From: Gemmata massiliana
Lineage (GTDB): Bacteria; Planctomycetota; Planctomycetia; Gemmatales; Gemmataceae
DNA length: 64,000 bases
Reading direction: 5' to 3'
Assembly (NCBI RefSeq): GCF_901538265.1
Contig: NZ_LR593886.1
Coordinates: 2,356,001 to 2,420,000, forward strand
Shown here: piece after piece, positions 1 through 64,000 of the stretch
How positions within the stretch are numbered: position 1 is the first letter of the stretch
How the letters are laid out: each line of letters begins with the position of its first letter
Made by a program: the position numbers and the translations under genes
The notes under the pieces: model-generated
Seen by the model: only the letters and a program-made list of their open reading frames with translations
Told to the model about the DNA's origin: nothing
The model's database searches: none

Positions 1-552
1 GACAACGGGTTCTTTCTGGGTGAATGGCAGCGGTTCGACAAACGGTTCATGCACGAACCAAGTATCCGCGTTCCGCTCCTCGTGAAGCTGCCGAAGGTGA
101 TACAACGGCACTACCGACCAATCGGTATGAAGCTCGACCCGATGGTGCTGAACGTGGACATCGCGCCGACGGTGCTGGACCTCGCCGGCGTCGCGCCGCC
201 GAAGGCGATGCACGGGCGGAGCGTGCTACCGTTCGCGCAGCTCACCCCGGCCGGACCGTTGCCGCCGCACATGGTCCCGCGTGAGGCGTGGTACTACGAG
301 TATTTCGAGTTCCCGGACGTGTCGCACAACGTGAACAAGCACCGCGGCATCCGGACGCCGAAATGGAAGTTCATTCACTACTACGAGCCGCCGTTCAAGT
401 TCCGCGAGGAGTTTGAACTGTACGACCTGGAAAAAGACCCCGAGGAGCGCGTGAATCTCGCGAACCGGCCCGCGTTCCAGGCCACCGTGAAGGAACTGCA
501 AGCGAAAATGGAATCGCTGCGCAAAGAGATCGGGTCCAAGGACGAGAAGTAG
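1..552 (+). CDS. Sulfatase, C-terminal part (5' end outside window)
   Basis: The reading frame is open from the first base and ends at 552, so only the last 183 residues are present. Visible features are the sulfatase stretch around DNGFFLGEW, the segment EPSIRVPLLVKLP, the 'DIAPTVLDLAG' motif, and a C-terminal part with RTPKWKFIHYYEP and ELYDLEKDPEE, all typical of the second half of planctomycete sulfatases, which hydrolyse sulfate esters on polysaccharides outside the cytoplasm. The catalytic Cys/Ser that becomes formylglycine lies upstream of the window and cannot be checked. A kinase gene follows after 26 bases on the same strand, so the two may be cotranscribed. Confidence 0.9.
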   Translation, partial: DNGFFLGEWQRFDKRFMHEPSIRVPLLVKLPKVIQRHYRPIGMKLDPMVLNVDIAPTVLDLAGVAPPKAMHGRSVLPFAQLTPAGPLPPHMVPREAWYYEYFEFPDVSHNVNKHRGIRTPKWKFIHYYEPPFKFREEFELYDLEKDPEERVNLANRPAFQATVKELQAKMESLRKEIGSKDEK

Positions 553-578
553 CAGATTCTCCAGAATGCGAGCGCCCA

Positions 579-3155
579 ATGGCCGACGACCCGACGATTC
601 AGAGCCCACCGCGGACAACGCTAACCGAGGTGCAGACCGAATTACCGCACCTCCCGGAATCTGACGCACTTCCGGTGTTGTCGGGCTACACCGTGTCGCA
701 CGAGATCGCGCGCGGCGGAATGGGCGTCGTGTTCGCCGCGCACGATCTGGCCTTCGCGCGTGACGTGGCGATCAAAGTCATGCATGCGGGGCTGGACGCG
801 AGCCGGTTCGTGATCGAGTCGCGCGTCACGGCCCGGCTCGCGCACCCCGGCGTTCCGCCCGTACACGCCCTCGGCACACTGTCTGACGCGCGCCCCTATC
901 TCGTCATGAAGCTCATCCACGGGCGCACGCTCACCGAGGAATTGCGACACACGGACCTTCCGCGACTCCCGGCGTCGTTCGAGCAAATCTGTCAGACGGT
1001 GGGCTTCGCGCACTCCCAGGGGATCATTCACCGCGACCTGAAGCCGTCGAACATCATGGTCGGGGCGTTCGGTGAAGTACAGGTCATGGATTGGGGGCTG
1101 GCGAAAGAGTTGCGGGACGCGGAGCAAGATACCGTGCCCGACGTCCCCACACTTCGCACCTCAAATTTCCTGGAAACAATTGCAGGGCAGGTGAAGGGCA
1201 CGCCGGCGTTCATGGCGCCGGAGCAAGCACGCGGAGAAGCGGTCGATGCGCGGGCGGATGTGTTCGCGCTCGGTGGCATCCTGGCCGTCATGCTGACGGG
1301 GAAGCCACCGTTTATCGGCAACACCGTCCTCGACACCGTACTGAAGGCGGCTCAAGCCCAACTGAGTGACTGCTTCGCGCAACTCGATGCGAGCGGTGCC
1401 GATGCGGAACTGATCGCGGTCGCGCGTCGGTGCCTGGCGCCTGATCCGGGTGACCGGTACCCGGACGGCGCATCCGTGGCCGAGGCCGTGAGCGCGTACC
1501 GGGCGGGTGTCGAGGAGCGTCTGAGTCGCGCCCAACGCGATCGCGCCGCGGCCGAAGCGCGGACGGCCGAAGCGGTGAACACTCGGCGCGAAGCCGAAGC
1601 GCGACTGGTCGAACAGCGGAAACGCCGGCGCGTGCAGTTGGCGCTGGCGGTCGCGGTGCTGCTGATGGTGGTTGGGGGCGGTGCGGTCGCGTGGCAGCAG
1701 GATCGGCAGGCGGCCGAGCGGAAACTCACGGCCCAACGCGAAGAGGCCGAGCGACTCGCGGACAGCGAGCACCTGGAGGCGGACCGCCGTGCGGTTGAGG
1801 CGCGGCTCGTGGGCGAGCGCGACGCCGAGGCTCGCAACAAGAGCGCACAGGCACAGCAAGGCGTCGAGGCCAGCCTGCGGCTCGCGGCCGATCTCCGGGG
1901 ACAGTACAAGTTTGGTCAGGCACGTGCCGCGCTCGCGCAAGCCGAGAACTTGGCTCGGGGAGGGGCACCAGAACGATTCGCGGAAGTCGAGCAGGCGCGA
2001 GCTGATTTGTCCTTCGTCACCGAACTGGATGAGGTGCGATTCCGCAAGTGGGTGTTTGTGATCGCGAACGGGAGGGGAGAGTTCAACACTCAGAGCGCGC
2101 CGCCCGGCTACCGAAAGGCGTTCGCGGGCCGCGGACTGGATGTGACGACCCTCGACTCCGTCGAAGCGGCGCGGCGGGTGACTGCGTCGAGTGTGCGGAT
2201 TGAAACCGTGGCCGCGTTGGACGACTGGGCGCTGTACGAACCGGACGCGAAGGTTCGGGAGCGATTGTTGGAAATCGCCCGGCGCGCTGATCCTGGACTG
2301 TGGACCGACCGGTTCCGCGATCCGGCCGTTCGCACGAACAAGGCCGCTGTCGCGAAACTCGCTGCGGAAGCAGATTCGGCAGCAGTTTCGTCCACCGCGC
2401 TTGGTGGTTTGGCCGAATTGATGGAGCGGAACGGCTTGAACCCCGTTCCGATGCTGTCGGCCGCACGCGGACGGTACCCGGCCGATTTCCAGTTGGCGTT
2501 CGTGTTAGCTTTGTGGCAGAAGGGCGGTCGGCAAATCGGCCCTTACGAGGCCGCTCGTGCGCTCCGGCCCGAACACCTCACCACCTGGAACAACCTGGGA
2601 TTTGCGCTGTACATGCAGAGCGATTTCGATGGAGCTATCGCGGCTCTTCGAGGGGCGATACGCATCGATCCGACGTACCCGTCCCCGCACAACAACCTGG
2701 GTGTTGCACTGTATGCAAAGGGCGACTGGACGGGGGCCGCGGCCGCGTGGGGCGAACTCGTCCGGCTCAGCCCGCTCGATGCGAAAGCACACGATAACTT
2801 GGGCTTGGTGCGGCATCAGATGGGTGATCTGAAAGGCGCTGAAGCCTCGTACCGTGAAGCGATACGGCTCGATCCGAAACTCGCTGCGGCTTACAGCAAT
2901 TTGGGAGCGGTTTACCTCAACCGCGATGACCTCCCGGAAGCGATTCGCTGGGCGCGCACCGCGACTCAAATCGATCCGACGTACCCCAACGCCTTTGCAC
3001 TATTGGGGCAACTGCTGTTCAAATCCGGCGACATCCCCGGCGCACGAACCGCGTTGACGGAAGCCGCTCGGCTCAACCCGCCGCGCTACTCGTCGCTTCT
3101 TGCGAGGTTGCCTCCGCTAACGGTCGCTCCGCCGCCACGAGAAATCCGGCGGTAG
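579..3155 (+). CDS. Membrane-anchored Ser/Thr protein kinase with TPR repeats
   Basis: 858 residues. A Hanks-type kinase domain spans about 37-310: glycine loop around GGMG (46-49), Lys66 in VAIKVM, Glu80, HRDLKPSN at 151-158, and DWG (171-173) instead of DFG, followed by GTPAFMAPEQ. A charged coiled stretch (about 315-350) leads to one membrane segment (about 353-372), then a coiled-coil linker. From about 570 to 840 there are at least five TPR units with the usual W-LG-Y-A-P spacing. In this bacterial family the kinase faces the cytoplasm; the orientation of the TPR part outside is inferred from the single membrane segment. Substrate unknown. The N-terminal half is clearly related to the next gene, which carries a different C-terminus. 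Confidence 0.93.
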   Translation: MADDPTIQSPPRTTLTEVQTELPHLPESDALPVLSGYTVSHEIARGGMGVVFAAHDLAFARDVAIKVMHAGLDASRFVIESRVTARLAHPGVPPVHALGTLSDARPYLVMKLIHGRTLTEELRHTDLPRLPASFEQICQTVGFAHSQGIIHRDLKPSNIMVGAFGEVQVMDWGLAKELRDAEQDTVPDVPTLRTSNFLETIAGQVKGTPAFMAPEQARGEAVDARADVFALGGILAVMLTGKPPFIGNTVLDTVLKAAQAQLSDCFAQLDASGADAELIAVARRCLAPDPGDRYPDGASVAEAVSAYRAGVEERLSRAQRDRAAAEARTAEAVNTRREAEARLVEQRKRRRVQLALAVAVLLMVVGGGAVAWQQDRQAAERKLTAQREEAERLADSEHLEADRRAVEARLVGERDAEARNKSAQAQQGVEASLRLAADLRGQYKFGQARAALAQAENLARGGAPERFAEVEQARADLSFVTELDEVRFRKWVFVIANGRGEFNTQSAPPGYRKAFAGRGLDVTTLDSVEAARRVTASSVRIETVAALDDWALYEPDAKVRERLLEIARRADPGLWTDRFRDPAVRTNKAAVAKLAAEADSAAVSSTALGGLAELMERNGLNPVPMLSAARGRYPADFQLAFVLALWQKGGRQIGPYEAARALRPEHLTTWNNLGFALYMQSDFDGAIAALRGAIRIDPTYPSPHNNLGVALYAKGDWTGAAAAWGELVRLSPLDAKAHDNLGLVRHQMGDLKGAEASYREAIRLDPKLAAAYSNLGAVYLNRDDLPEAIRWARTATQIDPTYPNAFALLGQLLFKSGDIPGARTALTEAARLNPPRYSSLLARLPPLTVAPPPREIRR

Positions 3156-3299
3156 ACTGCTAATCCGTGCTGCGTATGTTTAGTTTGTTGTTGTTTATAT
3201 TGATCAATGAAGTTAATTATTTTATCGATTCGGGTGAGTCGCTTTATGTTGGTGAAATGTGGCAATATCATTGGGCCACTCTTTTATTGATGGTGCCGA
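3156..3299 (+). promoter_or_regulatory. AT-rich gap upstream of the second kinase gene
   Basis: The 144 bases between the two kinase genes are strikingly AT-rich compared with the rest of the window, especially 3175-3230, with runs such as TTTATATTGATCAAT. Such a patch in a high-GC genome is a reasonable place for a promoter, but I cannot pick a convincing -35/-10 pair. The start of the next gene has no strong Shine-Dalgarno sequence (only TGGTGCCGA before the ATG). Confidence 0.35.
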
Positions 3300-5417
3300 A
3301 TGGCTGATGACCAATTGTCTGATCCTCTAGCACGTACTCAAACAGCACATGCGGCTCGCTCCGCACTCACTGACGCCTCTCGCGCTCCGTCTGCAGAAGA
3401 GGTTGGGGGCAAAACAACTCAAGTCCAGAGCGACGCCTCAAGGAGCTTGCTTCAGCCTCTCGAACTGCCGGTGGCGCACGGCTACGTCATGATGCGCGAG
3501 GTGGCGCGTGGGGGGATGGGGGTCGTGTATGCGGCTCACGATTCCGTTTTCGATCGCGAAGTCGCAGTAAAAGTCATGCACGTGGGGCAGGACGCTGAAC
3601 GATTCGTTGTCGAGTCAAAAGTGACGGCGCGGCTTCCGCACCCCGGTATCCCGCCGTGCTACGCCCTCGGCGCATTACCCGACGGGCGGCCGTTCCTCGC
3701 GATGAAGCTGATCAGCGGGCGAACACTCGCGGACGAACTGAAAACTGCCGGACGAAACGACTTGCCCCGGCTCCTCGGCATTTTTGAGGAAATTTGTCAA
3801 ACGGTTGGCTTTGCGCACTCGCAAGGGGTGATTCACCGAGATCTGAAGCCGGCAAACGTGATGGTCGGTGACTTCGGCGAGGTGTTAGTCATGGATTGGG
3901 GACTCGCGAAGTTAATTGACAGTAACCAAAAACTGGCGACCCAAAGTGAGTCGATCAGTTTTACACGCGAGAGCAGTGCAGTGGAAACTGTAGCCGGTCT
4001 GGTAAAAGGTACACCAGCTTACATGGCTCCGGAACAAGCCCGGGGGGAATTGGTGGACGTGCGGACCGATGTCTTTGCGCTGGGCGGGCTCCTCGCTGTC
4101 ATGCTAACCGGTAAGCCCCCTTTTCTCGGTGACACTGTATTGGACACCGTGCTAAAGGCCGCTCAAGGAGAACTAAGCAAGTGCTTTACCCGACTTGATA
4201 CGTGTGAAGCCGATACGGCGCTGGTGCAACTAGCGAAACGGTGCCTCGCAGTGCAAGCAAAAGATCGATTCGAGAACGGACAGGCGGTTGCCGAAGCGGT
4301 TGCAGCGTATCGAACGAGTGTGGAGGAACGGCTGCAAAAAACTGAGCGCGACCGAGCCGTGAGTGAAGCGGAATCGCGTGAACAGCGTAAACGTCGTAAG
4401 GTCCAACTCGCTCTCCTTGCTGCTGGATTACTACTCGTGGCGTGCGGTGGCGTATTTGTTTGGTGGGAAGATAAACAGGCCACTGCCCGAAGATATGAAA
4501 ATGATAAAATGCTAGATAGATTCATTGGGATTAATCGATACGGGGGGCAGTCAGAAGCGCGGCAACTCGGGGCGCAGGTCCAGCTCCGGTGGGTACAACT
4601 CGAAGCCGCGGCCCGTAACCAACAGCTCCGCGAACTGCTCCAGAAAGGCGAGCGGTTGAAGGACGACCCCGGCGCGGGAGCGAAACTCGATCAACTGCTG
4701 GCCGAGTTGAAGGAGTACGGCGACAAACAGTTCTCGGACTCGGAGAAGGCGTCCATCTGGTTCGCGAACGACGCGGGCGGGTACCAGCGCGGCCCCTCTC
4801 CGCCGTCTGAACCGAGCCGCCACAAGTACCGTGGGTACCGGGACTACTTCAACGGGGTGGGCGAGTTTCCGGAAACGGCGTCCGGCACCCCGCCGGGGAT
4901 CATCACACGCCCGCACCGCTCGGTCGCATACCGCCGCAAGCAGGACACTGGGGAGAGTGTGTGGGCGGTGGCGTTCACGATGCCCGTCATGAGCGACGGC
5001 CCGAACCCGAAGCCGATCGGCGTCGTGGGGATGATGATCGACCTCGCGGACGCCGCGCCCGAGGATACGAACCGGTTCTCGGTGCTGATCGACACGCGGC
5101 CGGACTTCAAAACCGGGCGCCGCGGACTGATCCTGCGACACCCGTACTGGTCGGCAACGAAGGGCGAGAGCGCCCCGCCTCTCTACTACGCGGACGCGGT
5201 GGTGAAGTGGGCCGACACGATGCGCGAGGTGGGGAGTGACGATCTGCCGTTGGAAAGTGGGGACGAATATGTCGATCCTGTGTCGGTCTCACGTAATGGT
5301 ATATTAGGCCAATCTGTTTTTGAAGGTAGGTGGCTGGCGGCCGCCCGCCGTGTGCGTGTGGGGCCGGACAAGGTCGATACGGGTTGGGTAGTACTGGTGC
5401 AGATGCGTTGGAAATAG
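3300..5417 (+). CDS. Membrane-anchored Ser/Thr protein kinase with C-terminal sensor-like domain
   Basis: 705 residues. The kinase domain (about 61-345) has the glycine loop GGMG, Lys91, HRD at 179-181, DWG at 199-201 and GTPAYMAPEQ. It is followed by a basic stretch and one membrane segment (about 367-389). Residues about 390-705 are predicted to be outside the cytoplasm. They begin helical and then contain a mixed alpha/beta region (about 485-700, including KYRGYRDYFNGVGEF and IGVVGMMIDL) that resembles the Cache ligand-sensing fold; this is a fold-level guess. The kinase half is close to the preceding gene, but the C-terminal halves are unrelated. Base composition shifts inside the gene: 3300-4550 is much less GC-rich than 4551-5270. 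Confidence 0.9.
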   Translation: MADDQLSDPLARTQTAHAARSALTDASRAPSAEEVGGKTTQVQSDASRSLLQPLELPVAHGYVMMREVARGGMGVVYAAHDSVFDREVAVKVMHVGQDAERFVVESKVTARLPHPGIPPCYALGALPDGRPFLAMKLISGRTLADELKTAGRNDLPRLLGIFEEICQTVGFAHSQGVIHRDLKPANVMVGDFGEVLVMDWGLAKLIDSNQKLATQSESISFTRESSAVETVAGLVKGTPAYMAPEQARGELVDVRTDVFALGGLLAVMLTGKPPFLGDTVLDTVLKAAQGELSKCFTRLDTCEADTALVQLAKRCLAVQAKDRFENGQAVAEAVAAYRTSVEERLQKTERDRAVSEAESREQRKRRKVQLALLAAGLLLVACGGVFVWWEDKQATARRYENDKMLDRFIGINRYGGQSEARQLGAQVQLRWVQLEAAARNQQLRELLQKGERLKDDPGAGAKLDQLLAELKEYGDKQFSDSEKASIWFANDAGGYQRGPSPPSEPSRHKYRGYRDYFNGVGEFPETASGTPPGIITRPHRSVAYRRKQDTGESVWAVAFTMPVMSDGPNPKPIGVVGMMIDLADAAPEDTNRFSVLIDTRPDFKTGRRGLILRHPYWSATKGESAPPLYYADAVVKWADTMREVGSDDLPLESGDEYVDPVSVSRNGILGQSVFEGRWLAAARRVRVGPDKVDTGWVVLVQMRWK

Positions 5418-5695
5418 TCGCTCAGAATGTGCAAGAATTCGAGTTCAACCTTACGCGACGCGGTAAAGAACGCCCCGCCCTCATCTTCATTGACTCTACT
5501 CTGCCTGCCATTTCGCCGCGTGGCCGGCTCGCGGTCCCTGCCACTCTGACACCGCGGGGCATTTCTCTCCGCCGATACGCTTCGGCAAAGCATTGCTCCG
5601 TAGCATGTTGCGTTGCTCGTGGTTCGCGGCACAAACATTGCATGTGACCCGCGAAAACGATATTCCCTTTCGTTTCCCAACGGGCGGATAGACCG
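5418..5695 (+). other. Leader region of the chaperone island
   Basis: 278 bases without a convincing gene, between the second kinase and the first groEL. I looked for a CIRCE operator (TTAGCACTC spaced by nine bases from GAGTGCTAA) and did not find one, so HrcA control of the usual kind is not supported. The last 60 bases are less GC-rich and contain TTCCCTTTCGTTTCC and ACGGGCGG before the ATG. Promoter position not determined. Confidence 0.4.
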
Positions 5696-7441
5696 ATGGC
5701 AGCCAAGCAACTTTCCTACGCCGATGATGCCCGGCAGAAGCTTCTCTCCGGGGCCAGTAAGCTCGCTCGTGCTGTTCGCTCCACGCTCGGGCCGCGCGGC
5801 CGCAACGCCGTTCTCGACAAGGGCTGGGGCGCGCCGAACGTCACCAAGGACGGGGTCTCCGTCGCCGAAGACATCGAGCTGAAAGACCCGTTCGAGAACA
5901 TGGGCGCGCAGCTCGTCAAGGAAGCGGCGAGCAAGACCTCCGACGTGGCCGGCGACGGCACCACCACCGCGACCGTTCTCGCCGAGTTCATCTTCCGCGA
6001 GGGGCTGAAGAGCGTCGCCGGCGGGCACGACCCGATGGCGCTCGTGCGCGGCATCCAGAAGAGCGTCGATAAGGTCGTCGAGGAACTCCACAACCTCGCC
6101 GAGACGATCGACCCGAAGGACAACAAGAGCATCACCGAGGTCGCCAGCATCGCGGCCAACAACGACAAGGAAATCGGCAAGAAGCTCGCCGAAGCGATGA
6201 AGCTGGTCGGCGCCGCCAACGGCGTCATCACCATCGAAGAAGGCAAGACCGCCGAAACCTCGATCAACGTCGTCCAGGGGATGCAGTTCGACCGCGGGTA
6301 CCTCTCGCCGCACTTCGTCACCAACCCCGAAACGGTGACGTGCGAGTTCGATAACCCGTACATCCTCATCTACGAAGAGAAGATCAGCAGCCTCAAGACG
6401 ATCCTCCCGCTGCTCGAATGGGCGCACAAGGAAAAGGCCCAACTGCTCATCATCGCCGAAGACATCGAAGGCGACGCGCTCGCGGGCCTCGTGCTGAACA
6501 AGCTCAAGGGCGTCGTTCAGGTGTGTGCGGTGAAGGCGCCGGGCTACGGCGATCGCCGCAAGGCCATGATGGAAGACATCGCCATCCTCACCGGCGGTAA
6601 GGCGATCTTCAAAGACCTCGCGATCCAACTCGACGCCGTCACCCAGACCGCGAAGGGGCCGGTGCCGACGGTCGTCCACGACAAGGGGACGCTGGGCCGC
6701 GCCAAGAAGGTGAAGATCGACGCCGAGAACACGACCGTCACCGAAGGCAAGGGCGACAAGACCGCGATCGAGGGCCGCGCCGAGTCGATCCGCCGGGAAA
6801 TCGAGAAGACCGAGAGCGAGTACGACCGCGAGAAACTGCAAGAGCGCCTGGCGAAGCTCGCCGGCGGCGTGGCGCAGCTCAAGGTCGGCGGCGCGACCGA
6901 AACCGCGATGAAGGAACGCAAGGCGCTGTACGAAGACAGCCTCCACGCGACCCGCGCGGCCATCGCCGAAGGCATCGTGCCCGGCGGCGGCGTGGCCCTT
7001 CTCAACGCCCGTAAAGTGATCGAGAAGAGCAAGCTCGCGGGCGACGAGGGCGAAGGCGCCCGCGTGCTGTTCCGGGCGCTCGAAATGCCCTGCCGCATGA
7101 TCGCGGAGAACGCCGGTGTGGACGGCACCGTAGTCGTGTCCAAGATCCTCAAGGGCGAGAGCAAGAACTTCGGGTACAACGCGGACACGGACGAGTACAC
7201 CGACCTCCGCAAGGTCGGCGTCATCGACCCGGTCAAGGTCACCCGCAGCGCGCTCCAGCACGGGGCGAGCGTCGCGTGCCTCCTCCTCACCACCGAGTGC
7301 ATGATCGCCGACATCCCCGAGCCGAAGAAGGCGGGCGGCGACCACCACGACCACGATCACGGTGGCGGGATGGGTGGCATGGGCGGGATGGGTGGCATGG
7401 GCGGGATGGGTGGCATGGGCGGCATGCCTGGGATGATGTAG
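5696..7441 (+). CDS. groEL: Chaperonin GroEL, copy with GGM tail
   Basis: 581 residues, slightly longer than the typical 545. It forms the double-ring chaperonin that folds proteins with GroES and ATP. The ATP motif GDGTT is at 86-90, and the conserved EEGKTAETSINVVQGMQFDRGYLSPHF and [11 protein letters not shown] segments are present. The C-terminus has an unusual histidine/aspartate cluster, DHHDHDH (549-555), followed by a 26-residue Gly-Gly-Met tail ending PGMM, which in E. coli GroEL projects into the folding cavity. A short insertion near 315-330 (TQTAKGPVPTVVHDKG) precedes the LGRAKKV segment. groES starts 133 bases downstream. Confidence 0.97.
   Translation: MAAKQLSYADDARQKLLSGASKLARAVRSTLGPRGRNAVLDKGWGAPNVTKDGVSVAEDIELKDPFENMGAQLVKEAASKTSDVAGDGTTTATVLAEFIFREGLKSVAGGHDPMALVRGIQKSVDKVVEELHNLAETIDPKDNKSITEVASIAANNDKEIGKKLAEAMKLVGAANGVITIEEGKTAETSINVVQGMQFDRGYLSPHFVTNPETVTCEFDNPYILIYEEKISSLKTILPLLEWAHKEKAQLLIIAEDIEGDALAGLVLNKLKGVVQVCAVKAPGYGDRRKAMMEDIAILTGGKAIFKDLAIQLDAVTQTAKGPVPTVVHDKGTLGRAKKVKIDAENTTVTEGKGDKTAIEGRAESIRREIEKTESEYDREKLQERLAKLAGGVAQLKVGGATETAMKERKALYEDSLHATRAAIAEGIVPGGGVALLNARKVIEKSKLAGDEGEGARVLFRALEMPCRMIAENAGVDGTVVVSKILKGESKNFGYNADTDEYTDLRKVGVIDPVKVTRSALQHGASVACLLLTTECMIADIPEPKKAGGDHHDHDHGGGMGGMGGMGGMGGMGGMGGMPGMM
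7361..7433 (+). repeat. Tandem repeat encoding the GGM tail of GroEL
   Basis: An approximately 18-base unit (GGCGGGATGGGTGGCATG and close variants) repeats about four times and encodes the Gly-Gly-Met tail. Length variation between strains would be expected from slippage, which is an inference. Confidence 0.8.
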
Positions 7442-7456
7442 TAGACAGCTTCGTTT

Positions 7457-7545
7457 GCCCCGGGCGCCCGGGGCGACGTGTCACCCGGCCGGGTGAATAC
7501 AAAATCAGTCCGAAGAACTGCGACTCCCCGGGGCGTAGCCCCGGG
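7457..7545. repeat. Three short palindromes between groEL and groES
   Basis: A perfect 18-base palindrome GCCCCGGGC/GCCCGGGGC lies at 7457-7474, a perfect 16-base palindrome TCACCCGG/CCGGGTGA at 7481-7496, and an eight-base-pair hairpin with a GTA loop at 7527-7545. None is followed by a T run, so they may be RNA-processing or attenuating structures rather than terminators; the role is unknown. Confidence 0.6.
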
Positions 7546-7574
7546 TTCCGACAAGATTCAACCGGAGCACAGAA

Positions 7575-7886
7575 ATGGCCAAAGCAGAAAAGCAACTGAC
7601 CCTGAAGCCGCTCGACGACCGCGTGGTGCTGGAGCCGACCGAGGCGGAAGAAAAGTCGGCCGGCGGCATCCTGCTGCCCGACACCGCCAAGCAGAAGCCG
7701 CAGCAGGGCAAGGTGGTCGCGGTCGGCCCGGGTAAACTCTCGGACAAGGGTGCCCGCACCGCGCTGGCCGTGAAGGTCGGCGACGTCGTGTTGTTCGGCA
7801 AGTACAGCGGGTCCGACGTCGAAGTGAACGGCAAGGAATACAAGATCGTCCGCGAGTCCGAGATCCTCGGCAAGCTCAACAAGTAA
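7575..7886 (+). CDS. groES: Co-chaperonin GroES
   Basis: 103 residues, normal length for the heptameric lid of the GroEL chamber. Typical motifs are present: [29 protein letters not shown] (the mobile loop, about 11-39, is the GroEL contact), GKVVAVGPG, and [28 protein letters not shown] sequence lies seven bases before the ATG. It sits between two groEL genes, so it could serve either or both. Confidence 0.97.
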
Positions 7887-7896
7887 TTCAAAACCC

Positions 7897-7993
7897 GTTT
7901 CACCGCGGAGGGCGCAGGGAACGCCGAGATCGAGAACGAGGTTCCGCACTCTCACGTTTTCTCTCCGCGCCCTCTGCGTTCTCTGCGGTGAAC
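7897..7993. repeat. Imperfect inverted repeat of the 'CTCTGCGGTGAA' family
   Basis: The left arm (7897-7929, beginning GTTTCACCGCGGAGGGCGCA) and the right arm (7962-7993, ending TCTCTGCGGTGAAC) can pair with about 25 of 32 positions matched; the mismatches are mostly transitions that would give G-U pairs in RNA. The right arm ends just before the Shine-Dalgarno GGAG (8002-8005) of the second groEL. The same sequence family occurs at 25529-25641, where one arm is protein-coding. Confidence 0.75.
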
Positions 7994-8010
7994 AACTTCC
8001 TGGAGACACA

Positions 8011-9711
8011 ATGGCGAAGCAACTGCTGTACACCGACGACGCGCGGAAGAAGCTCCTGGCCGGCGCCGAGAAGCTGGCCCGCGCGGTCGGCTCGACGCTC
8101 GGGCCGACCGGCCGCAACGTCATCATCGACAAGTCGTTCGGCGGCCCGACCGTCACCAAGGACGGCGTGACCGTCTCGAAGGAGATCGACCTCGCCGACC
8201 CGTTCGAGAACATGGGCGCCAAGCTCGTGAACGCGGTCGCCCAGAAGACGAGCGACGGGGCCGGCGACGGCACCACCACCGCGACCGTCCTGGCGCTCGC
8301 GATCTACCAGGAAGGGCTGCGTAACATCACCGCCGGCGCCAACCCGATGGCCGTGAAGCGCGGCATCGACAAGGCCGTGACCGCCGCGGTCAAGCACCTC
8401 GAAGCGTTGCAGAGCGAAGGCGGGCTGACCCGCAAGTTGACCAAGAAAGAAGAGATGCAGCAGGTGGCTGCGATCTCGGCCAACAACGATCCGAAGATCG
8501 GCGAGTTGATGGCCGAGGCGTTCGAGAAGGTCGGGCGCGACGGGGTCATCACGGTCGAAGAGGGCAAGACCTCCGAAACCGTGCTGGAGTTCGTCGAGGG
8601 GATGCAGTTCGACAAGGGCTACATCTCGCCGTACTTCGTGGTGAACACGCCGGAACTGAAGTGGGAGCACGAGAACGTCTCCGTGCTGCTGTTCGAGAAG
8701 AAGCTCTCGAACGTGCGCGAGATGCTGCCGCTGCTCGACGCGGTCGCGAAGGCCGGTCGCCCGCTGCTCATCATCGCCGAAGACGTCGAGAGCGAAGCGC
8801 TCGCGGTCCTCGTGGTGAACCGGCTGCGCCAGTTGCTCGAAGTGTGCGCGGTAAAGGCGCCCGGCTTCGGCGACCGCCGCAAGGCCATGATGGAAGACAT
8901 CGCGGTCCTCACCGGCGGCACGTTCGTCAGCGAAGACCTCGGGATCAAGCTCGACAGCCTCGAAGAGGTCAGCCCCGCTGAGCAACAGCGCGGCGCCCGT
9001 CCGCAACCGCGCGTGTTCGCGCTGCTCGGGCACGCGACGCAGGTGTCGGTCGACAAGGAAAACTGCACCATCATCGTGGACCCGGACGAGGCGCGCGAAG
9101 AGGCGATCAAGGCCCGCGCGCAGACGATCCGCACCCAGATGAACCAGACCGAGAGCGAATACGACAAGGAGAAGTTCTCCGAGCGCCTCGCGAAGCTCCT
9201 CGGCGGCGTGGCGATCGTCAAGGTCGGCGCTTCGACCGAAGCCGAAATGAAGCAGACCAAGGGCCGCATCGAGGACGCGCTGCACGCGACCCGCGCCGCG
9301 GTGTCCGAGGGCATCGTCCCGGGCGGCGGCGTGGCGCTGCTCCGGTGCGTCCCGGTGGTCGAGGCCGTGGGCGACAAGCTCAAGGGCGACGAGCGCATCG
9401 GGGCCGAGATCGTGGCCCGCGCGCTGGTGAAGCCGATCCGCACCATCGCCGAGAACGGCGGCGTGGACGGTGCGGTGGTGGCCGACGAGGTGACCATCCG
9501 CGGCGAGAAGGACCAGAACATCGGGTACGACGCGAACACCGGCAAGTACGTCGACATGTTCAAGGCCGGCGTGCTCGACCCGCTCCGCGTCACCCGCAGC
9601 GCGCTGACCAACGCCGCCAGCATCGCCGCCCTCATGCTGACGACCGAGGTCATGGTCACCCGCATCGACGAGGACGACAAGAAGTCCAAGGTCGCCGGGG
9701 CGATTGCCTGA
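8011..9711 (+). CDS. groEL: Chaperonin GroEL, second copy without GGM tail
   Basis: 566 residues. The ATP motif GDGTT is at 85-89 and all main GroEL segments are present ([40 protein letters not shown]). It differs from the first copy in two visible ways: the C-terminus is VAGAIA with no Gly-Met tail, and about 16 extra residues (about 320-335, [16 protein letters not shown]) sit in the region where most GroELs run straight from the apical-domain strand into LGRA. Such second copies often have specialised clients in other bacteria; which clients here is unknown. Good Shine-Dalgarno (GGAG) six bases before the ATG. Confidence 0.96.
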
Positions 9712-9732
9712 TCGTATGGGTAAAGTCAAGGG

Positions 9733-9867
9733 CACAGGGCTTCCGCTCTGTGCTACGGAAGACGGCCCCTCCGGGGCGGAAGACCGAAGCACCCACGGGC
9801 GCGGCCCGGTGTCTCTCTCTTCGCCCCGGAGGGGCCGTCTTCCGTAGCACAGGGCGGAAGCCCTGTG
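9733..9867. repeat. 46-base-arm inverted repeat between groEL and dnaJ
   Basis: The left arm 9733-9778 and the right arm 9822-9867 are complementary at 45 of 46 positions (the exception is a possible G-U pair), separated by 43 bases. As RNA it would form a very stable hairpin filling most of the 225-base gap before dnaJ. No T run follows the right arm, so it does not look like a standard terminator. It may uncouple dnaJ-grpE from the groE genes or stabilise the 3' end; this is inference. Confidence 0.85.
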
Positions 9868-9936
9868 TGACCATCGTGTGTCCGCTATGATGGGTATTGT
9901 GTCGTTCAATTACCCCCAGTTCACCGCCCAATTCCT

Positions 9937-11085
9937 ATGGCCGAGAAGCGCGACTACTACGAGGTGCTGGGCGTGATCCGCACGTCCACCGAGGTGGAGA
10001 TCACCAAAGCGTACCGGCAACTCGCGAAGAAGTACCACCCGGACCGCAACATTGGCGACGACGAAGCCAAAATCAGATACGCCGAGGTCGACGAGGCTTA
10101 CGCGATACTGAACGACCCGAACAAGCGCGCTCGCTACGACCGGCACGGGCACGCGGGGGTGCAGGGCGGGGCCGGTGGGGGCGAGGGCGTCGACCTGGGC
10201 GACTTCCTGGGCGACTTCTTCGGTGGGCTGTTCGGTGGTGGCGGGGGCGGGCGCCGGCAGCGCGGCCCCCGCCGCGGGGAAAACATCGCCGCGGTCCTCG
10301 ATCTGGACCTGCTCGAAGCCGCGACCGGCGTCAGCAAGACGTTTACCGTTCCGTCGGAACAGAACTGTCGCGACTGTGCCGGGGGCGGCGCGAAGCCCGG
10401 TACGCAGCCGGCCCAGTGCCGCCGGTGCCGCGGTCAGGGCTACGAGGTCGCGGACACGGGCTTCGGTATCGCGACGCGGATGCGGTGCCGCGGGTGCAAC
10501 GGGCGCGGCGTGGTCATCACGGACCCGTGCCCGACGTGCCGCGGGGCCGGGCGCGTCGAGGTGCGCGAGCCGGTCACGGTGAACATCCCGGCGGGCGTGG
10601 ACACCGGCATCCGGTTCACCTACCCCAATGGCGGGCACGCGGGCGAACCCGGCGCGCCGCGCGGGGATCTCGAACTCGTGATCCGCGTTCACGAGCACAA
10701 GAGCTTCGAGCGCGACGGGCACAACCTGATCTGCCAGTGCCCGATCACGTTCAGCAAGGCCGCGCTCGGCGGCCCGATCGAGATCACCACGCTCACGAAC
10801 CAGAAGGTGACCATCGAGGTGCCCCGCGGGAGCCAGACGCACGCGACCGTCGTCCGCGTACCCGGGCACGGGATGCCCTGGCTCGACGACGCCCGGCGCA
10901 AGGGCGATCTGCTCGTGCAACTGGTGGTCGAGACGCCCACGAAACTGACCGCGGAGCAGGAGGAACTGTTCCGCAAACTCGCGGAAACGGAGGGCACCCC
11001 CGCCCAAGGTCCGCGGAAGGGAATTTTCGGTAAATTGAAGGATCTCGTGAGTGGTGACCACCCTCCAAAAGAAGAGAAGAAGTGA
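9937..11085 (+). CDS. dnaJ: Chaperone protein DnaJ
   Basis: 382 residues, usual length. The J domain (about 4-70) contains the HPD tripeptide (KKYHPDRN) that stimulates DnaK ATPase. A Gly/Phe-rich linker (about 75-105) follows, then the zinc-binding domain with four CxxCxGxG-type units (CRDCAGGG, CRRCRGQG, CRGCNGRG, CPTCRGAG), then the C-terminal substrate-binding beta domains. It delivers unfolded proteins to DnaK. No dnaK is in the window, so DnaJ and GrpE are separated from their partner here. grpE follows after 109 bases. Confidence 0.97.
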   Translation: MAEKRDYYEVLGVIRTSTEVEITKAYRQLAKKYHPDRNIGDDEAKIRYAEVDEAYAILNDPNKRARYDRHGHAGVQGGAGGGEGVDLGDFLGDFFGGLFGGGGGGRRQRGPRRGENIAAVLDLDLLEAATGVSKTFTVPSEQNCRDCAGGGAKPGTQPAQCRRCRGQGYEVADTGFGIATRMRCRGCNGRGVVITDPCPTCRGAGRVEVREPVTVNIPAGVDTGIRFTYPNGGHAGEPGAPRGDLELVIRVHEHKSFERDGHNLICQCPITFSKAALGGPIEITTLTNQKVTIEVPRGSQTHATVVRVPGHGMPWLDDARRKGDLLVQLVVETPTKLTAEQEELFRKLAETEGTPAQGPRKGIFGKLKDLVSGDHPPKEEKK

Positions 11086-11194
11086 GGCGCCTGTGACTCG
11101 CAGAACGGTCCGAATCTTGCAGGCCTTCTCGTTGCGATAACGAACACGACTTCACACAAAACGAACGCGCTGACTCCGCCCCAGGGTTCCACGA

Positions 11195-11704
11195 ATGGCT
11201 GACGAAACACCCCCCGATTCGATCCCTGTCGACAACCCTTCCGAACTCGTCGCGGTGCGCGCGAAGCTGGAAGCGACTGAGCAGGAACTGAGTAACTACA
11301 GGCTGAAACTCGCGGACTTCGATAACGCCCGCAAGCGGTTGCTGCGCGACGTCGAGGTCGAGCGCAAGTACGCAGCGGAGTCCCTCGCACGCGACCTGCT
11401 CGCGCCGCTCGACAACCTGGACCGCGCGCTCGACGCGGTAAAACGCGCCGGCGAGACCGGGCCGCTCGCCACGGGCGTGTCCGCGACCGCGGCGCAGTTC
11501 CTCGAGGCCCTCAGGCGGCACGGCATCACGCGGATCGTGTGCGAGCCGGGGGCGGATTTCGATACGAACTTGCACCAAGCGGTGATGCAGCAACCCGGGA
11601 CCGAATTCGCGGCCGGGCAGGTGGTGCAGGTGCTCCAGCACGGGTTCATGCTGCACGATCGTGTTCTGCGGCCGGCGTCGGTGATCGTGGCCAGCGAAGC
11701 GTGA
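11195..11704 (+). CDS. grpE: Nucleotide exchange factor GrpE
   Basis: 169 residues. A long N-terminal helix (about 15-60, ATEQELSNYRLKLADFDNARKR) is followed by the conserved LLAPLDNLDRAL and a beta-rich head ending GFMLHDRVLRPASVIVA, which is the GrpE signature. It releases ADP from DnaK. It sits between dnaJ and the fmdB-type gene on the same strand. Confidence 0.96.
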   Translation: MADETPPDSIPVDNPSELVAVRAKLEATEQELSNYRLKLADFDNARKRLLRDVEVERKYAAESLARDLLAPLDNLDRALDAVKRAGETGPLATGVSATAAQFLEALRRHGITRIVCEPGADFDTNLHQAVMQQPGTEFAAGQVVQVLQHGFMLHDRVLRPASVIVASEA

Positions 11705-11708
11705 TTTC

Positions 11709-11790
11709 GAGTTCCGGGTTCCCGCTCCAAGTTGGCGGAACCTGGGACCGTGGATCGGTACCCAACTTGAAACCCGCAACTCGGAACCCG
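11709..11790. repeat. Imperfect inverted repeat between grpE and the FmdB-type gene
   Basis: The sequence starting GAGTTCCGGGTTCCCGC and the sequence ending CAACTCGGAACCCG, together with CCAAGTTGG and CCAACTTG inside them, form an imperfect dyad spanning most of the 95-base gap. Arms are less well matched than in the other gaps. Confidence 0.5.
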
Positions 11791-11799
11791 AACCGCAAC

Positions 11800-12150
11800 A
11801 TGCCGACATACGACTACCGCTGCAGCGCGTGTGGCCACACGTTCGACGAGCTTCAGAAGTTTTCGGACGCGCCGCTGACGAAGTGCCCGGCGTGCAAGAA
11901 GAACAAACTCGAGCGCCTCTTCGGGGGCGGTGGCGCGATCATCTTCAAGGGCGGCGGTTTCTACGAAACCGATTACCGCCGCGCCGGTGAGAAGCGGGAC
12001 GACGCCGGGGACAAGGGCGACAGCGGGACGGGCAAGACCGAGACGAAGGAAACGAAGGCCGAAACCCCGGCGCCCGCGGCCGAGAGCGCGCCGAAGACCG
12101 AAACCAAAAGTGAGAGCAAGAGCGGGGGTGCGAAGAAGAAGGGGAAGTGA
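11800..12150 (+). CDS. FmdB-type zinc-ribbon protein
   Basis: 116 residues. The N-terminus MPTYDYRC with Cys8, Cys11, Cys29 and Cys32 is the FmdB/CxxC_CxxC_SSSS zinc-ribbon family, followed by LERLFGGGGAIIFKGGGFYETDY, also typical. The C-terminal 50 residues are a low-complexity Lys/Glu/Ala tail. The molecular role of the family is not settled. The ATG at 11800 is chosen because the motif begins exactly there; the frame is open further upstream but that part is not protein-like. The gene for YacG follows after 58 bases. Confidence 0.85.
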   Translation: MPTYDYRCSACGHTFDELQKFSDAPLTKCPACKKNKLERLFGGGGAIIFKGGGFYETDYRRAGEKRDDAGDKGDSGTGKTETKETKAETPAPAAESAPKTETKSESKSGGAKKKGK

Positions 12151-12208
12151 TGGAGCGGGTTGTCCGGGTTGTCGGGAGAATTCCCGAAGTCGGGAGAGGG
12201 CGGAACCG

Positions 12209-12400
12209 ATGAATAAGGTGCAATGCTCGATCTGTGACGCGGTAATGCCGGGAAGCTGGCAGGAGTATCCGGACTATCCGTTCTGCTCCTCACGGTGTCG
12301 CAAGATCGATTTGGGGCGCTGGCTCGACGGAAAATACCGCGTGCCCGACCCAACGCCGCCCGACGACGCCTCTTCCAGCGCGCCCGACGACGCCGACTGA
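12209..12400 (+). CDS. yacG: DNA gyrase inhibitor YacG
   Basis: 63 residues. The four zinc ligands Cys6, Cys9, Cys26 and Cys30 are in the family pattern CxxC...CxxxC, followed by IDLGRWLDGKYRVP, the YacG signature. In E. coli YacG binds GyrB and inhibits gyrase. Shine-Dalgarno GGGAGAGGG lies just upstream of the ATG. The acidic tail (DDASSSAPDDAD) is poorly conserved in the family. Confidence 0.9.
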   Translation: MNKVQCSICDAVMPGSWQEYPDYPFCSSRCRKIDLGRWLDGKYRVPDPTPPDDASSSAPDDAD

Positions 12401-12455
12401 CCCGCTCGTTGTTCCCACGGCCGATCCTCCGGCCGATTTACGATAGATAACGCTT

Positions 12456-12489
12456 GAAGGCCGTGCGTCGCGACGCGCGGCCTTCGGCG
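12456..12489 (+). terminator. Probable terminator after yacG
   Basis: A 15-base-pair hairpin with one G-U pair (GAAGGCCG...CGGCCTTC) occupies 12456-12485. It is followed by GGCGTTTTG, so the T run is short and slightly offset. It closes the plus-strand chaperone island. Confidence 0.6.
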
Positions 12490-12639
12490 TTTTGTGGCGC
12501 GCCGGGAAAGATCGGCTATGCTGTTAGTGTGCTTCCGGTGCGCCTCTCCCGTTTGCCACGCTCAATTGCAGCAACCAGCCCGGCACACCGCTCGCGGAGC
12601 GAACGGTCCCTACGACCCGAGCGCGAACCCCGGTGCGCC

Positions 12640-13143
12640 GTGACGTTCCTCATCGACGGCTACAACCTGATGCACGCGGTCGGCCTCGTGAACCGCAAGA
12701 CGCCGTGCGCGCAGTTCGAGCGCGCACGCACACGGTTCCTCGACTGGCTCGCGGACGGTGTGAAGGGACGTGCTGTCACGGTTCGCGTGGTGTTCGACGC
12801 TCAGGACGCACCGGCGCCCTCACTCGAAATGACGCACCGCGGGGTGCGAGTGCGGTTCGCGTACCAGCGCACCGCAGACGATGTGATCGAGGAACTCGTC
12901 GCGGTCGAGCAGAAACCGCACGCGGTCACGGTCGTATCGAATGACTCTCGCGTTCGCGAGGCCGCCCGACGCGCGGATTGCGGCGTCGCGTCGTGTCAGG
13001 AGTTTACCGACTGGTTGATTAGTACCGTTCCCGAGTATTCGGGCGTTGTGGCACCACCACAGGAGCCGGACAAGCCCGAACCCACTCCGGACGAACTGAA
13101 CGAGTTTCTGGAAGCGTTCAGCAAACCGAAGCCGAAACCGTAA
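12640..13143 (+). CDS. NYN-domain protein (YacP-like predicted nuclease)
   Basis: 167 residues from a GTG start. The N-terminus TFLIDGYNLMHAVG, VRVVFDAQD, TADDVIEELV and VTVVSNDSRVREAA match the NYN/PIN-like YacP family, with the conserved acidic residues Asp6, the Asp of VVFDAQD, the DD pair and Asp of SNDSRV in the expected places. In Bacillus, Rae1/YacP is a ribosome-associated endoribonuclease; that role here is inference. The GTG at 12640 is chosen because the conserved part begins directly after it; the open frame reaches 12454. It ends 12 bases from the converging TPR gene. Confidence 0.8.
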   Translation: MTFLIDGYNLMHAVGLVNRKTPCAQFERARTRFLDWLADGVKGRAVTVRVVFDAQDAPAPSLEMTHRGVRVRFAYQRTADDVIEELVAVEQKPHAVTVVSNDSRVREAARRADCGVASCQEFTDWLISTVPEYSGVVAPPQEPDKPEPTPDELNEFLEAFSKPKPKP

Positions 13144-13155
13144 ACGGTCCCGGCG

Positions 13156-14718
13156 TTACGCCGTGGGCGGGGGCGGTACTTCGATCTGGTCGCGGAACGG
13201 CTTGTTCTCGCGGTAAAGCGCCAGTCGCGTTTCGTAGTCGGGCTTACTCGCGTCCGGAACCAGTTCCACCGCCTTTTGCTGCCACTTCACCGCGTCCTCG
13301 AACCGGCCGAGTTCCGCGTAGGCCGCTGCGAGCGTGTCCACGTAGCCGGGCGCCTCGTGGTTGGTGAGTTCGCACGCCCGGAGCGCGTCGCGGAGGGCCG
13401 CGGAGCCGTCGCGCAGATCATCTTGCGGACAGGTCGCACGCACCCAGGCGACGTGGTTGAGCGTGGCCGCGTCGTTCGGGTCGATCTCGGCCGCTTTCAG
13501 GTGGTCCGCGAGTGCCGTTGTGAAGTCACCGAGCTGGTACCGGAGCGACGCCCGAAGGTTGTATGCGGAGTCCGATTGCGGGTTCCGCTCGATCACGGCC
13601 GATGCGTCGGCGAGTGCGGCGTGAAGGTCGCCCCCGCGCCGGTTCGCGAGCGCGCGGCCGAAGTACGCCCGCGCGCTGTCAGGCCGCAGTGCGATCGCCT
13701 GGGTGAAGTCCTCGATCGCCCGCGCGGTGTCACGCAGTTCGTGAAAGGCGTACCCGCGCTGCACGAACGGGGCCGGGTCGTCGGGCGTGAGCCGGATCAC
13801 TTCCGTGAAGTCCTCGATCGCGGGCTGCGTGTTCCGGAGCCGCAGGTGTGACAATCCGCGGTTGAACCACGGCGCGGCGTCGGCCGGGTCGATCGTGATG
13901 GCCTTGGTGAAGTCCGAGATCGCTTTAACGTGGTCGTCCAGTTCCGCGTAGGAGACGCCGCGCAGGTTCAATGCGTCCGAGTGCTTCGGGTCGATCTTCA
14001 GCACCCAGGTGAAGTCGGAAACCGCTTTCGTGTGCTCGTCGCGCTCGGCGTAAACGCGCGCCCGCTGCCAGAACGCTTCCGTGCTCATCGGCTGGAGCCG
14101 CAGGGCCGTGCTCAGATCGCTGAGCGCCTCGTCGGTCCGACCGAGCGCGTCGAGCGACATCGCGCGGTAAAGGTAGGCCCGCCCGTGGCGCGGGTTGATC
14201 CGGAGCGCGGTGCCGTAATCGACGACGGCTTCTTCGTGCTGGTTGAGCGCCGAGTACGCATTCCCGCGGTTGAAGAACACGCGGAACGTGTTGGGGGCTA
14301 ATTTCGCCGCCACTTCGTAATCCACGAAGGCCGCTTCGTAGTTCTTCTGGCGACTGTACACGGCCGCGCGGCCGTTGACGGCATCCGGGTCGTCCGGGTC
14401 GAGTTCGATGGCCCGCGTGTAGTCGGCGAGCGCGGAATCGAGGTCGCCGCTGTCGACGTGAGCGGTGGCGCGGTTGTGGTACGCTTCGGCGTAGTCCGGT
14501 CGCAGTTCGATGGCCTGGGTGAAGTCGGCGACCGCGTCGTCGTGCTTCCCGGCGGCGGCGAGCGCGTTCCCGCGGTGGAAGTACAGTTCGGCGTCGGCCG
14601 GTTCGAGATCGACGGCTCCGGAGAACGCCTCGACCGCTTTCCCGTACTCGCCGCGCCGCGTGTACGTGTGCCCGCGGCGGACGAGGATCAGAATTTCGGA
14701 AGGGGTGTCGCTTGCCAT
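13156..14718 (-). CDS. TPR-repeat protein
   Basis: 520 residues, almost entirely tetratricopeptide repeats: about thirteen 34-residue units with the pattern A-Y-RG-A...G--A-DF--AI-L-P-. No signal peptide or membrane segment is visible, so it is probably a cytoplasmic scaffold. The ATG at 14718 (MASDTPSE) is chosen; an upstream ATG at 14793 would add a basic, non-conserved stretch reaching the stop codon of the preceding gene. It lies 71 bases downstream of the response-regulator gene on the same strand. Confidence 0.88.
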
Positions 14719-14789
14719 ACGAGCATTATACCGGCGCAAGCACTTGTGATTGGAAGCCGGTTGCCGCGCTCGCGGATTTGCGAGTTCGG

Positions 14790-16181
14790 TCACTCGGCCG
14801 GTTTCTCACTCTCTTTCTTCCATTCTTGCAGCTTGCGGTACATCGTGCGCTCGCTGATTTTGAGCATTTTGGCCGCTTCTTCCCGGTTTCCACCGGTCAG
14901 TTCTAGCGCCTTTTCCATGTAGTAGCGCTCGACCTCGTCGAGCGGGTGCCCGATCAGGTGGTCCGGACCGCTTGACGCGGTTGTGCCGCCCGCGCCGGGC
15001 GGCTTCACGCCCGCGTCGTCCGGGAAGTCGTCGGGCGTGAGTTCGCCGTCGAGGTCGAGGACCGTCATGCTGTCGAGCAGGTTCCGCAACTCGCGCACGT
15101 TCCCGGGCCAGTCGTAACCCTCGAAGGCCTTCCACACACCGGGCGACACTTTCGGCACCGGCTTGTTGTCGCGCCTGGCGAAGTCCTTCAGGAAGTGCGA
15201 AACCAGTTGCGGGACGTCTTCGCGGTGCTCTCGCAGCGGGGGAAGTTTAATTGTTCCGACCTTCAGGCGGAAGTAGAGATCCTGACGGAACCGGCCCGCG
15301 TCCACTTCTTTCTGGAGGTCTTTGTTCGTGGCCGCGATGATGCGCACGTCCACTTTGATCGGGTCGTTGGCCCCGATGCGCACGATCTCGCCGTTCTCCA
15401 AGGCGCGGAGCAGTTTCGCCTGGAGCGCGAGCGGCATGTCGCCGATCTCGTCGAGGAACAGCGTTCCCCCGTGCGCGTGCTCGAACCGGCCCTTGCGTGC
15501 GCCCTTGGACCCGGTGTACGCGCCGTCCTCGTGGCCGAACATTTCGTCGTCGAGGAGGTTCTCGTTGAGCGCGGCGCAGTTCATCGCGGTGAACGGCTTG
15601 GCCTTGCGCGGGCTGTTGGTGTGGAGCGAGCGGGCGACCAGTTCCTTACCAGTTCCGTTCTCGCCCAGAATGACGACGGACGCGGACGAGGGCGCATACG
15701 CTCTCAGCGCCTTTAGCACCTTCTGCATATTGGGACTATTACCGACCACGCCCTCGAAGCCGAACTTCTCGTCGATCTGCCGCCGCAAGTCGCGCAGAGT
15801 GCCCACGCGCTTGGCGGAGTTCTCGACCACCGCACGCAGTTCCGCCAAATTGAGCGGCTTGCGCAGGTAGTGAGCCGCCCCGCGCTTCATGGCCTCGACC
15901 GCGGTTTCGATCTCCGCGAACCCGGTGATGACGTACACGTCCACGTCCGGGCGCAGTTGCTTGCACCGCTCCACGACCTCCAACCCGTGCAGATCGGCCA
16001 TCTTCAGGTCGGTGAGTACCACGTCGAACGGCGTCTGCTCCAGTTTCGCGACGCCGGCCTTTCCCCCGGTCGCGATGGTGCAGGCGTGCCCGCGGCGCTC
16101 CAGGCTCTCGGCCACCGTTTCGGCGTGCGTCTTGTCGTCGTCGATCACGAGGATCTGGAGCGGTTCGGCCGGGGCGGACAT
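14790..16181 (-). CDS. Sigma-54-dependent response regulator (NtrC family)
   Basis: 463 residues. The receiver domain (about 8-125) has the acidic pocket IDDD, phosphoacceptor Asp58 (VLTDLKM) and Lys108 (YLRKPLN). The AAA+ domain (about 145-380) has Walker A GENGTGKE (173-180), GAYTGS (220-225, corresponding to GAFTGA, the sigma-54 contact), Walker [11 protein letters not shown], and arginine-rich sensor segments. A Fis-type helix-turn-helix (about 435-458, [22 protein letters not shown]) ends the protein. It should activate sigma-54 promoters after phosphorylation. No histidine kinase gene is adjacent. The ATG at 16181 ([16 protein letters not shown]) is chosen over upstream starts. Confidence 0.94.
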
Positions 16182-16290
16182 AAAAGCGGTTCCTTCGCAA
16201 AACGAGTGCGGTTCCCTTAGTTTAGCGGTGCCCCGGGGCGAGGCACCGATTAACATGTTTCCTACCTGCCTCGAAAGGAGCCACTCTCCA

Positions 16291-17328
16291 ATGACCCGTG
16301 TTCGCATTTCTGTTATCGCACTCACTTTTGCTGCCGTTGTGAGTGCCGCGCTCGTCGGTACCTCCGCGCCCGCAACGACCGGTAGCCGGATGACCGCGTC
16401 CGCGACCGCGTTCCTCGGGTCGCTGTCGCCGGAACTCAAGAAGAAGGCGAGCTTCGATTTCACCGACCCGCACCGCGCCGCGTGGTTCTTCACCCCGCGC
16501 CAGGACGGGGAGAAGAAGTTCACGCGCAAGGGCGCGCGCCTCGAAGAGATGACCGCGGAGCAGAAGAAGGCCGCGATGGAACTGCTGAAGTCCGGCCTCT
16601 CCGCGAAGGGGTACGAGCAGGCCACGACGATCGTCGGGCTGGAGAACCTGCTGTTTGAACTCGAAGGGCCGAAGAGCGCGATGACGCGCAACCCCTCGTG
16701 GTACTTCGTGAGTGTGTTCGGCGAACCATCGAGCACCGGGAAGTGGGGCTGGCGGTTCGAGGGGCACCACCTGTCGGTGAACTACACGCTCGATAAGGGC
16801 GAGGTGGTGGCCGGCGCGCCGATCCTGTTCGCATCGAACCCGGCCGAGGTGAAGGACGGGGCGAAGAAGGGGCTGCGCCCGCTCCCGGAGATCGAGGACC
16901 ACGTCCGCGCCCTCATCAAGTCGCTCAATGAGGAGCAGGACAAGGTCGCGAAGCAGCCGAAGGCGTTCCCGGAGATCAAGGAGGGGCAGGCCAAGGCGGA
17001 CGTGGGCGATCCGGTCGGCATCACCGCGGACAAGCTCACTGCGGAGCAGAAGGCCACGCTCGTGAAGCTGCTGCAAGCCTATGCCGGGCGCATGCCCGAC
17101 GAGCTCGCCGACACCGAAATGAAGAAGGTGAAAGCGACCCCCGATACGAAGTTGTTCTTCGCCTACAGCGGCAGCCCGAAGCCGGGCGAGGGGTACACGT
17201 ACCGCGTGCAGGCCCCGGACTTCGTTGTCGAGTTCCTGAACGTGCAGGCCGACAGCGCGAAGAACCAAGCGAACCACATTCACAGTGCGTGGCGCCGGCT
17301 CCCGATCGACTTCGGCCTGAGCGAGTAA
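16291..17328 (+). CDS. DUF3500 family secreted protein
   Basis: 345 residues. A signal peptide (about 1-26, ending TSAPA) is followed by the DUF3500 pattern: FLGSLSPELKKKASFDF, WFFTPR, LLKSGLSAKGYEQA, GWRFEGHHLSVNYTL, and the His-containing end NHIHSAWR. The function of this family is not established. The Shine-Dalgarno AAAGGAG (16274-16280) fits the ATG at 16291. It is divergent from the response-regulator gene (109-base gap) and has its own terminator 20 bases downstream. Confidence 0.85.
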   Translation: MTRVRISVIALTFAAVVSAALVGTSAPATTGSRMTASATAFLGSLSPELKKKASFDFTDPHRAAWFFTPRQDGEKKFTRKGARLEEMTAEQKKAAMELLKSGLSAKGYEQATTIVGLENLLFELEGPKSAMTRNPSWYFVSVFGEPSSTGKWGWRFEGHHLSVNYTLDKGEVVAGAPILFASNPAEVKDGAKKGLRPLPEIEDHVRALIKSLNEEQDKVAKQPKAFPEIKEGQAKADVGDPVGITADKLTAEQKATLVKLLQAYAGRMPDELADTEMKKVKATPDTKLFFAYSGSPKPGEGYTYRVQAPDFVVEFLNVQADSAKNQANHIHSAWRRLPIDFGLSE

Positions 17329-17348
17329 CGCGATTGACTGATGAAGTG

Positions 17349-17392
17349 AAAAGCTCCGGGCGGCACTCTGAAGAGTGCCGCCCGGAGCTTTT
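17349..17392. terminator. Strong terminator after the DUF3500 gene
   Basis: A perfect 20-base-pair inverted repeat (17349-17368 and 17373-17392) with a TGAA loop. The stem is GC-rich in the middle, starts with AAAA and ends with TTTT, so it could terminate transcription in both directions. Confidence 0.9.
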
Positions 17393-17476
17393 CCTGTAAC
17401 GTGCGGACGTCTTGTCCGCTACCTTGGTATTCGTCTTTTAACAACACTTAGCGTGATACCGTGTGCCAGTTCTATC

Positions 17477-17551
17477 TTCTGTAGCCGGCCTCTGCGAGGC
17501 CGGGCTGCTATTAACAGTGGATACCCGGCCTCGCAGAGGCCGGCTACAGAA
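17477..17551. repeat. 28-base-arm inverted repeat
   Basis: The left arm 17477-17504 (TTCTGTAGCCGGCCTCTGCG...) and the right arm 17524-17551 are exactly complementary, with a 19-base spacer. It lies in the gap downstream of both the DUF3500 gene (plus) and the cytochrome-WD40 gene (minus). Looks like a dispersed palindromic element; copies elsewhere in the genome cannot be checked here. Confidence 0.8.
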
Positions 17552-17624
17552 AACAATCAGAACGAGTTCGTAGGGTTCAGTGCGGGCTGTGCGGACGGGA
17601 CGTCCGCGGTCCCAGGGAAATCCG

Positions 17625-19754
17625 TTACTTCTTCGGCGCGGCCTTCAGTTGTTCGAGCGTCGCTTTCGCCGTGGCGATTTCGGCGTTGAGCGCGTCGAGT
17701 GCAGCTTTTGTGGGAGCGACCGCGGCGTTGGCGGCATCGGCCGCAGCTTTGGCGGGGGGCACTGCGTCCGCAGCGGGCTTTTGCGTGGGTGCGAGCGTCG
17801 CCACCGTCTTTTGGTTGGCGGCGACCGTTGCCGTTGCGTCGGTGTACGCCTTCGATTGAGCCGCGTGCTTGTCCGTCGCCGCTTTGAGTGCGGCGGCGGT
17901 ATCGGTTTGAGCTTTCTTCGCGACCGTCAGTTCCGCGTTCAATGCGGCGAGTGCATCGGCCTTTTTCTTTGCTTGTGCGACGAGGTCCGCGTTCGCGGGC
18001 GTTTTCGTCGAAGCGTCGGCGATGGCCTTTGCCGCGACGGTTTCCGCACTCACCACCGCTTCGAGTGCTGCAGCCTTGTTCGCCGCCGCGGTTGCGATCG
18101 GCGTCGCCTTATCGACTTCGGCCTTCGCCGCGTCCATTTGCGGCTTCGCGGCGTTCGCTGCCGCGGTGAAGTCGGTCACGGCCTTGTTTGCAGCGGCCAG
18201 ATCCGCGTTGATCTTGTTCGCGTTCGCAACAGCCGCGTTATGGGCGTCGGTCGCTTGCTTCGCCTTGAGTGCGGCCGCATCGAGCGCGGCTTGGGTCGGC
18301 TGAATCTTCGCGGTCGCCGTGGCGATGGCGGTTTCGGCCTTCTTCAGTCGTTCGGCGGCCGGGAGCGGGTTCGCGTCGAGCGTGGCGACCGCTTTCGCGT
18401 CGGCCGCGGTCCACGTCTTCACCACGCCGGACCAGTCCCCCGCGATCACGCGGGCGTTGTCGTGCGTCACCGCGACCTTCAGCCCCAGGTCCGGGAACGC
18501 CTCGAAGGTCTTCAGCGCGGTGCCGTTCTGGTCCCAGAACTTCGTGACCCGGTCGCGCCCGGTGCTGGCGAGCTTGCCGTCGTGCGTGAACTGCACGCTC
18601 GCCGCGCCACCGCCGTGCGCCCCCCAGTTCTTGATGTTCCCGCCGTTCTCCATTTCCCAGAGTTTGATCGTGGTGTCTTCGCTGCACGTCGCGAGCACGT
18701 TGGAGTCGTCGCGCCACGACACGTCCGTAATCATCGCGGTGTGCCCGCGGAGGCTGAAGTACTCGCGCCCGGTGAACGCCTCCCACACGAACGCGCCGCC
18801 GTTGCGGTCGCCGGTCGCCAGCAGCACGCCGTCCGCGCTGTACTCGACCGCGGTGACCCAGTCGGTGTGCTTCTTGATCTCGCGGATCACCTTGCCGTCG
18901 GTGGTGGAGTAAATGCGGACGAGCTTCGACGGGCTGCCGACGGCAATCTGCGTTTGGTCCGCGGAAATGTCCGCGGCGAGGATCGCGTCGTTCTCGATGC
19001 CGACCTCGATCACCTTCTCGCCGTTCTCGACCTTGTAGAGCACGGCCTTCCCGGACGCGCCTCCCTTGCCGCCCGCGACCAGGAGGAACCGAGCGTTGCG
19101 CGAGAACTTGATGCTGTTGATCTGCCCGTGCTCGAACGGGATGAACCCGATCAGCGCGCCGGTGTCGGTGTTGTACAGGATGACTTGCTTCTGCCCGCCG
19201 ATGGCGACGAGAGGTGCCCACGGGCTGGTCGCCATCGCGAGGACGGCTCCCGGTCGGCGCGCGGTCACCACCGGGTCGAGCTTCAGTTTGCCAACGGCCG
19301 GCATCGGCGGCGGGCCTTCCGGCCGGCCCTTCACGATGGACTTCAGCCCGATATCCGCAGTGGGCTTGGGCATCACGGCCGTTTTGCTCCCGGCGTTCTC
19401 GCGCGCGCCTTGCTCCACCCACAACTTGATGACTGCGAGTTGCGCGTCGGGCATTTTGTTCCCGTTGGGCGGCATCTTCGGTTCTTCGATGTGCGCGGAG
19501 AGCGTGTAGACGCGCGACTTCGTCGGGTCGCCCGCCTTCACCGCGGCGCCGGACGAGCCGCCCTTTTGCAGCGCGGCAAAGGTGGCGAGGTTGAGGTCGC
19601 CCTTCTGCTTGTCGTTGCCGTGGCAGTTCACGCAGTGTTGCTTGATGATGGGCAACACGTCGTCGTCGAAGGTCGGGTTCTTCGCGTCCGCGAGGACGCG
19701 GGCGCCGCCCGCAAGGACCGCGACCACGGAACAGAGGAAAGCCAGTTGCCGCAT
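17625..19754 (-). CDS. Planctomycete cytochrome C / WD40 protein with Ala-rich coiled tail
   Basis: About 710 residues. A signal peptide is followed by a single c-type haem motif CVNCH and the planctomycete cytochrome pattern (DDDVLPIIKQHC, LNLATFAAL, PPNGNKMPDAQLAVIKLWVEQGA). Residues about 165-470 form WD40 repeats (SPWAPLVAIGGQKQVILYN, HTDWVTAVEYSADG, HTAMITDVSWRDDSNVLATCSEDTTIKLWE). The last 230 or so residues are Ala/Lys-rich and predicted helical or coiled. It is probably an exported haem protein; electron partner unknown. ATG at 19754 (MRQLAFLC) is preferred because GAGG lies nine bases upstream of it; an in-frame ATG at 19769 gives five more residues. Confidence 0.88.
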   Translation of the reverse strand: MRQLAFLCSVVAVLAGGARVLADAKNPTFDDDVLPIIKQHCVNCHGNDKQKGDLNLATFAALQKGGSSGAAVKAGDPTKSRVYTLSAHIEEPKMPPNGNKMPDAQLAVIKLWVEQGARENAGSKTAVMPKPTADIGLKSIVKGRPEGPPPMPAVGKLKLDPVVTARRPGAVLAMATSPWAPLVAIGGQKQVILYNTDTGALIGFIPFEHGQINSIKFSRNARFLLVAGGKGGASGKAVLYKVENGEKVIEVGIENDAILAADISADQTQIAVGSPSKLVRIYSTTDGKVIREIKKHTDWVTAVEYSADGVLLATGDRNGGAFVWEAFTGREYFSLRGHTAMITDVSWRDDSNVLATCSEDTTIKLWEMENGGNIKNWGAHGGGAASVQFTHDGKLASTGRDRVTKFWDQNGTALKTFEAFPDLGLKVAVTHDNARVIAGDWSGVVKTWTAADAKAVATLDANPLPAAERLKKAETAIATATAKIQPTQAALDAAALKAKQATDAHNAAVANANKINADLAAANKAVTDFTAAANAAKPQMDAAKAEVDKATPIATAAANKAAALEAVVSAETVAAKAIADASTKTPANADLVAQAKKKADALAALNAELTVAKKAQTDTAAALKAATDKHAAQSKAYTDATATVAANQKTVATLAPTQKPAADAVPPAKAAADAANAAVAPTKAALDALNAEIATAKATLEQLKAAPKK

Positions 19755-19776
19755 ATCAAGAAGCCTCATCGGTCGC

Positions 19777-20052
19777 CTAGCGTGCTCGCACCTTGATTAA
19801 TTCCACGCGGAGCCCGGCGGCCTCGGCAGGTCGGACGATCTCCGCTTCTGCCTGCCACCGGGGCATCACATCGAACTGCCACCGATCCGAATCACCGACA
19901 CGTTCGCGGATCTCGGTTAACCCCAGGTTGATAAACCCGGGAAGGGTACGCTGTAGCACCTTTAACTCTTGCCACGTGGCCCGCGGACCTTGCCAGAGGA
20001 AGATCACGCGGACGTCGTCAAACTCGGGCGAGAAGGGGCTGACAGATACCAC
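19777..20052 (-). CDS. Small hypothetical protein
   Basis: 91 residues from a GTG start. It has no recognised domain, signal peptide or membrane segment. It fits tightly between two same-strand genes (10 bases after the DUF1549/DUF1553 stop, 7 before the upstream ATG of the cytochrome-WD40 gene), and no competing frame fits better, which supports it as real. The composition is mixed, with two tryptophan-containing segments (FLWQGPRATWQELKVL, DRWQFDVMPRWQAEAE). Function unknown. Confidence 0.65.
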   Translation of the reverse strand: MVSVSPFSPEFDDVRVIFLWQGPRATWQELKVLQRTLPGFINLGLTEIRERVGDSDRWQFDVMPRWQAEAEIVRPAEAAGLRVELIKVRAR

Positions 20053-20062
20053 GGCCTGCCAC

Positions 20063-22474
20063 CTAGTGGTTGAACATGAACTCGCGCGAGTTCATCACGG
20101 CCCAGAACACGTCTTCGAGCGCCTGCTTCTTGTCCTTCGCGGCGTCCACGATGGCGGTGAGGTTCTTCAGCTCTTCCGGCTTGGGGGCGCGCGTGAGACA
20201 GCGGACGTAAATCTGCTCGATGATCTGCGCCGGGGACTTCTTCTCCTGGAGCATCTTGCCCACCAGATTGCCCTGCGCGATCTTCGGCTCCACGGTTTCG
20301 CCGTTCAGCAGGTGGAGGCTCTGCGAGAGCGTCGGTTCGAGCCGTACTTCGCACGAGCAGACCGTTTCGCGAGTGGGGCGGCCGAAGGTCGTGAGGAAGT
20401 ACGTGCTCACGCCGCCGTCCGCGATCTGTACAGCTCGCGCCCCCAGGGGCAACCCCTGGAACTTGTTCTTCGTGTCCGTCACCTGCGTGATGACGTCGAG
20501 CATTGTCTCGGCCCGGATTCTGCGAACCGGCCCGCGCGCGAAGTTCCGCGTATCGCTCTCGTTGGTCTTCGTAGCTTGCGTGCTGCGCTGGTAGGTCTGC
20601 GACGTGCAGATGTCGCGCACGAGCTTCTTGAAGTCGTACTTGTACTCGGTGAACTTCTTGCCCAGCGTGTCGAGCAGCTCCTGGTTGCTCGCCGGGTTCG
20701 AGATGCGCACGTCGTCCACTTCGTTCACGATGCCCTGACCGAAGAAGTGGTTCCACACGACGTTCGAGAGGTTCTTGGCGAAGTACGGGTTGTCCGCGCT
20801 CGCGAGCCAGTTGGCCAGTACCGTGCGGCGGTCCTTGCCGTTCACGTCGGGGGCCGCGCCGCCGAGGAACTTGGACGGCATCGGGCGCCCGCGCACCGGG
20901 TGGTTCACCTCGCCGCCGCCGCTGTTGAACACGACCAGCTCGCGGGCATCGTCCGTGCCCTTGCGCCCGATCTGCGTGAAGAAGCTCGCGAGCCCGTAGT
21001 AGTCGTCCATCGTCCAGCGGTCGAACGGGTGGTTGTGGCACTGGGCACACTGAATGCGCATGCCCATGAACACCTGGGCGACGTTCTCCGTCACCTTCAG
21101 CACGTCGCGCTCGAGCTGGTAGTAGTTGGTCACGGGGTTCTTGAACGTGCCACCGTTGGCCCCGAGCAGCTCCTTCACCCACACGTCCGTGGGCACGTTC
21201 TTCGCGATCTTCTCCTGGAGCCAGCCGTAGTACAGGAGCATCGCCTTGTAGCTGACCTCGTTCGACGAGCGGATCTGGAGCAGTTCCGCCCACTTGAGCA
21301 CCCACAGCTCCGCGAACTCCTTGCGGTCGAGTAACTCGTCGACGAGCAAGTCGCGCTTGTTCGGCAGCGCGGACACCATGAACCGGGCGTACTCTTCGGG
21401 CGTCGGCAGCCCGCCGATGATGTCCAGGTACACGCGGCGCACGAACGTCGCGTCGTCGCACACGCCGGACGGTTCGATGCGGAGTTTCTTCAGCTTGTTG
21501 TGAACGAGCGTGTCGATGTAGTTCGTTTCGGGCGCGTTGGGCCACGCGAACTTCAGATCCTTCGGCAGCGTGATGAACGGCACGCCGATGGTGAACGTGT
21601 AGAACCGGGCCATCACGAACGCTTCGCCGCGCTCGCCCGCGGTCACGGCGCCAGAGTCGTCGATCTTCGCGGCCGTGTCGTTGTTAGTGAGGAAGAGCGC
21701 GAGGTTCGTTACGTCGCGGTCGGTACCGTCCGAATACTTCGCCCGGACCACGATGCGCTGTTTCTCGCCCTTGCCGTCGAGCACCGCGCTCGGGGGAAAC
21801 ACTTCCATGCTCACCGGCAGCGCGATTGTGGGTGCGTCCATCGGGGCGTCGGCTTCGAGCCAGCGCGTGATCGTCTGGTAGTACTCGTCTCCCTCTTTGA
21901 TCTTCCCGCCGCCAGTGTGGGCGACCTTGCCCGTCGCTTTTTCGAGCAGCGTGCTCTCGACCGGGAGCGCGAGATTGATGCGCCGGCCGTTGAGTTCGCG
22001 CGTGAGCCGGAAGTGGTCGCCCTCGGGGTCGAAGCCGAACAGCGACAGCCGGAACCCGTCCTTCCCGCGTGCGGCCCCGTGGCACCCGCCGGTGTTGCAC
22101 CCGGCGCGCATGAACACGGGCATCACGTCCTGCTTGAAGGAGATCGCTCGGTCCTCTTTTGCCCGCGTGACCTTCACGGGCACTTTGACCGTTTGCCCGC
22201 TGAACGCGACCGCCATTTCCGTGGCCCCGTCCGCGACGGGCAGGACGTGGAACTTGTCGAGTTTCACGAGCGCGGGGTTCGCGAACGTGACCTGTGCCTG
22301 GGCGGTGACGTCCCGCGTGATGCCGTCGGGCTGCGTGAGTTGCACCACGAACGATTGCCGGTCGCGGCTCGTTTCGAGGTTGATGTCGGGCGGGTAAACG
22401 GCGATCGTTTGGGCGAACGATTCACCGCCGAACGCGCAGAGGGTACAGAGCGAAAGCAGGTGAGCAAGGCGCAT
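20063..22474 (-). CDS. DUF1549/DUF1553 planctomycete cytochrome-type protein
   Basis: About 803 residues. A signal peptide (MRLAHLLSLCTLCAFGGESFA) is followed by Ig-like (Big2) beta segments, a cytochrome-like motif MRAGCNTGGCHG with CxxxCH spacing, a second Ig-like region, then DUF1549 (NYIDTLVHNKL, RRVYLDIIGGLPTPEE, WAELLQIRSS, CAQCHNHPFDRW with a CxxCH haem motif) and DUF1553 (LANWLASADNPYFAKNLSNVVWNHFFGQGI, ending AVMNSREFMFNH). These proteins are typical of planctomycetes and usually accompany DUF1501 genes; their reaction is unknown. The ATG at 22474 has GAGG nine bases upstream; ATG 22489 is the alternative. Confidence 0.9.
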   Translation of the reverse strand: MRLAHLLSLCTLCAFGGESFAQTIAVYPPDINLETSRDRQSFVVQLTQPDGITRDVTAQAQVTFANPALVKLDKFHVLPVADGATEMAVAFSGQTVKVPVKVTRAKEDRAISFKQDVMPVFMRAGCNTGGCHGAARGKDGFRLSLFGFDPEGDHFRLTRELNGRRINLALPVESTLLEKATGKVAHTGGGKIKEGDEYYQTITRWLEADAPMDAPTIALPVSMEVFPPSAVLDGKGEKQRIVVRAKYSDGTDRDVTNLALFLTNNDTAAKIDDSGAVTAGERGEAFVMARFYTFTIGVPFITLPKDLKFAWPNAPETNYIDTLVHNKLKKLRIEPSGVCDDATFVRRVYLDIIGGLPTPEEYARFMVSALPNKRDLLVDELLDRKEFAELWVLKWAELLQIRSSNEVSYKAMLLYYGWLQEKIAKNVPTDVWVKELLGANGGTFKNPVTNYYQLERDVLKVTENVAQVFMGMRIQCAQCHNHPFDRWTMDDYYGLASFFTQIGRKGTDDARELVVFNSGGGEVNHPVRGRPMPSKFLGGAAPDVNGKDRRTVLANWLASADNPYFAKNLSNVVWNHFFGQGIVNEVDDVRISNPASNQELLDTLGKKFTEYKYDFKKLVRDICTSQTYQRSTQATKTNESDTRNFARGPVRRIRAETMLDVITQVTDTKNKFQGLPLGARAVQIADGGVSTYFLTTFGRPTRETVCSCEVRLEPTLSQSLHLLNGETVEPKIAQGNLVGKMLQEKKSPAQIIEQIYVRCLTRAPKPEELKNLTAIVDAAKDKKQALEDVFWAVMNSREFMFNH

Positions 22475-22505
22475 GTCAGAAAGCCTCATGCGGTGGGGCG
22501 TGTCT

Positions 22506-22796
22506 TCAGTTCTTGGGCAGGCGGTTCTTCCAGTAACCCGGTCTTCGGGCGTTGTGCGCGAAGGCCACAACGCGGATCTCGTCTGCGGTTTCGGCGTAAA
22601 CAATCGAGTACGGTATGCGGCCGGTCAGGATGTACCGCCGAAACCGCGAGCGGCCGATCCGAGTCGCAATCATGGGATTGGCCCCGATTGCGGCGAGGGC
22701 GCGGTCAATTGCTGTTCGGAGCCGGCCCGCGTTTCGCGAGATCGCGAGTGCGTTAGCGATTTCGTTTTGCGCCTCGGGAACGATGACCGGAGTCAC
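22506..22796 (-). CDS. RelE/ParE-type toxin
   Basis: 96 residues. The N-terminal helices (PEAQNEIANALAISRNAGRLRTAIDRALAAI) and beta segments RRYILTGRIPYSIVYAETADEIRVVAFAHNARRPGYWKNRL match the RelE/ParE toxin superfamily, in the ParE-like subgroup ending H.RRRPGYW. Depending on the subgroup such toxins cleave ribosome-bound mRNA or poison gyrase; which one applies cannot be told from sequence alone. It overlaps the upstream antitoxin gene by four bases, so translation is probably coupled. Confidence 0.88.
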   Translation of the reverse strand: MTPVIVPEAQNEIANALAISRNAGRLRTAIDRALAAIGANPMIATRIGRSRFRRYILTGRIPYSIVYAETADEIRVVAFAHNARRPGYWKNRLPKN

Positions 22797-23053
22797 CCGT
22801 ACTTCTCCTTCATGCGCTTCATGAACTCGTCCGCGGGGACGGCTTCCGATTTACCGGAGTCCAGGTCCGCGATTCGGCGATTTCCCTCTTCTATCCAAAC
22901 CGCTTCCCACTCTTCCGGGGCGAGATTCTCTTCGCCGCCCTCGTCGTTCTCGTGGTCACTGTCGAGTGCGTCGATGTACTCGGCCACCTCTGCTCGCTCC
23001 TCGGCGGTCAGCGCGGCCAGTAGCGGTTTCAGCTTTTCGGTGGCTTCGCTCAT
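22793..23053 (-). CDS. Addiction-module antitoxin
   Basis: 86 residues, acidic. The N-terminal part (KLKPLLAALTAEERAEVAEYIDALDS) and the central PEEWEAVWIEEGNRRIADLDSGKSEAVPADEFM match the family of short addiction-module components (TIGR02574-like) found with ParE-type toxins: the C-terminal half is the expected toxin-wrapping segment. It lies first in the pair, as usual, with a TGA/ATG overlap into the toxin gene. It probably autoregulates its promoter, but no operator is evident in the 38 bases upstream. Confidence 0.85.
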   Translation of the reverse strand: MSEATEKLKPLLAALTAEERAEVAEYIDALDSDHENDEGGEENLAPEEWEAVWIEEGNRRIADLDSGKSEAVPADEFMKRMKEKYG

Positions 23054-23091
23054 GGCTTCTCCGTGTCGAGTGGGCGTCGCGCCTCATCTTA

Positions 23092-25584
23092 TCACGGCTT
23101 TTTCGGTTCTTCTTTCTTGGGCGGTGGTTGCGTTCCGCCGGCCGCGGCCTTCTCGCGCTCCTCGGCTTCCTTGCGGAGCTGTTCGAGGCGCGTGAGGCGC
23201 TTTTCGGGTGTCGCCGGGGTCGGAGTGGGCGGCTTCGGTGTCATCGGGGTTGGTTGCGGTGTCGGAGTGGCCGCGACCTTTGGCGGGAGCGGGGCGTCGA
23301 TGCGGAGCTGCGTACCGCCGGTGTTCCCCGTAATGAGTTCGCCGCCCTTATCGATCACCACCTGTGCGAAGACGTTGTGCTGACCGATGGGGCTGGTCTT
23401 GTCCGCGACGATCGGGAACGCGATCTCCTTCGTGTCCTTCGTTACTTCCAGAACCTGAGTCGTGACCTTGGCCGGGAGACCGTAGACCGTCACCTTCGCC
23501 TTACCCTCGAACGGCCGCGTCACTGCAACCTTGCAGAACAGTTGCGTTTGCCCACCCTGTTCCACGGCCGGGCGCTCCATCGCGAGTGTGACGACCGGAG
23601 CCGCGATTTCGAGTGAGAACAGTTGGCTCGACACCCAGACCGGGCCTTTGCCCGCGTCTGCCACCGCGTGAACCGCGGTCTTCCACTTGCGGGCGCCCGC
23701 GTCCGGGGCCGCATTCATCGGCAGTACGGTTTCCGTTTGGCCCTCGGGGATCACCGCGGAGCCCTGGATACCCATGCCCGGCGGGGTCCACAGTGGGAAC
23801 ACAGTGATCGCGCCCTTAAAACCTTCCGCGCGCTTGGCGACGACGCGGAGGTTGAACGAGCCGTTCTGCACGAGCGGCACTTTTGGTTCGATCACCTCGA
23901 TCGAGTACGGTGCGACCTCACCGACCGCGACCGCGGTGCGGTTGATTTCGTGCCGCGCGTACACGGTCTGGTTCGGCGGGCCGAGAACGAGCGCCGCGTC
24001 GAGCGACAATTTGTACGGCGCCTTCACGTTGGGGTCGGGGTGGACCGCGGTGATCGCCGCGAGGTGACCCGCGATCTGCGCGTCCGGTTTGGCGTCGAGC
24101 ACCACGGGGATGACGTTCAGCCCGGCTTCCATTTGCTCCGCGGTCAGCGTGACACCCGCGGGGAGCTTATCCAACCCGATGTTGAGCGGGCCGCCGAAGT
24201 CGGCGCGGTTCGCGATCACGAGCACCGCGTTCCGCCCGCCTTTCGGCACGGTAATCGTCTGGCGGTCCTGGTTCGCGGGGTTGTTGCCGTCAGCTTTGGG
24301 GATAGTGGTGCTGATCGCAGCCGCGACCGGTGTCAGTTCGATGCGGTAGAAGTAGTCCGCGCCGCCCTTTTTCAAGTGGTCGTGAACCCAGAGTGTGTAG
24401 TCGCCGTCGGCCGGGATCGTGATGCGGAAATAACTGTCCGGGGTGCCGTTGTCGTCGTTGGCGGCGATCACGCCACCGGTCGCGTTGCCGAAGTAGAGCA
24501 CCGAATCGAGGGGCGAGCCGAGTTGCCGGGCGAAGCACCGGGCGTCGAACACCTGCCCCTTCTTCGCCGTGAACTTGAAGTAGTCGACTTCGTTCGGTGC
24601 GCTCACGACGCCGTTGAACGCACCTGGCGCTGTGCCAGGACTGGCGGTCGCAGGGGTGCCGTTGTTCGGTGTTTCGATCGCGTTGGGCAGGTTCGCGATG
24701 CGGAACTTGAAGCCGGTTGGGTGAATGCCCTCGGGCGTCTGGCAGTGTAACCGCCACTGGTCGTCCGGGTTCGTCGGGAGCTTGACCTTTTGCTTGATCG
24801 GTCCGGACGGATCGCCGAGGAACGTGACTTCCAGTTCTTCGCCCGGTTTGCCGCCGGCGGGCACTACAGCCGTCGGGCGCGGGAAGTTACCGATGTGCAA
24901 ACGGTACTGGCACGCCCCGTTGCCGCCGTAGGCGCTCTCGCGGATCTGGACGATGTACTTGCCGTCGGCCGGGATCACGACCGAGCACCCGCCGTCCTGC
25001 GCGCTGAGCGCGGAATCGTCGCCGGTCGCGAGTTCAAATCGTTTTGCGTCGAGGATCGCGACGTAGGGGTCGAAGAACGTGACGCCCAGGCGCATGCCTT
25101 CCACTTCGACCGAGAGGCGCTGGCCCTTCTTGCAGTCGACAACGAAGTAGTCCTGGTCTTCCGCTTGCACGACGCCGTGAACGGTCACGTTCAGCGGGAT
25201 CGGTTGCGGTTTGTCGAAATCGTTGTTCGGCTCGACCTCTTCCACGACTGGAAGAGCCCCGACCCAGAACGTCCGCACTTCCGAGATGCCCGAGGCGGTC
25301 CGAACGCGGAAGGCGTGCTCGCCGAGGGGACAGTCTGGCGCGATCGTGACTGTGGTCTTCAGCGTCGCGTCGTTGACGACTTCGAGCTTCTTGACCGTGA
25401 TGCCGGGGTAGTAGACGAGCACCTCCTGCGCGTCCGCGAGGCGCCCGCCGGAGAACGTGAGCACGGCTTCGGTGCCGCGCTGGGCGCCGCGCGGCTGAAT
25501 AGCTCCGAGTGACGGAGAAGCGGCAAACGTTTCACCGCAGAGAGCGCAGAGAACGCAGAGGGAAAGCACGAGCCGAAGAAACAT
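23092..25584 (-). CDS. Secreted pre-peptidase C-terminal (PPC) domain protein
   Basis: 830 residues. The signal peptide MFLRLVLSLCVLCALCGETFA is cysteine-rich and is encoded by a dispersed repeat (see 25529-25641). An Ig/TIG-like domain follows (GAIQPRGAQRGTEAVLTFSGGRL), then two PPC-type beta domains: EVEPNNDFDKPQPIPLNVTVHGVVQAEDQDYFVVDCKKGQRLSVEV and TASPGTAPGAFNGVVSAPNEVDYFKFTAKKGQVF. Further beta domains run to about 770, and the last 60 residues are Pro/Thr/Lys/Glu-rich. No protease domain is present, so it is probably a binding or scaffold protein outside the cytoplasm. Shine-Dalgarno AGGAG (25593-25597) supports the start. Confidence 0.87.
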   Translation of the reverse strand: MFLRLVLSLCVLCALCGETFAASPSLGAIQPRGAQRGTEAVLTFSGGRLADAQEVLVYYPGITVKKLEVVNDATLKTTVTIAPDCPLGEHAFRVRTASGISEVRTFWVGALPVVEEVEPNNDFDKPQPIPLNVTVHGVVQAEDQDYFVVDCKKGQRLSVEVEGMRLGVTFFDPYVAILDAKRFELATGDDSALSAQDGGCSVVIPADGKYIVQIRESAYGGNGACQYRLHIGNFPRPTAVVPAGGKPGEELEVTFLGDPSGPIKQKVKLPTNPDDQWRLHCQTPEGIHPTGFKFRIANLPNAIETPNNGTPATASPGTAPGAFNGVVSAPNEVDYFKFTAKKGQVFDARCFARQLGSPLDSVLYFGNATGGVIAANDDNGTPDSYFRITIPADGDYTLWVHDHLKKGGADYFYRIELTPVAAAISTTIPKADGNNPANQDRQTITVPKGGRNAVLVIANRADFGGPLNIGLDKLPAGVTLTAEQMEAGLNVIPVVLDAKPDAQIAGHLAAITAVHPDPNVKAPYKLSLDAALVLGPPNQTVYARHEINRTAVAVGEVAPYSIEVIEPKVPLVQNGSFNLRVVAKRAEGFKGAITVFPLWTPPGMGIQGSAVIPEGQTETVLPMNAAPDAGARKWKTAVHAVADAGKGPVWVSSQLFSLEIAAPVVTLAMERPAVEQGGQTQLFCKVAVTRPFEGKAKVTVYGLPAKVTTQVLEVTKDTKEIAFPIVADKTSPIGQHNVFAQVVIDKGGELITGNTGGTQLRIDAPLPPKVAATPTPQPTPMTPKPPTPTPATPEKRLTRLEQLRKEAEEREKAAAGGTQPPPKKEEPKKP

Positions 25585-25641
25585 GGTGTGAACTCCTGAT
25601 TCCGGTCTTTCTCTGCGCCCTTTGCGCCCTCTGCGGTGAAC
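25529..25641. repeat. Inverted repeat enclosing the start of the PPC-protein gene
   Basis: The left arm 25529-25566 (GTTTCACCGCAGAGAGCGCA...) lies inside the gene and encodes the signal peptide residues LCVLCALCGET. The right arm 25607-25641 (...GCGCCCTCTGCGGTGAAC) is upstream. The 40-base spacer (25567-25606) holds the start codon (25582-25584) and its Shine-Dalgarno. In mRNA the arms would pair around the start site, which could limit translation. The same family occurs at 7897-7993, and a degenerate form encodes SLCTLCAFGGESFA near 22430-22455. Confidence 0.8.
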
Positions 25642-25660
25642 ACCCTTCCTTAACCCGGCC

Positions 25661-26968
25661 TTACGCCAACAGTTCCTTGCGGGTCTTCCCCTCGCGGACG
25701 ATGTCGATCGGGCGGTCGCCGGGCGACATCAGCTTCTTGGTCGCGTCGATGCCCAGGCAGTCGTAAACGGTGTGCGCGAGATCCTCGACCGTCAGCCCGT
25801 CCTCGTCCGGCTCGCTGGCGGTCGCGTCGGACTTGCCGTAGATGAAGCCCTTCTTGATGCCGCCCCCGGCGAGTACCACGCTGAACACCTTCGGCCAGTG
25901 GTCGCGGCCGGCGGTGCCGTTGATCTTCGGCGTGCGCCCGAACTCGCTCGACACCATGATGAGCGTGCTGTCAAGCATCCCGCGCTGCTTCAGGTCGGTG
26001 ATGAGGGTCGCGAACGCCTGGTCGAATTGCGGGAGCTGGCTCTTCGTGCCGTTGATGATGTCGTTGTGCAAGTCCCACCCGCCGTAGGTGAGCGTGACGA
26101 ACCGGACGCCGCCCTCGACGAGCCGGCGGGCCATCAGCATCCGCTGGCCGGCGGCGTTGCGGCCGTAGGCGTCGCGGAGCTTGCCCTCTTCCTTGTTGAT
26201 GTCGAAGGCGTCGCGGGCCTTCTCGCTGGAGATCAGGCCGTAGGCGCGCTGGTAGAAGGTGTCCATCGCGTCGATGTTGTCCGACTTCTCCTTACCGGCG
26301 AAGTGGGCGTTCACCGCGTCGAGCATGTTCCGCCGGGTGGCGAACCGGTCGGGGGTGACGCTCCCCGGGAGGCTGAGATCCTGCACGCGGAACCCGCCGT
26401 TGGCCGGGTCGCTACCCAAACTGAACGGCGCGAAGGACGACGACAGGTACCCGCTGCCCGCGTCGTTCGCCGGCATGTTCGGCACAGCGACGTAGGGGGG
26501 GAGGTTGTTCCGAACGCCGAGTTCGTGACTCACCACGCTGCCCATGCTCGGGAACTTGAGCGCTGGGCTGGGGCGGTAGCCGGTGAACATGTTGTGCGTG
26601 CCGCGCTCGTGGGCGGCTTCGCCGTGGGTCATCGCCCGGCACACGGCGATCTGGTCCGCGATCGCCGCCGTCTTCGTGAGGCACTCGTTGAAGACCTCGC
26701 CCTCGATCTTGGTCTTCACGGTGCCCATCTGCCCGCGGTACTCGACCGGCGCGAACGGCTTCGGGTCCCAACTCTCTTGGTGCGCCTGGCCGCCGGGTAG
26801 GAAGATGTGGATACACGCTTCGGCCTTCGGCTTCTTCTTCCCGGCCGGTTCCGCGGCCTGGAGCCGCATGTACTGGTCGAGGGTCAGGCCGAGAGCACCA
26901 ATTGCCCCGACGTGCAGGAAGCTTCTCCGGCTGAGCGGCGAACCCATGCAACGAGACAGCAAGTTCAT
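25661..26968 (-). CDS. DUF1501 family protein
   Basis: 435 residues. The twin-arginine-type N-terminus SRRSFLHVGAIGALGL suggests Tat export. The DUF1501 pattern is clear: CIHIFLPGGQAHQESWDPKP, MTHGEAAHERGTHNMFTGY, GGWDLHNDI, SSEFGRTPKINGTAGRDHWPKVFSVVLAGGGIKKGFIYG, and VEDLAHTVYDCLGID. The family is related to the alkaline phosphatase/sulfatase superfamily but its substrate is unknown; it is typically paired with DUF1549/DUF1553 cytochrome genes, as here. AGGAGT (26976-26981) lies upstream of the ATG. It is first in the minus-strand cluster. Confidence 0.92.
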   Translation of the reverse strand: MNLLSRCMGSPLSRRSFLHVGAIGALGLTLDQYMRLQAAEPAGKKKPKAEACIHIFLPGGQAHQESWDPKPFAPVEYRGQMGTVKTKIEGEVFNECLTKTAAIADQIAVCRAMTHGEAAHERGTHNMFTGYRPSPALKFPSMGSVVSHELGVRNNLPPYVAVPNMPANDAGSGYLSSSFAPFSLGSDPANGGFRVQDLSLPGSVTPDRFATRRNMLDAVNAHFAGKEKSDNIDAMDTFYQRAYGLISSEKARDAFDINKEEGKLRDAYGRNAAGQRMLMARRLVEGGVRFVTLTYGGWDLHNDIINGTKSQLPQFDQAFATLITDLKQRGMLDSTLIMVSSEFGRTPKINGTAGRDHWPKVFSVVLAGGGIKKGFIYGKSDATASEPDEDGLTVEDLAHTVYDCLGIDATKKLMSPGDRPIDIVREGKTRKELLA

Positions 26969-27285
26969 CGGCAGGACTCCTGTCGGAAAGAGTGCGTGAT
27001 GTTATTGGGGCGGGTCAGTTTCAGGGTGTCGGACGTAGAACGCAGGCTCGGGCCTGGGGAGGGCAGGCAGCGCGGTTATTGGCAGGACGTCAAAACGTGG
27101 CAGCGCGCGAACGCCGTGGCAGCGTCATTCGCGCAGGTAGAACATAGGCGGTCGGAGAGTGGTAGTCAATTCATTCCTTTGGCCCCCGCCGAAATTACCC
27201 AGACGGTAAGGTCGAGTCGTTCTGGTGGGGCCAAAGTATGAGAGCACGCGGCTTTTACGGGATACAGGGGCCGGGCGAACGGCCG
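26969..27285. other. Gap between the DUF1501 and DUF4282 genes
   Basis: 317 bases with no supportable gene. It holds the Shine-Dalgarno of the DUF1501 gene and, at 27177-27186 and 27227-27236, a perfect 10-base inverted repeat (CTTTGGCCCC/GGGGCCAAAG) with a 40-base spacer, which may be the 3' structure of the DUF4282 transcript. The promoter of the minus-strand cluster should lie here, but I cannot place it. Confidence 0.5.
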
Positions 27286-27948
27286 CTACAAGCGGTACCG
27301 CTGCCGGTCGTTCGAGAGCTTCAGCTCGTCATGGATTTTGAAGATGATGATGAAAATCTCGCAATAGAGGCGAACAATCAGTGGCCCCACAAAGATAATC
27401 ACCACACCCAGCGCGAAGGTTTGGAACGAGAACGTTCTCTTGGGTTCCTCTTTCATTTTGGGCCGATCGATCCCACCCGGAGCGCGCAAGCTTCGATCAT
27501 CGAACGGTGTCGTGTACGAATCCGAACTCTGAAAACTTTCGGTGATGACTTTGAGCCCCGAGACGATGCACGACAACGTCCCGAACCAGAACACGATCTG
27601 GATGAGGATGGGCGTAATCATCAGCCGGAACGTGACGAAATCGATAATCGGGTTGGTCGACAGGCGGCGCCGACGGCGCGGGGTCGGATCGATGTCGAAC
27701 GGTTCCTCCTGTTCCCGCGGTTCCCGTGCGGGAATCGGAGGAGGCGGAAGTGGGAGCGGAGGCGGGGGCGGCGAAACCGACTGTCGAGAGGCCGAAGATC
27801 GGGGCGGTCGCGCTGGGGGCGGAGGTGGCTCGGGCGGCTCACTCGTGGAAACCACGCGCCGGCAGTGCGGGCACGTGTACGCGGTCCCGGTCCAGTCGGG
27901 CGGCAGGGACACCGGTTTGGAACAGTGCGGGCAGGGGACAACGGGCAT
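27286..27948 (-). CDS. Zinc-ribbon and DUF4282 membrane protein
   Basis: 220 residues. An N-terminal zinc ribbon has Cys6, Cys9, Cys26 and Cys29 (PCPHC...TCPHC). A Pro-rich linker (about 35-85) leads to a C-terminal DUF4282 domain with two membrane segments (LMITPILIQIVFWFGTLSCIVSGL and FALGVVIIFVGPLIVRLYCEIFIIIF). The small cytosolic zinc ribbon resembles those that planctomycetes often place before membrane domains. Function unknown. It is transcribed away from the second cytochrome module, leaving a 205-base divergent promoter region. Confidence 0.82.
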   Translation of the reverse strand: MPVVPCPHCSKPVSLPPDWTGTAYTCPHCRRVVSTSEPPEPPPPPARPPRSSASRQSVSPPPPPLPLPPPPIPAREPREQEEPFDIDPTPRRRRRLSTNPIIDFVTFRLMITPILIQIVFWFGTLSCIVSGLKVITESFQSSDSYTTPFDDRSLRAPGGIDRPKMKEEPKRTFSFQTFALGVVIIFVGPLIVRLYCEIFIIIFKIHDELKLSNDRQRYRL

Positions 27949-28153
27949 ATTGATCCCAGTATAAGTGGCTCGAATCAGGACGCTTCCGTTCGCGAGCGGC
28001 TATTGAAACACGGCGCCGGTCGCGTGCCAAGCCCGTAGCTCTCACCTCTTCAATTGTTCGCGAGTCTGTCATTTCCTTGAACGCGGGGCGCGAATCGTTT
28101 AGTGTGTCTGCGCCCCCCGCGCTCGCACTCCGCCTTCCTCGGAACGCCTTCCC

Positions 28154-30583
28154 ATGCGGTTCTTCCTCTCTCTCTTGGCTTTGGCCCCGTGTTCGGTCCG
28201 CGCCGCGGAGCCGGTCGATTACCGCAAGGACATCAAGCCCCTGTTGCAAGAGCGCTGCTACGCCTGCCACGGTGCGCTGGCACAGAAGGGGAAACTGCGC
28301 GTCGATAGCGGCGCGAATCTGTTGAAGGGCGGGGCGGTCGTTCCCGGGATGCCCGATACCAGCGAACTCGTTCTGCGTGTCGTTTCCGATGACGACGCGC
28401 AGCGGATGCCGCCGGAGGGCCACCCGCTCAAACCGGAACAGATCGCAAAGTTAAAGGCGTGGATCGCGCAGGGCGCAAAGGTGCCGGCCGACGACGCGCC
28501 CGAGCCGGACCCGCGCGATCACTGGGCGTTCCGAGCCCCCGTGCGCCCGAAAATGCCCGCGAGCGCGGATCGCAGTACACAGAACGCGAACCCGATCGAT
28601 GCGTTCGTGACAGTCCAGCGGCAGAAGCACGGGCTTACCCCCGTCCAGCCCGCGGATAGGGGCGTGCTCTTGCGCCGCGTGTACCTGGATCTCATCGGCT
28701 TGCCGCCCACCGCGGCGCAAACCGATGCATTCGTGAAGGACACATCCCCCGACGCTTACGAGAAGGTCGTCGACCAGTTGCTCGCGTCGCCCCAATACGG
28801 CGAGCGCTGGGGGCGGCACTTCCTCGACATCTGGCGCTATTCCGACTGGTGGGGGCTGGGATCGGAACTCCGCAACAGCCAACGGCACATCTGGCACTGG
28901 CGCGACTGGACCATTGAGAGCTTCAACGCCGACCTCGGCTACGACGAGATGATTCGGCAAATGCTCGCCGCCGACGAACTGTACCCCACCGAGCCGAAGA
29001 AACTCCGGGCGACGGGGTACCTCGCGCGATCGTACTTCCTGTTCAACCGCACGTCGTGGCTCGACGAGGTCGTGGAGCACTCGGGCAAGGGGTTCCTCGG
29101 GCTGACGCTCAATTGCTGCAAGTGCCACGACCACAAGTACGACCCGATCAAGCAGGCCGATTACTACCAGTTCCGCGCGATCTTCGAGCCGTACCAGGTC
29201 CGCACCGACGTGGTGCCGGGCGAACCGGACGTGACAAAGGCCGGTATTCCGCGTGTGTTCGACTGCAACCTCGATGCGAAGACGCCGTTCCACATTCGCG
29301 GCGACGAGCGCAACCCGGACAAGGACCGTGTGGTGGATCCGGGCCTCCCGCAGTTCCTCGCGGCCGGCGGGCTGAAGATCGCGCCGGTCCAACTCCCCGC
29401 GGAGTCACACGAACCGCTCCGGCGCGCAGAAATCGCGGAGACGTACCGCGTGGTGGTCGAAACGAGATTGAAGGAGTCCAAAGCCGCGCTCGCGCACGCA
29501 GAAGTCGTGGCGAGTCGCGGAGCGTTCCAGAGCTGGCGCGTGCTCCCGGCTCGTGCGGCTCACACCGCTGCGGTCAAGGAGCGCGACGCGCTCGACGCGG
29601 CCATGCGTGACCCGAAGAGTGCGCCCGCAAGCTATCGCGGCGCGGTGAAGAGCGCCGAGTCGAACGTGGAGGACGCCAAGTCGCAGGGGCGGCCGTTCCC
29701 CAATACGAGTACCGGGCGCCGAACCGCACTGGCGAACTGGATCGCGGACGCGAAGAACCCGCTCACGGCACGCGTCGCGGTGAACCACCTGTGGGTGCGG
29801 CACTTCGGCGTACCCCTCGTACCCAGCGTGTTTGAGTTCGGCCGTAAGGGGGCACTGCCGTCGAACCCGGAACTGCTCGACTGGCTCGCGTGCGAACTGG
29901 TCAACCCTCAATACAGAGTTGGCAGCAGGGCGAAATCGTGGAGTTTCAAACACCTGCACAAACTCATTGTAACGAGCAACACGTACCGGCTCTCCTCGTC
30001 CGCCGCGGGTGCTGACGCGAACGCTCAGATCGATCCCGAAAACAAGTACCTCTGGCGCATGAACCCGGTCCGCATGGACGCCAACACCGTTCGCGACAGC
30101 CTGCTCCATTTGGCCGGCGACCTCGACCTCGCTCAAAGCGGCCCGCCGGTGCCGATGCCCCAGCAGGAGGCGTCGCGGCGCCGGTCGCTGTACTTCTTCC
30201 ACTCGCACAACGAGCACAACAAACTGCTCGACATCTTCGACAACGCGAACGTGCTGGAGTGCTACCGGCGCAGCGAGAGCATCGTTCCGCAACAGGCGCT
30301 CGCCCTGTGGAACAGCAAACTCGCGCAAACGATGGCCGCGAAGATCAACGACCAACTCCACGCGCGCCTCAAGGACGCCGACGATACGCGCTTCGTGACG
30401 GCCGCGTTCGAGACAGTGCTGGGCACATCACCCACGAAAGACGAACTCGCGGCGTGTCTGACGGCGCTCGCAGAGCTGCGCACCGAACTCAAGACCGCGC
30501 CACCCGCCGAGCAAACGAAGCGCGTGCGCCTGCAAGTGATTCAGGCGCTGATTAATCACAATGATTTTGTGACGGTGAGGTGA
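28154..30583 (+). CDS. Planctomycete cytochrome C with DUF1549/DUF1553 domains
   Basis: 809 residues. A signal peptide (to about residue 18) is followed by a planctomycete cytochrome C domain with haem motif CYACH (35-39), VDSGANLLKGG and RMPPEGHPLKPEQIAKLKAWIAQGA. DUF1549 follows (PIDAFVTVQRQKHGL, LLRRVYLDLIGLPP, YGERWGRHFLDIWRYSDWWG, and a second motif CCKCHDHKYDPI), then a helical insert and DUF1553 (TALANWIADAKNPLTARVAVNHLWVRHFG, NPELLDWLACELV, HKLIVTSNTYRLSS, VLECYRRSESIVPQQALALWNS). Exported; enzymatic role unknown. It forms an operon-like pair with the DUF1501 gene downstream, separated by a long inverted repeat. Confidence 0.92.
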   Translation: MRFFLSLLALAPCSVRAAEPVDYRKDIKPLLQERCYACHGALAQKGKLRVDSGANLLKGGAVVPGMPDTSELVLRVVSDDDAQRMPPEGHPLKPEQIAKLKAWIAQGAKVPADDAPEPDPRDHWAFRAPVRPKMPASADRSTQNANPIDAFVTVQRQKHGLTPVQPADRGVLLRRVYLDLIGLPPTAAQTDAFVKDTSPDAYEKVVDQLLASPQYGERWGRHFLDIWRYSDWWGLGSELRNSQRHIWHWRDWTIESFNADLGYDEMIRQMLAADELYPTEPKKLRATGYLARSYFLFNRTSWLDEVVEHSGKGFLGLTLNCCKCHDHKYDPIKQADYYQFRAIFEPYQVRTDVVPGEPDVTKAGIPRVFDCNLDAKTPFHIRGDERNPDKDRVVDPGLPQFLAAGGLKIAPVQLPAESHEPLRRAEIAETYRVVVETRLKESKAALAHAEVVASRGAFQSWRVLPARAAHTAAVKERDALDAAMRDPKSAPASYRGAVKSAESNVEDAKSQGRPFPNTSTGRRTALANWIADAKNPLTARVAVNHLWVRHFGVPLVPSVFEFGRKGALPSNPELLDWLACELVNPQYRVGSRAKSWSFKHLHKLIVTSNTYRLSSSAAGADANAQIDPENKYLWRMNPVRMDANTVRDSLLHLAGDLDLAQSGPPVPMPQQEASRRRSLYFFHSHNEHNKLLDIFDNANVLECYRRSESIVPQQALALWNSKLAQTMAAKINDQLHARLKDADDTRFVTAAFETVLGTSPTKDELAACLTALAELRTELKTAPPAEQTKRVRLQVIQALINHNDFVTVR

Positions 30584-30591
30584 TGGCCTTT

Positions 30592-30768
30592 AGCCCCGGT
30601 TAGGGGCGCGGGCGAGTAGCCAGGGGTGGAACGCAGCGTAGCCCCTGGCGGACTGCCAACCACAAATCTGGTGACCGACGTGCGGCGTTTGCCGTTGGTC
30701 CGCGACACCCGCCAGGGGTTTCGCGTTGCTTCACCCCTGGCTACTCGCCCGCGCCCCTAACCGGGGCT
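30592..30768. repeat. 60-base-arm inverted repeat between the cytochrome and DUF1501 genes
   Basis: The left arm 30592-30651 and the right arm 30709-30768 match perfectly over the outer 37 and the inner 10 positions, with about 13 divergent positions between; the spacer is 57 bases. It fills the whole 210-base gap. There is no T run at its end. It may attenuate or process the transcript between two genes that are adjacent in many planctomycetes. Confidence 0.85.
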
Positions 30769-30793
30769 GAAAAGCAAATTCGCACGGTGCATT

Positions 30794-32221
30794 ATGAATC
30801 GTCGTTCTTTTCTCAGTGATTCGTTCCGAGGTTTCTCCGGTCTGGCTCTTGCGGCCATGCTTCACAAGGACGGATACGCGACGGAAGACAAGTGGGCGCC
30901 GCCCGACGGTAAGCCGCACCACGCGCCGAAAGCCAAGTCCGTCATCTGGCTGTTCATGAACGGCGGCGTCTCGCACATGGAGACGTTCGACCCCAAACCC
31001 GCGCTCACGAAGTTCGCCGGGAAGACCATCAAGGAGTCGCCTGTTCCGGACGCGCAAGATCCCGAGAAACTCAAACTCGCGCGCGTGACGGTCGTCAACG
31101 ACGCGAACGGGCAGCAGCGGAACAAGCTCTACCCGCTGCAAGTGGGCTTCAAGAAGTACGGCAAGTCGGGCATCGAGCTGAGCGACTGGCTGCCGCACAC
31201 CGGATCGTGCATTGACGACATCGCGCTGATCCGGTCGATGTGGACGACAGACGACAACCACGGCGCCCAAACGCAGTTCCACACCGGCCGGCACATGCTC
31301 GACGGCGAGTACCCGACGCTCGGCGCGTGGGTGCATTACGGACTCGGTACGCTCAACGAGAACCTGCCGCAATTCGTCTCGATGGGCTTCCGCGAATACT
31401 GGAACATCAAAGACGGCCACTACCTCGGCCCGGCCCACGACGCGGTACCGATGCGCGTCGATCCCGCGAACCCGCTGGATTACGGCAAACCGGAAGTGCC
31501 GGTCACGGCGGCCGAGCAGAAGGCCGGGTTCGCGCTGTCGGGCAAACTGAACAAGCTCCGCGAGAAGCAGTACCCCGGCGACGCGGCCCTCGATGCCCGC
31601 ATCAAGAGCTACGAACTCGCGTTCCGGATGCAGAAGTCGCTACCGGAGGTACTCGACTTCGCGAAGGAGACCGAGGAGACGCAAAAACTCTACGGCCTCG
31701 ACCGACCCGAGACGAAGGCGTTCGGGATGCAACTGCTCGCGTCGCGTCGGCTGGTGGAACGCGGCGTGCGGTTCATTCAGATCCAGCACGGCGCTGGTGG
31801 GGCCGGAGTGTGGGACGCGCACGGCGGGCTGAAGGCCAACCACGCGAAGAACTGCCTCTCGATCGACCAGCCGATCAGCGGGCTGCTCAAAGACCTGAAG
31901 CGCACGGGGTTACTGAAGGACACGATCGTCGTGTTCTGCACGGAATTCGGGCGCACGCCGGGCACCCAGGGCAGCGACGGGCGCGATCACCACATCTACG
32001 GCTTTAGTACCTGGATGGCTGGGGGCGGGCTGAAGGGCGGCATCGTTCACGGGGCGACGGACGAGATCGGCTTCCACGCGGTCGAGAACCGGCACTACGT
32101 CACCGACGTCCACGCGACGATCATGCACCAGTTGGGCCTGGACTCGCGCAAACTCGAAATCCCCGGTCGCAAGCGCCTCGACATCGACCACGGGAACGTG
32201 ATTAAGGAAATCATCGCGTGA
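30794..32221 (+). CDS. DUF1501 family protein
   Basis: 475 residues. The N-terminus [24 protein letters not shown] resembles a Tat signal. DUF1501 motifs: [60 protein letters not shown]-like [66 protein letters not shown] and [31 protein letters not shown]. It belongs to the longer DUF1501 subgroup, distinct from the copy at 25661-26968. The next gene overlaps its stop by four bases (GTGA). Confidence 0.92.
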
Positions 32222-32781
32222 GTGAAGAACCAAAACGGTTTGATTCGCGCGCTGCGACGTGGGTAAGTGCTGCGGTCAGTGTGGTCACGATTGTTGGTTT
32301 TTTAGCTTTACTCGGCGAACGCGGGTTCACCTGGGAATGCTGGCCACTGGTTCTGGCCGCTCTCATTCTGGCCGGTCTTGCGTTGCGTGGGGTCCGACTT
32401 ACACCGGACGGCGTTGCCTGTGTAGTCGCTGCGATCAATGCGGCCGCATTTTGCTTTGCTGCAACAGCGGATAGTTCTTTGCTTCCTTGCGTTGTCGTTG
32501 CTTTCGTCCCAACAATTCTTACGTGTTGTGGAGTGCTACTTACGCGCGGTTCTGCTGTTACGTTTGTGCTCGCGACGACGTGCTGTTTAGGCGTATGCTT
32601 CTGGAGTTTGTTGGTGGTCGGGGCGGTCTACGCGGAGTGGGTCGCGCCACCGGAACACTCGCAAATGTATGATGCCGTTACTTGGGGGTGGTTCTGCCAA
32701 TTCCCGCCGGCCGTTCTCGCACTGCTCCTGGGATTCTTCACGCACCTTTCCCGATTGGGGCGTGGTGAGTCTGGAGCTTGA
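32218..32781 (+). CDS. Small polytopic membrane protein
   Basis: 187 residues from a GTG start that overlaps the DUF1501 stop codon, which implies coupled translation. About six hydrophobic segments are visible ([96 protein letters not shown]). No family recognised. Composition is noticeably less GC-rich than the flanking genes, which may indicate a later arrival; this is inference. Confidence 0.65.
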
Positions 32782-32845
32782 GTTCACACATCCCATCGCT
32801 TACGCTTTGGACTCGCCGCGTTTACTCCTCACTTCCGGTGTTGCC

Positions 32846-34642
32846 GTGCGCCTCTCCTTTGCCTTGTGCCTTCTTTGCCTCTACAGTTCGTCACCTCTTC
32901 GGGCCGCTGACAAACCCAATGTCGTACTGATCGTGATCGACGATTTGGGGCCGCGCGACCTCGGGTGCTACGGGAGCACGTTCTACAAGACGCCGAACAT
33001 CGACCGCGCGGCGAAGGAGGGCGTGCGCTTCACGGATGCTTACGCCGCATGTCCGGTGTGCTCACCGACGCGGGCCAGCATCCTGACTGGGAGGTACCCG
33101 CAGCGCGCGGGTATCACCGATTGGATTCCGGGGCGCAAAGACGCGCCGGACCAGCGTCTCAATCGCCCCGAAATCCGGAACGAACTGCCGCTCGAAGAAA
33201 CTACGATCGCGAAGATGCTTCAGCAGAACGGGTACGCCACTGCGCTCATCGGGAAGTGGCACCTCGGCGGGAAGGGGTTCGAGCCCGAAAAGCACGGCTT
33301 CGATGTGAACATTGCCGGCGACGAGACCGGCACCCCGCGCAGCTACTTCGCCCCCTTTGAGAACAAACTCGGCAAGATGCCGGGGCTGGAAAACGCGAAG
33401 GAGGGTGAGTACCTCACGGACCGGCTCGCGGCCGAGGCCGAAGGGTTCATCGAGAACCACAAGGACAAACCGTTCTTCCTCTACCTGCCGCACTACGGGG
33501 TTCACACGCCGCTCAAAGCGCCGCAAGCGCTGGTTGACAAATACAAGGGCGCGCCGGCGCACGGCAAGCAGAGTAATCCCGTGTATGCGGCAATGGTCGA
33601 GAGCATGGACGCGGCCGTCGGGCGCGTGCTGAAGAAGCTCGACGACCTCAAGCTCTCCGACAACACGCTCGTCATCTTCACGAGCGACAACGGCGGACTG
33701 GCGACGCTCGAAGGGATGCCGTTCGCGCCGACCATCAACTCCCCGCTGCGCGAGGGGAAGGGCTACCTCTACGAAGGGGGCGTCCGCGTGCCGCTCGTCG
33801 TGAAGTGGCCCGGCAAAGTGAAACCGGGCACAATGGATCAGGTGGCGTGTAGCATCGACTTCTTCGACACGATTCTGGAAGCGACCGGCACGAAGAAGCC
33901 AGCGAATCTCAAGACGGACGGAGTGTCGCTTCTGCGCACCATCACGAGCGGTGAACCGCTCACCTCACGCGCGATCTATTGGCACTATCCGCACTACGCG
34001 AACCAGGGCGGTCGGCCCGGTGGCGCGGTGCGGTCTGGGGACTACAAGCTCGTCGAATACTACGAGGACGGGCGCCGGGAACTCTTCGACGTGCGCAAAG
34101 ACCTGTCCGAGTCGCGCAACCTCGTCAACGACGCCCCCGCGACCATGAAGGAACTGGCCGCGGCGCTCGATTCGTGGCGGAAAGAGGTCGGGGCGAAAAT
34201 GCCGACGCCGAACCCCGACTACCGTCCGAACCCGCCCGACAAGGACGGCGTGATTACGATGCCCGCGCGGACCGCGATCGTAAAGGGCGTGATGCTGAGG
34301 TTCGAGCCCCTCCCGCACAAGAACACGCTCGGCTTCTGGGTGAACAAGGACGACTCGGCCGTGTTCGACTTCACGGTCGAGAAGAGCGGGGCGTTCGCGG
34401 TGGAAGTGCTCCAGGGGTGCGGGAAGGGGAGTGGTGGTGCGGAAGTGGAACTCGCGGTCGGCGACGAGAAGGTCGTTTTCACCGTGAAGGATACGGGCGG
34501 GTTCCAGAACTTTGAGACCCGCGCGGTCGGCACGATCCAGATTGAGATGGCGGGGCGCTATACGATGACCGTGCGCGCGAAAACCAAGCCGGGCGTCGCG
34601 GTCATGGACCTCCGGCAGATCGTTCTCCGGCCCGCGAAATAG
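32846..34642 (+). CDS. Secreted sulfatase
   Basis: 598 residues from the GTG at 32846. A signal peptide (RLSFALCLLCLYSSSPLRA) is followed by the sulfatase fold: metal-binding IDDLG, formylglycine motif CSPTRASILTGRYPQRAG with the key Cys72, GKWHLGG, FTSDNGGLATLEG, and EGGVRVPLVVKWPGKV. After the sulfatase domain (to about 450) there is a C-terminal beta-rich extension (about 455-598, MLRFEPLPHKNTLGFWVNKDDSAVFDF...) that resembles a carbohydrate-binding module; that is inferred. It should desulfate polysaccharides and needs formylglycine activation. Starts upstream of 32846 would overlap the membrane-protein gene and lack a good signal peptide. Confidence 0.92.
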   Translation: MRLSFALCLLCLYSSSPLRAADKPNVVLIVIDDLGPRDLGCYGSTFYKTPNIDRAAKEGVRFTDAYAACPVCSPTRASILTGRYPQRAGITDWIPGRKDAPDQRLNRPEIRNELPLEETTIAKMLQQNGYATALIGKWHLGGKGFEPEKHGFDVNIAGDETGTPRSYFAPFENKLGKMPGLENAKEGEYLTDRLAAEAEGFIENHKDKPFFLYLPHYGVHTPLKAPQALVDKYKGAPAHGKQSNPVYAAMVESMDAAVGRVLKKLDDLKLSDNTLVIFTSDNGGLATLEGMPFAPTINSPLREGKGYLYEGGVRVPLVVKWPGKVKPGTMDQVACSIDFFDTILEATGTKKPANLKTDGVSLLRTITSGEPLTSRAIYWHYPHYANQGGRPGGAVRSGDYKLVEYYEDGRRELFDVRKDLSESRNLVNDAPATMKELAAALDSWRKEVGAKMPTPNPDYRPNPPDKDGVITMPARTAIVKGVMLRFEPLPHKNTLGFWVNKDDSAVFDFTVEKSGAFAVEVLQGCGKGSGGAEVELAVGDEKVVFTVKDTGGFQNFETRAVGTIQIEMAGRYTMTVRAKTKPGVAVMDLRQIVLRPAK

Positions 34643-34680
34643 CGATTCGTGCTTCAATCCGGGCACGGTGCGCGGTTGGG

Positions 34681-34701
34681 GTTGCTCGTTTTTCGAGCAA
34701 C
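34681..34701. terminator. Hairpin after the sulfatase gene
   Basis: GTTGCTCG and CGAGCAAC (34681-34688 and 34694-34701) form an eight-base-pair stem with a TTTTT loop, 38 bases after the sulfatase stop. The T run is in the loop, not after the stem, so termination here is only possible, not certain. Confidence 0.4.
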
Positions 34702-34767
34702 TGTTACACCCCTGTACCTGATTTGAGCGAACGGGCGGCCGGATTGTCAGCCGCACGGGGGTTCACG

Positions 34768-36246
34768 ATGTCCGCGGTGAAGTTTAGCGTAGTGATCCCG
34801 ACGCGGGAGCGCGCCGAGACGCTCCGGTTCGCACTGCGCACGTGCCTGGACCAGACGTTCGACGACTACGAGATCATCGTTTCGGACAACTTCAGCTCGT
34901 CCGCAACGAAGGCCGTAGTCGACGAGTGCGGATCGCCGAAGGTGCGGTACGTGCGCACGTCCGAGCCGGTGGCGATGAGCACGAACTGGGAGTTCGGGCT
35001 CTCACACACCCGGGGCGAATACGTTCTCCTGATCGGCGACGATGATGGGTTGCTTCCCCACGCGCTGACCGAACTGGACCGCCTCTCGCGCGAACCGGGG
35101 GCGCGGGTCATTCGGTGGAGCCCGATTTATTACACCTGGCCGAACGTGGCACTTCCGGGCCAGGGCGATTACATCGAGATGTCGTTCGGGTGTACGCTGC
35201 GGCACCGCGACGGGCGCACGGTGATCCGCGAGGTGGCAGCGTTCCGCGAGTTCTACACGGCGCTGCCGATGTTGTACAACGCGGCCGTTCACCGGGACGT
35301 GCTCGCGGCCCTGCGTGCGCGGGCGGGCCGCGTGTTCCCGCACCCGGTCCCGGACGTGTACTCCGGGTTCTCCATCGCGCACGCGGCCGAGCGGTTCCTT
35401 TCGACCGCGGTCCCGATGTCGGTTTCGGGCCAGTCCGCGGCGAGCAACGGGATCGCGACCCTGTTCAACCGCGGACGCAACGCGATCGACCGCGAGTTCC
35501 ACGCGCTCAACGCCCGGGACGGGTTGCGGTCCGAGCCGACGGTGCCGGACCTGCCCGTGTACCCGCACGTTCCGGTCGCCGATGCGTTCGCGTTCGCAAA
35601 ACGAACCCTGTTTCCGGATCTCGACGCGGACCTGGACCGGCGGGCGCTGGCCCGCGTGTGCGTGACCAACGCCCGCGTCTCGCGGGACGACTGGCCGGCG
35701 GCGCTGGCGGCCATTCGTGATTCGTTCGCGGACGATCCCGAGTCACAAAAGTGGTTCGACGCGGAACTGGCCGCGATACCGTACACTCCCCCGGCGCGGG
35801 TCCAACTGCGCCCGGAGCGATTGGGGTTCGACGGCCGGCTCCTGCACCTGGACGCCGCGGCGTTCGGGGTTTCTGATGTGGCCGGGGCCGCTCAGTTGTG
35901 CGCGCATCTGCTGAACTACCGCGACCAACCGGTGCAATATTCACACTCCGAGGACGACCGGCACATCGCGGCGATGAAGATCGCCGATCTCGCGCACGTG
36001 TGCAACGAGCGCGAACGGGCCATCTTGCGGGTTCACCTGTCTTCGACCGACCTGATCCAAACCGTACACCGGCTCCAGGGCGTGTGCGACGAGCGCGAAA
36101 AGATCATTCTGCGTGCGGACGCCCAGACACGCGAGCTGAACCGGCAGCTCCGCGAGGAGCGGCGGTGGTCGCTCAAGCGCCCGCTTCGGGCAGCAAAGCG
36201 CTTGCTCACCAGTGCTATCGGCCGAGTTCCCGTGCCGAAAGTGTGA
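34768..36246 (+). CDS. Family 2 glycosyltransferase
   Basis: 492 residues. The GT-A fold N-terminus is clear: KFSVVIPTRERAETLRFALRTCLDQTFDDYEIIVSDNFSSSATK, then VALLIGDDDGLL-type acidic motif (YVLLIGDDDGLLPHAL), about residues 100-105, which would bind the metal and nucleotide sugar. The remaining part (about 230-492) is helical, with a coiled stretch near the C-terminus (TQTRELNRQLREERRWSLKR). Acceptor and donor unknown. The ATG at 34768 is chosen because the conserved N-terminus begins four residues later; a TTG at 34723 is possible. Divergent in orientation from the sugar cluster that follows. Confidence 0.85.
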   Translation: MSAVKFSVVIPTRERAETLRFALRTCLDQTFDDYEIIVSDNFSSSATKAVVDECGSPKVRYVRTSEPVAMSTNWEFGLSHTRGEYVLLIGDDDGLLPHALTELDRLSREPGARVIRWSPIYYTWPNVALPGQGDYIEMSFGCTLRHRDGRTVIREVAAFREFYTALPMLYNAAVHRDVLAALRARAGRVFPHPVPDVYSGFSIAHAAERFLSTAVPMSVSGQSAASNGIATLFNRGRNAIDREFHALNARDGLRSEPTVPDLPVYPHVPVADAFAFAKRTLFPDLDADLDRRALARVCVTNARVSRDDWPAALAAIRDSFADDPESQKWFDAELAAIPYTPPARVQLRPERLGFDGRLLHLDAAAFGVSDVAGAAQLCAHLLNYRDQPVQYSHSEDDRHIAAMKIADLAHVCNERERAILRVHLSSTDLIQTVHRLQGVCDEREKIILRADAQTRELNRQLREERRWSLKRPLRAAKRLLTSAIGRVPVPKV

Positions 36247-36296
36247 CGCACATCGCGCGAATCAAACGATCACTTCCGATCAGTCGAAAATAAACA

Positions 36297-36375
36297 GACA
36301 GGATTAACACGATGAGCAGGATAGCGCACCTCGACTTGGTGCGCTTTGAATCCCGTCGATTCTGTTAATCCTGTC
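36297..36375. repeat. Inverted repeat 'GACAGGATTAACA' with inner hairpin
   Basis: GACAGGATTAACA (36297-36309) and TGTTAATCCTGTC (36363-36375) pair perfectly; the arms continue with weaker pairing to about 26 bases each. Between them GCGCACC/GGTGCGC (36324-36330 and 36338-36344) forms a second hairpin. It lies tail-to-tail between the glycosyltransferase and the methyltransferase and may serve as a terminator for both. Confidence 0.75.
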
Positions 36376-36396
36376 AAAACTCTTTGCGTATCTTTC

Positions 36397-37164
36397 TTAC
36401 GCGACGCGGCGCAGGTAGGCCGACGGCCAGTGCGTGACGTGCTGTGTGATCTTCCCTTCGTTGAACAGGAACCCCGGTTCTTCGAGTGAGAAGTGCGGGT
36501 TCGCGGTGGCGAACTCGCGGGCCGCTTCCGACGGGTTGTCCCACTCCCAGCCCGGCTTCGACCCCGGGCGCCCGGCCACCTGACTCATGATGCCGTCGGT
36601 CGCCACGATGTACGACCCGGGGCTCACGAACCCTGCGTACAGGTCCAGTTCCGCCCGCACGTGCGCCTTCGTGTGGTTCGAGTCGAGCAGAACAAGTACC
36701 CGCTCACCGGGGCGGATCAGCGAGCGCACGCGGTCCACCGTCTCCGGGGCGGTAGAACTGCCCTCGACGAGCGTGATGTAGCCCGTGAGCGGGTGGGCCT
36801 CGATCGCGGTCCGGTTGTGCGGCCGGATCTCGATGTCCACGCCGATCACGCGCCCGCGGTCGGTCGCCTTGCACAGGCTCGCGTAGTAGACCAGCGACCC
36901 GCCGTGCGCGACCCCGGTTTCGAGGATCACGTCCGGCTGCACCCGGTGAATGATCTCCTGAATGCGGATCATGTCTTCGGGTAACTGGATGATGGGGCGC
37001 CCGAGCCAGGTGAACCCGTAGGTGTACTTCTGGGTCCACCCGACGGTTAGCCAGTGCTCGGTGATGAGCCGGAACGCCTCGGGCGAGTCGAGCGGGTAGT
37101 CGTGCGGCCCGTTCGCGGTCTGTTCGGTGACGGTCCGCGCGTCCGTGTCGATGATTAGCCGCAT
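36397..37164 (-). CDS. CmcI-family (cephalosporin hydroxylase / rhamnosyl O-methyltransferase type) SAM enzyme
   Basis: 255 residues. The SAM-binding motif DVILETGVAHGGSLVYYASLC (about 79-99), VIGVDIEIRPHN and VLVLLDSNHTKAHVRAELDLYAGFVSPGSYIVATDGI match the CmcI/rhamnosyl O-methyltransferase family (PF04989). Family members methylate hydroxyls of sugars in lipids and glycans or act in antibiotic biosynthesis. As the last gene of the sugar cluster it probably O-methylates the deoxysugar; that is inference. The ATG at 37164 overlaps the end of the preceding epimerase gene by ten bases. Ends RRVA. Confidence 0.85.
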   Translation of the reverse strand: MRLIIDTDARTVTEQTANGPHDYPLDSPEAFRLITEHWLTVGWTQKYTYGFTWLGRPIIQLPEDMIRIQEIIHRVQPDVILETGVAHGGSLVYYASLCKATDRGRVIGVDIEIRPHNRTAIEAHPLTGYITLVEGSSTAPETVDRVRSLIRPGERVLVLLDSNHTKAHVRAELDLYAGFVSPGSYIVATDGIMSQVAGRPGSKPGWEWDNPSEAAREFATANPHFSLEEPGFLFNEGKITQHVTHWPSAYLRRVA

Positions 37165-38078
37165 TTGCGTACTCCTTCGCTTCCCGTTGTGCGCCACCAG
37201 TCCACGGTTTCGCGCAGCCCGCGTGCCAGTTCGATGTGCGGGTGCCACCCGAGTTCGTCCCGGAGGCGCCCGGCGTCGGCCACCAGTAACGGCGGCTCGC
37301 CCGCGGGCGTTTCGCGCGCCCCGAGTTGCACCAGGTCCGGGCGCCCGCACGCGCGGGCCACGTGCCCGATCACGTCCCGGACCGCGACCGCGGAACCGGA
37401 GCCGATGTTCACGGGACCGGTCAGCTCGCTCCGCACGAGCGCCACAAGTGCATTAGCCGCGTCCTCGACGTGGAGGAAGTCGCGCTCCTGTGTGCCCGTG
37501 GAGCACGCGGCCGGGGTTCCGGCGAGCAACGCGCGCGCGACCGACGGAACTAGGCGCGCGGGGTGTTCGCCCGGGCCGTACAGGAAGAACAGGCGCCCGC
37601 GTGCGACGTTTATGCCGCGCGCCGAACCGAGTGCCTCGGCCCATTTCCCGAATTCGAGTTTGCTGCGGCCGTAAGTGGTGCGCGGGCGCGTCGGGGTGTC
37701 GTGTTCGTGGCACACTCCGCTCGCGCCCCAATCGTACTCGGCGCACGACCCGGCGACGACGGCCCGCTCCCCACCGTACCGCGCGAACGCGAGGAGTAGG
37801 TGCTTCGACGCCTCCGCCCAGCGGTGATTTTCCGGGGAGGTCCAATACACGCCGGGGGTCGCGACCCACGCCAGGTGGAGCAGGTGCGTCGGACGGACGG
37901 TTTCGATCAGGCGCGCGGCTTTGTCCGCGTTCAAGAGGTCGCACGGGTGGAACGACACCCCCGCGTGTACCCCGCGAGCGGCGCGGGCCGTTGCGTGGAC
38001 CTCGAAGTGATCCCGAGCGAGCCGCACGACGGGTTCGCCGATGAACCCCGTCGCACCGGTAACGAGCAGCCGCTTCAT
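37155..38078 (-). CDS. NAD-dependent epimerase/dehydratase family protein (probable 4-ketoreductase)
   Basis: 307 residues. An extended SDR: GATGFIG nucleotide motif at the N-terminus (KRLLVTGATGFIG), the catalytic YGRSK (YxxxK), LLHLAWVATPG, and RDFLHVEDAANALVALV. Its place after a 4,6-dehydratase, C-methyltransferase and 3,5-epimerase suggests that it reduces the 4-keto group of the nucleotide sugar, but epimerisation cannot be excluded. The ATG at 38078 overlaps the previous stop codon by four bases. Confidence 0.82.
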   Translation of the reverse strand: MKRLLVTGATGFIGEPVVRLARDHFEVHATARAARGVHAGVSFHPCDLLNADKAARLIETVRPTHLLHLAWVATPGVYWTSPENHRWAEASKHLLLAFARYGGERAVVAGSCAEYDWGASGVCHEHDTPTRPRTTYGRSKLEFGKWAEALGSARGINVARGRLFFLYGPGEHPARLVPSVARALLAGTPAACSTGTQERDFLHVEDAANALVALVRSELTGPVNIGSGSAVAVRDVIGHVARACGRPDLVQLGARETPAGEPPLLVADAGRLRDELGWHPHIELARGLRETVDWWRTTGSEGVRKCG

Positions 38079-38608
38079 ATCGGCAGATCCGGGAATGACA
38101 GGTCGCGCGGGGCGATGATGCGCTGCGCACACGCCGGCCACGCGATGCCCAGCGCCGGGTCGTCCCAGCGGGCGCCACGTGCCGCGTCCGGGACGTAGAA
38201 CGCGGACATCTGGTAGAACAGTTCGGTCCCGTCGGCGAGTGTTTGGAACCCGTGCGCCAACCCGCCCGGGATGTACACGGCCCGCCGGTTCTCAGCGGTG
38301 ATCTCCACCGCGATCCACTTCCGGTACGTCGGTGAATCGGGCCGCGGGTCCGCGATCACGTCGAGGGCCGCGCCGCTGGTACAGCGCACGAGCTTCACCT
38401 CTTCGTGTGGCGCGGACTGCCAGTGCATCCCGCGGAGCGTGCCGGCCTTCGTGTTGAACGACACGTTGCACTGGACCCAGTCGATACAGAGGCCGTGTGC
38501 GGCGAACTCGTCGCGGCAGTACGTCCGCGCGAACAACCCGCGATCGTCAGCCCTCGGCTCCGGCTCGACTACAAACACGCCCGGTAACTCGGTGGAGAGA
38601 AATCGCAT
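38075..38608 (-). CDS. rfbC: dTDP-4-dehydrorhamnose 3,5-epimerase-like (RmlC family)
   Basis: 177 residues, normal length. Cupin fold with the RmlC motifs DDRGLFARTYCRDEF, NVSFNTKAGTLRGMHWQ (catalytic His), KLVRCTSGAALDVIADPRPDSPTYRKW, PGGLAHGFQTLADGTELFYQMSAFYVPDAARGARWDDPALGIAWP. RmlC epimerises C3 and C5 of 4-keto-6-deoxy nucleotide sugars. In this cluster the likely substrate is a CDP-activated, C-methylated 4-keto-6-deoxyglucose rather than the dTDP sugar; this is from context. Four-base overlap with the next gene. Confidence 0.9.
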   Translation of the reverse strand: MRFLSTELPGVFVVEPEPRADDRGLFARTYCRDEFAAHGLCIDWVQCNVSFNTKAGTLRGMHWQSAPHEEVKLVRCTSGAALDVIADPRPDSPTYRKWIAVEITAENRRAVYIPGGLAHGFQTLADGTELFYQMSAFYVPDAARGARWDDPALGIAWPACAQRIIAPRDLSFPDLPI

Positions 38609-38624
38609 GGTTACGTGGGTAAGA

Positions 38625-38767
38625 GAAAAGCGCCACGGATCACGCAGATAACGCGGATCAAGACAAGAGAATTAAAGCGTGTGCTAATGGCACTCTGAGT
38701 CATCCGATTCCGTACCTCTGCTCTCCTGGCTTGATCCGCGTTATCTGCGTGATCCGCGGCGCTTTTC
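38625..38767. repeat. 38-base-arm inverted repeat inside the deoxysugar cluster
   Basis: The left arm 38625-38662 (GAAAAGCGCCACGGATCACG...) and the right arm 38730-38767 are complementary at 37 of 38 positions, with a 67-base spacer. It separates the C-methyltransferase gene from the epimerase gene in an otherwise overlapping gene set. The TTTTC end could make it a terminator for the minus strand. A related single arm is at 50736-50765. Confidence 0.85.
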
Positions 38768-38777
38768 TCCACCTCCC

Positions 38778-40013
38778 TTACGCGACGCGCGGGAGCGGTA
38801 CGGGCAGGATGAACCGACCGCCGCGGTTCTGGTACTCGGTCTGCTGCTTCAGGATCTCGTCCGCGAAGTTCCACGTCAGCAGCAGCGTGTAGTCCGGCAT
38901 GTCTTCGAGCAGTTTTTCCGGCGCGTGGATCTGGAGCCGCGTGCCGGGTGTGAATTTGCCCTGCTTGACCGTGCTCCGGTCCACGATAAAGTCGAGTGTC
39001 TCGGGGCCGATGCCGCAGAAGTTCAGGAGCGTGCTCCCCTTCGCCGACGCGCCATAGGCCGCAATGCGCTTGCCTTCACTTTTGAGGCGCTTCAGCAAGT
39101 CGCGTAGGCCGTGCTTGATCGCCGCGACGCGCTCCGCGAACGCGCGGTACGGCTCGAATGTGCCCACGCCCCAATCCGCTTCTTCGGCCAGCAAGTTCGT
39201 GACTCGCGGGGACACCTCATCGACACTCTCGGCCGGTGCCGCGAACAAGCGGAGCGAGCCGCCGTGGATCGGCACGCGCTGCACGTCGCGGATCACGAGA
39301 TCGTGTCGGCGGAAGCAGGCGTCGAGCGCGGTGAGCGAGAAGTAGCAGAGGTGTTCGTGGTAGATCGTGTCGAACTCGCAGTGATCGAGCATGTCCTTGA
39401 CGTAAGGCGCTTCGATCACCGCGACGCCAGTTGGTTTCAGCACCGCGCGGATACCGGCCACGAACCCGTTCAGGTCCGGGACGTGGGCGAGCACGTTGTG
39501 CGCGTGGAACACGTCGGCCCGGTGGCCTTCGGCTGCCAGTTGTTTCGCGTAGGAGCGACCGAAGAACTCGGCGCGCGTCGGGATGTTGTGGCGCTCGACC
39601 GCGATGCGGGCGATGTTGCGGGCCGGCTCGATTCCCAGCACGCCCACCCCAGCGCCGGCGTAGTTCTTGAGCAGGTACCCGTCGTTGCTAGCGGCCTCGA
39701 TGACGAGGCTGTCGGGGCCGAGCTTCTCGGCGCGAATCAGATCGCGCGCGAGGTCGGCCGCGTGCCGGAGCATCGTGTCCGAGAAGGACGAGAAGTACAC
39801 GTAGTCGCGGAACAGGTCTTCGGGCGGCACCTCGGCGGTGATCTGCACCAGCGCGCACCGGGGGCACACCGCGAGGTCCAGCGGGAACGTCGCTTCGGGC
39901 GCGCCCAGATCGTTCGCGCCGCGGAGGGCGTTCGCGAGGGGGGTGTTGCCGAGCGAGAGCACCGGCGCGAGCGGGGCGCTCCCGCACGACCGGCAAGCGG
40001 GAATGGCGGTCAC
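38778..40013 (-). CDS. Nucleotide-sugar C-methyltransferase
   Basis: 411 residues from a GTG start. An N-terminal zinc-binding region has CRSCGS and CPRCALVQ (two CxxC pairs), then the SAM-binding domain with [32 protein letters not shown], and the C-terminal domain with [35 protein letters not shown] and [14 protein letters not shown]. This is the TylCIII/NovU family, which adds a methyl group to C3 or C5 of 4-keto-6-deoxy nucleotide sugars. The His and Glu of the IYHEH segment, thought to be catalytic, are present. Overlaps the dehydratase stop by four bases. Ends PRVA. Confidence 0.9.
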
Positions 40014-40996
40014 GCGGCTTTCCTCGTCGCCAGGAAGTTTCCGTACCAGGGCACCGTCCTGCGCAGCCCCTCGTCCAGGGTGAACAGCGGGTGCCAGCCC
40101 AGGCGCTCGCGCGCCTTGCGGGCGCTCAGGCTCTGGTGCTTGATCTCGTGGCTCGCCTCGTTGCGCACGTCGGGCGTCAGGCGCGACCCCGTGAGGTCGA
40201 GGAGCTTCTGCACGAGTTCGAGGACGGTGACCTGCGTCTCGTTCGAGAAGTTGAACGCCTCGCCGTGCAGCGACGGGTCGGCCGCCATTTTCTCCGCGAG
40301 CATGAGGTACGCCGCGGCGCCGTCCTCGACGTAGAAGTAGTCGCGGATGTGGCTGCCGTCGGAGCGGATCACCGGGCGCTCGCCGCGCTGGACGGAGCGG
40401 ATCGTCCCGGGCACGATCCGGTTCCAGTTCAGGTCGCCGGGGCCGTAGAAGTTGCCGCACCGCGTGATCGCGACCGGCAGGCCGTAGGTGGTCGCGTAGG
40501 ACTGCGCGATGAGGTCCGCGCACGACTTGCTGACGTCGTAGGGGTGCCGCCCCTGGAGCGGGGTCGTCTCGTCGTAGGGCAGTTTGTCGGCGTCGCCGTA
40601 GGCTTTGTCGGACGACGCCAGAACGATCTGCTTCACGCGCGGGCTGCGCCGGCACGCTTCGAGCATCGCCCACGTGCCCGCGATGTTGCTCTCGAACGTC
40701 GCGACCGGGTTCCGGTTCGCGACCGGAACCAGCGTCTGCGCGGCGAGGTGGATCACGGTGTCGATCTCGTACTCGCCGCACACGCGCTCGATCAGCTCCT
40801 GATCGCACACGTCCCCGCGCACGGTCTTCACTTGCGGGAGCAGCCCGCCGCGCACCAGTTCGCTTTCGGGAACCCAGTCGCGCACCAGGCACACGACGTC
40901 CGCCTGTGCGCGCAGCAGTCGGCGCACGACCCAGCCCCCCACGAGGCCGGTCCCACCGGTTACGAGCGTCGGACGGTCCTGCCAGAACCCGCTCAT
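40010..40996 (-). CDS. rfbG: CDP-glucose 4,6-dehydratase-like enzyme
   Basis: 328 residues. Extended SDR with N-terminal [14 protein letters not shown] (nucleotide binding), [32 protein letters not shown] with the S-D-K triad typical of RfbG-type dehydratases, and YDVSK as the catalytic YxxxK; then [20 protein letters not shown]. It converts CDP-glucose to CDP-4-keto-6-deoxyglucose. The RfbF-type gene immediately upstream supports the CDP assignment over GDP-mannose dehydratase, its nearest alternative. Four-base overlap with RfbF. Ends RKAA. Confidence 0.85.
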
Positions 40997-41760
40997 GCGG
41001 CCCTCCACGGTGCGCGGCCTTCCTGCCACAGTGCTTCCAACTGCCGCTTGTCGCGGAGCGTGTCCATGCACTGCCAGAACTTGGCGTGCTTGTACGCGGC
41101 CAGCTCGCCGTCGGCCACGAGGCGCGGGAGCACGTCGTTCTCGAAACTCTCGTCGTCGCCGCCGATGTAGTCGAGCACCTTCGGCTCGAGCACGAAGAAC
41201 CCGCCGTTGATCCACCCGTCGCCGGTCTGCGGTTTCTCCGAGAACGCGCTCACGAGATCGCCGTCGAACCGCAGCTCGCCGAACCGGGCCGGCGGGCGCA
41301 CGGCGGTCACGGTCGCGAGCTTGCCGGTCGCGCGGTGGAACCGGAGCAGCGCCTGCACGTCCACGTCGCTCACGCCGTCGCCGTAGGTGAGCATGAACGT
41401 GCCGTCGTTCACCCACGGGGCCGCGCGTTTCACGCGCCCGCCGGTATTGGTGTGCAGCCCGGTATCGAGGAGGTGAACGGTCCAGTCCACATCGACCGTT
41501 TCGTGGTGCGAGACCTCGCCGCGCGCCAAGTTCACGGACAGGCTGCCCATGTCCCGCGCGTACTCGATGAAGTACCGCTTGATGACGTCGCTCTTGTCCC
41601 CCAGCGCGACCACGAACTCGGTCCCCCAGTGGGCCGCGTAGTGGCTCATGATGTGCCAAAGGATCGGGCGCCCGCCGATCTCGACCATTGGCTTCGGCCG
41701 GGTTTCGGTTTCTTCGGCGAGCCGGGTACCGAGCCCACCGGCAAGAATGACCGCGCGCAT
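40993..41760 (-). CDS. rfbF: Glucose-1-phosphate cytidylyltransferase
   Basis: 255 residues, as usual for RfbF. The nucleotidyltransferase motif [36 protein letters not shown] at the N-terminus, [19 protein letters not shown] and [16 protein letters not shown] are typical of RfbF, which makes CDP-glucose from CTP and glucose 1-phosphate. It is the first gene of the minus-strand deoxysugar cluster; the 147 bases to the divergent serine hydrolase gene should hold its promoter. Ends WRAA. Confidence 0.92.
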
Positions 41761-41907
41761 GAAAGATCCGCCGTCCTTGACGGAATAGGTGTCGGTCGCA
41801 CAGAGCCGGCGACTTTACCCCGTTTACCCCAGCGCCCGCAAGCCCGACTTGGTTACACTCGTTGGTCCGCGCCTCGCGCCGCTCCCACCACCGCCGGAGA
41901 ACCCCAA

Positions 41908-43425
41908 ATGGGCCGATATCTACTGTTGTGCGCGCTGGTCTTCGTCGCACCCCCGCTCCGTGCGGCGGAGTTCGATCCCAAGCCGATCGACGAGGTTGTT
42001 ACCAAAGCGCTCAAGGAGTTTGATGCGCCGGGCGCGTCGGTGGTGATCGTGAAGGACGGGCAGGTGATCTACCTCAAGGGCTTCGGCGTTCGCGCGAAGG
42101 GGAAGGACGATAAAGTCACGCCCGATACGGTGTTCCCGATCGCGTCGTGCTCGAAGGCGTTTACCGCGACCGCGCTCGCGATGCTCGCGGAGGACGGCAA
42201 GCTGAAGTGGGACGACAAGGTTCACGATCACCTCGACTACTTCCGCCTGTCGGACGAACTCGCGGACCGCGAGGTGACACTCCGCGATCTGCTCTGTCAC
42301 CGTACCGGGATGCCCCGACATGATGCGCTCTGGTCCGGGTTGAGTACGGACGGTGGCGACGTGATCCGGCGTTGGGGGCGGGCGACGTCCTCGACCTCGT
42401 TCCGCTCGAAGTGGGAATACGCGAACGTGCCCTTTACAACGGCGGGCGTGATTGCCGGGAAGCTCGACGGGAGCGACTGGGGGAGCGCCATCAAGAACCG
42501 CATCTTCAAGCCGCTCGGCATGGAGCGGAGCAGTTGTACCTGGAAAGAGGGGATGGCGCCGCCCGACCACGCGACCGCACACTATTACGGGTTCGACAAG
42601 TCCGTCAGCGCGATCGGGTGGGACGAGATCGACCACGCGGGCGGGGCCGGGTGCATCAACAGCACGGCACGCGACATGGGTTCGTGGTTGCAGTTTCAGC
42701 TCGCGGGCGGGATGTTCGACGGTCGGCGCTTCGTCACCGAGCGCGCGTTGAAAGAAACGCACACGTCGCAGATGCTCCTCATCCCCGAAGACCCGTTCAC
42801 CGTTTACTTCCCGCCGAAAGTCACGCGGTTCACGAGCTACGGTCTGGGCTGGTTCGTCCACGACTACCGCGGGGCGAACTGCGTTTCGCACGGCGGTACG
42901 CTCACCGGGTTTCGCGCGCAGTGTATGCTGGTGCCGGAAAAGAAGATCGGCGTGTTTGTGTTGTGTAACCTGCGCCCGTCTTACGTGTGCGAATCGGTGT
43001 GCAAGACCGCCCTGGATGCGCTGCTCGAACTGCCGGCCGAAGACTGGGTGGCGTTCTACAAGCAGCAGTTGAAGCGGCTCGATTTCGTGGTCGCGTCCGC
43101 GAAGGAGAAACGCACCACATCGCGCAAACCCGAGACGAAGCCGAGCTTACCCCTCAAGGACTACGCGGGTGCGTTCGAGGAACGTGCTTACGGGCGCGCG
43201 GAAGTCATCTGCGAGAACGACAAGTTGATGATCCGGTGGGGGAAATACACCTTCCGCGTGGAGCACTACCACTTCGACACGTTCACCGCGATCCCAGTGG
43301 AGCCGAAGGACGACGTGATCTCGTTCGATCGCAGCACGTTCGACGTGCAGTTCCGCCTCGGGACCAACGGCGAAGTGCAGAGCATGCGGTTCTTCGACCA
43401 GGAGTTCCGGCGCGCGAAAAAGTAG
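41908..43425 (+). CDS. Serine hydrolase of the beta-lactamase family
   Basis: 505 residues. A signal peptide ([19 protein letters not shown]) is followed by the class C beta-lactamase/esterase domain: SxxK motif SCSK within [18 protein letters not shown], the YxN motif YAN in [17 protein letters not shown], and HGG in [13 protein letters not shown]. The last 100 residues are a separate small beta domain (DUF3471-like: [29 protein letters not shown]). Such exported hydrolases act on peptides or esters; substrate unknown. Confidence 0.88.
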
Positions 43426-43609
43426 GGGGATTGGGCACTTGTTCGCGCGGGGGAAAGCAGCGTGAAGCAGTTGCTTCCCCAGGTTTCCCACTCGGCTGGA
43501 TTGGGTTACGGAATCTTCAGTGAATCTCGAAAAGAGCGAAAACTTCTGCGGAGGTTTGGCCGGATTATTCCGATTAACCATGACAAACTCTTGCCTTATA
43601 GGAGCCGTC

Positions 43610-45751
43610 ATGAGTGCGTTTCATCGGACCGCCAAGCCGGGTGCTCGGCTCGCAGTTGAGTCGCTGGAAGATCGAGCCACACCCGCGGCCGTGTACGCCC
43701 TGAGCGGCAGCAACTTACTCTCGTTCGACACGACCAGCCCGTCCGCGGCGCCGGTGACCGCGATCACCGGTGTCAGCTCGAACGAGGCGCTCGTCGGCCT
43801 GGATTTCCGCTCCCAGGACGGCGCCCTTTACAGCCTGGGCGTAGACGCGACCGCGAACACGGCGACGCTCTACAAGATCTCGACCCAGACCGGTCAGGCC
43901 ACGGCCATCGGCACGCCGGGTTCGGTCAAGTTCGTTGATACTGTCGGCAGCCAGGTCGACCTGCCGGACCCGTCCGCGGTGAGCTACGGGGTCGCGTTCG
44001 ACCCGGCGACGGGCCAACTTCGCGTTGTGACCGCGAACGGGCTGAACTTCCGCATCGATCCCGCCACCGGCGCGGCCATCGACGGCAACACCGGTCTGGC
44101 CGGGAGCGTGAACGGCGTCAACACCGACGGCGCGATCAACGGGCTGCCCACCGGTTCGACCGGCGTCGACGCGACCGCGTTCGTGGGGGGCTCCGGGAGC
44201 GCGACACAGTACACGCTCGACGCCGCGAGCAACGGCCTGTTCGTGCAGAACGCGAACAGCGGGTCGCAGACCGCGCAAGTGGGCATCACGCTGAACGGCG
44301 CCCCGCTCGACTTCACCCGCGCGAACGGGCTCGACATCTCCGGCAACACGGGCGTCGCCGCCCTCACGGTGAACAACGTCACCCACATTTACGAGATCGA
44401 CCTGACGACGGGCGCTGCGGTCGACCGCGGTGTCGCGCCGCAAGGTGTGAGCGGCCTGACCCTCGCGCCCGCGTCGGTCGCGTTCACGAGCGCGACGTTC
44501 GCCGCGTCGGAAACTGGTACGAACGCAACGATCACGCTCACCCGCTCCGGCGACACGAGCGCCGCGGTCGCGGTTTCGGTCCTAGTGACGGGCGGCACCG
44601 CGACGCAGGGGACCGACTTCACCGGTAGCTCGTTCGTGGTGTCCTTCGCGGCCGGTCAGACCACGGCCACGCTGAACATCCCGATCGCGGACGACGGCGT
44701 CAAGGAGTCCGCCGAAACGATCACGCTGACGCTGTCGGCGCCGACCGGCGGCGCGGCCCTCGGCGCGCAATCGACCACGACCGTTACGGTCACCGATACC
44801 GATCCCGAGCCGACGGTTCCGCCGCCCCCGCCCCCGCCGATCACCGGCTGGTCCGGGACGCCCATCGGGACCGGGGTCGGGGCCGGCGGCGTGCAGCTGA
44901 TGAACTCGGACGGCACCCTGGGTCGCAACTTCCTGCCCTACGGCGCCACCATGACCTCGGGCGTCCGGGTCGCGACCGGCGACGTGAACGGCGACGGCGT
45001 GGCCGACATCATTACGGCCCCGCGCGTGGGGGCGCCGCACGTGAAGGTGTTCGACGGCGTGACGGGCGAGGAGATCCGCAGCTTCTACGCCTTCGATCCG
45101 ACCTTTATGGGCGGGCTGACGCTCGCGGCCGGGGACATCAACGGCGACGGGGCCGACGACATCATCGTGGGGACCGCGGCCGGCTTCTCGCACGTGAAAG
45201 CGTTCAGCGGGGCGACCGGGGCCGTAATCGCGAGCTTCTACGCTTACAACGGGTTCGGCGGCGGGGTGGACGTCGCGGCCGGGGACGTGAACGGCGACGG
45301 CCACGACGACATCATCACGGGGACCGCGAGCGGTACCTCGCACGTGAAGGTGTTCGACGGCGTGACCTTCGCGACGATCCAGAGCATGTTCACGTTCGTG
45401 GAACAAACGTTCGTAGGGCAACAGGGCGGGGTGACCGTGGCGGCCGGTGACACGGACGGCGACGGACACGCGGAGGTGATCGTGGGCTCCCTGTCGTCGA
45501 CGTCGTCGGTGAAGGTGTATAGCGGTGCAACAGGCGCGGAAGTGCGCAGCTTCCGCCCGTTCGCGTCGGGCTTCACGGGCGGGTTGAACGTGGCGGCGCG
45601 GGACGTGAACGGGGACGGGCTCGCCGATATCCTCGTCGGGACCGCGTCGGGTTCGTCGCACGTGAAGGGCTTCGACGGCGGTACCGGGTCGGAAATCAAC
45701 AGTTTCCTCGCGTTCGGCGCGGCCTTCAAGGGCGGCGTGTACGTTAACTGA
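43610..45751 (+). CDS. Surface protein with DUF4394, Calx-beta and FG-GAP repeats
   Basis: 713 residues. The N-terminus MSAFHRTAKPGARLAVESLEDRATPA carries the planctomycete motif ESLEDRATPA (17-26), often found on large exported proteins in place of a classical signal peptide. A DUF4394 domain follows (VYALSGSNLLSFDTTSP...), then a Calx-beta domain (about 285-395, AETGTNATITLTRSGDTSAAVAVSVLVTGGTA), a Pro-rich linker (PPPPPPP) and about six FG-GAP units with calcium-loop-like DVNGDGVADI patterns. It is likely to be a secreted calcium-binding structural protein. The Shine-Dalgarno AGGAG (43600-43604) fixes the start. Confidence 0.88.
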   Translation: MSAFHRTAKPGARLAVESLEDRATPAAVYALSGSNLLSFDTTSPSAAPVTAITGVSSNEALVGLDFRSQDGALYSLGVDATANTATLYKISTQTGQATAIGTPGSVKFVDTVGSQVDLPDPSAVSYGVAFDPATGQLRVVTANGLNFRIDPATGAAIDGNTGLAGSVNGVNTDGAINGLPTGSTGVDATAFVGGSGSATQYTLDAASNGLFVQNANSGSQTAQVGITLNGAPLDFTRANGLDISGNTGVAALTVNNVTHIYEIDLTTGAAVDRGVAPQGVSGLTLAPASVAFTSATFAASETGTNATITLTRSGDTSAAVAVSVLVTGGTATQGTDFTGSSFVVSFAAGQTTATLNIPIADDGVKESAETITLTLSAPTGGAALGAQSTTTVTVTDTDPEPTVPPPPPPPITGWSGTPIGTGVGAGGVQLMNSDGTLGRNFLPYGATMTSGVRVATGDVNGDGVADIITAPRVGAPHVKVFDGVTGEEIRSFYAFDPTFMGGLTLAAGDINGDGADDIIVGTAAGFSHVKAFSGATGAVIASFYAYNGFGGGVDVAAGDVNGDGHDDIITGTASGTSHVKVFDGVTFATIQSMFTFVEQTFVGQQGGVTVAAGDTDGDGHAEVIVGSLSSTSSVKVYSGATGAEVRSFRPFASGFTGGLNVAARDVNGDGLADILVGTASGSSHVKGFDGGTGSEINSFLAFGAAFKGGVYVN

Positions 45752-45788
45752 TGCGGCCCAACCGCACTGGCGGGGCCGTAAACTCTCG

Positions 45789-45850
45789 TTCGCCGGTGGT
45801 AAAGTCAAAGGTCTCAACAAGAGACGATCTTTGACTTTACCACCGGCGAA
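45789..45850. terminator. Long hairpin after the FG-GAP protein gene
   Basis: A perfect 22-base-pair inverted repeat (45789-45810 and 45829-45850) with an inner GTCTC/GAGAC stem and AACAA loop, 37 bases after the stop codon. TGCCTTTTG follows, so a modest T run is present. Likely terminator. Confidence 0.7.
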
Positions 45851-46040
45851 TGCCTTTTGCCGCGTGCTTTCGGCTGGACGCGACCTTTGCGAACGGGGGC
45901 CGCCGATGGGTCGAACAGCCGTTACCTATGCACGTCCGCCTTGACGCCGGGTATCAACCTGTCGAGAATGCGTGTACGGCTCCCGCTGATGTGCCCGCCT
46001 CTACACCGGCCCACGAGGGCCGTCTCCGAGACTTCTATAA

Positions 46041-46658
46041 ATGCCATTGCCACAACTTCGCGTGCGTTTTGTTCTGCCGTTTGCGCTGGTCGCGGGCCTC
46101 ACGGTTGGGGTGATCGGGTGCGGAGGCGCTGAGAGCGTGCAAACGTACACGGCGCCGAAGTCCGAGGGCGGCAAGGCGCCCGACGCACCGGGAGCGGTGA
46201 CCGAGTACCGCATTTTGGGGGCCATGTACCCCGCCGATGCGCCGGCGTGGTTCTTCAAAATGCCCGGCACGGCCGACGATCTCGCGAAGTACGAAGCGGA
46301 CTTCGACAAGTTGCTCGCGAGCGTGTCGATCCCCGCGAACGGGCCGCCGGAGTTCACGCCGCCTGAAGGGTGGAAGCGCGGCGCCGGTCGGGGGCAGTTC
46401 GTGCTCGCGACGCTCCGCACGCCGGACGACAAGTACGAATTGACGGTAACATCGGCCCAGGGCGACGTGTTCGGTAACGTTCAGCGCTGGGCGTCCGAGC
46501 AACTCGGCAACACGAGTTTCAATCGCGATGCCATGCCGAAGGTGACGCGCACCGTTGAGGCGAAGGGCGTGAAGGGATTGCGGGTCGATGTGCGCGGGCC
46601 GAAGAAGCCGCCGATGGGCGGGGGCGGTCCGTTTATGGGTGGTATGGGCGGGAAGTAA
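46041..46658 (+). CDS. Lipoprotein, function unknown
   Basis: 205 residues. The signal peptide ends in a lipobox-like VGVIGC with Cys27, so it is probably a lipoprotein. The body has no domain that I recognise; segments TEYRILGAMYPADAPAWFFKMPGTADDLAKYEADFDKLLASV and PPEGWKRGAGRGQFVLATLRT recur in planctomycete lipoproteins as far as I can recall, but this is not verified. The C-terminus is rich in Pro, Gly and Met (KKPPMGGGGPFMGGMGGK). It lies 53 bases upstream of the cytochrome c maturation fusion on the same strand and could be cotranscribed. Confidence 0.75.
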   Translation: MPLPQLRVRFVLPFALVAGLTVGVIGCGGAESVQTYTAPKSEGGKAPDAPGAVTEYRILGAMYPADAPAWFFKMPGTADDLAKYEADFDKLLASVSIPANGPPEFTPPEGWKRGAGRGQFVLATLRTPDDKYELTVTSAQGDVFGNVQRWASEQLGNTSFNRDAMPKVTRTVEAKGVKGLRVDVRGPKKPPMGGGGPFMGGMGGK

Positions 46659-46711
46659 AGTAACGAACCTGTTCCCGTGGCTACGCGGACCAAATCTCCG
46701 AGGAACCAGCG

Positions 46712-49700
46712 ATGACCCCGACCATGCCGCACGCCCCGGGCGAACACGGTGAGCCGCCCGTCCGCATCCCCAGTCGGGGACCGGTGTACTACGTGCTCCG
46801 GGGGCTGAAGGCGCTCGCCTCGCTCCAGCTCACGGTCGGGCTCTTCGTGCTGGGCATTCTGCTGGTTTTCTTCGGCACCCTTGCGCAACTTGATAATGGC
46901 GTTTGGACCGTCGTCGACAAGTACTTCTGGTCGACGATCGTGATGGTCCCGTTCGAGCTGGTCCACAAGTTCCTGAACGTGTTCTGGAAGGAAGCGTTCC
47001 CGGACGGGCAGTCGGAGTGGACGGGGGCGTTCCCGCTACCGGGCGGCATCCTACTCGGCGGGGCGATGCTCGTGAACCTGCTGGCCGCGCACGCGGTGCG
47101 GTTCCGGCTCACCTGGAAGCGGTCCGGGATCTTCCTCATTCACGGCGGCCTGCTGTTCCTGTTCGTGGGCGAGTTCATCACGCGCGAGTACGCGGTCGAA
47201 CAGCGGATGACGATCGAGACCGGGAAGTCGACCGATTTCACCGAGGACGCGCGGCACGTGCAGCTCGTGTTCGTCGACCGCTCGGCACCGGAAACCGAGC
47301 GCGTGGTCGCGGTCCCGCAAGAGCTTCTCAGGGGCGCGAAGGGGCGGGTCACCCACCCGGAGCTGCCCGTTGATATCGAGGTCGTCGGCGACTACATGGT
47401 GAACTCCGAGTTCACCGAGGCCGCACCGGGGGCACCGAACCCCGCGACGGTGGGGTGGGGCCAGCACCTCATCGGGATCAAGCGGAAAGAGGTCGCGGGC
47501 GTCGACACCGAGCAGAAAACGGACACCCCGACCGTTTACGTGAAGCTCTTCAAGAAAGGGACCGACGAGGCGCTCGGGGTCCACTACACGTCCCTCTGGT
47601 TGTACATGATGGGGCGGTCCGATTACGTCGAGGCGGACGGGAAGCGGTACGAACTCGTGCTCCGGCCCAAGCGGTACTACAAGCCGTACCGCATCCACCT
47701 CGACCAGTTCCGGTTCGACCGCTACATCGGCACCGGCAAGCCGAAGAACTACTCCAGCGACGTGCGGGTCTACGACCAGAGCGGCGGGGAGCCGGTCATC
47801 ACCCAGCGCATCTCGATGAACGAGCCCCTGCGGTACGCGGGCGAGACGTTCTATCAGCAGAGCTTCGACCGGTCCGAGAAGACGACCATTCTCCAGGTGG
47901 TGAAGAACCCGGGCTGGCTGCTGCCGTACATCTCGTGCGCGGTGGTCGGGTTCGGGCTGTTGCTGCACTTCGGGATCTTCCTCGTTCAGTTCCTCCTCCG
48001 CACGCGGGCGGCCCAAACCCTCGTTTCGGCGGCCCCCCCACTCGCTCCGAGAACCGTGCCTGTAGGGACGCGGTACTTCCCGTGGCTCATGCTGGTGGCG
48101 ATGGTGATCTACCTGCTCTCGGTTTTCGGCCGGATGACGCCCAAAACCGAGCCCTACGACCTCGATGCGTTCGGGCGCATCCCGGTCGTCGAGGGCGGGC
48201 GGGTGAAGCCGCTCGACACGGTCGCCCGCGTGAACCTGCGCATCGTGAGCGGGCGCGAGGAGTGGGAGGACGAGGCGGGCAAGAAGCAGCCGGCGATCCG
48301 CTGGTACCTGGACGTGCTTTCGAGCGAGAACCCGGAAGACCGCGGTCCCGCGTGGAAGCACCGGGTCATTCGCGTCGACAACGAGCAGGTGCTCAGCGCC
48401 CTGGAACTGAGGCCCGTGGAGGGGCTGCGGTACTCGCTCGAAGAACTCGTGCCGAAGTTCCCCATCATCCGCCAGCGCGTCGCGGCCGCCGGGAAGAAGG
48501 TGGACAACAAGCAGAAGCTCGATCAGACCGAGACCAAGTTCAAGGAACTGGTCGAGCGCATCAACGTGGTGTCCCAGATCGCGGCCGAGAGCGGGGCGCT
48601 CTCCGAGGGGCGCGGGCCGCTCTTCCTCCCGCCGCAAGAGGAGGGGGGCACGTGGACCTCGCTGGGCAAGGTGCGGCGCGACATCGAGACGCAGATGCGG
48701 CCACAGCTCCAGTCCGAGTTCCCGATCTCGGACGAGATCCTCGCCAAAATGTCGGAGAAAGAGAAGGCCGCGCTCAGTGCGAAACTGAGGACACGGATCG
48801 AGGAACTCGAGTCCGCGGCCCTCGCGAAGAACCCGCCCGCCGCGGACTGGGTCAAGCTCCTCAAATCGTACCGGGCGAAGCAGTCCGACGAGTTCAACGC
48901 GGTGGTCCGGGAGTACCGGGCGAAGCACGCCGGGAACGTTTCGGACGTGAACCCGGCGCACGACTTCTCCGAGCGCCTGGTTTACGGCCCGTTCAACGGG
49001 GTCGGGAAGTTGCGCACCGAGGTCACGTTCAACCGGTTCCAGCCCTTCTACCAGTGTACCGGGCTGTACGTGATCGGGTTCGTGCTGTCGATCATCGGAT
49101 TCGCGGCGAGCGCGGCCCAGAAGCCGGGCGCGGCGACCGCACTTCGCCGGTCCGGGACGAACGTCCTCATCCTCGCGCTCGTCGTTCACACGGTCGCGCT
49201 GTTCGCCCGCATGTACCTCATGCAGCGGGTCGGGGTGTTCGTCACGAACCTGTACTCGTCGGCCGTCTTCATCGGGTGGGGGTGTGTGGCGCTGTGCCTC
49301 GTACTGGAGCGTCTGTTCCCGATCGGGGTCGGGAACGTGGTCGCCGCGGCGCTCGGGCTGGCCACGTGCATCGTGGCCCACAACCTCGGCACGCAGCAGG
49401 ACACGCTGGAGATGATGGAGGCGGTGCTGGACACGAACTTCTGGCTCGCCACGCACGTCACCACCGTGACCCTCGGCTACACGGCCACGTTCGTGGCCGG
49501 GTTCCTCGGCGCGATTTATGTTTTGTGTGTGCTGGGCACGGTCGTCCGGGACTCGTTCGAGAGCCGGGGCGAGCCGACGGTCGGGGCGCTGCTCGCGTTC
49601 GGGACCGCGGTGGTCGGGCTCGTCGCCGTTCCCATGTTCTTCTTGTGGTTCCTCAAGGTCGCGCTGGAGAAATTCGAACTGGTGAACCCGATCCTGTTGG

Positions 49701-50485
49701 ACGGGGCGTTCGGGCTCGCGGCCGCCGGCGGGATCGTGTACGGCCTGATGACGATGCTCCTGCGGGTGTCGTCGTCGGGCGTGGACGCGCACGGGAAGCT
49801 GCTCCAGGGGCAGGTGCCCCAACTGGCCCAACCGATCGTCGGCCTCGCGCTCACGCCCGAGTCCAGTAAGATCCTCGGCCAGATGGTCTACGGCGTGGTG
49901 GCGTTCGCGACGCTGCTGAGCTTCGTGGGCACCGTTCTCGGGGGCATCTGGGCGGACCAGTCGTGGGGCCGGTTCTGGGGCTGGGATCCGAAGGAGAACG
50001 GGGCCGTTCTCATCGTGCTGTGGAACTCCCTGATCCTGCACGCGCGCTGGGCCGGTATCGTGAAGGACCGCGGCGTCGCGGTGCTCGCGGTGTTCGGCAA
50101 CACCATCACGGCGTGGAGCTGGTTCGGTACCAACCAGCTCGGCATCGGGCTCCACGCTTACGGGTTCGACAGCCGGCTCGCGGACGGGTGCTTCAACTTC
50201 TGGCTGCTCCAGTTCGTCGTTCTGGTGTGCGGGGCCGTGATCCCGCGGCACTTCTGGGCGAGCGCGACCCGTCGGGGCGCGGCGCAGAAACTTTCGGTCG
50301 CTGAAGTGGTGGGAACGAGCGCACCACTAGCGTCGGACGCAGGTACTACAGCGCACAATGAAACCGCGGCGGGGGCGAACGGTACGGTGCCCGCGAATTC
50401 GGTGAACGGCCACGCCAATGGTTCGCCCAATGGCAACGGGCCGTCGCACCGCGACAAGGGAAAGAAACACGGCAAGCGCCGGTAG
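46712..50485 (+). CDS. ResB-CcsA fusion, cytochrome c maturation
   Basis: 1257 residues. The N-terminal ResB-like part (about 20-480) has several membrane segments (LQLTVGLFVLGILLVFFGTLAQL, GGAMLVNLLAAHAVRF) and a large outside beta domain. A middle segment (about 485-770) begins RIPVVEGGRVKPLDTVARVNLRIV and is mostly helical. The C-terminal CcsA-like part (about 780-1190) has many membrane segments and the haem-handling motif WGRFWGWDPKENG at about 1085-1097, followed by conserved LHARW and a terminal Asn/Gly-rich tail. It attaches haem to apocytochromes outside the cytoplasm, as needed by the cytochrome genes in this window. No CcsX-like thiol protein is adjacent. Confidence 0.9.
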   Translation: MTPTMPHAPGEHGEPPVRIPSRGPVYYVLRGLKALASLQLTVGLFVLGILLVFFGTLAQLDNGVWTVVDKYFWSTIVMVPFELVHKFLNVFWKEAFPDGQSEWTGAFPLPGGILLGGAMLVNLLAAHAVRFRLTWKRSGIFLIHGGLLFLFVGEFITREYAVEQRMTIETGKSTDFTEDARHVQLVFVDRSAPETERVVAVPQELLRGAKGRVTHPELPVDIEVVGDYMVNSEFTEAAPGAPNPATVGWGQHLIGIKRKEVAGVDTEQKTDTPTVYVKLFKKGTDEALGVHYTSLWLYMMGRSDYVEADGKRYELVLRPKRYYKPYRIHLDQFRFDRYIGTGKPKNYSSDVRVYDQSGGEPVITQRISMNEPLRYAGETFYQQSFDRSEKTTILQVVKNPGWLLPYISCAVVGFGLLLHFGIFLVQFLLRTRAAQTLVSAAPPLAPRTVPVGTRYFPWLMLVAMVIYLLSVFGRMTPKTEPYDLDAFGRIPVVEGGRVKPLDTVARVNLRIVSGREEWEDEAGKKQPAIRWYLDVLSSENPEDRGPAWKHRVIRVDNEQVLSALELRPVEGLRYSLEELVPKFPIIRQRVAAAGKKVDNKQKLDQTETKFKELVERINVVSQIAAESGALSEGRGPLFLPPQEEGGTWTSLGKVRRDIETQMRPQLQSEFPISDEILAKMSEKEKAALSAKLRTRIEELESAALAKNPPAADWVKLLKSYRAKQSDEFNAVVREYRAKHAGNVSDVNPAHDFSERLVYGPFNGVGKLRTEVTFNRFQPFYQCTGLYVIGFVLSIIGFAASAAQKPGAATALRRSGTNVLILALVVHTVALFARMYLMQRVGVFVTNLYSSAVFIGWGCVALCLVLERLFPIGVGNVVAAALGLATCIVAHNLGTQQDTLEMMEAVLDTNFWLATHVTTVTLGYTATFVAGFLGAIYVLCVLGTVVRDSFESRGEPTVGALLAFGTAVVGLVAVPMFFLWFLKVALEKFELVNPILLDGAFGLAAAGGIVYGLMTMLLRVSSSGVDAHGKLLQGQVPQLAQPIVGLALTPESSKILGQMVYGVVAFATLLSFVGTVLGGIWADQSWGRFWGWDPKENGAVLIVLWNSLILHARWAGIVKDRGVAVLAVFGNTITAWSWFGTNQLGIGLHAYGFDSRLADGCFNFWLLQFVVLVCGAVIPRHFWASATRRGAAQKLSVAEVVGTSAPLASDAGTTAHNETAAGANGTVPANSVNGHANGSPNGNGPSHRDKGKKHGKRR

Positions 50486-50950
50486 TGCCGGTTCGATGCG
50501 AAACGGCGATTCGCAACGTGCGGTTGGAGTGCCAGATTGGTATTCCAGCCGCACGTTATTTTTTGGGCACTCTGTTACCCGCTGCTCTTGCGAGCGAGGT
50601 TCGCCGTTGGCTCGGTTGGGGGCGCCACTGTCCGCAATCGAATTCAGTACCGTTTCGGGGTCGTCGGTGTGGTTTGACGAGCCATGACCGCGAAGGGGCG
50701 GTGCGGAGAACGCCCGGCTGTAAGAAGAAGGAAGAGCCGCGGATAACGCGGATAACGCGGATCAGACAATGAGTGCGTTTTTGTGACCCCAGATGGTGGG
50801 GCTGAGACGTTGAGCGCGGGCGCCGTGAACCGTGGACGTCTCGCGGTCACCACTCGTCGAATTACCCAAGAACGAGAACGCGGTGGCGCCTCCCTACACC
50901 CGACAGTGCGGGTGTAGGGAGGCGCCACTGCGGGATTGATTTCGTGCCCG
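50486..50950. other. Gap between the CcsA fusion and the lipoprotein gene
   Basis: 465 bases with no supportable gene; short open frames here are composed of repeat sequence. It contains a single repeat arm at 50736-50765 (GCCGCGGATAACGCGGATAA..., three copies of GCGGATAA-like units) related to the repeat at 38625-38767, and a hairpin at 50883-50928. Confidence 0.6.
50883..50928. terminator. 19-base-pair hairpin downstream of the lipoprotein gene
   Basis: The left arm 50883-50901 and the right arm 50910-50928 are perfectly complementary, with an 8-base loop, and the stem can extend outwards by a G-U and a C-G pair. It lies 22 bases past the end of the minus-strand gene. The minus-strand sequence after it lacks a T run, so transcript-end stabilisation is as plausible as termination. 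Confidence 0.6.
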
Positions 50951-51643
50951 TTACTTCTTCCAGTCCGGTGCCGGGGCAGAACTGCCCATCTGCTTGCGGA
51001 TGTTCTCGCCGCGCTCCGACTGTTTCAACAGCGGGGCGACGCGGTCGAGGTCGGCGGGGTCGAAGCCCGCGCCCTTCAGCAGGTCGCGCGCGGCCTGTGC
51101 TGCGTCGGTCGCATCAACCCCCCGGTTCCCGCGCGGGAAGCGCTTCTCGTGGAACGCGAGGTTCGCCTGTTGCCCGGCGTCGACGGGCGTGCCGCCCCCG
51201 AGTACCGGGCTGCCGCCGAAGCTCGCGTCCCGGATCGGGTCGACGTCGCGCCCCACGTTCTTCGCGGTCCGCTTTTCGGCCACCATCTGACCCAGTTCGG
51301 CGCACAGCACGGCCGCGAGTTCCGCGTCCGTCTTGCACTTGTTCACCAGCCCCTCGCTGATCCAGAGCTGTTCCGTGCCGTGGTGGAACAGGACCGATTC
51401 CTTGACGCCGGCCGTGAAAATGAGCGGCTCGATCCCCGTGAACGTGTTCTGCGCGAGGATCTTCCGGCCGAGTACCTCGACGCGCTCCGCGACGGGCAGC
51501 GACGCCTTCGGCGGGTTCTTGGGGTCGAAGCCGGGGTTGTCGTCCCACCCGAGTGCCCGCGACACGGACCACTCGCCGTCGTGCATGCACCCGGTCGAAG
51601 AGAGCAGGGCGAGGCCCGCGACCAGCGCGGCGAGACGGTTCAT
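50951..51643 (-). CDS. Lipoprotein resembling a degenerate M48 peptidase
   Basis: 230 residues. Lipobox LLSSTGC (Cys19). The segment WISEGLVNKCKTDAELAAVLCAELGQMVAEK (about 94-124) aligns with the M48 zinc-peptidase pattern ...DEAELAAVLAHEIGHVVARH, but the zinc-binding motif HExxH has become Ala115-Glu116-Leu-Gly-Gln119: both histidines are lost, while Glu116 is kept. The third zinc ligand is also not evident. It is therefore probably not a protease; chaperone-like or regulatory roles are possible. The alternative reading, an unrelated lipoprotein with chance similarity, cannot be excluded without a profile search. Confidence 0.75.
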   Translation of the reverse strand: MNRLAALVAGLALLSSTGCMHDGEWSVSRALGWDDNPGFDPKNPPKASLPVAERVEVLGRKILAQNTFTGIEPLIFTAGVKESVLFHHGTEQLWISEGLVNKCKTDAELAAVLCAELGQMVAEKRTAKNVGRDVDPIRDASFGGSPVLGGGTPVDAGQQANLAFHEKRFPRGNRGVDATDAAQAARDLLKGAGFDPADLDRVAPLLKQSERGENIRKQMGSSAPAPDWKK

Positions 51644-51750
51644 AACGGGTGCCCCTTTGCCTTAAGGAATGGTGCTCCGCATACCGAAGAAGAGAAGTGC
51701 TGTCGAGAGACTTTCGCCCCGAATTGGCGCGCGAAATTGCGCAAAAGAGT

Positions 51751-51785
51751 GAACCCGGCGAGCGTCGCGTGCGCTGACCGGGTTC
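51751..51785. terminator. Possible terminator of the heptose cassette
   Basis: GAACCCGG (51751-51758) and CCGGGTTC (51778-51785) form an eight-base-pair stem with an inner AGCG/CGCT stem, 31 bases after the transaldolase-like gene on the minus strand. No T run, so moderate support. Confidence 0.5.
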
Positions 51786-51816
51786 GCTCCAACTACCTGA
51801 CTATCAGCGCCCGCGC

Positions 51817-52521
51817 TCAGGCGGCGCGCTTCAGTTGGTTCGCCTGAACCGCCTGTTCCCAGGCGCGGAACTCGGTCATGAACTGGCCCACGGCCTCGTC
51901 CGTCTTCGGGTGGCCGCACATTTGCGGGAAGAACTTCGGCGGCACCGTGATGATGTGCGCGCCGGCTTGGATCGCCTCGTTGACGTCCACGAGGTGCCGG
52001 ATGCTACCGACGATGATCTCGCTATCCAGCCCGCGCCGGTCGAGCGACTCGCGGGTCGAGCGGACCACCGAGCCGGCGTCGTAACCGATGTCTCGGATGC
52101 GCCCCCAGAACAGGCTGACGTACTTCGCGCCGGCGCTGGCGGCCATCACTGCCTGGTTGTACGACATGCAGCACGTGCAGTTCACCGGCACGTTGCGCCG
52201 GGCCAGTTGCGCGATCACCTTCAGTTCGTTCCACCCGATCGGGATCTTGATGTTCAGGTACGGGTAGTCACCGAACTCGTTGACGAACTGTTCCGCTTGG
52301 TCGGCCATCTTCGCCGGGTCGGTGGTGTTCACCTCGACGCTCAGCGGGATCTTCGCGTCGTGCTTGATGAGCGCGTCGATCATCGAGCGGATGTGCTCGC
52401 CGAAGTCCACGCAGTTGGACCGCGCGATGAGCATCGGGTTGGTGGTCACGCCCGACGCGAACCCGCGCTCAAGGCACGTTTCCAGTTCCTTCACGTCGGC
52501 GGTGTCGACGAACAGTTTCAT
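51817..52521 (-). CDS. Transaldolase / fructose-6-phosphate aldolase family enzyme
   Basis: 234 residues, the short (FSA/TalC-like) form. Asp6 (KLFVDTAD), TNPMLIARS, the Schiff-base Lys92 in YLNIKIP, NCTCCMSYNQAVMAASAGAKYVSLFWGRIRDIGYD and SIRHLVDVNEAIQAGAHIITVPPKFF all match. Transaldolases make sedoheptulose 7-phosphate; short forms may instead be fructose-6-phosphate aldolases. Its place at the end of a heptose cassette suggests that it supplies or drains sedoheptulose 7-phosphate, the GmhA substrate. Ends LKRAA. Confidence 0.88.
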   Translation of the reverse strand: MKLFVDTADVKELETCLERGFASGVTTNPMLIARSNCVDFGEHIRSMIDALIKHDAKIPLSVEVNTTDPAKMADQAEQFVNEFGDYPYLNIKIPIGWNELKVIAQLARRNVPVNCTCCMSYNQAVMAASAGAKYVSLFWGRIRDIGYDAGSVVRSTRESLDRRGLDSEIIVGSIRHLVDVNEAIQAGAHIITVPPKFFPQMCGHPKTDEAVGQFMTEFRAWEQAVQANQLKRAA

Positions 52522-52546
52522 GCCAGCTCCCGTTTGTGAATATATT

Positions 52547-53107
52547 TCAAGCGGCCGAGCGCCCCGCGACCTCGCCCGCACTCGTTGCCAGAACCCAGTC
52601 CACGGCGCCCGTGATATCGGGCGCCACGTGATCCGGAGCGCACCGCTCCGGTTGGCCGAACGGTGTATCGATCAGCACGCCGCGACAGCCCGCGGCGTGC
52701 GCCGCCGCGATGTCGCTCCAGCGGTCCCCGATCAGGAATGCGCCGGACAGGTCCAGGTTCCACTTCGCCGCCGCCGCGGTGAGCATCCCGGGCTTCGGCT
52801 TACGGCACGAGCACTTGTCCGCGGTGTCGTGGATGCACGCGAACACGTCGAGCAGCGGGAGCGCGCGGTACAGTTCCGCGTTGATCCGCTCGACCGCGGC
52901 GCGCGTCTGCGTTCCGCGGGCGACGTCCGGCTGGTTCGTCACGACGACGAGTACGAACCCGGCCCCGCGCAATCGGGCGAGCGCGCGCGCGACGCCGGGG
53001 AGCAGTTCGAGTTCGTCCACGCTCGCCGGCGGGCGCGTGGTACCGCCCTCGGGGAACGCTTTGTTCAGCACCCCGTCGCGGTCCAGGAACACGACCCGCT
53101 GCCCCAT
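52547..53107 (-). CDS. gmhB: D-glycero-D-manno-heptose 1,7-bisphosphate 7-phosphatase (HAD family)
   Basis: 186 residues, normal size. The HAD motif FLDRDGVLN has nucleophile Asp9 and acid/base Asp11; TNQPDVARG is motif 2; the zinc-binding loop has Cys91, His93, Cys99 and Cys101 as in E. coli GmhB; KPKPGML and LIGDRWSDIAAA complete the site. It removes the 7-phosphate from the bisphosphate made by the HddA-type kinase. Ends GRSAA. Confidence 0.93.
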   Translation of the reverse strand: MGQRVVFLDRDGVLNKAFPEGGTTRPPASVDELELLPGVARALARLRGAGFVLVVVTNQPDVARGTQTRAAVERINAELYRALPLLDVFACIHDTADKCSCRKPKPGMLTAAAAKWNLDLSGAFLIGDRWSDIAAAHAAGCRGVLIDTPFGQPERCAPDHVAPDITGAVDWVLATSAGEVAGRSAA

Positions 53108-53156
53108 TGCAAAGCCCCACCGTACCGCGAATCTGTTACTTTTGCCCTGTCGGTGA

Positions 53157-53777
53157 CTACGCGGCCTTCTTCGCGTCCGCCGCGGCCGTCGATTCCCACT
53201 TGGTCGCGGCGGCCTTGAGTGCCGGGTGCGTGACGAACAGGTGCCACACCACCGCCTGGAACGCTTCCGCGTGCGGGGTGACGTGGGCCGCGTTCACCGT
53301 GGGCACGATCACGCAGGCGTCCGCGACCTTCGCGGTGTACCCGCCGTCGCGCCCGACGATCCCGCACACGGTCGCGCCGACGGTCTTCGCGTGCTGAACG
53401 GCGCGCACGAGGTTCGGGCTGACATTGCGCTCGAGGTCGCCGCCGCCGACGGAAAATACAAGGATGCCGTCCTTCGCGTTCAGCCGGCTGCCGCGGAGCC
53501 ACTCGACGAACACCGTCTCCCAGCCCTCGTCGTTGGTGCGGGCCGTGAGTTCGGACACGTTGTCGGTCGGCGAGTACGTCTCGATGCCCGCGATCTTGCG
53601 GAAGTCGTTGACGGCGTGCGAGGCGTTCGCGGCGCTGCCCCCGACGCCGAGGACGAACAGGCGCCCGCCGCGCCCGCGCACGCTCGCGAGCGCGTCCACG
53701 ACCTTGTCGATGGCGCCGGTGTCGAGCCGGGCGATGATCTCGCTCGCCTCGGTGAGGAACTGCTTCGTGAAGGACAT
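53157..53777 (-). CDS. gmhA: Sedoheptulose 7-phosphate isomerase (SIS domain)
   Basis: 206 residues. The SIS fold has GGRLFVLGVGGSAANASHAVNDF (phosphosugar loop), YSPTDNVSELTARTNDEGWETVFVEWL, ILVFSVGGGDLERNVSPNLV and the C-terminal HAEAFQAVVWHLFV with the conserved His/Gln pattern of GmhA. It converts sedoheptulose 7-phosphate to D-glycero-D-manno-heptose 7-phosphate. The active-site region after ASHAVND differs from E. coli GmhA. The ATG at 53777 is preferred over 53813, which would add an unrelated stretch. Context makes the GmhA assignment likely. Confidence 0.87.
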   Translation of the reverse strand: MSFTKQFLTEASEIIARLDTGAIDKVVDALASVRGRGGRLFVLGVGGSAANASHAVNDFRKIAGIETYSPTDNVSELTARTNDEGWETVFVEWLRGSRLNAKDGILVFSVGGGDLERNVSPNLVRAVQHAKTVGATVCGIVGRDGGYTAKVADACVIVPTVNAAHVTPHAEAFQAVVWHLFVTHPALKAAATKWESTAAADAKKAA

Positions 53778-53829
53778 TGGAGCGACTCCGTTCGCTGTAA
53801 GGGTTCGACCCACTCCCCGGCCCGTGCTC

Positions 53830-54543
53830 TCACGCCGCGCGGCTCAGAACGAACTGCTCGGCCTCGCGCAGGCCCGACGGCGACCCGATCTCGTAGAACC
53901 GTTTCGTCACCTCGAAGCCGACCATTTCACCACTCGCGACCAGCGCACTGTACAGTTCCGCGAGGTCCGACGGTTGGCCCGCCGGGATGCGCTCGATCGC
54001 GGTCCGGCGCAACAGCGACAGCCCGTAGTCGATGTGCGTCATGTCCGGGGTCGCGTCCTGCTTGCTGTACCGCAAGAGGCGCCCGCGCTGGAAGAGCACG
54101 TTGCTCTTGTCGAAGCTGTTCTCGTTGTGGAACACGGTCATCAGCCCGAGCGCGGTGTGCGACAGGGAATCGAAGACGCGCGCGTAATCCACGTCGAGGA
54201 GCGAGTCGCCGTACAGCACGAAACAGCCGTCGCCGATGAGCGGCAGCGCCCGGCGCACCGCGCCGCCGGTGCCGCGCGGGGTCGGGCCGTCTTCCGAGTA
54301 CCGGACGCGGAGGCCGAACCGCGCGCCGTCGCCCACGTAGTCCCGGATCTGGTCCGCGAAGTGGCCGACACACATCACGACTTCGCGGATGCCCTGTTCG
54401 TACAGGTCCTCGAACTGGTGGTCCACGAACGGGCGCCCGGCGACCGGCACCAGCGCCTTGGGGATCGCCTTCGCGACGTCGCCCAGGCGCGTGGCCTTGC
54501 CGCCGGCGAGGATCAGAACGGGTGTCGAAGCGAGGTCCGTCAC
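53830..54543 (-). CDS. hddC: Heptose 1-phosphate guanylyltransferase-like nucleotidyltransferase
   Basis: 237 residues. N-terminal PVLILAGGKATRLGDVAKAIPKALVPVAGRPFVDHQFEDL is the sugar-nucleotidyltransferase signature (GGxxTRL with Lys), followed by GPTPRGTGGAVRRALPLIGDGCFVLYGDSLLDVDY. Together with GmhA, GmhB and HddA neighbours it should make GDP-D-glycero-D-manno-heptose from GTP. A UTP- or other sugar transferase cannot be excluded from the sequence alone. Ends LSRAA. Confidence 0.88.
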   Translation of the reverse strand: MTDLASTPVLILAGGKATRLGDVAKAIPKALVPVAGRPFVDHQFEDLYEQGIREVVMCVGHFADQIRDYVGDGARFGLRVRYSEDGPTPRGTGGAVRRALPLIGDGCFVLYGDSLLDVDYARVFDSLSHTALGLMTVFHNENSFDKSNVLFQRGRLLRYSKQDATPDMTHIDYGLSLLRRTAIERIPAGQPSDLAELYSALVASGEMVGFEVTKRFYEIGSPSGLREAEQFVLSRAA

Positions 54544-54603
54544 GGGCGCTACCTTACTTTGTGATTTTCGTGCGTGCGGGGGAGCCGGGGCCGCTGTACC
54601 GAG

Positions 54604-55629
54604 TTACGCCGCCCGCCGCACCGCGGGGCGCAGCGCCGGCGAGGGCGTCGCGCCGCTCACGATCCGCGTACCCTCGAAGTCGAACCGGAACGGTACTTGT
54701 TGTAGTCCAGCTTCGGTCATCGTGTCGGTGAGTTGTTCGGCGTCCTCGGTGTAGAACATGAGGAACCCGCCGCCGCCGGCGCCGATCAGCTTGCCGCCCA
54801 GGCCGCCGTGCTTGAGCCCGAGGTCGTACCACTCATCGATGCGGGAGTTCGACATGTTCCCGCTGCGCTTCTTCTTCGAGCGCCAGTGGACGTTCATCAG
54901 CTCCGCGAAGGCGCGCAGGTCGCCGCCCTCGAGCGCTTCCTTGCTCTTCAGCCCCAAGTCCTTGATGAAGTGCAGGTTGTCGATCATCGACTGGTCGGCG
55001 GCCTTCGTCTTCGTGTCCTGCTCGCGCAACACCTCGGACGCGGACCGCGTGTACCCGGTGAAGTACAGCACGAGGTTCCGTTCGAGCCGGCGGAGCGTGT
55101 CCGACGATGCGCGGAGCGGCCAGTATTCGACGTGCCCGTCCGGGTGGAACCGGAAGCACGTTACCCCGCCGACCGCGGCGATGAACTGGTCCTGCTTGCC
55201 GACCGGTTCGCGGAGCCGGTCGATCTCGATGTGGCACGCTTGTTCGGCGAGTTCGGCGGCGCTCGGGTTCCCGTTGCGGAGCGCGTGCAGCCCGCGCAGG
55301 AGCGCGGTGCAGAAGCTCCCGGACGACCCCAATCCCGTGCCGGCCGGGATGTCGGCCATCGCCGCGATTTCCAGCCCGTCTGCCGGTATGCCCACGAGCC
55401 GCATCGCCTCGCGCACTAGCGGGTGCTGGATGGCCCCGACGTCCGTAACGCGCTCGGTCTGCGAGTACTTGAGGATCATCTCCGGCAGGATGGTCCGGTT
55501 GATGACGATGTGGACGTGCCGGTCGATGGCCGCGGCGACGAGGAACCCGGTGTGGTCGCGGTAATACGACGGCAGGTCGGTCCCACCACCACCGAGCGAG
55601 ATGCGGAGCGGGCTTCGCGTGATAATCAT
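54604..55629 (-). CDS. hddA: D-glycero-D-manno-heptose 7-phosphate kinase (GHMP family)
   Basis: 341 residues. GHMP motifs: N-terminal TRSPLRISLGGGGTDLPSYY, ADIPAGTGLGSSGSFCTALLRGL (phosphate loop, about 91-114) and KLIGAGGGGFLMFYTE near the C-terminus. HddA-type kinases phosphorylate the heptose at C1, giving the 1,7-bisphosphate. The gene is first in the heptose cassette, before the guanylyltransferase, isomerase, phosphatase and transaldolase-family genes. A C-terminal extension after GTRIVSG ends in RRAA. Confidence 0.92.
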   Translation of the reverse strand: MIITRSPLRISLGGGGTDLPSYYRDHTGFLVAAAIDRHVHIVINRTILPEMILKYSQTERVTDVGAIQHPLVREAMRLVGIPADGLEIAAMADIPAGTGLGSSGSFCTALLRGLHALRNGNPSAAELAEQACHIEIDRLREPVGKQDQFIAAVGGVTCFRFHPDGHVEYWPLRASSDTLRRLERNLVLYFTGYTRSASEVLREQDTKTKAADQSMIDNLHFIKDLGLKSKEALEGGDLRAFAELMNVHWRSKKKRSGNMSNSRIDEWYDLGLKHGGLGGKLIGAGGGGFLMFYTEDAEQLTDTMTEAGLQQVPFRFDFEGTRIVSGATPSPALRPAVRRAA

Positions 55630-55797
55630 CGGTCACTCCGCTTCCGTGCGGTGTGGTACTTCGGGATAACCGCGCATCGCGCGGTATTGTAATGGTCGGT
55701 TACGAGGCCCACTCTGCTCCAGAGTTTGCCGAAAAATCCGTTCGCTCCGTCGATCGCCTCTCCGAATTCTCTCGCGGGCGGTACCCGACTCTAGCCG

Positions 55798-56796
55798 TCA
55801 CGCCGCGCGTTTCGCCCTGTCGGACTGCTGGTACACGGCCGCGACCACGTCGAGGGCCGCGATCGCGTCTGTTAGCGTCGCGCCCGTTCCCGTTGTGCCC
55901 GCGATCGCGTTCTCGAAGTCCCGGAACTCGGCGTTCCACGACGTATCTTCGCCCGGGTACTCCCAGATGGTCGTTTCCGGCGGACCCATTTGCGGCAGCA
56001 TGCGGTAGTACGCGAGCCGCTCGACGCCGTAGCTCCCGCCGAGACCGTCGATCTGGAGCTTCCCGGTGCGGCCGTAAATTTCGAGGCAGAACAGGTTCTT
56101 CCACTCGGAGCAGCTCGCGTGCAGCCACCCCACCTGGCCGCCGGCGTGGTGCAGGCAGACGAACCCGTTGTCCTCGGCCGGCATGTCCCAGAAGAACGTC
56201 CCCGCGAACCCGCTCACGCTCGCCACGTCGCCGAGGAACCAGCGCGTGAGGTCGATCAGGTGAACGCCCTGGTCGAGCAACTCGCCGCCGCCCGCGAGGG
56301 TCGGGTCCGCGCGCCATTCGCGGTCGTAGCCCACGCGCCCGCCGTGCCCGTAGCGCCCGCGGACGAACATCATCGGCCCGCACGCGCCCGCGTCGACGAG
56401 TTCCCGCGCCTTGCGGAGGGCCGGGTGGAACCGGTGGTTGAACCCGACGCGGACTGTCACCCCCGCGCCCTTTGCCGCGGCCGCGACGGGGCGAAGCTCA
56501 TCGGCCGAACGCGCGGCCGGCTTCTCCACGAGAACGTGCTTGCCCGCGCGAACGGCCCCGAGCGTGATCGCCGCGAGCGCGTCGTTGATCGTTGCGACGA
56601 CGACCGCGTCGATGTCGGCCCGGGCGACCAACTCGCGCCAGCCCGCGCTGGCTGCGCAGCCCGGGTACGCTTTGGCGAGTTGGGCCGCGCGCTCCGGAAC
56701 CGCGTCCGCGGTGCCCGCGACGGTGTGCCCCAGTGCCGCGATTGACTTCGCGCGCTTCCCGCCGATCAACCCGCACCCCACGATGGCTACGCGCAC
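55798..56796 (-). CDS. Gfo/Idh/MocA family oxidoreductase
   Basis: 332 residues from a GTG start. The Rossmann motif RVAIVGCGLIGGKRA, VVVATINDALAAI, and the family Lys-Pro signature VEKPAARS, followed by FNHRFHPALRKARELV and GGGELLDQGVHLIDL (the His is likely catalytic), are all present. These enzymes oxidise or reduce sugar hydroxyls or ketones using NAD(P). In a nucleotide-sugar locus the substrate is likely to be a sugar nucleotide. GTG 56796 overlaps the preceding SDR gene by ten bases; GTG 56805 is an alternative. Ends KRAA. Confidence 0.87.
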   Translation of the reverse strand: MRVAIVGCGLIGGKRAKSIAALGHTVAGTADAVPERAAQLAKAYPGCAASAGWRELVARADIDAVVVATINDALAAITLGAVRAGKHVLVEKPAARSADELRPVAAAAKGAGVTVRVGFNHRFHPALRKARELVDAGACGPMMFVRGRYGHGGRVGYDREWRADPTLAGGGELLDQGVHLIDLTRWFLGDVASVSGFAGTFFWDMPAEDNGFVCLHHAGGQVGWLHASCSEWKNLFCLEIYGRTGKLQIDGLGGSYGVERLAYYRMLPQMGPPETTIWEYPGEDTSWNAEFRDFENAIAGTTGTGATLTDAIAALDVVAAVYQQSDRAKRAA

Positions 56797-57674
56797 TTCT
56801 TCCACCCCCCGCGGTCGTCCGGTGTGATCCGGCGCAGCGTGTAAATGTCGCCGGCGGCCAACTCGTCCCGCTTCTCGGGCAGGCCCGCCCAGTCGTCCCA
56901 CACCGCACTAATCAGGCGCCCGGAGATCCCGTCGGACGCGGCGGAGGCGAGGAACACGGAGAGCTCCGCGCCCTTCTCCAGTGGGGTGCCCCCGCCGTCG
57001 CGCGTCTTCGTCATCCGCTCGAAGAAGGGCGCGCCCACTTTCTCCGGGCCGGCTGCGATGAGGTCGTCCATGAGGCGCGTGTTGAGCGCGCCGGGCGCGA
57101 CCGCGTTCACGTCGATGCCGGCCCCGCGGGTCTCCTCCGCGAGCGTCTCCGTGAACCGCACGACGGCCGCTTTCGACGCCGCGTATGAGCTGATGCGCGG
57201 GAGCGGGGCCGTTGCGCCGCCCCCGGACAGGTTCACGATTTTGCCGTACCCGGCGGCCCGCATGTGCGGCAGGAACGCTCGACACATCAAAATCGTGCCG
57301 AACAGATTGATCTCAATGGCCTTCACCCACTCGGCCCAGTCGTTGTCCTCGATGAGCCCGAACGGGCCGTAAACGCCCGCGTTGTTCACCAGGACGCACG
57401 GGTTGTCGAGCTCCGCGAGCGCGTGTCGCGCGGTCTCCGCGCAGTGGCCCTCGTTCGAGACGTCCGCGACGCGGGAGAGGACGCACTGTCCCGGGAGAGT
57501 GGCGAACCGGGCGAGCTCAGCCGCGGTTCGGTTCAGCAGTTCTTCGCCGCGCGCGGTGACGAGTACGCTGGCGCCGGCGCGCACGAAGTGTTCTGCGATC
57601 GAGCGCCCCAGCCCCTGGTTCGCCCCCGTAATAACCGCCGACCGGCCGGCCAGCGGTTTGTCCCGCGCGTCCAT
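56787..57674 (-). CDS. SDR-family oxidoreductase
   Basis: 295 residues, a classical short-chain dehydrogenase. The nucleotide motif SAVITGANQGLGRS (TGxxxGLG), NNAG (LVNNAGVYGP), and catalytic Ser/Tyr/Lys (LSGGGA...SSYAASKAAVVRFTE, YxxxK) are intact, with PGALNTRL afterwards. The acidic C-terminal extension (about 250-295) is unusual. Substrate not determined; likely a sugar or sugar nucleotide because of the neighbours. Ends KKCA. Confidence 0.88.
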   Translation of the reverse strand: MDARDKPLAGRSAVITGANQGLGRSIAEHFVRAGASVLVTARGEELLNRTAAELARFATLPGQCVLSRVADVSNEGHCAETARHALAELDNPCVLVNNAGVYGPFGLIEDNDWAEWVKAIEINLFGTILMCRAFLPHMRAAGYGKIVNLSGGGATAPLPRISSYAASKAAVVRFTETLAEETRGAGIDVNAVAPGALNTRLMDDLIAAGPEKVGAPFFERMTKTRDGGGTPLEKGAELSVFLASAASDGISGRLISAVWDDWAGLPEKRDELAAGDIYTLRRITPDDRGGWKKCA

Positions 57675-57770
57675 TCGCAGCGTCTCCTCGGCACTTTGCG
57701 TGAACTGCGGTGTCTATACCCCGCCCCGCGTCTCGGGGACAAGAGCAACAAGAAGTGAATTTTTGTAACA

Positions 57771-57799
57771 CGCGGGCACCCGATCGATCGGTGCCCGCG
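57771..57799. terminator. Hairpin between the UGDH-like and SDR genes
   Basis: CGCGGGCACC (57771-57780) and GGTGCCCGCG (57790-57799) form a perfect 10-base-pair stem with the loop CGATCGATC, just after the end of the minus-strand UGDH-like gene. The downstream minus-strand sequence lacks a clear T run (TGTTACAAAAATTC). Weak terminator or processing site. Confidence 0.5.
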
Positions 57800-57808
57800 C
57801 GCTCAGAA

Positions 57809-59077
57809 TTAGGCCGCGCGCCCGGCCGCGACGTAGCTGATGGTGGGGTCGTTGGCGAGTCCGGCCGCCAAGAAGTGGGTGGGGTCGATGACGCGCGGGC
57901 GCTTCATCGCGCCGCGCACCTGGGCCGGGGTGAGCGCGCGGTACTCCGGCCACGGCGTCGCCAGCACGCTCACGTCCGCCCCGCGCATCGCGCCCTCGGC
58001 CGTGGGCGCGAGTTCGACCCCCGCGAGCTCGTCCGCCGCGCCCCGAACCGCCGGGTCGTGGGCCTGGACCTTGACCCCGCGCGCCAGGAGCCACCGGCAC
58101 AGTTCGACCGAACCCGAGCGCCGGAGCGTGTCCGTGCCCGGCTTGTACGTGAGCCCCAGTACCGCGACGGTCGCGCCCGGGGGGACGCTCGCGAGCTGGT
58201 CGCGGAGCCAGTTCTTCTGGCACTCGTTGCTCTCGCGCACGCCCCGGAACAGGTGCGCCGGGCGCTCGTGCTGGTGCGCGAGTTCGAGCAGGAAGCCGAT
58301 GTCGCGCGCGAGCGTGCCGCCCGCGAACGCGGCCCCCGGCGAGAGGTACGCCTTCGGCCCGATCCGCTGCTCGGTCTTGAGCCCGCGCTCCACCTCTTTG
58401 GCGTCCGCGCCGACCATCTCGCAGATGCGCGCGAGTTCGTTAATGAACGCCACCGATGTGGCCAAAAATGCGTTCACCGCGTGCTTCGTCATCTCGGCGG
58501 ACGCGACCGACATCCACACCCGCTCGCCCCCGAACGGCGCGAGCAGTTCCGTGAGCTTTTCGCGATCCCCCGGCGCGCACCCGAGCACCACGCGGTCCGG
58601 TTTGCGGAAACAGTCGAGCGCCTGACCCAGGCGCAGGTTCTCGGGCGAACACGCCACGCGCACGCCGCGCCCGACCCAGTCCGCGGCGAGCCGCGCGCCG
58701 AACCCGACCGGCACCTGGGAGGAGACGAGAACGAGGGTACCGGGGGCCAGGTGCGGGGCGATGTCTTCCAGCCGATCGCGGACCCACTGCACGTCGGCGC
58801 TGTCGTTCGCGTCGACCGGCGTGTCGAAACACACCCACACGACTTCGGCAGAAGGGACCGCGTCGGCCGCGGCGGTGGTAAAGCGGAGTCGCTGGGCCGT
58901 TTGCTGTTCGGCGGTGAGCGCGGCGAGCCCGGGCTCGTCCACCGGCGGCTTGTTCGCCCGGAGGTCGGCAATCGTGGTCGGGTCCGGATCGAGGCCGACG
59001 ACGCTGTGCCCGCCCTCCGCGAGGCACGCGGCCGTCACGCTGCCGAGGTGCCACAACCCGTACACGGTGACGCGCAT
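57809..59077 (-). CDS. UDP-glucose/GDP-mannose dehydrogenase family protein without the catalytic cysteine
   Basis: 422 residues. The three domains are present: NAD-binding MRVTVYGLWHLGSVTAACLAEGGHSVVGLD, SPENLRLGQ with Glu146, central TKHAVNAFLATSVAFINE with Lys198 and Asn202, and the C-terminal nucleotide-binding segment TVAVLGLTYKPGTD. The catalytic Cys of the family (GGSCFPKD) is Thr255 here (FAGGTLARD), while Asp259 is kept. In the normal reaction the Cys carries the covalent thiohemiacetal/thioester for the second oxidation. Without it the enzyme may stop at the aldehyde or work in another way; see findings. Ends AGRAA. Confidence 0.88.
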   Translation of the reverse strand: MRVTVYGLWHLGSVTAACLAEGGHSVVGLDPDPTTIADLRANKPPVDEPGLAALTAEQQTAQRLRFTTAAADAVPSAEVVWVCFDTPVDANDSADVQWVRDRLEDIAPHLAPGTLVLVSSQVPVGFGARLAADWVGRGVRVACSPENLRLGQALDCFRKPDRVVLGCAPGDREKLTELLAPFGGERVWMSVASAEMTKHAVNAFLATSVAFINELARICEMVGADAKEVERGLKTEQRIGPKAYLSPGAAFAGGTLARDIGFLLELAHQHERPAHLFRGVRESNECQKNWLRDQLASVPPGATVAVLGLTYKPGTDTLRRSGSVELCRWLLARGVKVQAHDPAVRGAADELAGVELAPTAEGAMRGADVSVLATPWPEYRALTPAQVRGAMKRPRVIDPTHFLAAGLANDPTISYVAAGRAA

Positions 59078-59141
59078 GAGAACTTCCTTGCGGTTCGCGT
59101 TCGTTGCCGCACGGGGCTTTCCCTCCCCGTGCGGAGCCGCA

Positions 59142-60104
59142 TCATGCGGCGCGGCGCGATTCCAGCACCCACGGGTTCGCGCGGAGGTAGTCGAGCGTGC
59201 GAACGACCGCCTCGCGGATGCTCAGCGTTTGGCGCCAGCCGAACGACTTGAGTTTCGCGGTGTCGAGGAAGATGAACGGGCTGTCGCCGATCCACCCGCG
59301 TGTGCCGCCGGTATGGTTCACCTTGGGGGTTAGTCCGAGCCGCTCGCAGATCCACCCCAGGGAGTCATCGACCTGGCAGTACTCGTCCGCACCCAGGTTC
59401 ACGACGGTGACCGGGTCCGCGGCCTTCTCCGCTACGGTGAGGATCGCGTCGACGCAGTCCTGCACGTAGAGGTAGCTCTTCCGCTGTTTGCCGTTACCGA
59501 GCACCTCGATGGCGTGCGGGTTGGCGAGCAGTTTCGCGTAGAAATCGAACACGTGGCCGTGGGTGTAGCGCTCGCCGAGGATCGAGACGAACCGGAAGAT
59601 GAACGCCTGGAACCCGAACCCGGTCGCGTAGGCCGAGATCAGCCCCTCGCCCGCGACCTTGCTGGCCGCGTACAGGCTCGTCTGGACCGGGAACGGGGCG
59701 TTCTCGGGCGTCGGGAACACCTCGGCCTCGCCGTACACGGACCCGGTGGACGAGAACCCGATGCGCTTCACCCCGTTCAGGCGCATCGCTTCGAGCACGT
59801 TGAACGTGGCGATCGTGTTCTGCTGGAGGTCGCGGTCCGGGTGGTCGGTGCCGAACCGGACGTCCGCGTTGGCCGCGAGGTGGAACACGAGGTCGTGCCC
59901 CGCGACTGCGCGCGTGAGGGCGGCCTTGTCGAGCAGGTCGCCCTCGACGAGCGCGAACCGGGCACTTTTCTGTGCGTCCGCGAGGAACGGGCGCTGCCCC
60001 GTGCTGAAGTTGTCGAACGCGGTCACGTGGTGCCCGGCCGCGAGGAGCCGGTCCACCAAGTTACTGCCGATGAACCCGGCCCCACCGGTGACGAAGTAGC
60101 GCAT
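59142..60104 (-). CDS. NAD-dependent epimerase/dehydratase (UDP-glucose 4-epimerase-like)
   Basis: 320 residues. Extended SDR with RYFVTGGAGFIGSNLVDRLLAAGHHVTAFDNFSTG, HLAANADVRFGTDHPDRD, SSTGSVYGEAE and the catalytic YAASK (YxxxK). Further IFRFVSILGERYTHGHVFDFYAKLLANP is typical of the family. Whether it is a 4-epimerase, a decarboxylase or a 4,6-dehydratase is not resolved; a nucleotide-sugar substrate fits the neighbours. Ends SRRAA. Confidence 0.87.
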   Translation of the reverse strand: MRYFVTGGAGFIGSNLVDRLLAAGHHVTAFDNFSTGQRPFLADAQKSARFALVEGDLLDKAALTRAVAGHDLVFHLAANADVRFGTDHPDRDLQQNTIATFNVLEAMRLNGVKRIGFSSTGSVYGEAEVFPTPENAPFPVQTSLYAASKVAGEGLISAYATGFGFQAFIFRFVSILGERYTHGHVFDFYAKLLANPHAIEVLGNGKQRKSYLYVQDCVDAILTVAEKAADPVTVVNLGADEYCQVDDSLGWICERLGLTPKVNHTGGTRGWIGDSPFIFLDTAKLKSFGWRQTLSIREAVVRTLDYLRANPWVLESRRAA

Positions 60105-60133
60105 GTCGGTTAACCTCCGTGTCTTTTCTCGAC

Positions 60134-60883
60134 TCAGGCCGCGGCGCGGGCGCTCTGTTCGTTGAGAGCCTTCGGGCGGGGCTTGAGGGTGAGCCCGATG
60201 ACCAGGTTGCACCACGTCGCCGGGACGAACCGGAACGGGAAGAAGCGGCGGTGCGCCACCGTGAAGTACGGCGCGAGTTCTTCCAGGATCTCGTGCGGCC
60301 GGTTCACATGCTCGCGCTCGATGAACCACTTGTAGGGCTGTTTGTAGCGCCGCTCGAAGATGCGCTGCGCGGACACGCGCCGCGCCGCGGTGTACGCGAG
60401 GCTGCCCTCGCACGGGATCACGATCGAGAACGTGCCCCGGGCCTTGTCGCAGAGGCGGTACATTTCGCGCGCCGCGGCGGGCAGGTTCGGCAGGTGCTCG
60501 AGCACGTGAATGGCGAGGACGCGGTCGAAGTAGCCGTCCGGGTGCGGGAGCCGGGCCTGGCAGTCGCCGGTGACCGTTTGGACGCGCGGGAACCGCTCCC
60601 GGATCGCCGCGCTCATGTTCTCGCGCAGCTCGAGTGCGTGGTACTCGCGCTCCTGCTCGGGCGCGAGCCGCTCGTACTTCAGGTGCTCGCCGATCCCGGC
60701 CCCGATCTCGAGCGTGCGGTGGAACTCCGCGGGCGCGTACCGCACCGGGTAGGAGTGGTTGAACCGGTCGATGCGCCCGAACTTGTTGGGCAGCACCTCG
60801 TGCCAGTGTTTCATGAAATCGTCGCTGATCCGCTGCTGCTCGGGCGTGAGCGGCGGGAACGTTTTCGGCCACTTCGTGGGCAC
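60134..60883 (-). CDS. Class I SAM-dependent methyltransferase
   Basis: 249 residues from a GTG start. The SAM motif TLEIGAGIGEHLKYE (E/DxGxGxG), EYHALELRENMSA and the HVLEHLPNLPAA signature of class I methyltransferases are present. N-terminal TPEQQRISDDFMKHWHEVLP is reminiscent of glycan-locus methyltransferases. Acceptor unknown; probably a glycan or lipid-linked sugar. The GTG 60883 is chosen because the conserved region begins soon after; an ATG 24 codons further upstream is less likely. Ends ARAAA. Confidence 0.82.
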   Translation of the reverse strand: MPTKWPKTFPPLTPEQQRISDDFMKHWHEVLPNKFGRIDRFNHSYPVRYAPAEFHRTLEIGAGIGEHLKYERLAPEQEREYHALELRENMSAAIRERFPRVQTVTGDCQARLPHPDGYFDRVLAIHVLEHLPNLPAAAREMYRLCDKARGTFSIVIPCEGSLAYTAARRVSAQRIFERRYKQPYKWFIEREHVNRPHEILEELAPYFTVAHRRFFPFRFVPATWCNLVIGLTLKPRPKALNEQSARAAA

Positions 60884-60935
60884 GGCGCACTCCTGGACGG
60901 GGTGTCTCGCGGGCGGACTTTGAACGGGGCCGGCC

Positions 60936-61679
60936 TCACACGCGCGGCACGGCAACGGCCGGCGCGCGGCGCCCGCCGAACCGGATTCGGAACAGATCCT
61001 TGAAGTTCTTCCAGTTCCCGGAGACGAGTTTGAGTCGGGTGTCGCCGTCGTCCTGCCACGCGACCCCGACCTCTTTGATGCGGTACCCGGCCCGAACAGC
61101 TAGTGAGAGGATCTCGACGTCGAACATGTACCCGTCGATGCGCTGGCGTGAGAACAGGTCTCGGGCGACCTCGGCGCGGAAGAACTTGAACCCGCACTGC
61201 GTGTCGCCGATGCCGTGGAGCCCGATCAAGGGCCTCATGACCAGCGCGAACCCCTTGGACCCGATGCGCCGGTACCACGGTTGGCGCACGCGGATGTCCG
61301 CGCCGGCCGCGGCCCGGGAGCCGATCACGATGTCGTAGTCGCGGTCGAGCCAGGGCAGCACCTTTTCGATTTCCTCGATCGTCACCTTGTAGTCCGCGTC
61401 GAGGAACCCGACGATCTCGCCGGTGGCGGCGAGCACGCCCTCCCGCACCCCGCGCCCCTTGCCCCGGCGCTCGGGCGCGCCCATGACCCGGACCGGCAGC
61501 TCCCGCGCGAGGGCCGCGGCGGCCTCCCGGGTGCCGTCGGCGCCGTCGGCCGCGACGATCAGTTCGTAGGTGGTGCCCCGCGGGGCGAGGTAGTCCCGGA
61601 TCGCGCGGAGGGTGCGCTGGATCGTCGCGACCTCGTTGAACGCGGGGATCACCAGACTCAGTTGGGGGGGCGCGCTCAT
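60936..61679 (-). CDS. Family 2 glycosyltransferase (dolichyl-phosphate glucose synthase type)
   Basis: 247 residues. LSLVIPAFNEVATIQRTLRAIRDYL, ELIVAADGADGTREAA, GKGRGVREGVLAATGEIVGFLDADYKVTIEEI (DXD-like) and DTQCGFKFFRAEVARDLFSRQRIDGYMFDVEIL match the ALG5-like dolichyl-phosphate beta-glucosyltransferase group, which makes polyprenyl-phosphate sugars on the cytoplasmic face. No C-terminal membrane helices are visible, unlike many members. It would supply lipid-linked sugar donors to the neighbouring membrane protein; inference. Confidence 0.87.
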   Translation of the reverse strand: MSAPPQLSLVIPAFNEVATIQRTLRAIRDYLAPRGTTYELIVAADGADGTREAAAALARELPVRVMGAPERRGKGRGVREGVLAATGEIVGFLDADYKVTIEEIEKVLPWLDRDYDIVIGSRAAAGADIRVRQPWYRRIGSKGFALVMRPLIGLHGIGDTQCGFKFFRAEVARDLFSRQRIDGYMFDVEILSLAVRAGYRIKEVGVAWQDDGDTRLKLVSGNWKNFKDLFRIRFGGRRAPAVAVPRV

Positions 61680-61713
61680 CGCGGTGCTACTCCTGCCTGG
61701 AGCCGTGTAACGT

Positions 61714-64000
61714 TTACGGGGCCGGTTGCTTCGGCTCGAAGCCGACGAACCGGAGGTGCGCGCCGACGGCCCGTCCGTCCGGGCGCGGGAGCACTTGCGT
61801 GTTCAAGAATCGGCATTCGAGCCGGTGCGCTTGAGCCCCCTTCGGGGCGGGCACCCGCACCTCGAAGTCGCCCGGGGCGAGGGGCCGCTTCGCGACCTCG
61901 GCGCCGTCCAGGAGTACGACCAGTTCGGTCCGGAACCCGGTGTTCCCCTCGACCACGGGGATCTGCCCGCGCACGACCGCGTCGCGAGCCGGGTCAGGTT
62001 GCCACACCTGTGCCGAGAACGTCCCCGAGCACCAGCCGTCCCCGTGGACCCCGACCACCCCGGCCCGCGGGTGCCGCAGGTCGCCCGGGAACGAGGCGAG
62101 GGCCTCGGGGGGGCGCGAAAGGGCCTCGTTCTTCGGCTCGAAGCCCACCGATCGGATCAGCGCGACGGCGCTCCGGCCGTCGGGCGCGGGGAGAATTTGG
62201 GAGTGCGAGAAGCGCAGTTCGATCCACCGCGGACCGGCACCCGCGCCCCCGGGCACGCGGATCTCGAACTCGCTCGGGCTCAGAACCCGGGTCTCGGTGG
62301 GGCGCCCGTCGACGAGCACCGTGGCCTCGGTGCGGAACTCGGCCGCCGCGATCTGGGGGATCATGCCGTGGATCACCGCTTCCTGGTCCGGGGCCGGCTG
62401 TGTGAGCCGGATTTTGAACTCCGTGCCGACCCAACCCTCTTCGTAGATGCCGGAGTACTCGAGGTGCGGGTGGGTCAGGTCGTCGGGGAACCGGGCCACC
62501 CGCTCCGGCGGGCGGAACGCCGCGTACTCTTCTTCGGAGAGCACCGAAATGTCGCGGGCGTGGCCGGCCAACTGGCGCCGGTCGCGCGGCAGGTGGGCGC
62601 CCCAGAGCTGTTCGATCGCGGTCAACTGGTTGGAGTTGCGGGTCGTCGGCCCGAAATCGAGCGCGAGGTACCGGCCCGGGCCGACCGGTTGTGTGGCGAC
62701 CGGCGGTGAAACCAGCCGCGCCGAGCCGGAGCCGATCGCCCCGAGCGCCACGCGCCGGTCCCCGGCAACGTGTACCGGGGGCACCTGGCGCCGCGCCGCG
62801 TCGCTCCGGAAAGACCCGGTGCAACTGACGAGTACCCGAACGTGCGGGGCCGGGTTCAGTACGTCGAGGAGCATCGCCCGGCCGATGCCACCGGCCGTGC
62901 GGCCGCGGAGCACGGGGTCCTGTTCCAACTGGTAAAGTGCGATCTCGTCGGGCGTGTGGTACCCGAAGTAGTGCTGGCGGGCGCCGGTCGCGTCACAGAA
63001 GACCGCGAAGTTCCGGAGCTCCGACAGCGGCGCGCACACGAGCGCCGGGCCGGCTTCCGGGAACCGGTACCGGTTCAGGAGCGAGAAGCTCCCGCCCCCG
63101 GCCACGACCAGGGTGCGCTCCGGGGCCTCTTTCGTGCGGTCGTAGGTGGGGCTTATGAGCGTGTGAGCCGGTTGCCGCGGGTCCGGGTTCGTAACGGTGA
63201 ACAGGCCGCGCGCTTGGGCCGCGATAAATGTCGCGCCCATCTCCCGCAGCGGCTCCCGCCACTCCTCGTTGAGCCGGAGCCACGGCGCCGTGTGCATTAG
63301 GCGGTACCCGCCCTCGGCCGAACCGGCGACCGGGGACACCCCGATCGCGCTGACCGGTGTGCCCCGGATCTCCGACGCGAGCAGTTTGCTCAGCCCGTTG
63401 TTCTCGATCGCCAGGACCACGCGGTCCACGTCGCCCGCCGCCGCGCGGCGCGCGTACTGCGCGCGGAAATCGGAAAAAACGCGCCGGTGGGTCGCCGCCG
63501 CGATCTCGACCCGGTTCTCCCCCCCCTGGCTCTGGTCCACGTACCAGAACTGGACCCGGGCGTTCAGCCCGACAACGACGAGCACAAGGGCGGCGGCCCC
63601 CGTCGCGGCCCAGCGGGTCCGGCGGGTGACCACCCACGCGGCCACGACCGCCCACAGGAACGGTTGGGCGAACATGGCGATTTTAAACAGCCCGAAAGAA
63701 AACCGCTGCACGTAGAGCGCCGCGGTCATGGCCACGATCGTTCCCAGGGCGGCCGCGAACGCGCGCCGCCCCCGGATGCTTGAAACGGTCGGGACCACTA
63801 CGGCCGCCAGGAGCACGAGCCCGAAGATGATGCTGGTGGTTTGCAGGAGCGTCGATTCGGTGCCCGCGAACGGTAGGAACCCCCACACCAGGGCCGGCCC
63901 GCGCGGGGTCAGGTAGTACGGGAATATTTCCGCGACCACCGCGGACGACCCGCCGTTGGCCCCCGACTGCATGGCCAGGAAGTGGACCGCCCCGTACAGG
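61714..64000 (-). CDS. Large membrane protein with tandem beta-domain repeats (5' end outside window)
   Basis: The frame is open to the window end; 762 residues are visible. Near the visible N-terminus are three hydrophobic segments (TTSIIFGLVLLAAVVVPTVSS, FAAALGTIVAMTAALYVQ, KIAMFAQPFLWAVVAAWVV, AATGAAALVLVVVGLNARV). The long extracytoplasmic part ends with two similar domains of about 120 residues: one from FPDDLTHPHLEYSGIY to RSVGFEPKN (about 62130-62496) and one from FPGDLRHPRAGVVGVH to RFVGFEPKQ (about 61723-62094). It may be a membrane glycosyltransferase with C-terminal carbohydrate-binding domains; the catalytic part is not visible. No family is firmly recognised. Confidence 0.7.
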   Translation of the reverse strand, partial: LYGAVHFLAMQSGANGGSSAVVAEIFPYYLTPRGPALVWGFLPFAGTESTLLQTTSIIFGLVLLAAVVVPTVSSIRGRRAFAAALGTIVAMTAALYVQRFSFGLFKIAMFAQPFLWAVVAAWVVTRRTRWAATGAAALVLVVVGLNARVQFWYVDQSQGGENRVEIAAATHRRVFSDFRAQYARRAAAGDVDRVVLAIENNGLSKLLASEIRGTPVSAIGVSPVAGSAEGGYRLMHTAPWLRLNEEWREPLREMGATFIAAQARGLFTVTNPDPRQPAHTLISPTYDRTKEAPERTLVVAGGGSFSLLNRYRFPEAGPALVCAPLSELRNFAVFCDATGARQHYFGYHTPDEIALYQLEQDPVLRGRTAGGIGRAMLLDVLNPAPHVRVLVSCTGSFRSDAARRQVPPVHVAGDRRVALGAIGSGSARLVSPPVATQPVGPGRYLALDFGPTTRNSNQLTAIEQLWGAHLPRDRRQLAGHARDISVLSEEEYAAFRPPERVARFPDDLTHPHLEYSGIYEEGWVGTEFKIRLTQPAPDQEAVIHGMIPQIAAAEFRTEATVLVDGRPTETRVLSPSEFEIRVPGGAGAGPRWIELRFSHSQILPAPDGRSAVALIRSVGFEPKNEALSRPPEALASFPGDLRHPRAGVVGVHGDGWCSGTFSAQVWQPDPARDAVVRGQIPVVEGNTGFRTELVVLLDGAEVAKRPLAPGDFEVRVPAPKGAQAHRLECRFLNTQVLPRPDGRAVGAHLRFVGFEPKQPAP

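Follow-up and report, generated by a model that had tools for sequence, protein, structure and literature searches.

The window analysed here is a stretch of 64,000 nucleotides of the Gemmata massiliana contig NZ_LR593886.1. On its minus strand, at positions 57809..59077, lies a complete open reading frame of 422 amino acids with an ATG start, the product of which is called UGDHlike in the following. The protein matched all three Pfam domains of the UDPG/GDP-mannose dehydrogenases (PF03721/PF00984/PF03720) and scored 304.6 bits against the subfamily model TIGR03026, for which the cut-off is 189.8. None of the equivalog cut-offs of the UGDH family was reached, neither those of TuaD (236 vs 700 bits) and AglM (214 vs 670) nor those of UDP-ManNAc dehydrogenase (114 vs 459) and of the UDP-glucose 6-dehydrogenase model PRK15057 (83 vs 757). 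Domain matches, alignments, a tree and a structure model describe UGDHlike as a Cys-less oxidoreductase of UGDH fold which carries Thr255 for the catalytic Cys, as well as Trp9, His10, Gln121 and Leu150. The genome of 10.1 Mb encodes two further members of the family. The one of these whose motif was read (L001, G000:C1:7257862) is an ordinary Cys-bearing UGDH.

The neighbouring genes described next are also located on the minus strand. An extended SDR epimerase (SDRe, 59142..60104, PF01370) is encoded before UGDHlike, in the position of an LmbM-like epimerase, and its nearest solved relatives include UDP-glucose 4-epimerases. It is preceded by a SAM-dependent methyltransferase (60134..60955, Methyltransf_11) with an uncertain start (TTG in the longest open reading frame), a family 2 glycosyltransferase (GT2, 60936..61679, PF00535) and a large protein without Pfam match (61714..63972), whose reading frame is still open where the window ends and which tblastn detected in loci of the genus only. 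The methyltransferase belongs to the variable part of the neighbourhood, with a similar gene in one of eight congener loci (L037). On the other side of UGDHlike follow a classical SDR (SDRc-A, 56787..57674, PF00106), which travels with UGDHlike, and a Gfo/Idh/MocA oxidoreductase (55798..56796, PF01408 and PF22725), which is conserved in the cassette. The start of the latter was placed at a GTG before VRVAIVGCG, which gives an overlap of 10 bases with the end of SDRc.

Five genes for sugar phosphate metabolism complete the cassette. They encode a HddA-like GHMP kinase (54604..55629), a HddC-like sugar-1-phosphate nucleotidyltransferase with a GTG start (53830..54543), a GmhA-like SIS-domain phosphosugar isomerase (53157..53777), a GmhB-like HAD-IIIA phosphatase (52547..53107) and a small protein of the transaldolase / fructose-6-phosphate aldolase family (51817..52521; 129.5 bits for PF00923). 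Against the respective equivalog models these proteins scored 151 bits (far under the HddA cut-off of 600), 80 bits (cut-off 300), 49 bits (209), 121 bits (178) and, for TIGR00875, 146 bits (246). Since a separate, full-length transaldolase is encoded elsewhere in the genome (G000:C1:5182128-5183150), the copy in the cassette looks dedicated. On the plus strand of the window, at 46712-50485, a single open reading frame of 1257 amino acids combines ResB-like and cytochrome c assembly domains.

A sequence-only reading of this DNA had proposed that Thr255 of UGDHlike occupies the position of the catalytic Cys of the family. This was confirmed by HMMER/phmmer alignments with solved UGDHs, in which Thr255 stands in an ungapped stretch over the Cys of the GGSCFPKD motif of 4a7p, 3gg2, 2y0e and 2y0d. 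Asp259 is aligned with the catalytic Asp, the stretch between it and Thr255 being ungapped, and Glu146, Lys198 and Asn202 were likewise located where they had been claimed to be. An AlphaFold model built from 15 sequences (mean pLDDT 87.8, pTM 0.81) replaced a first model from 8 sequences (mean pLDDT 77.9), which was poor around the active site. The new model corresponds to UGDH over its full length, with 3gg2_B (Z 45.1, rmsd 2.0 over 410 residues), 2y0e_B (Z 42.4) and 1dlj (Z 36.0) as structural matches. In the predicted structure Thr255 is found at the start of helix 254-269 and Asp259 within it. This is the same arrangement as that of Cys260 and Asp264, which share one helix according to PMC4794789. 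Within the core, the model is least certain at the active-site loop (pLDDT 60 and 67 for the blocks 241-250 and 251-260).

Homologs with Thr at this position (T-type) were collected together with ordinary relatives, and Thr was present in 25 of 25 members of the subfamily compared to Cys in 28 of 28 ordinary rows. As the rows were sorted by the motif itself, the independent result is that the 25 T rows make up a single supported clade: in a quick maximum-likelihood tree of the 53 rows a branch with an SH-aLRT value of 100 separates them from the Cys rows, and the outlying member L067 has a long branch. The T rows comprise nine proteins of the genus (including that of the window), L040, four from other planctomycete families, five from Acidobacteriota, two from Rhizobium, one from Lawsonia and three from IMG/VR, where L104 and L105 hardly differ from each other. 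The Cys rows are hand-picked controls (L001, the 21 loci L013-L033, L059, L071 and four IMG/VR loci). Outside the count are L002, L043-L044 and 26 phage records, whose motif was not read, family matches from the 59 genomes searched for which there was no locus, and 190 of 194 plasmid records, the motif having been read in four (H1, H2, H4 and H6).

Among the window genome and 18 congeners UGDHlike was present in nine, with at least 79% identity. The next-best matches in the 59 genomes searched were 34-41% identical, and all 21 that were read carry Cys. An E-value of 1e-95 was reached in 6 of 392 planctomycete genomes (that of the window, four T-type and one ordinary, L059) and in 6 of 297 genomes of Acidobacteriota, all T-type. 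Further members are encoded on two Rhizobium plasmids and on plasmid 3 of Lawsonia intracellularis, and the seven matching IMG/VR loci divide into three T-type loci and four with Cys. Thr255 was kept in all nine genus members, encoded by ACG in eight and by ACC in one. The median dN/dS of the 36 pairs of genus members was 0.10 (range 0.06-0.17; several pairs are saturated with dS >1). Thus, the subfamily is under purifying selection. A pseudogene or a sequencing error was rejected on the basis of Thr255 in 9/9 genus members and these dN/dS values. The earlier proposal that the exchange reflects a changed outcome and not decay is supported by the single clade, the uniform 25/25 pattern and the purifying selection. 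In the open-licence literature searched we recognised no description of a Cys-less UGDH clade.

According to PMC4794789, NDP-sugar dehydrogenases are four-electron enzymes with an invariant Cys, and 18 residues are invariant in 229 family members. The residue numbers of S. pyogenes UGDH were transferred to our alignment by motif. On this basis, UGDHlike has kept 14 of the 18 residues on that list, and four are changed: Gly9 to Trp9, Thr118 to Gln121, Gly257 to Ala252 and Cys260 to Thr255. Each of these positions is altered in 25/25 subfamily members, with Trp, Gln, Ala or Ser, and Thr, respectively. Two more conserved residues are replaced in all 25 members, Tyr10 by His10 and Glu145 by Leu150; Leu at the latter position is not unique to the subfamily and also occurs in 2 of the 28 Cys rows. 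The same paper describes Tyr10 (98% conserved) as the catalyst of thioester hydrolysis, gives a conservation of 76% for Glu145 and ascribes a structural role to Glu141. Lys204, Asn208 and Asp264, the residues of the first oxidation, were retained in 25/25 members, as were Glu141, Glu201, Asn219 and Lys320, and most other residues of the list are kept in the subfamily too. In window numbering, Lys198, Asn202, Asp259 and Lys312 are invariant throughout the subfamily. The GxGxxG motif (residues 7-12) reads G-L-W-H-L-G, with Trp for the middle Rossmann glycine in every member, and compared to NDP-sugar dehydrogenases one additional residue precedes the AYLSPG loop.

The alignment was also inspected for a different Cys at the active site, and no substitute was conserved in all 25 members. 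The best conserved were C219 (24/25, and also in 25/28 ordinary rows), C18 (22), C327 (21) and C143 (19). Another Cys in the active site was therefore rejected. A single isolated substitution was rejected as well, because several catalytic positions are altered together. The sequence-only reading was right that the Lys, Asn, Asp and Glu are kept, but overstated the case in calling all other catalytic residues recognisable, since four of 18 invariant residues and Tyr10 and Glu145 are changed. Its proposal that the second oxidation is lost is strengthened by the exchange of Tyr10 for His in 25/25 members while the equivalents of Lys204, Asn208 and Asp264 stay. With both residues of the thioester step (Cys260 and Tyr10) lost and those of the first oxidation kept, the second oxidation seems to have been removed in a coherent way rather than by a lone substitution.

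The part of the cassette from SDRe to the transaldolase recurs in other planctomycete families, in Acidobacteriota, on Rhizobium and Lawsonia plasmids and on an IMG/VR contig. Kinase, nucleotidyltransferase, isomerase, phosphatase and transaldolase all occur together with UGDHlike in 11 loci besides the window (L034, L037, L040, L056, L060, L065, L066, L068, L069, L070 and L104), with an altered gene order in the Lawsonia locus L070 and in L104. L063 lacks the nucleotidyltransferase only, and the 19.5-kb stretch of L067 contains neither a transaldolase nor an isomerase nor SDRc. Contig ends cut L035, L036, L055, L057, L058, L064, L103 and L105. The cassette is split in G002 (L061/L099), G017 (L062/L100) and G011 (L038/L101), where UGDHlike, SDRe and GT2 are far from the block from SDRc to the transaldolase. 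SDRe was found in the loci of all nine genus members and in every other T-type row except L103, a stretch that begins 317 bases before the UGDHlike gene; in L067, L104 and L105 it is just 37-39% identical to that of the window. The Gfo and SDRc genes of L104 are only 26-28% identical to those of the window. For L104, L068 and L070 some rows of the cassette comparison are self-matches, and the window queries give 26-57%.

L104 (1825-14277; IMGVR_UViG_3300032053_012243) is, like L103 and L105, a contig filed as viral that carries cassette genes. In L104 they encode the nucleotidyltransferase, phosphatase, transaldolase, isomerase, epimerase and kinase as well as the Cys-less UGDH, an SDR and Gfo. 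A homing endonuclease gene lies inside this cassette and a gene for a phage-type DNA methyltransferase adjoins it. The cassette L070 is located on plasmid 3 of Lawsonia intracellularis, an intracellular bacterium of animals, at 6571-31872 of the record, close to glycosyltransferase genes. Its annotations include galactokinase, transaldolase and nucleotide sugar dehydrogenase.

A transaldolase gene was present in 12 of the 13 T-type loci that extend beyond the phosphatase gene and was retained in all three congener cassettes without UGDHlike. It was found in none of five plasmid GHMP-kinase clusters without UGDHlike (five examined of 40 listed, from 88 records). Thus, the transaldolase marks the cassette and not UGDHlike, and the UGDHlike step is not essential to the cassette, as 3/3 congeners keep the transaldolase cassette without it. 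The cassette transaldolases are of two types. That of the window's genus is FSA/TalC-like, and the type found elsewhere (L040 at 15059-15791, L068 and L070) is 26-32% identical to that of the window; the Lawsonia protein passes TIGR02134. It appears as if the transaldolase had been swapped within the cassette.

The three congeners with a cassette but without UGDHlike are G006, G009 and G012. The DNA of G009 aligned with the window at 53829-57233 (92%) and 59139-60108 (94%), with nothing in between. The SDRc protein of G009 is 90-100% identical to that of the window in the last 55 residues and 10-66% in the first 240; G012 behaves alike, and the step is weaker in G006. The alignment break and the step in SDRc identity show that the exchanged piece comprises UGDHlike and the 5' portion of SDRc, in place of which these congeners have a different SDRc 5' portion. 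The exchange loci L096 (11154-12220), L097 and L098 correspond to about 56955-59139 of the window. SDRc-A is kept at 77-100% identity in the nine genus members with UGDHlike, and a 48-51% allele is present in the three without it. In an SDRc tree the 20 rows from UGDHlike carriers group together with a support of 98. This group includes the proteins of Acidobacteriota, rhizobia and Lawsonia and excludes the exchange allele of the congeners, the second SDR of L057 and the SDRs of IMG/VR. Together with the exchange, this grouping indicates that UGDHlike and SDRc-A move as a pair. An exception are the IMG/VR contigs, which carry UGDHlike with a distant SDR. From the pairing it seems likely that the UGDHlike product is the substrate of SDRc.

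Since the parts for the second half-reaction are replaced across the subfamily, the enzyme most likely introduces a keto group into a cell-surface sugar with an unusually long chain. Our preferred reading, to which we assign a probability of about 0.5, is that UGDHlike is an NAD+-dependent two-electron oxidoreductase from which the second half-reaction was removed, and which converts the C6 hydroxyl group of an NDP-heptose or NDP-octose to a ketone. The predicted fold, the residue pattern, the single clade, the purifying selection, the conserved cassette and the co-exchange with SDRc are its computed basis. From these we infer the substrate, the position C6, the ketone product and the order of the steps, and the given probability covers the reading as a whole.

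In the proposed sequence of reactions, transaldolase, ketose-to-aldose isomerase, kinase, phosphatase and nucleotidyltransferase would make an NDP-activated heptose or octose, by analogy possibly a GDP-sugar. C6, the carbon oxidised by ordinary UGDH, would be a secondary alcohol in such a C7/C8 sugar. A water molecule bound by Asp259 would take the proton, Lys198 and Asn202 would hold the oxygen, and NAD+ would accept the hydride, so that a 6-ketone would form and be either released or transient. A ketone could not be oxidised further and a thioester would be impossible; Cys and the hydrolysis Tyr would thus be dispensable while Lys, Asn and Asp stay. SDRc would then handle the ketone, either by reduction or by re-setting of stereochemistry, and the Gfo/Idh/MocA protein would also act. 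We lean towards an octose rather than a heptose, because a transaldolase is present and the heptose equivalog models give low scores. The sugar could also be something else, since kinase, nucleotidyltransferase, isomerase and phosphatase all stay under the curated heptose models. Further points against the preferred reading are the departures of L067 and L104 from the cassette, the uncertain active-site loop of the model and a Cys-to-Ser mutant of UGDH which builds up a covalent adduct according to PMC3184952, so that a Thr hydroxyl group need not be inert.

An aminotransferase as the next enzyme was rejected, as none was found in the window: a search for the DegT family at E 0.001 gave no match in this stretch of the genome. 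In tblastn searches (E 1, 30 loci and the window) a DegT query matched only its own locus L111 as well as L034 and L065, in both cases outside the cassette. Given this result and the paired SDRc, the ketone is perhaps reduced and not aminated in the window pathway.

A redox-neutral enzyme is the main alternative, although a rather unlikely one. Such an enzyme would form the C6 ketone transiently, keep NADH bound and return the hydride once water has been eliminated or the centre inverted. With an octose this could be a 6,8-dehydration, as reported for LmbL, and with a heptose an epimerisation, where Thr or His could serve as acid/base. Trp9 and His10 at the dinucleotide loop of all 25 members could keep NAD bound, and tight binding at Trp9, if present, would favour this alternative. 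The cassette also matches the lincosamide octose set by function. However, the missing DegT-family aminotransferase in the window speaks against this route.

It is improbable that UGDHlike acts on an ordinary NDP-hexose, with a single oxidation of the primary alcohol at C6 and release of the 6-aldehyde. Without Cys and the hydrolysis Tyr the normal reaction would indeed halt at the aldehyde, but kinase, isomerase, phosphatase, nucleotidyltransferase and transaldolase make the cassette look built for a C7/C8 sugar phosphate, which argues for a ketone, and the Cys-bearing UGDH of the same genome already covers hexose oxidation. Accordingly, the sequence-only reading, in which the neighbours fitted an aldehyde or a keto sugar, holds for the keto sugar, while the aldehyde is the less likely product because C6 of a C7/C8 sugar is a secondary alcohol. 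An ordinary four-electron oxidation to the acid, via a hydrated aldehyde or another Cys, is very improbable: according to PMC3184952 a Cys-to-Ala UGDH mutant still oxidised the aldehyde intermediate, although it did not complete the reaction from UDP-glucose, but no alternative Cys occurs in all members here and Tyr10 and Thr118 are lost as well. That UGDHlike has no catalytic role and serves SDRc or SDRe as a partner or sensor is in our view equally far-fetched, for although two residues of the NAD site are changed (Gly9 and Thr118) and the sensor role suggested earlier agrees with the co-exchange with SDRc in three congeners, it found no support beyond this, and Lys198, Asn202, Asp259 and Lys312 are invariant in 25/25 members.

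The ketone-forming reading can be extended, as a tentative proposal, to the cassette as a whole. The cassette would represent a lincosamide-type C8 pathway outside the antibiotic producers, used as a mobile surface-glycan cassette, with UGDHlike turned into a C6 dehydrogenase/dehydratase of a secondary alcohol by the loss of Cys and Tyr10. Joint exchange of UGDHlike and SDRc would serve to alter the sugar that is made. It would span Planctomycetota, Acidobacteriota, rhizobia, Lawsonia and probably phages. The product is probably mispredicted in several phyla; the annotation of the Lawsonia member as nucleotide sugar dehydrogenase, for example, would suggest a uronic acid. The clade may point to a family of long-chain surface sugars, and without Cys and hydrolysis Tyr it would constitute a natural test of a fold trimmed to one oxidation.

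Compared to the NDP-sugar dehydrogenases (UDP-glucose 6-, GDP-mannose and UDP-ManNAc dehydrogenase), UGDHlike has the same predicted fold and the Lys, Asn and Asp of the first oxidation, at an identity of 34-41% to other family members in related genomes. With the GDP-D-glycero-D-manno-heptose pathway of the Campylobacter capsule the cassette has the GmhA, HddA, GmhB and HddC families in common, but all four enzymes stay under the NCBIfam equivalog cut-offs, and transaldolase and UGDHlike are added. Of the lincosamide enzymes, LmbL belongs to the UGDH family, LmbZ to Gfo/Idh/MocA and LmbS to the DegT family. Wang et al. (2020) reportedly assigned 6-epimerisation, 6,8-dehydration, 4-epimerisation and 6-transamination to LmbM, LmbL, CcbZ and CcbS. 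No lincosamide enzyme was named among the listed solved relatives of four neighbours of UGDHlike, and the transaldolase of one relative matched no solved structure at a strict cut-off.

According to PMC4351081 (Table 2) and PMC12945683 (Table 1), the lincosamide operon is lmbVTQRSOPZNML plus lmbK and encodes transaldolase (R), isomerase (N), kinase (P), phosphatase (K), guanylyltransferase (O), epimerase (M), dehydrogenase (L), oxidoreductase (Z) and aminotransferase (S). LmbM, LmbL, CcbZ and CcbS convert GDP-octose to GDP-lincosamide (PMC12945683). Matched by these function tables, eight functions are shared with the window cassette and the 11 further loci, namely transaldolase, isomerase, kinase, phosphatase, nucleotidyltransferase, epimerase, dehydrogenase and oxidoreductase. 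LmbL/CcbL, the C8 dehydrogenase of lincomycin and celesticetin, was likewise likened to UGDHlike by tabulated gene function and not by sequence. The gene order in the window is transaldolase, phosphatase, isomerase, nucleotidyltransferase, kinase, Gfo, SDRc, UGDHlike and SDRe. With respect to the lincosamide order ...R-S-O-P-Z-N-M-L, O-P-Z stand in the same relation, flanked by R at one end and by L and M at the opposite end. The lincosamide pathway has the aminotransferase LmbS, where the window cassette has SDRc instead. Of the pathways known to us, that of the lincosamide octose comes closest to the chemistry predicted for the cassette.
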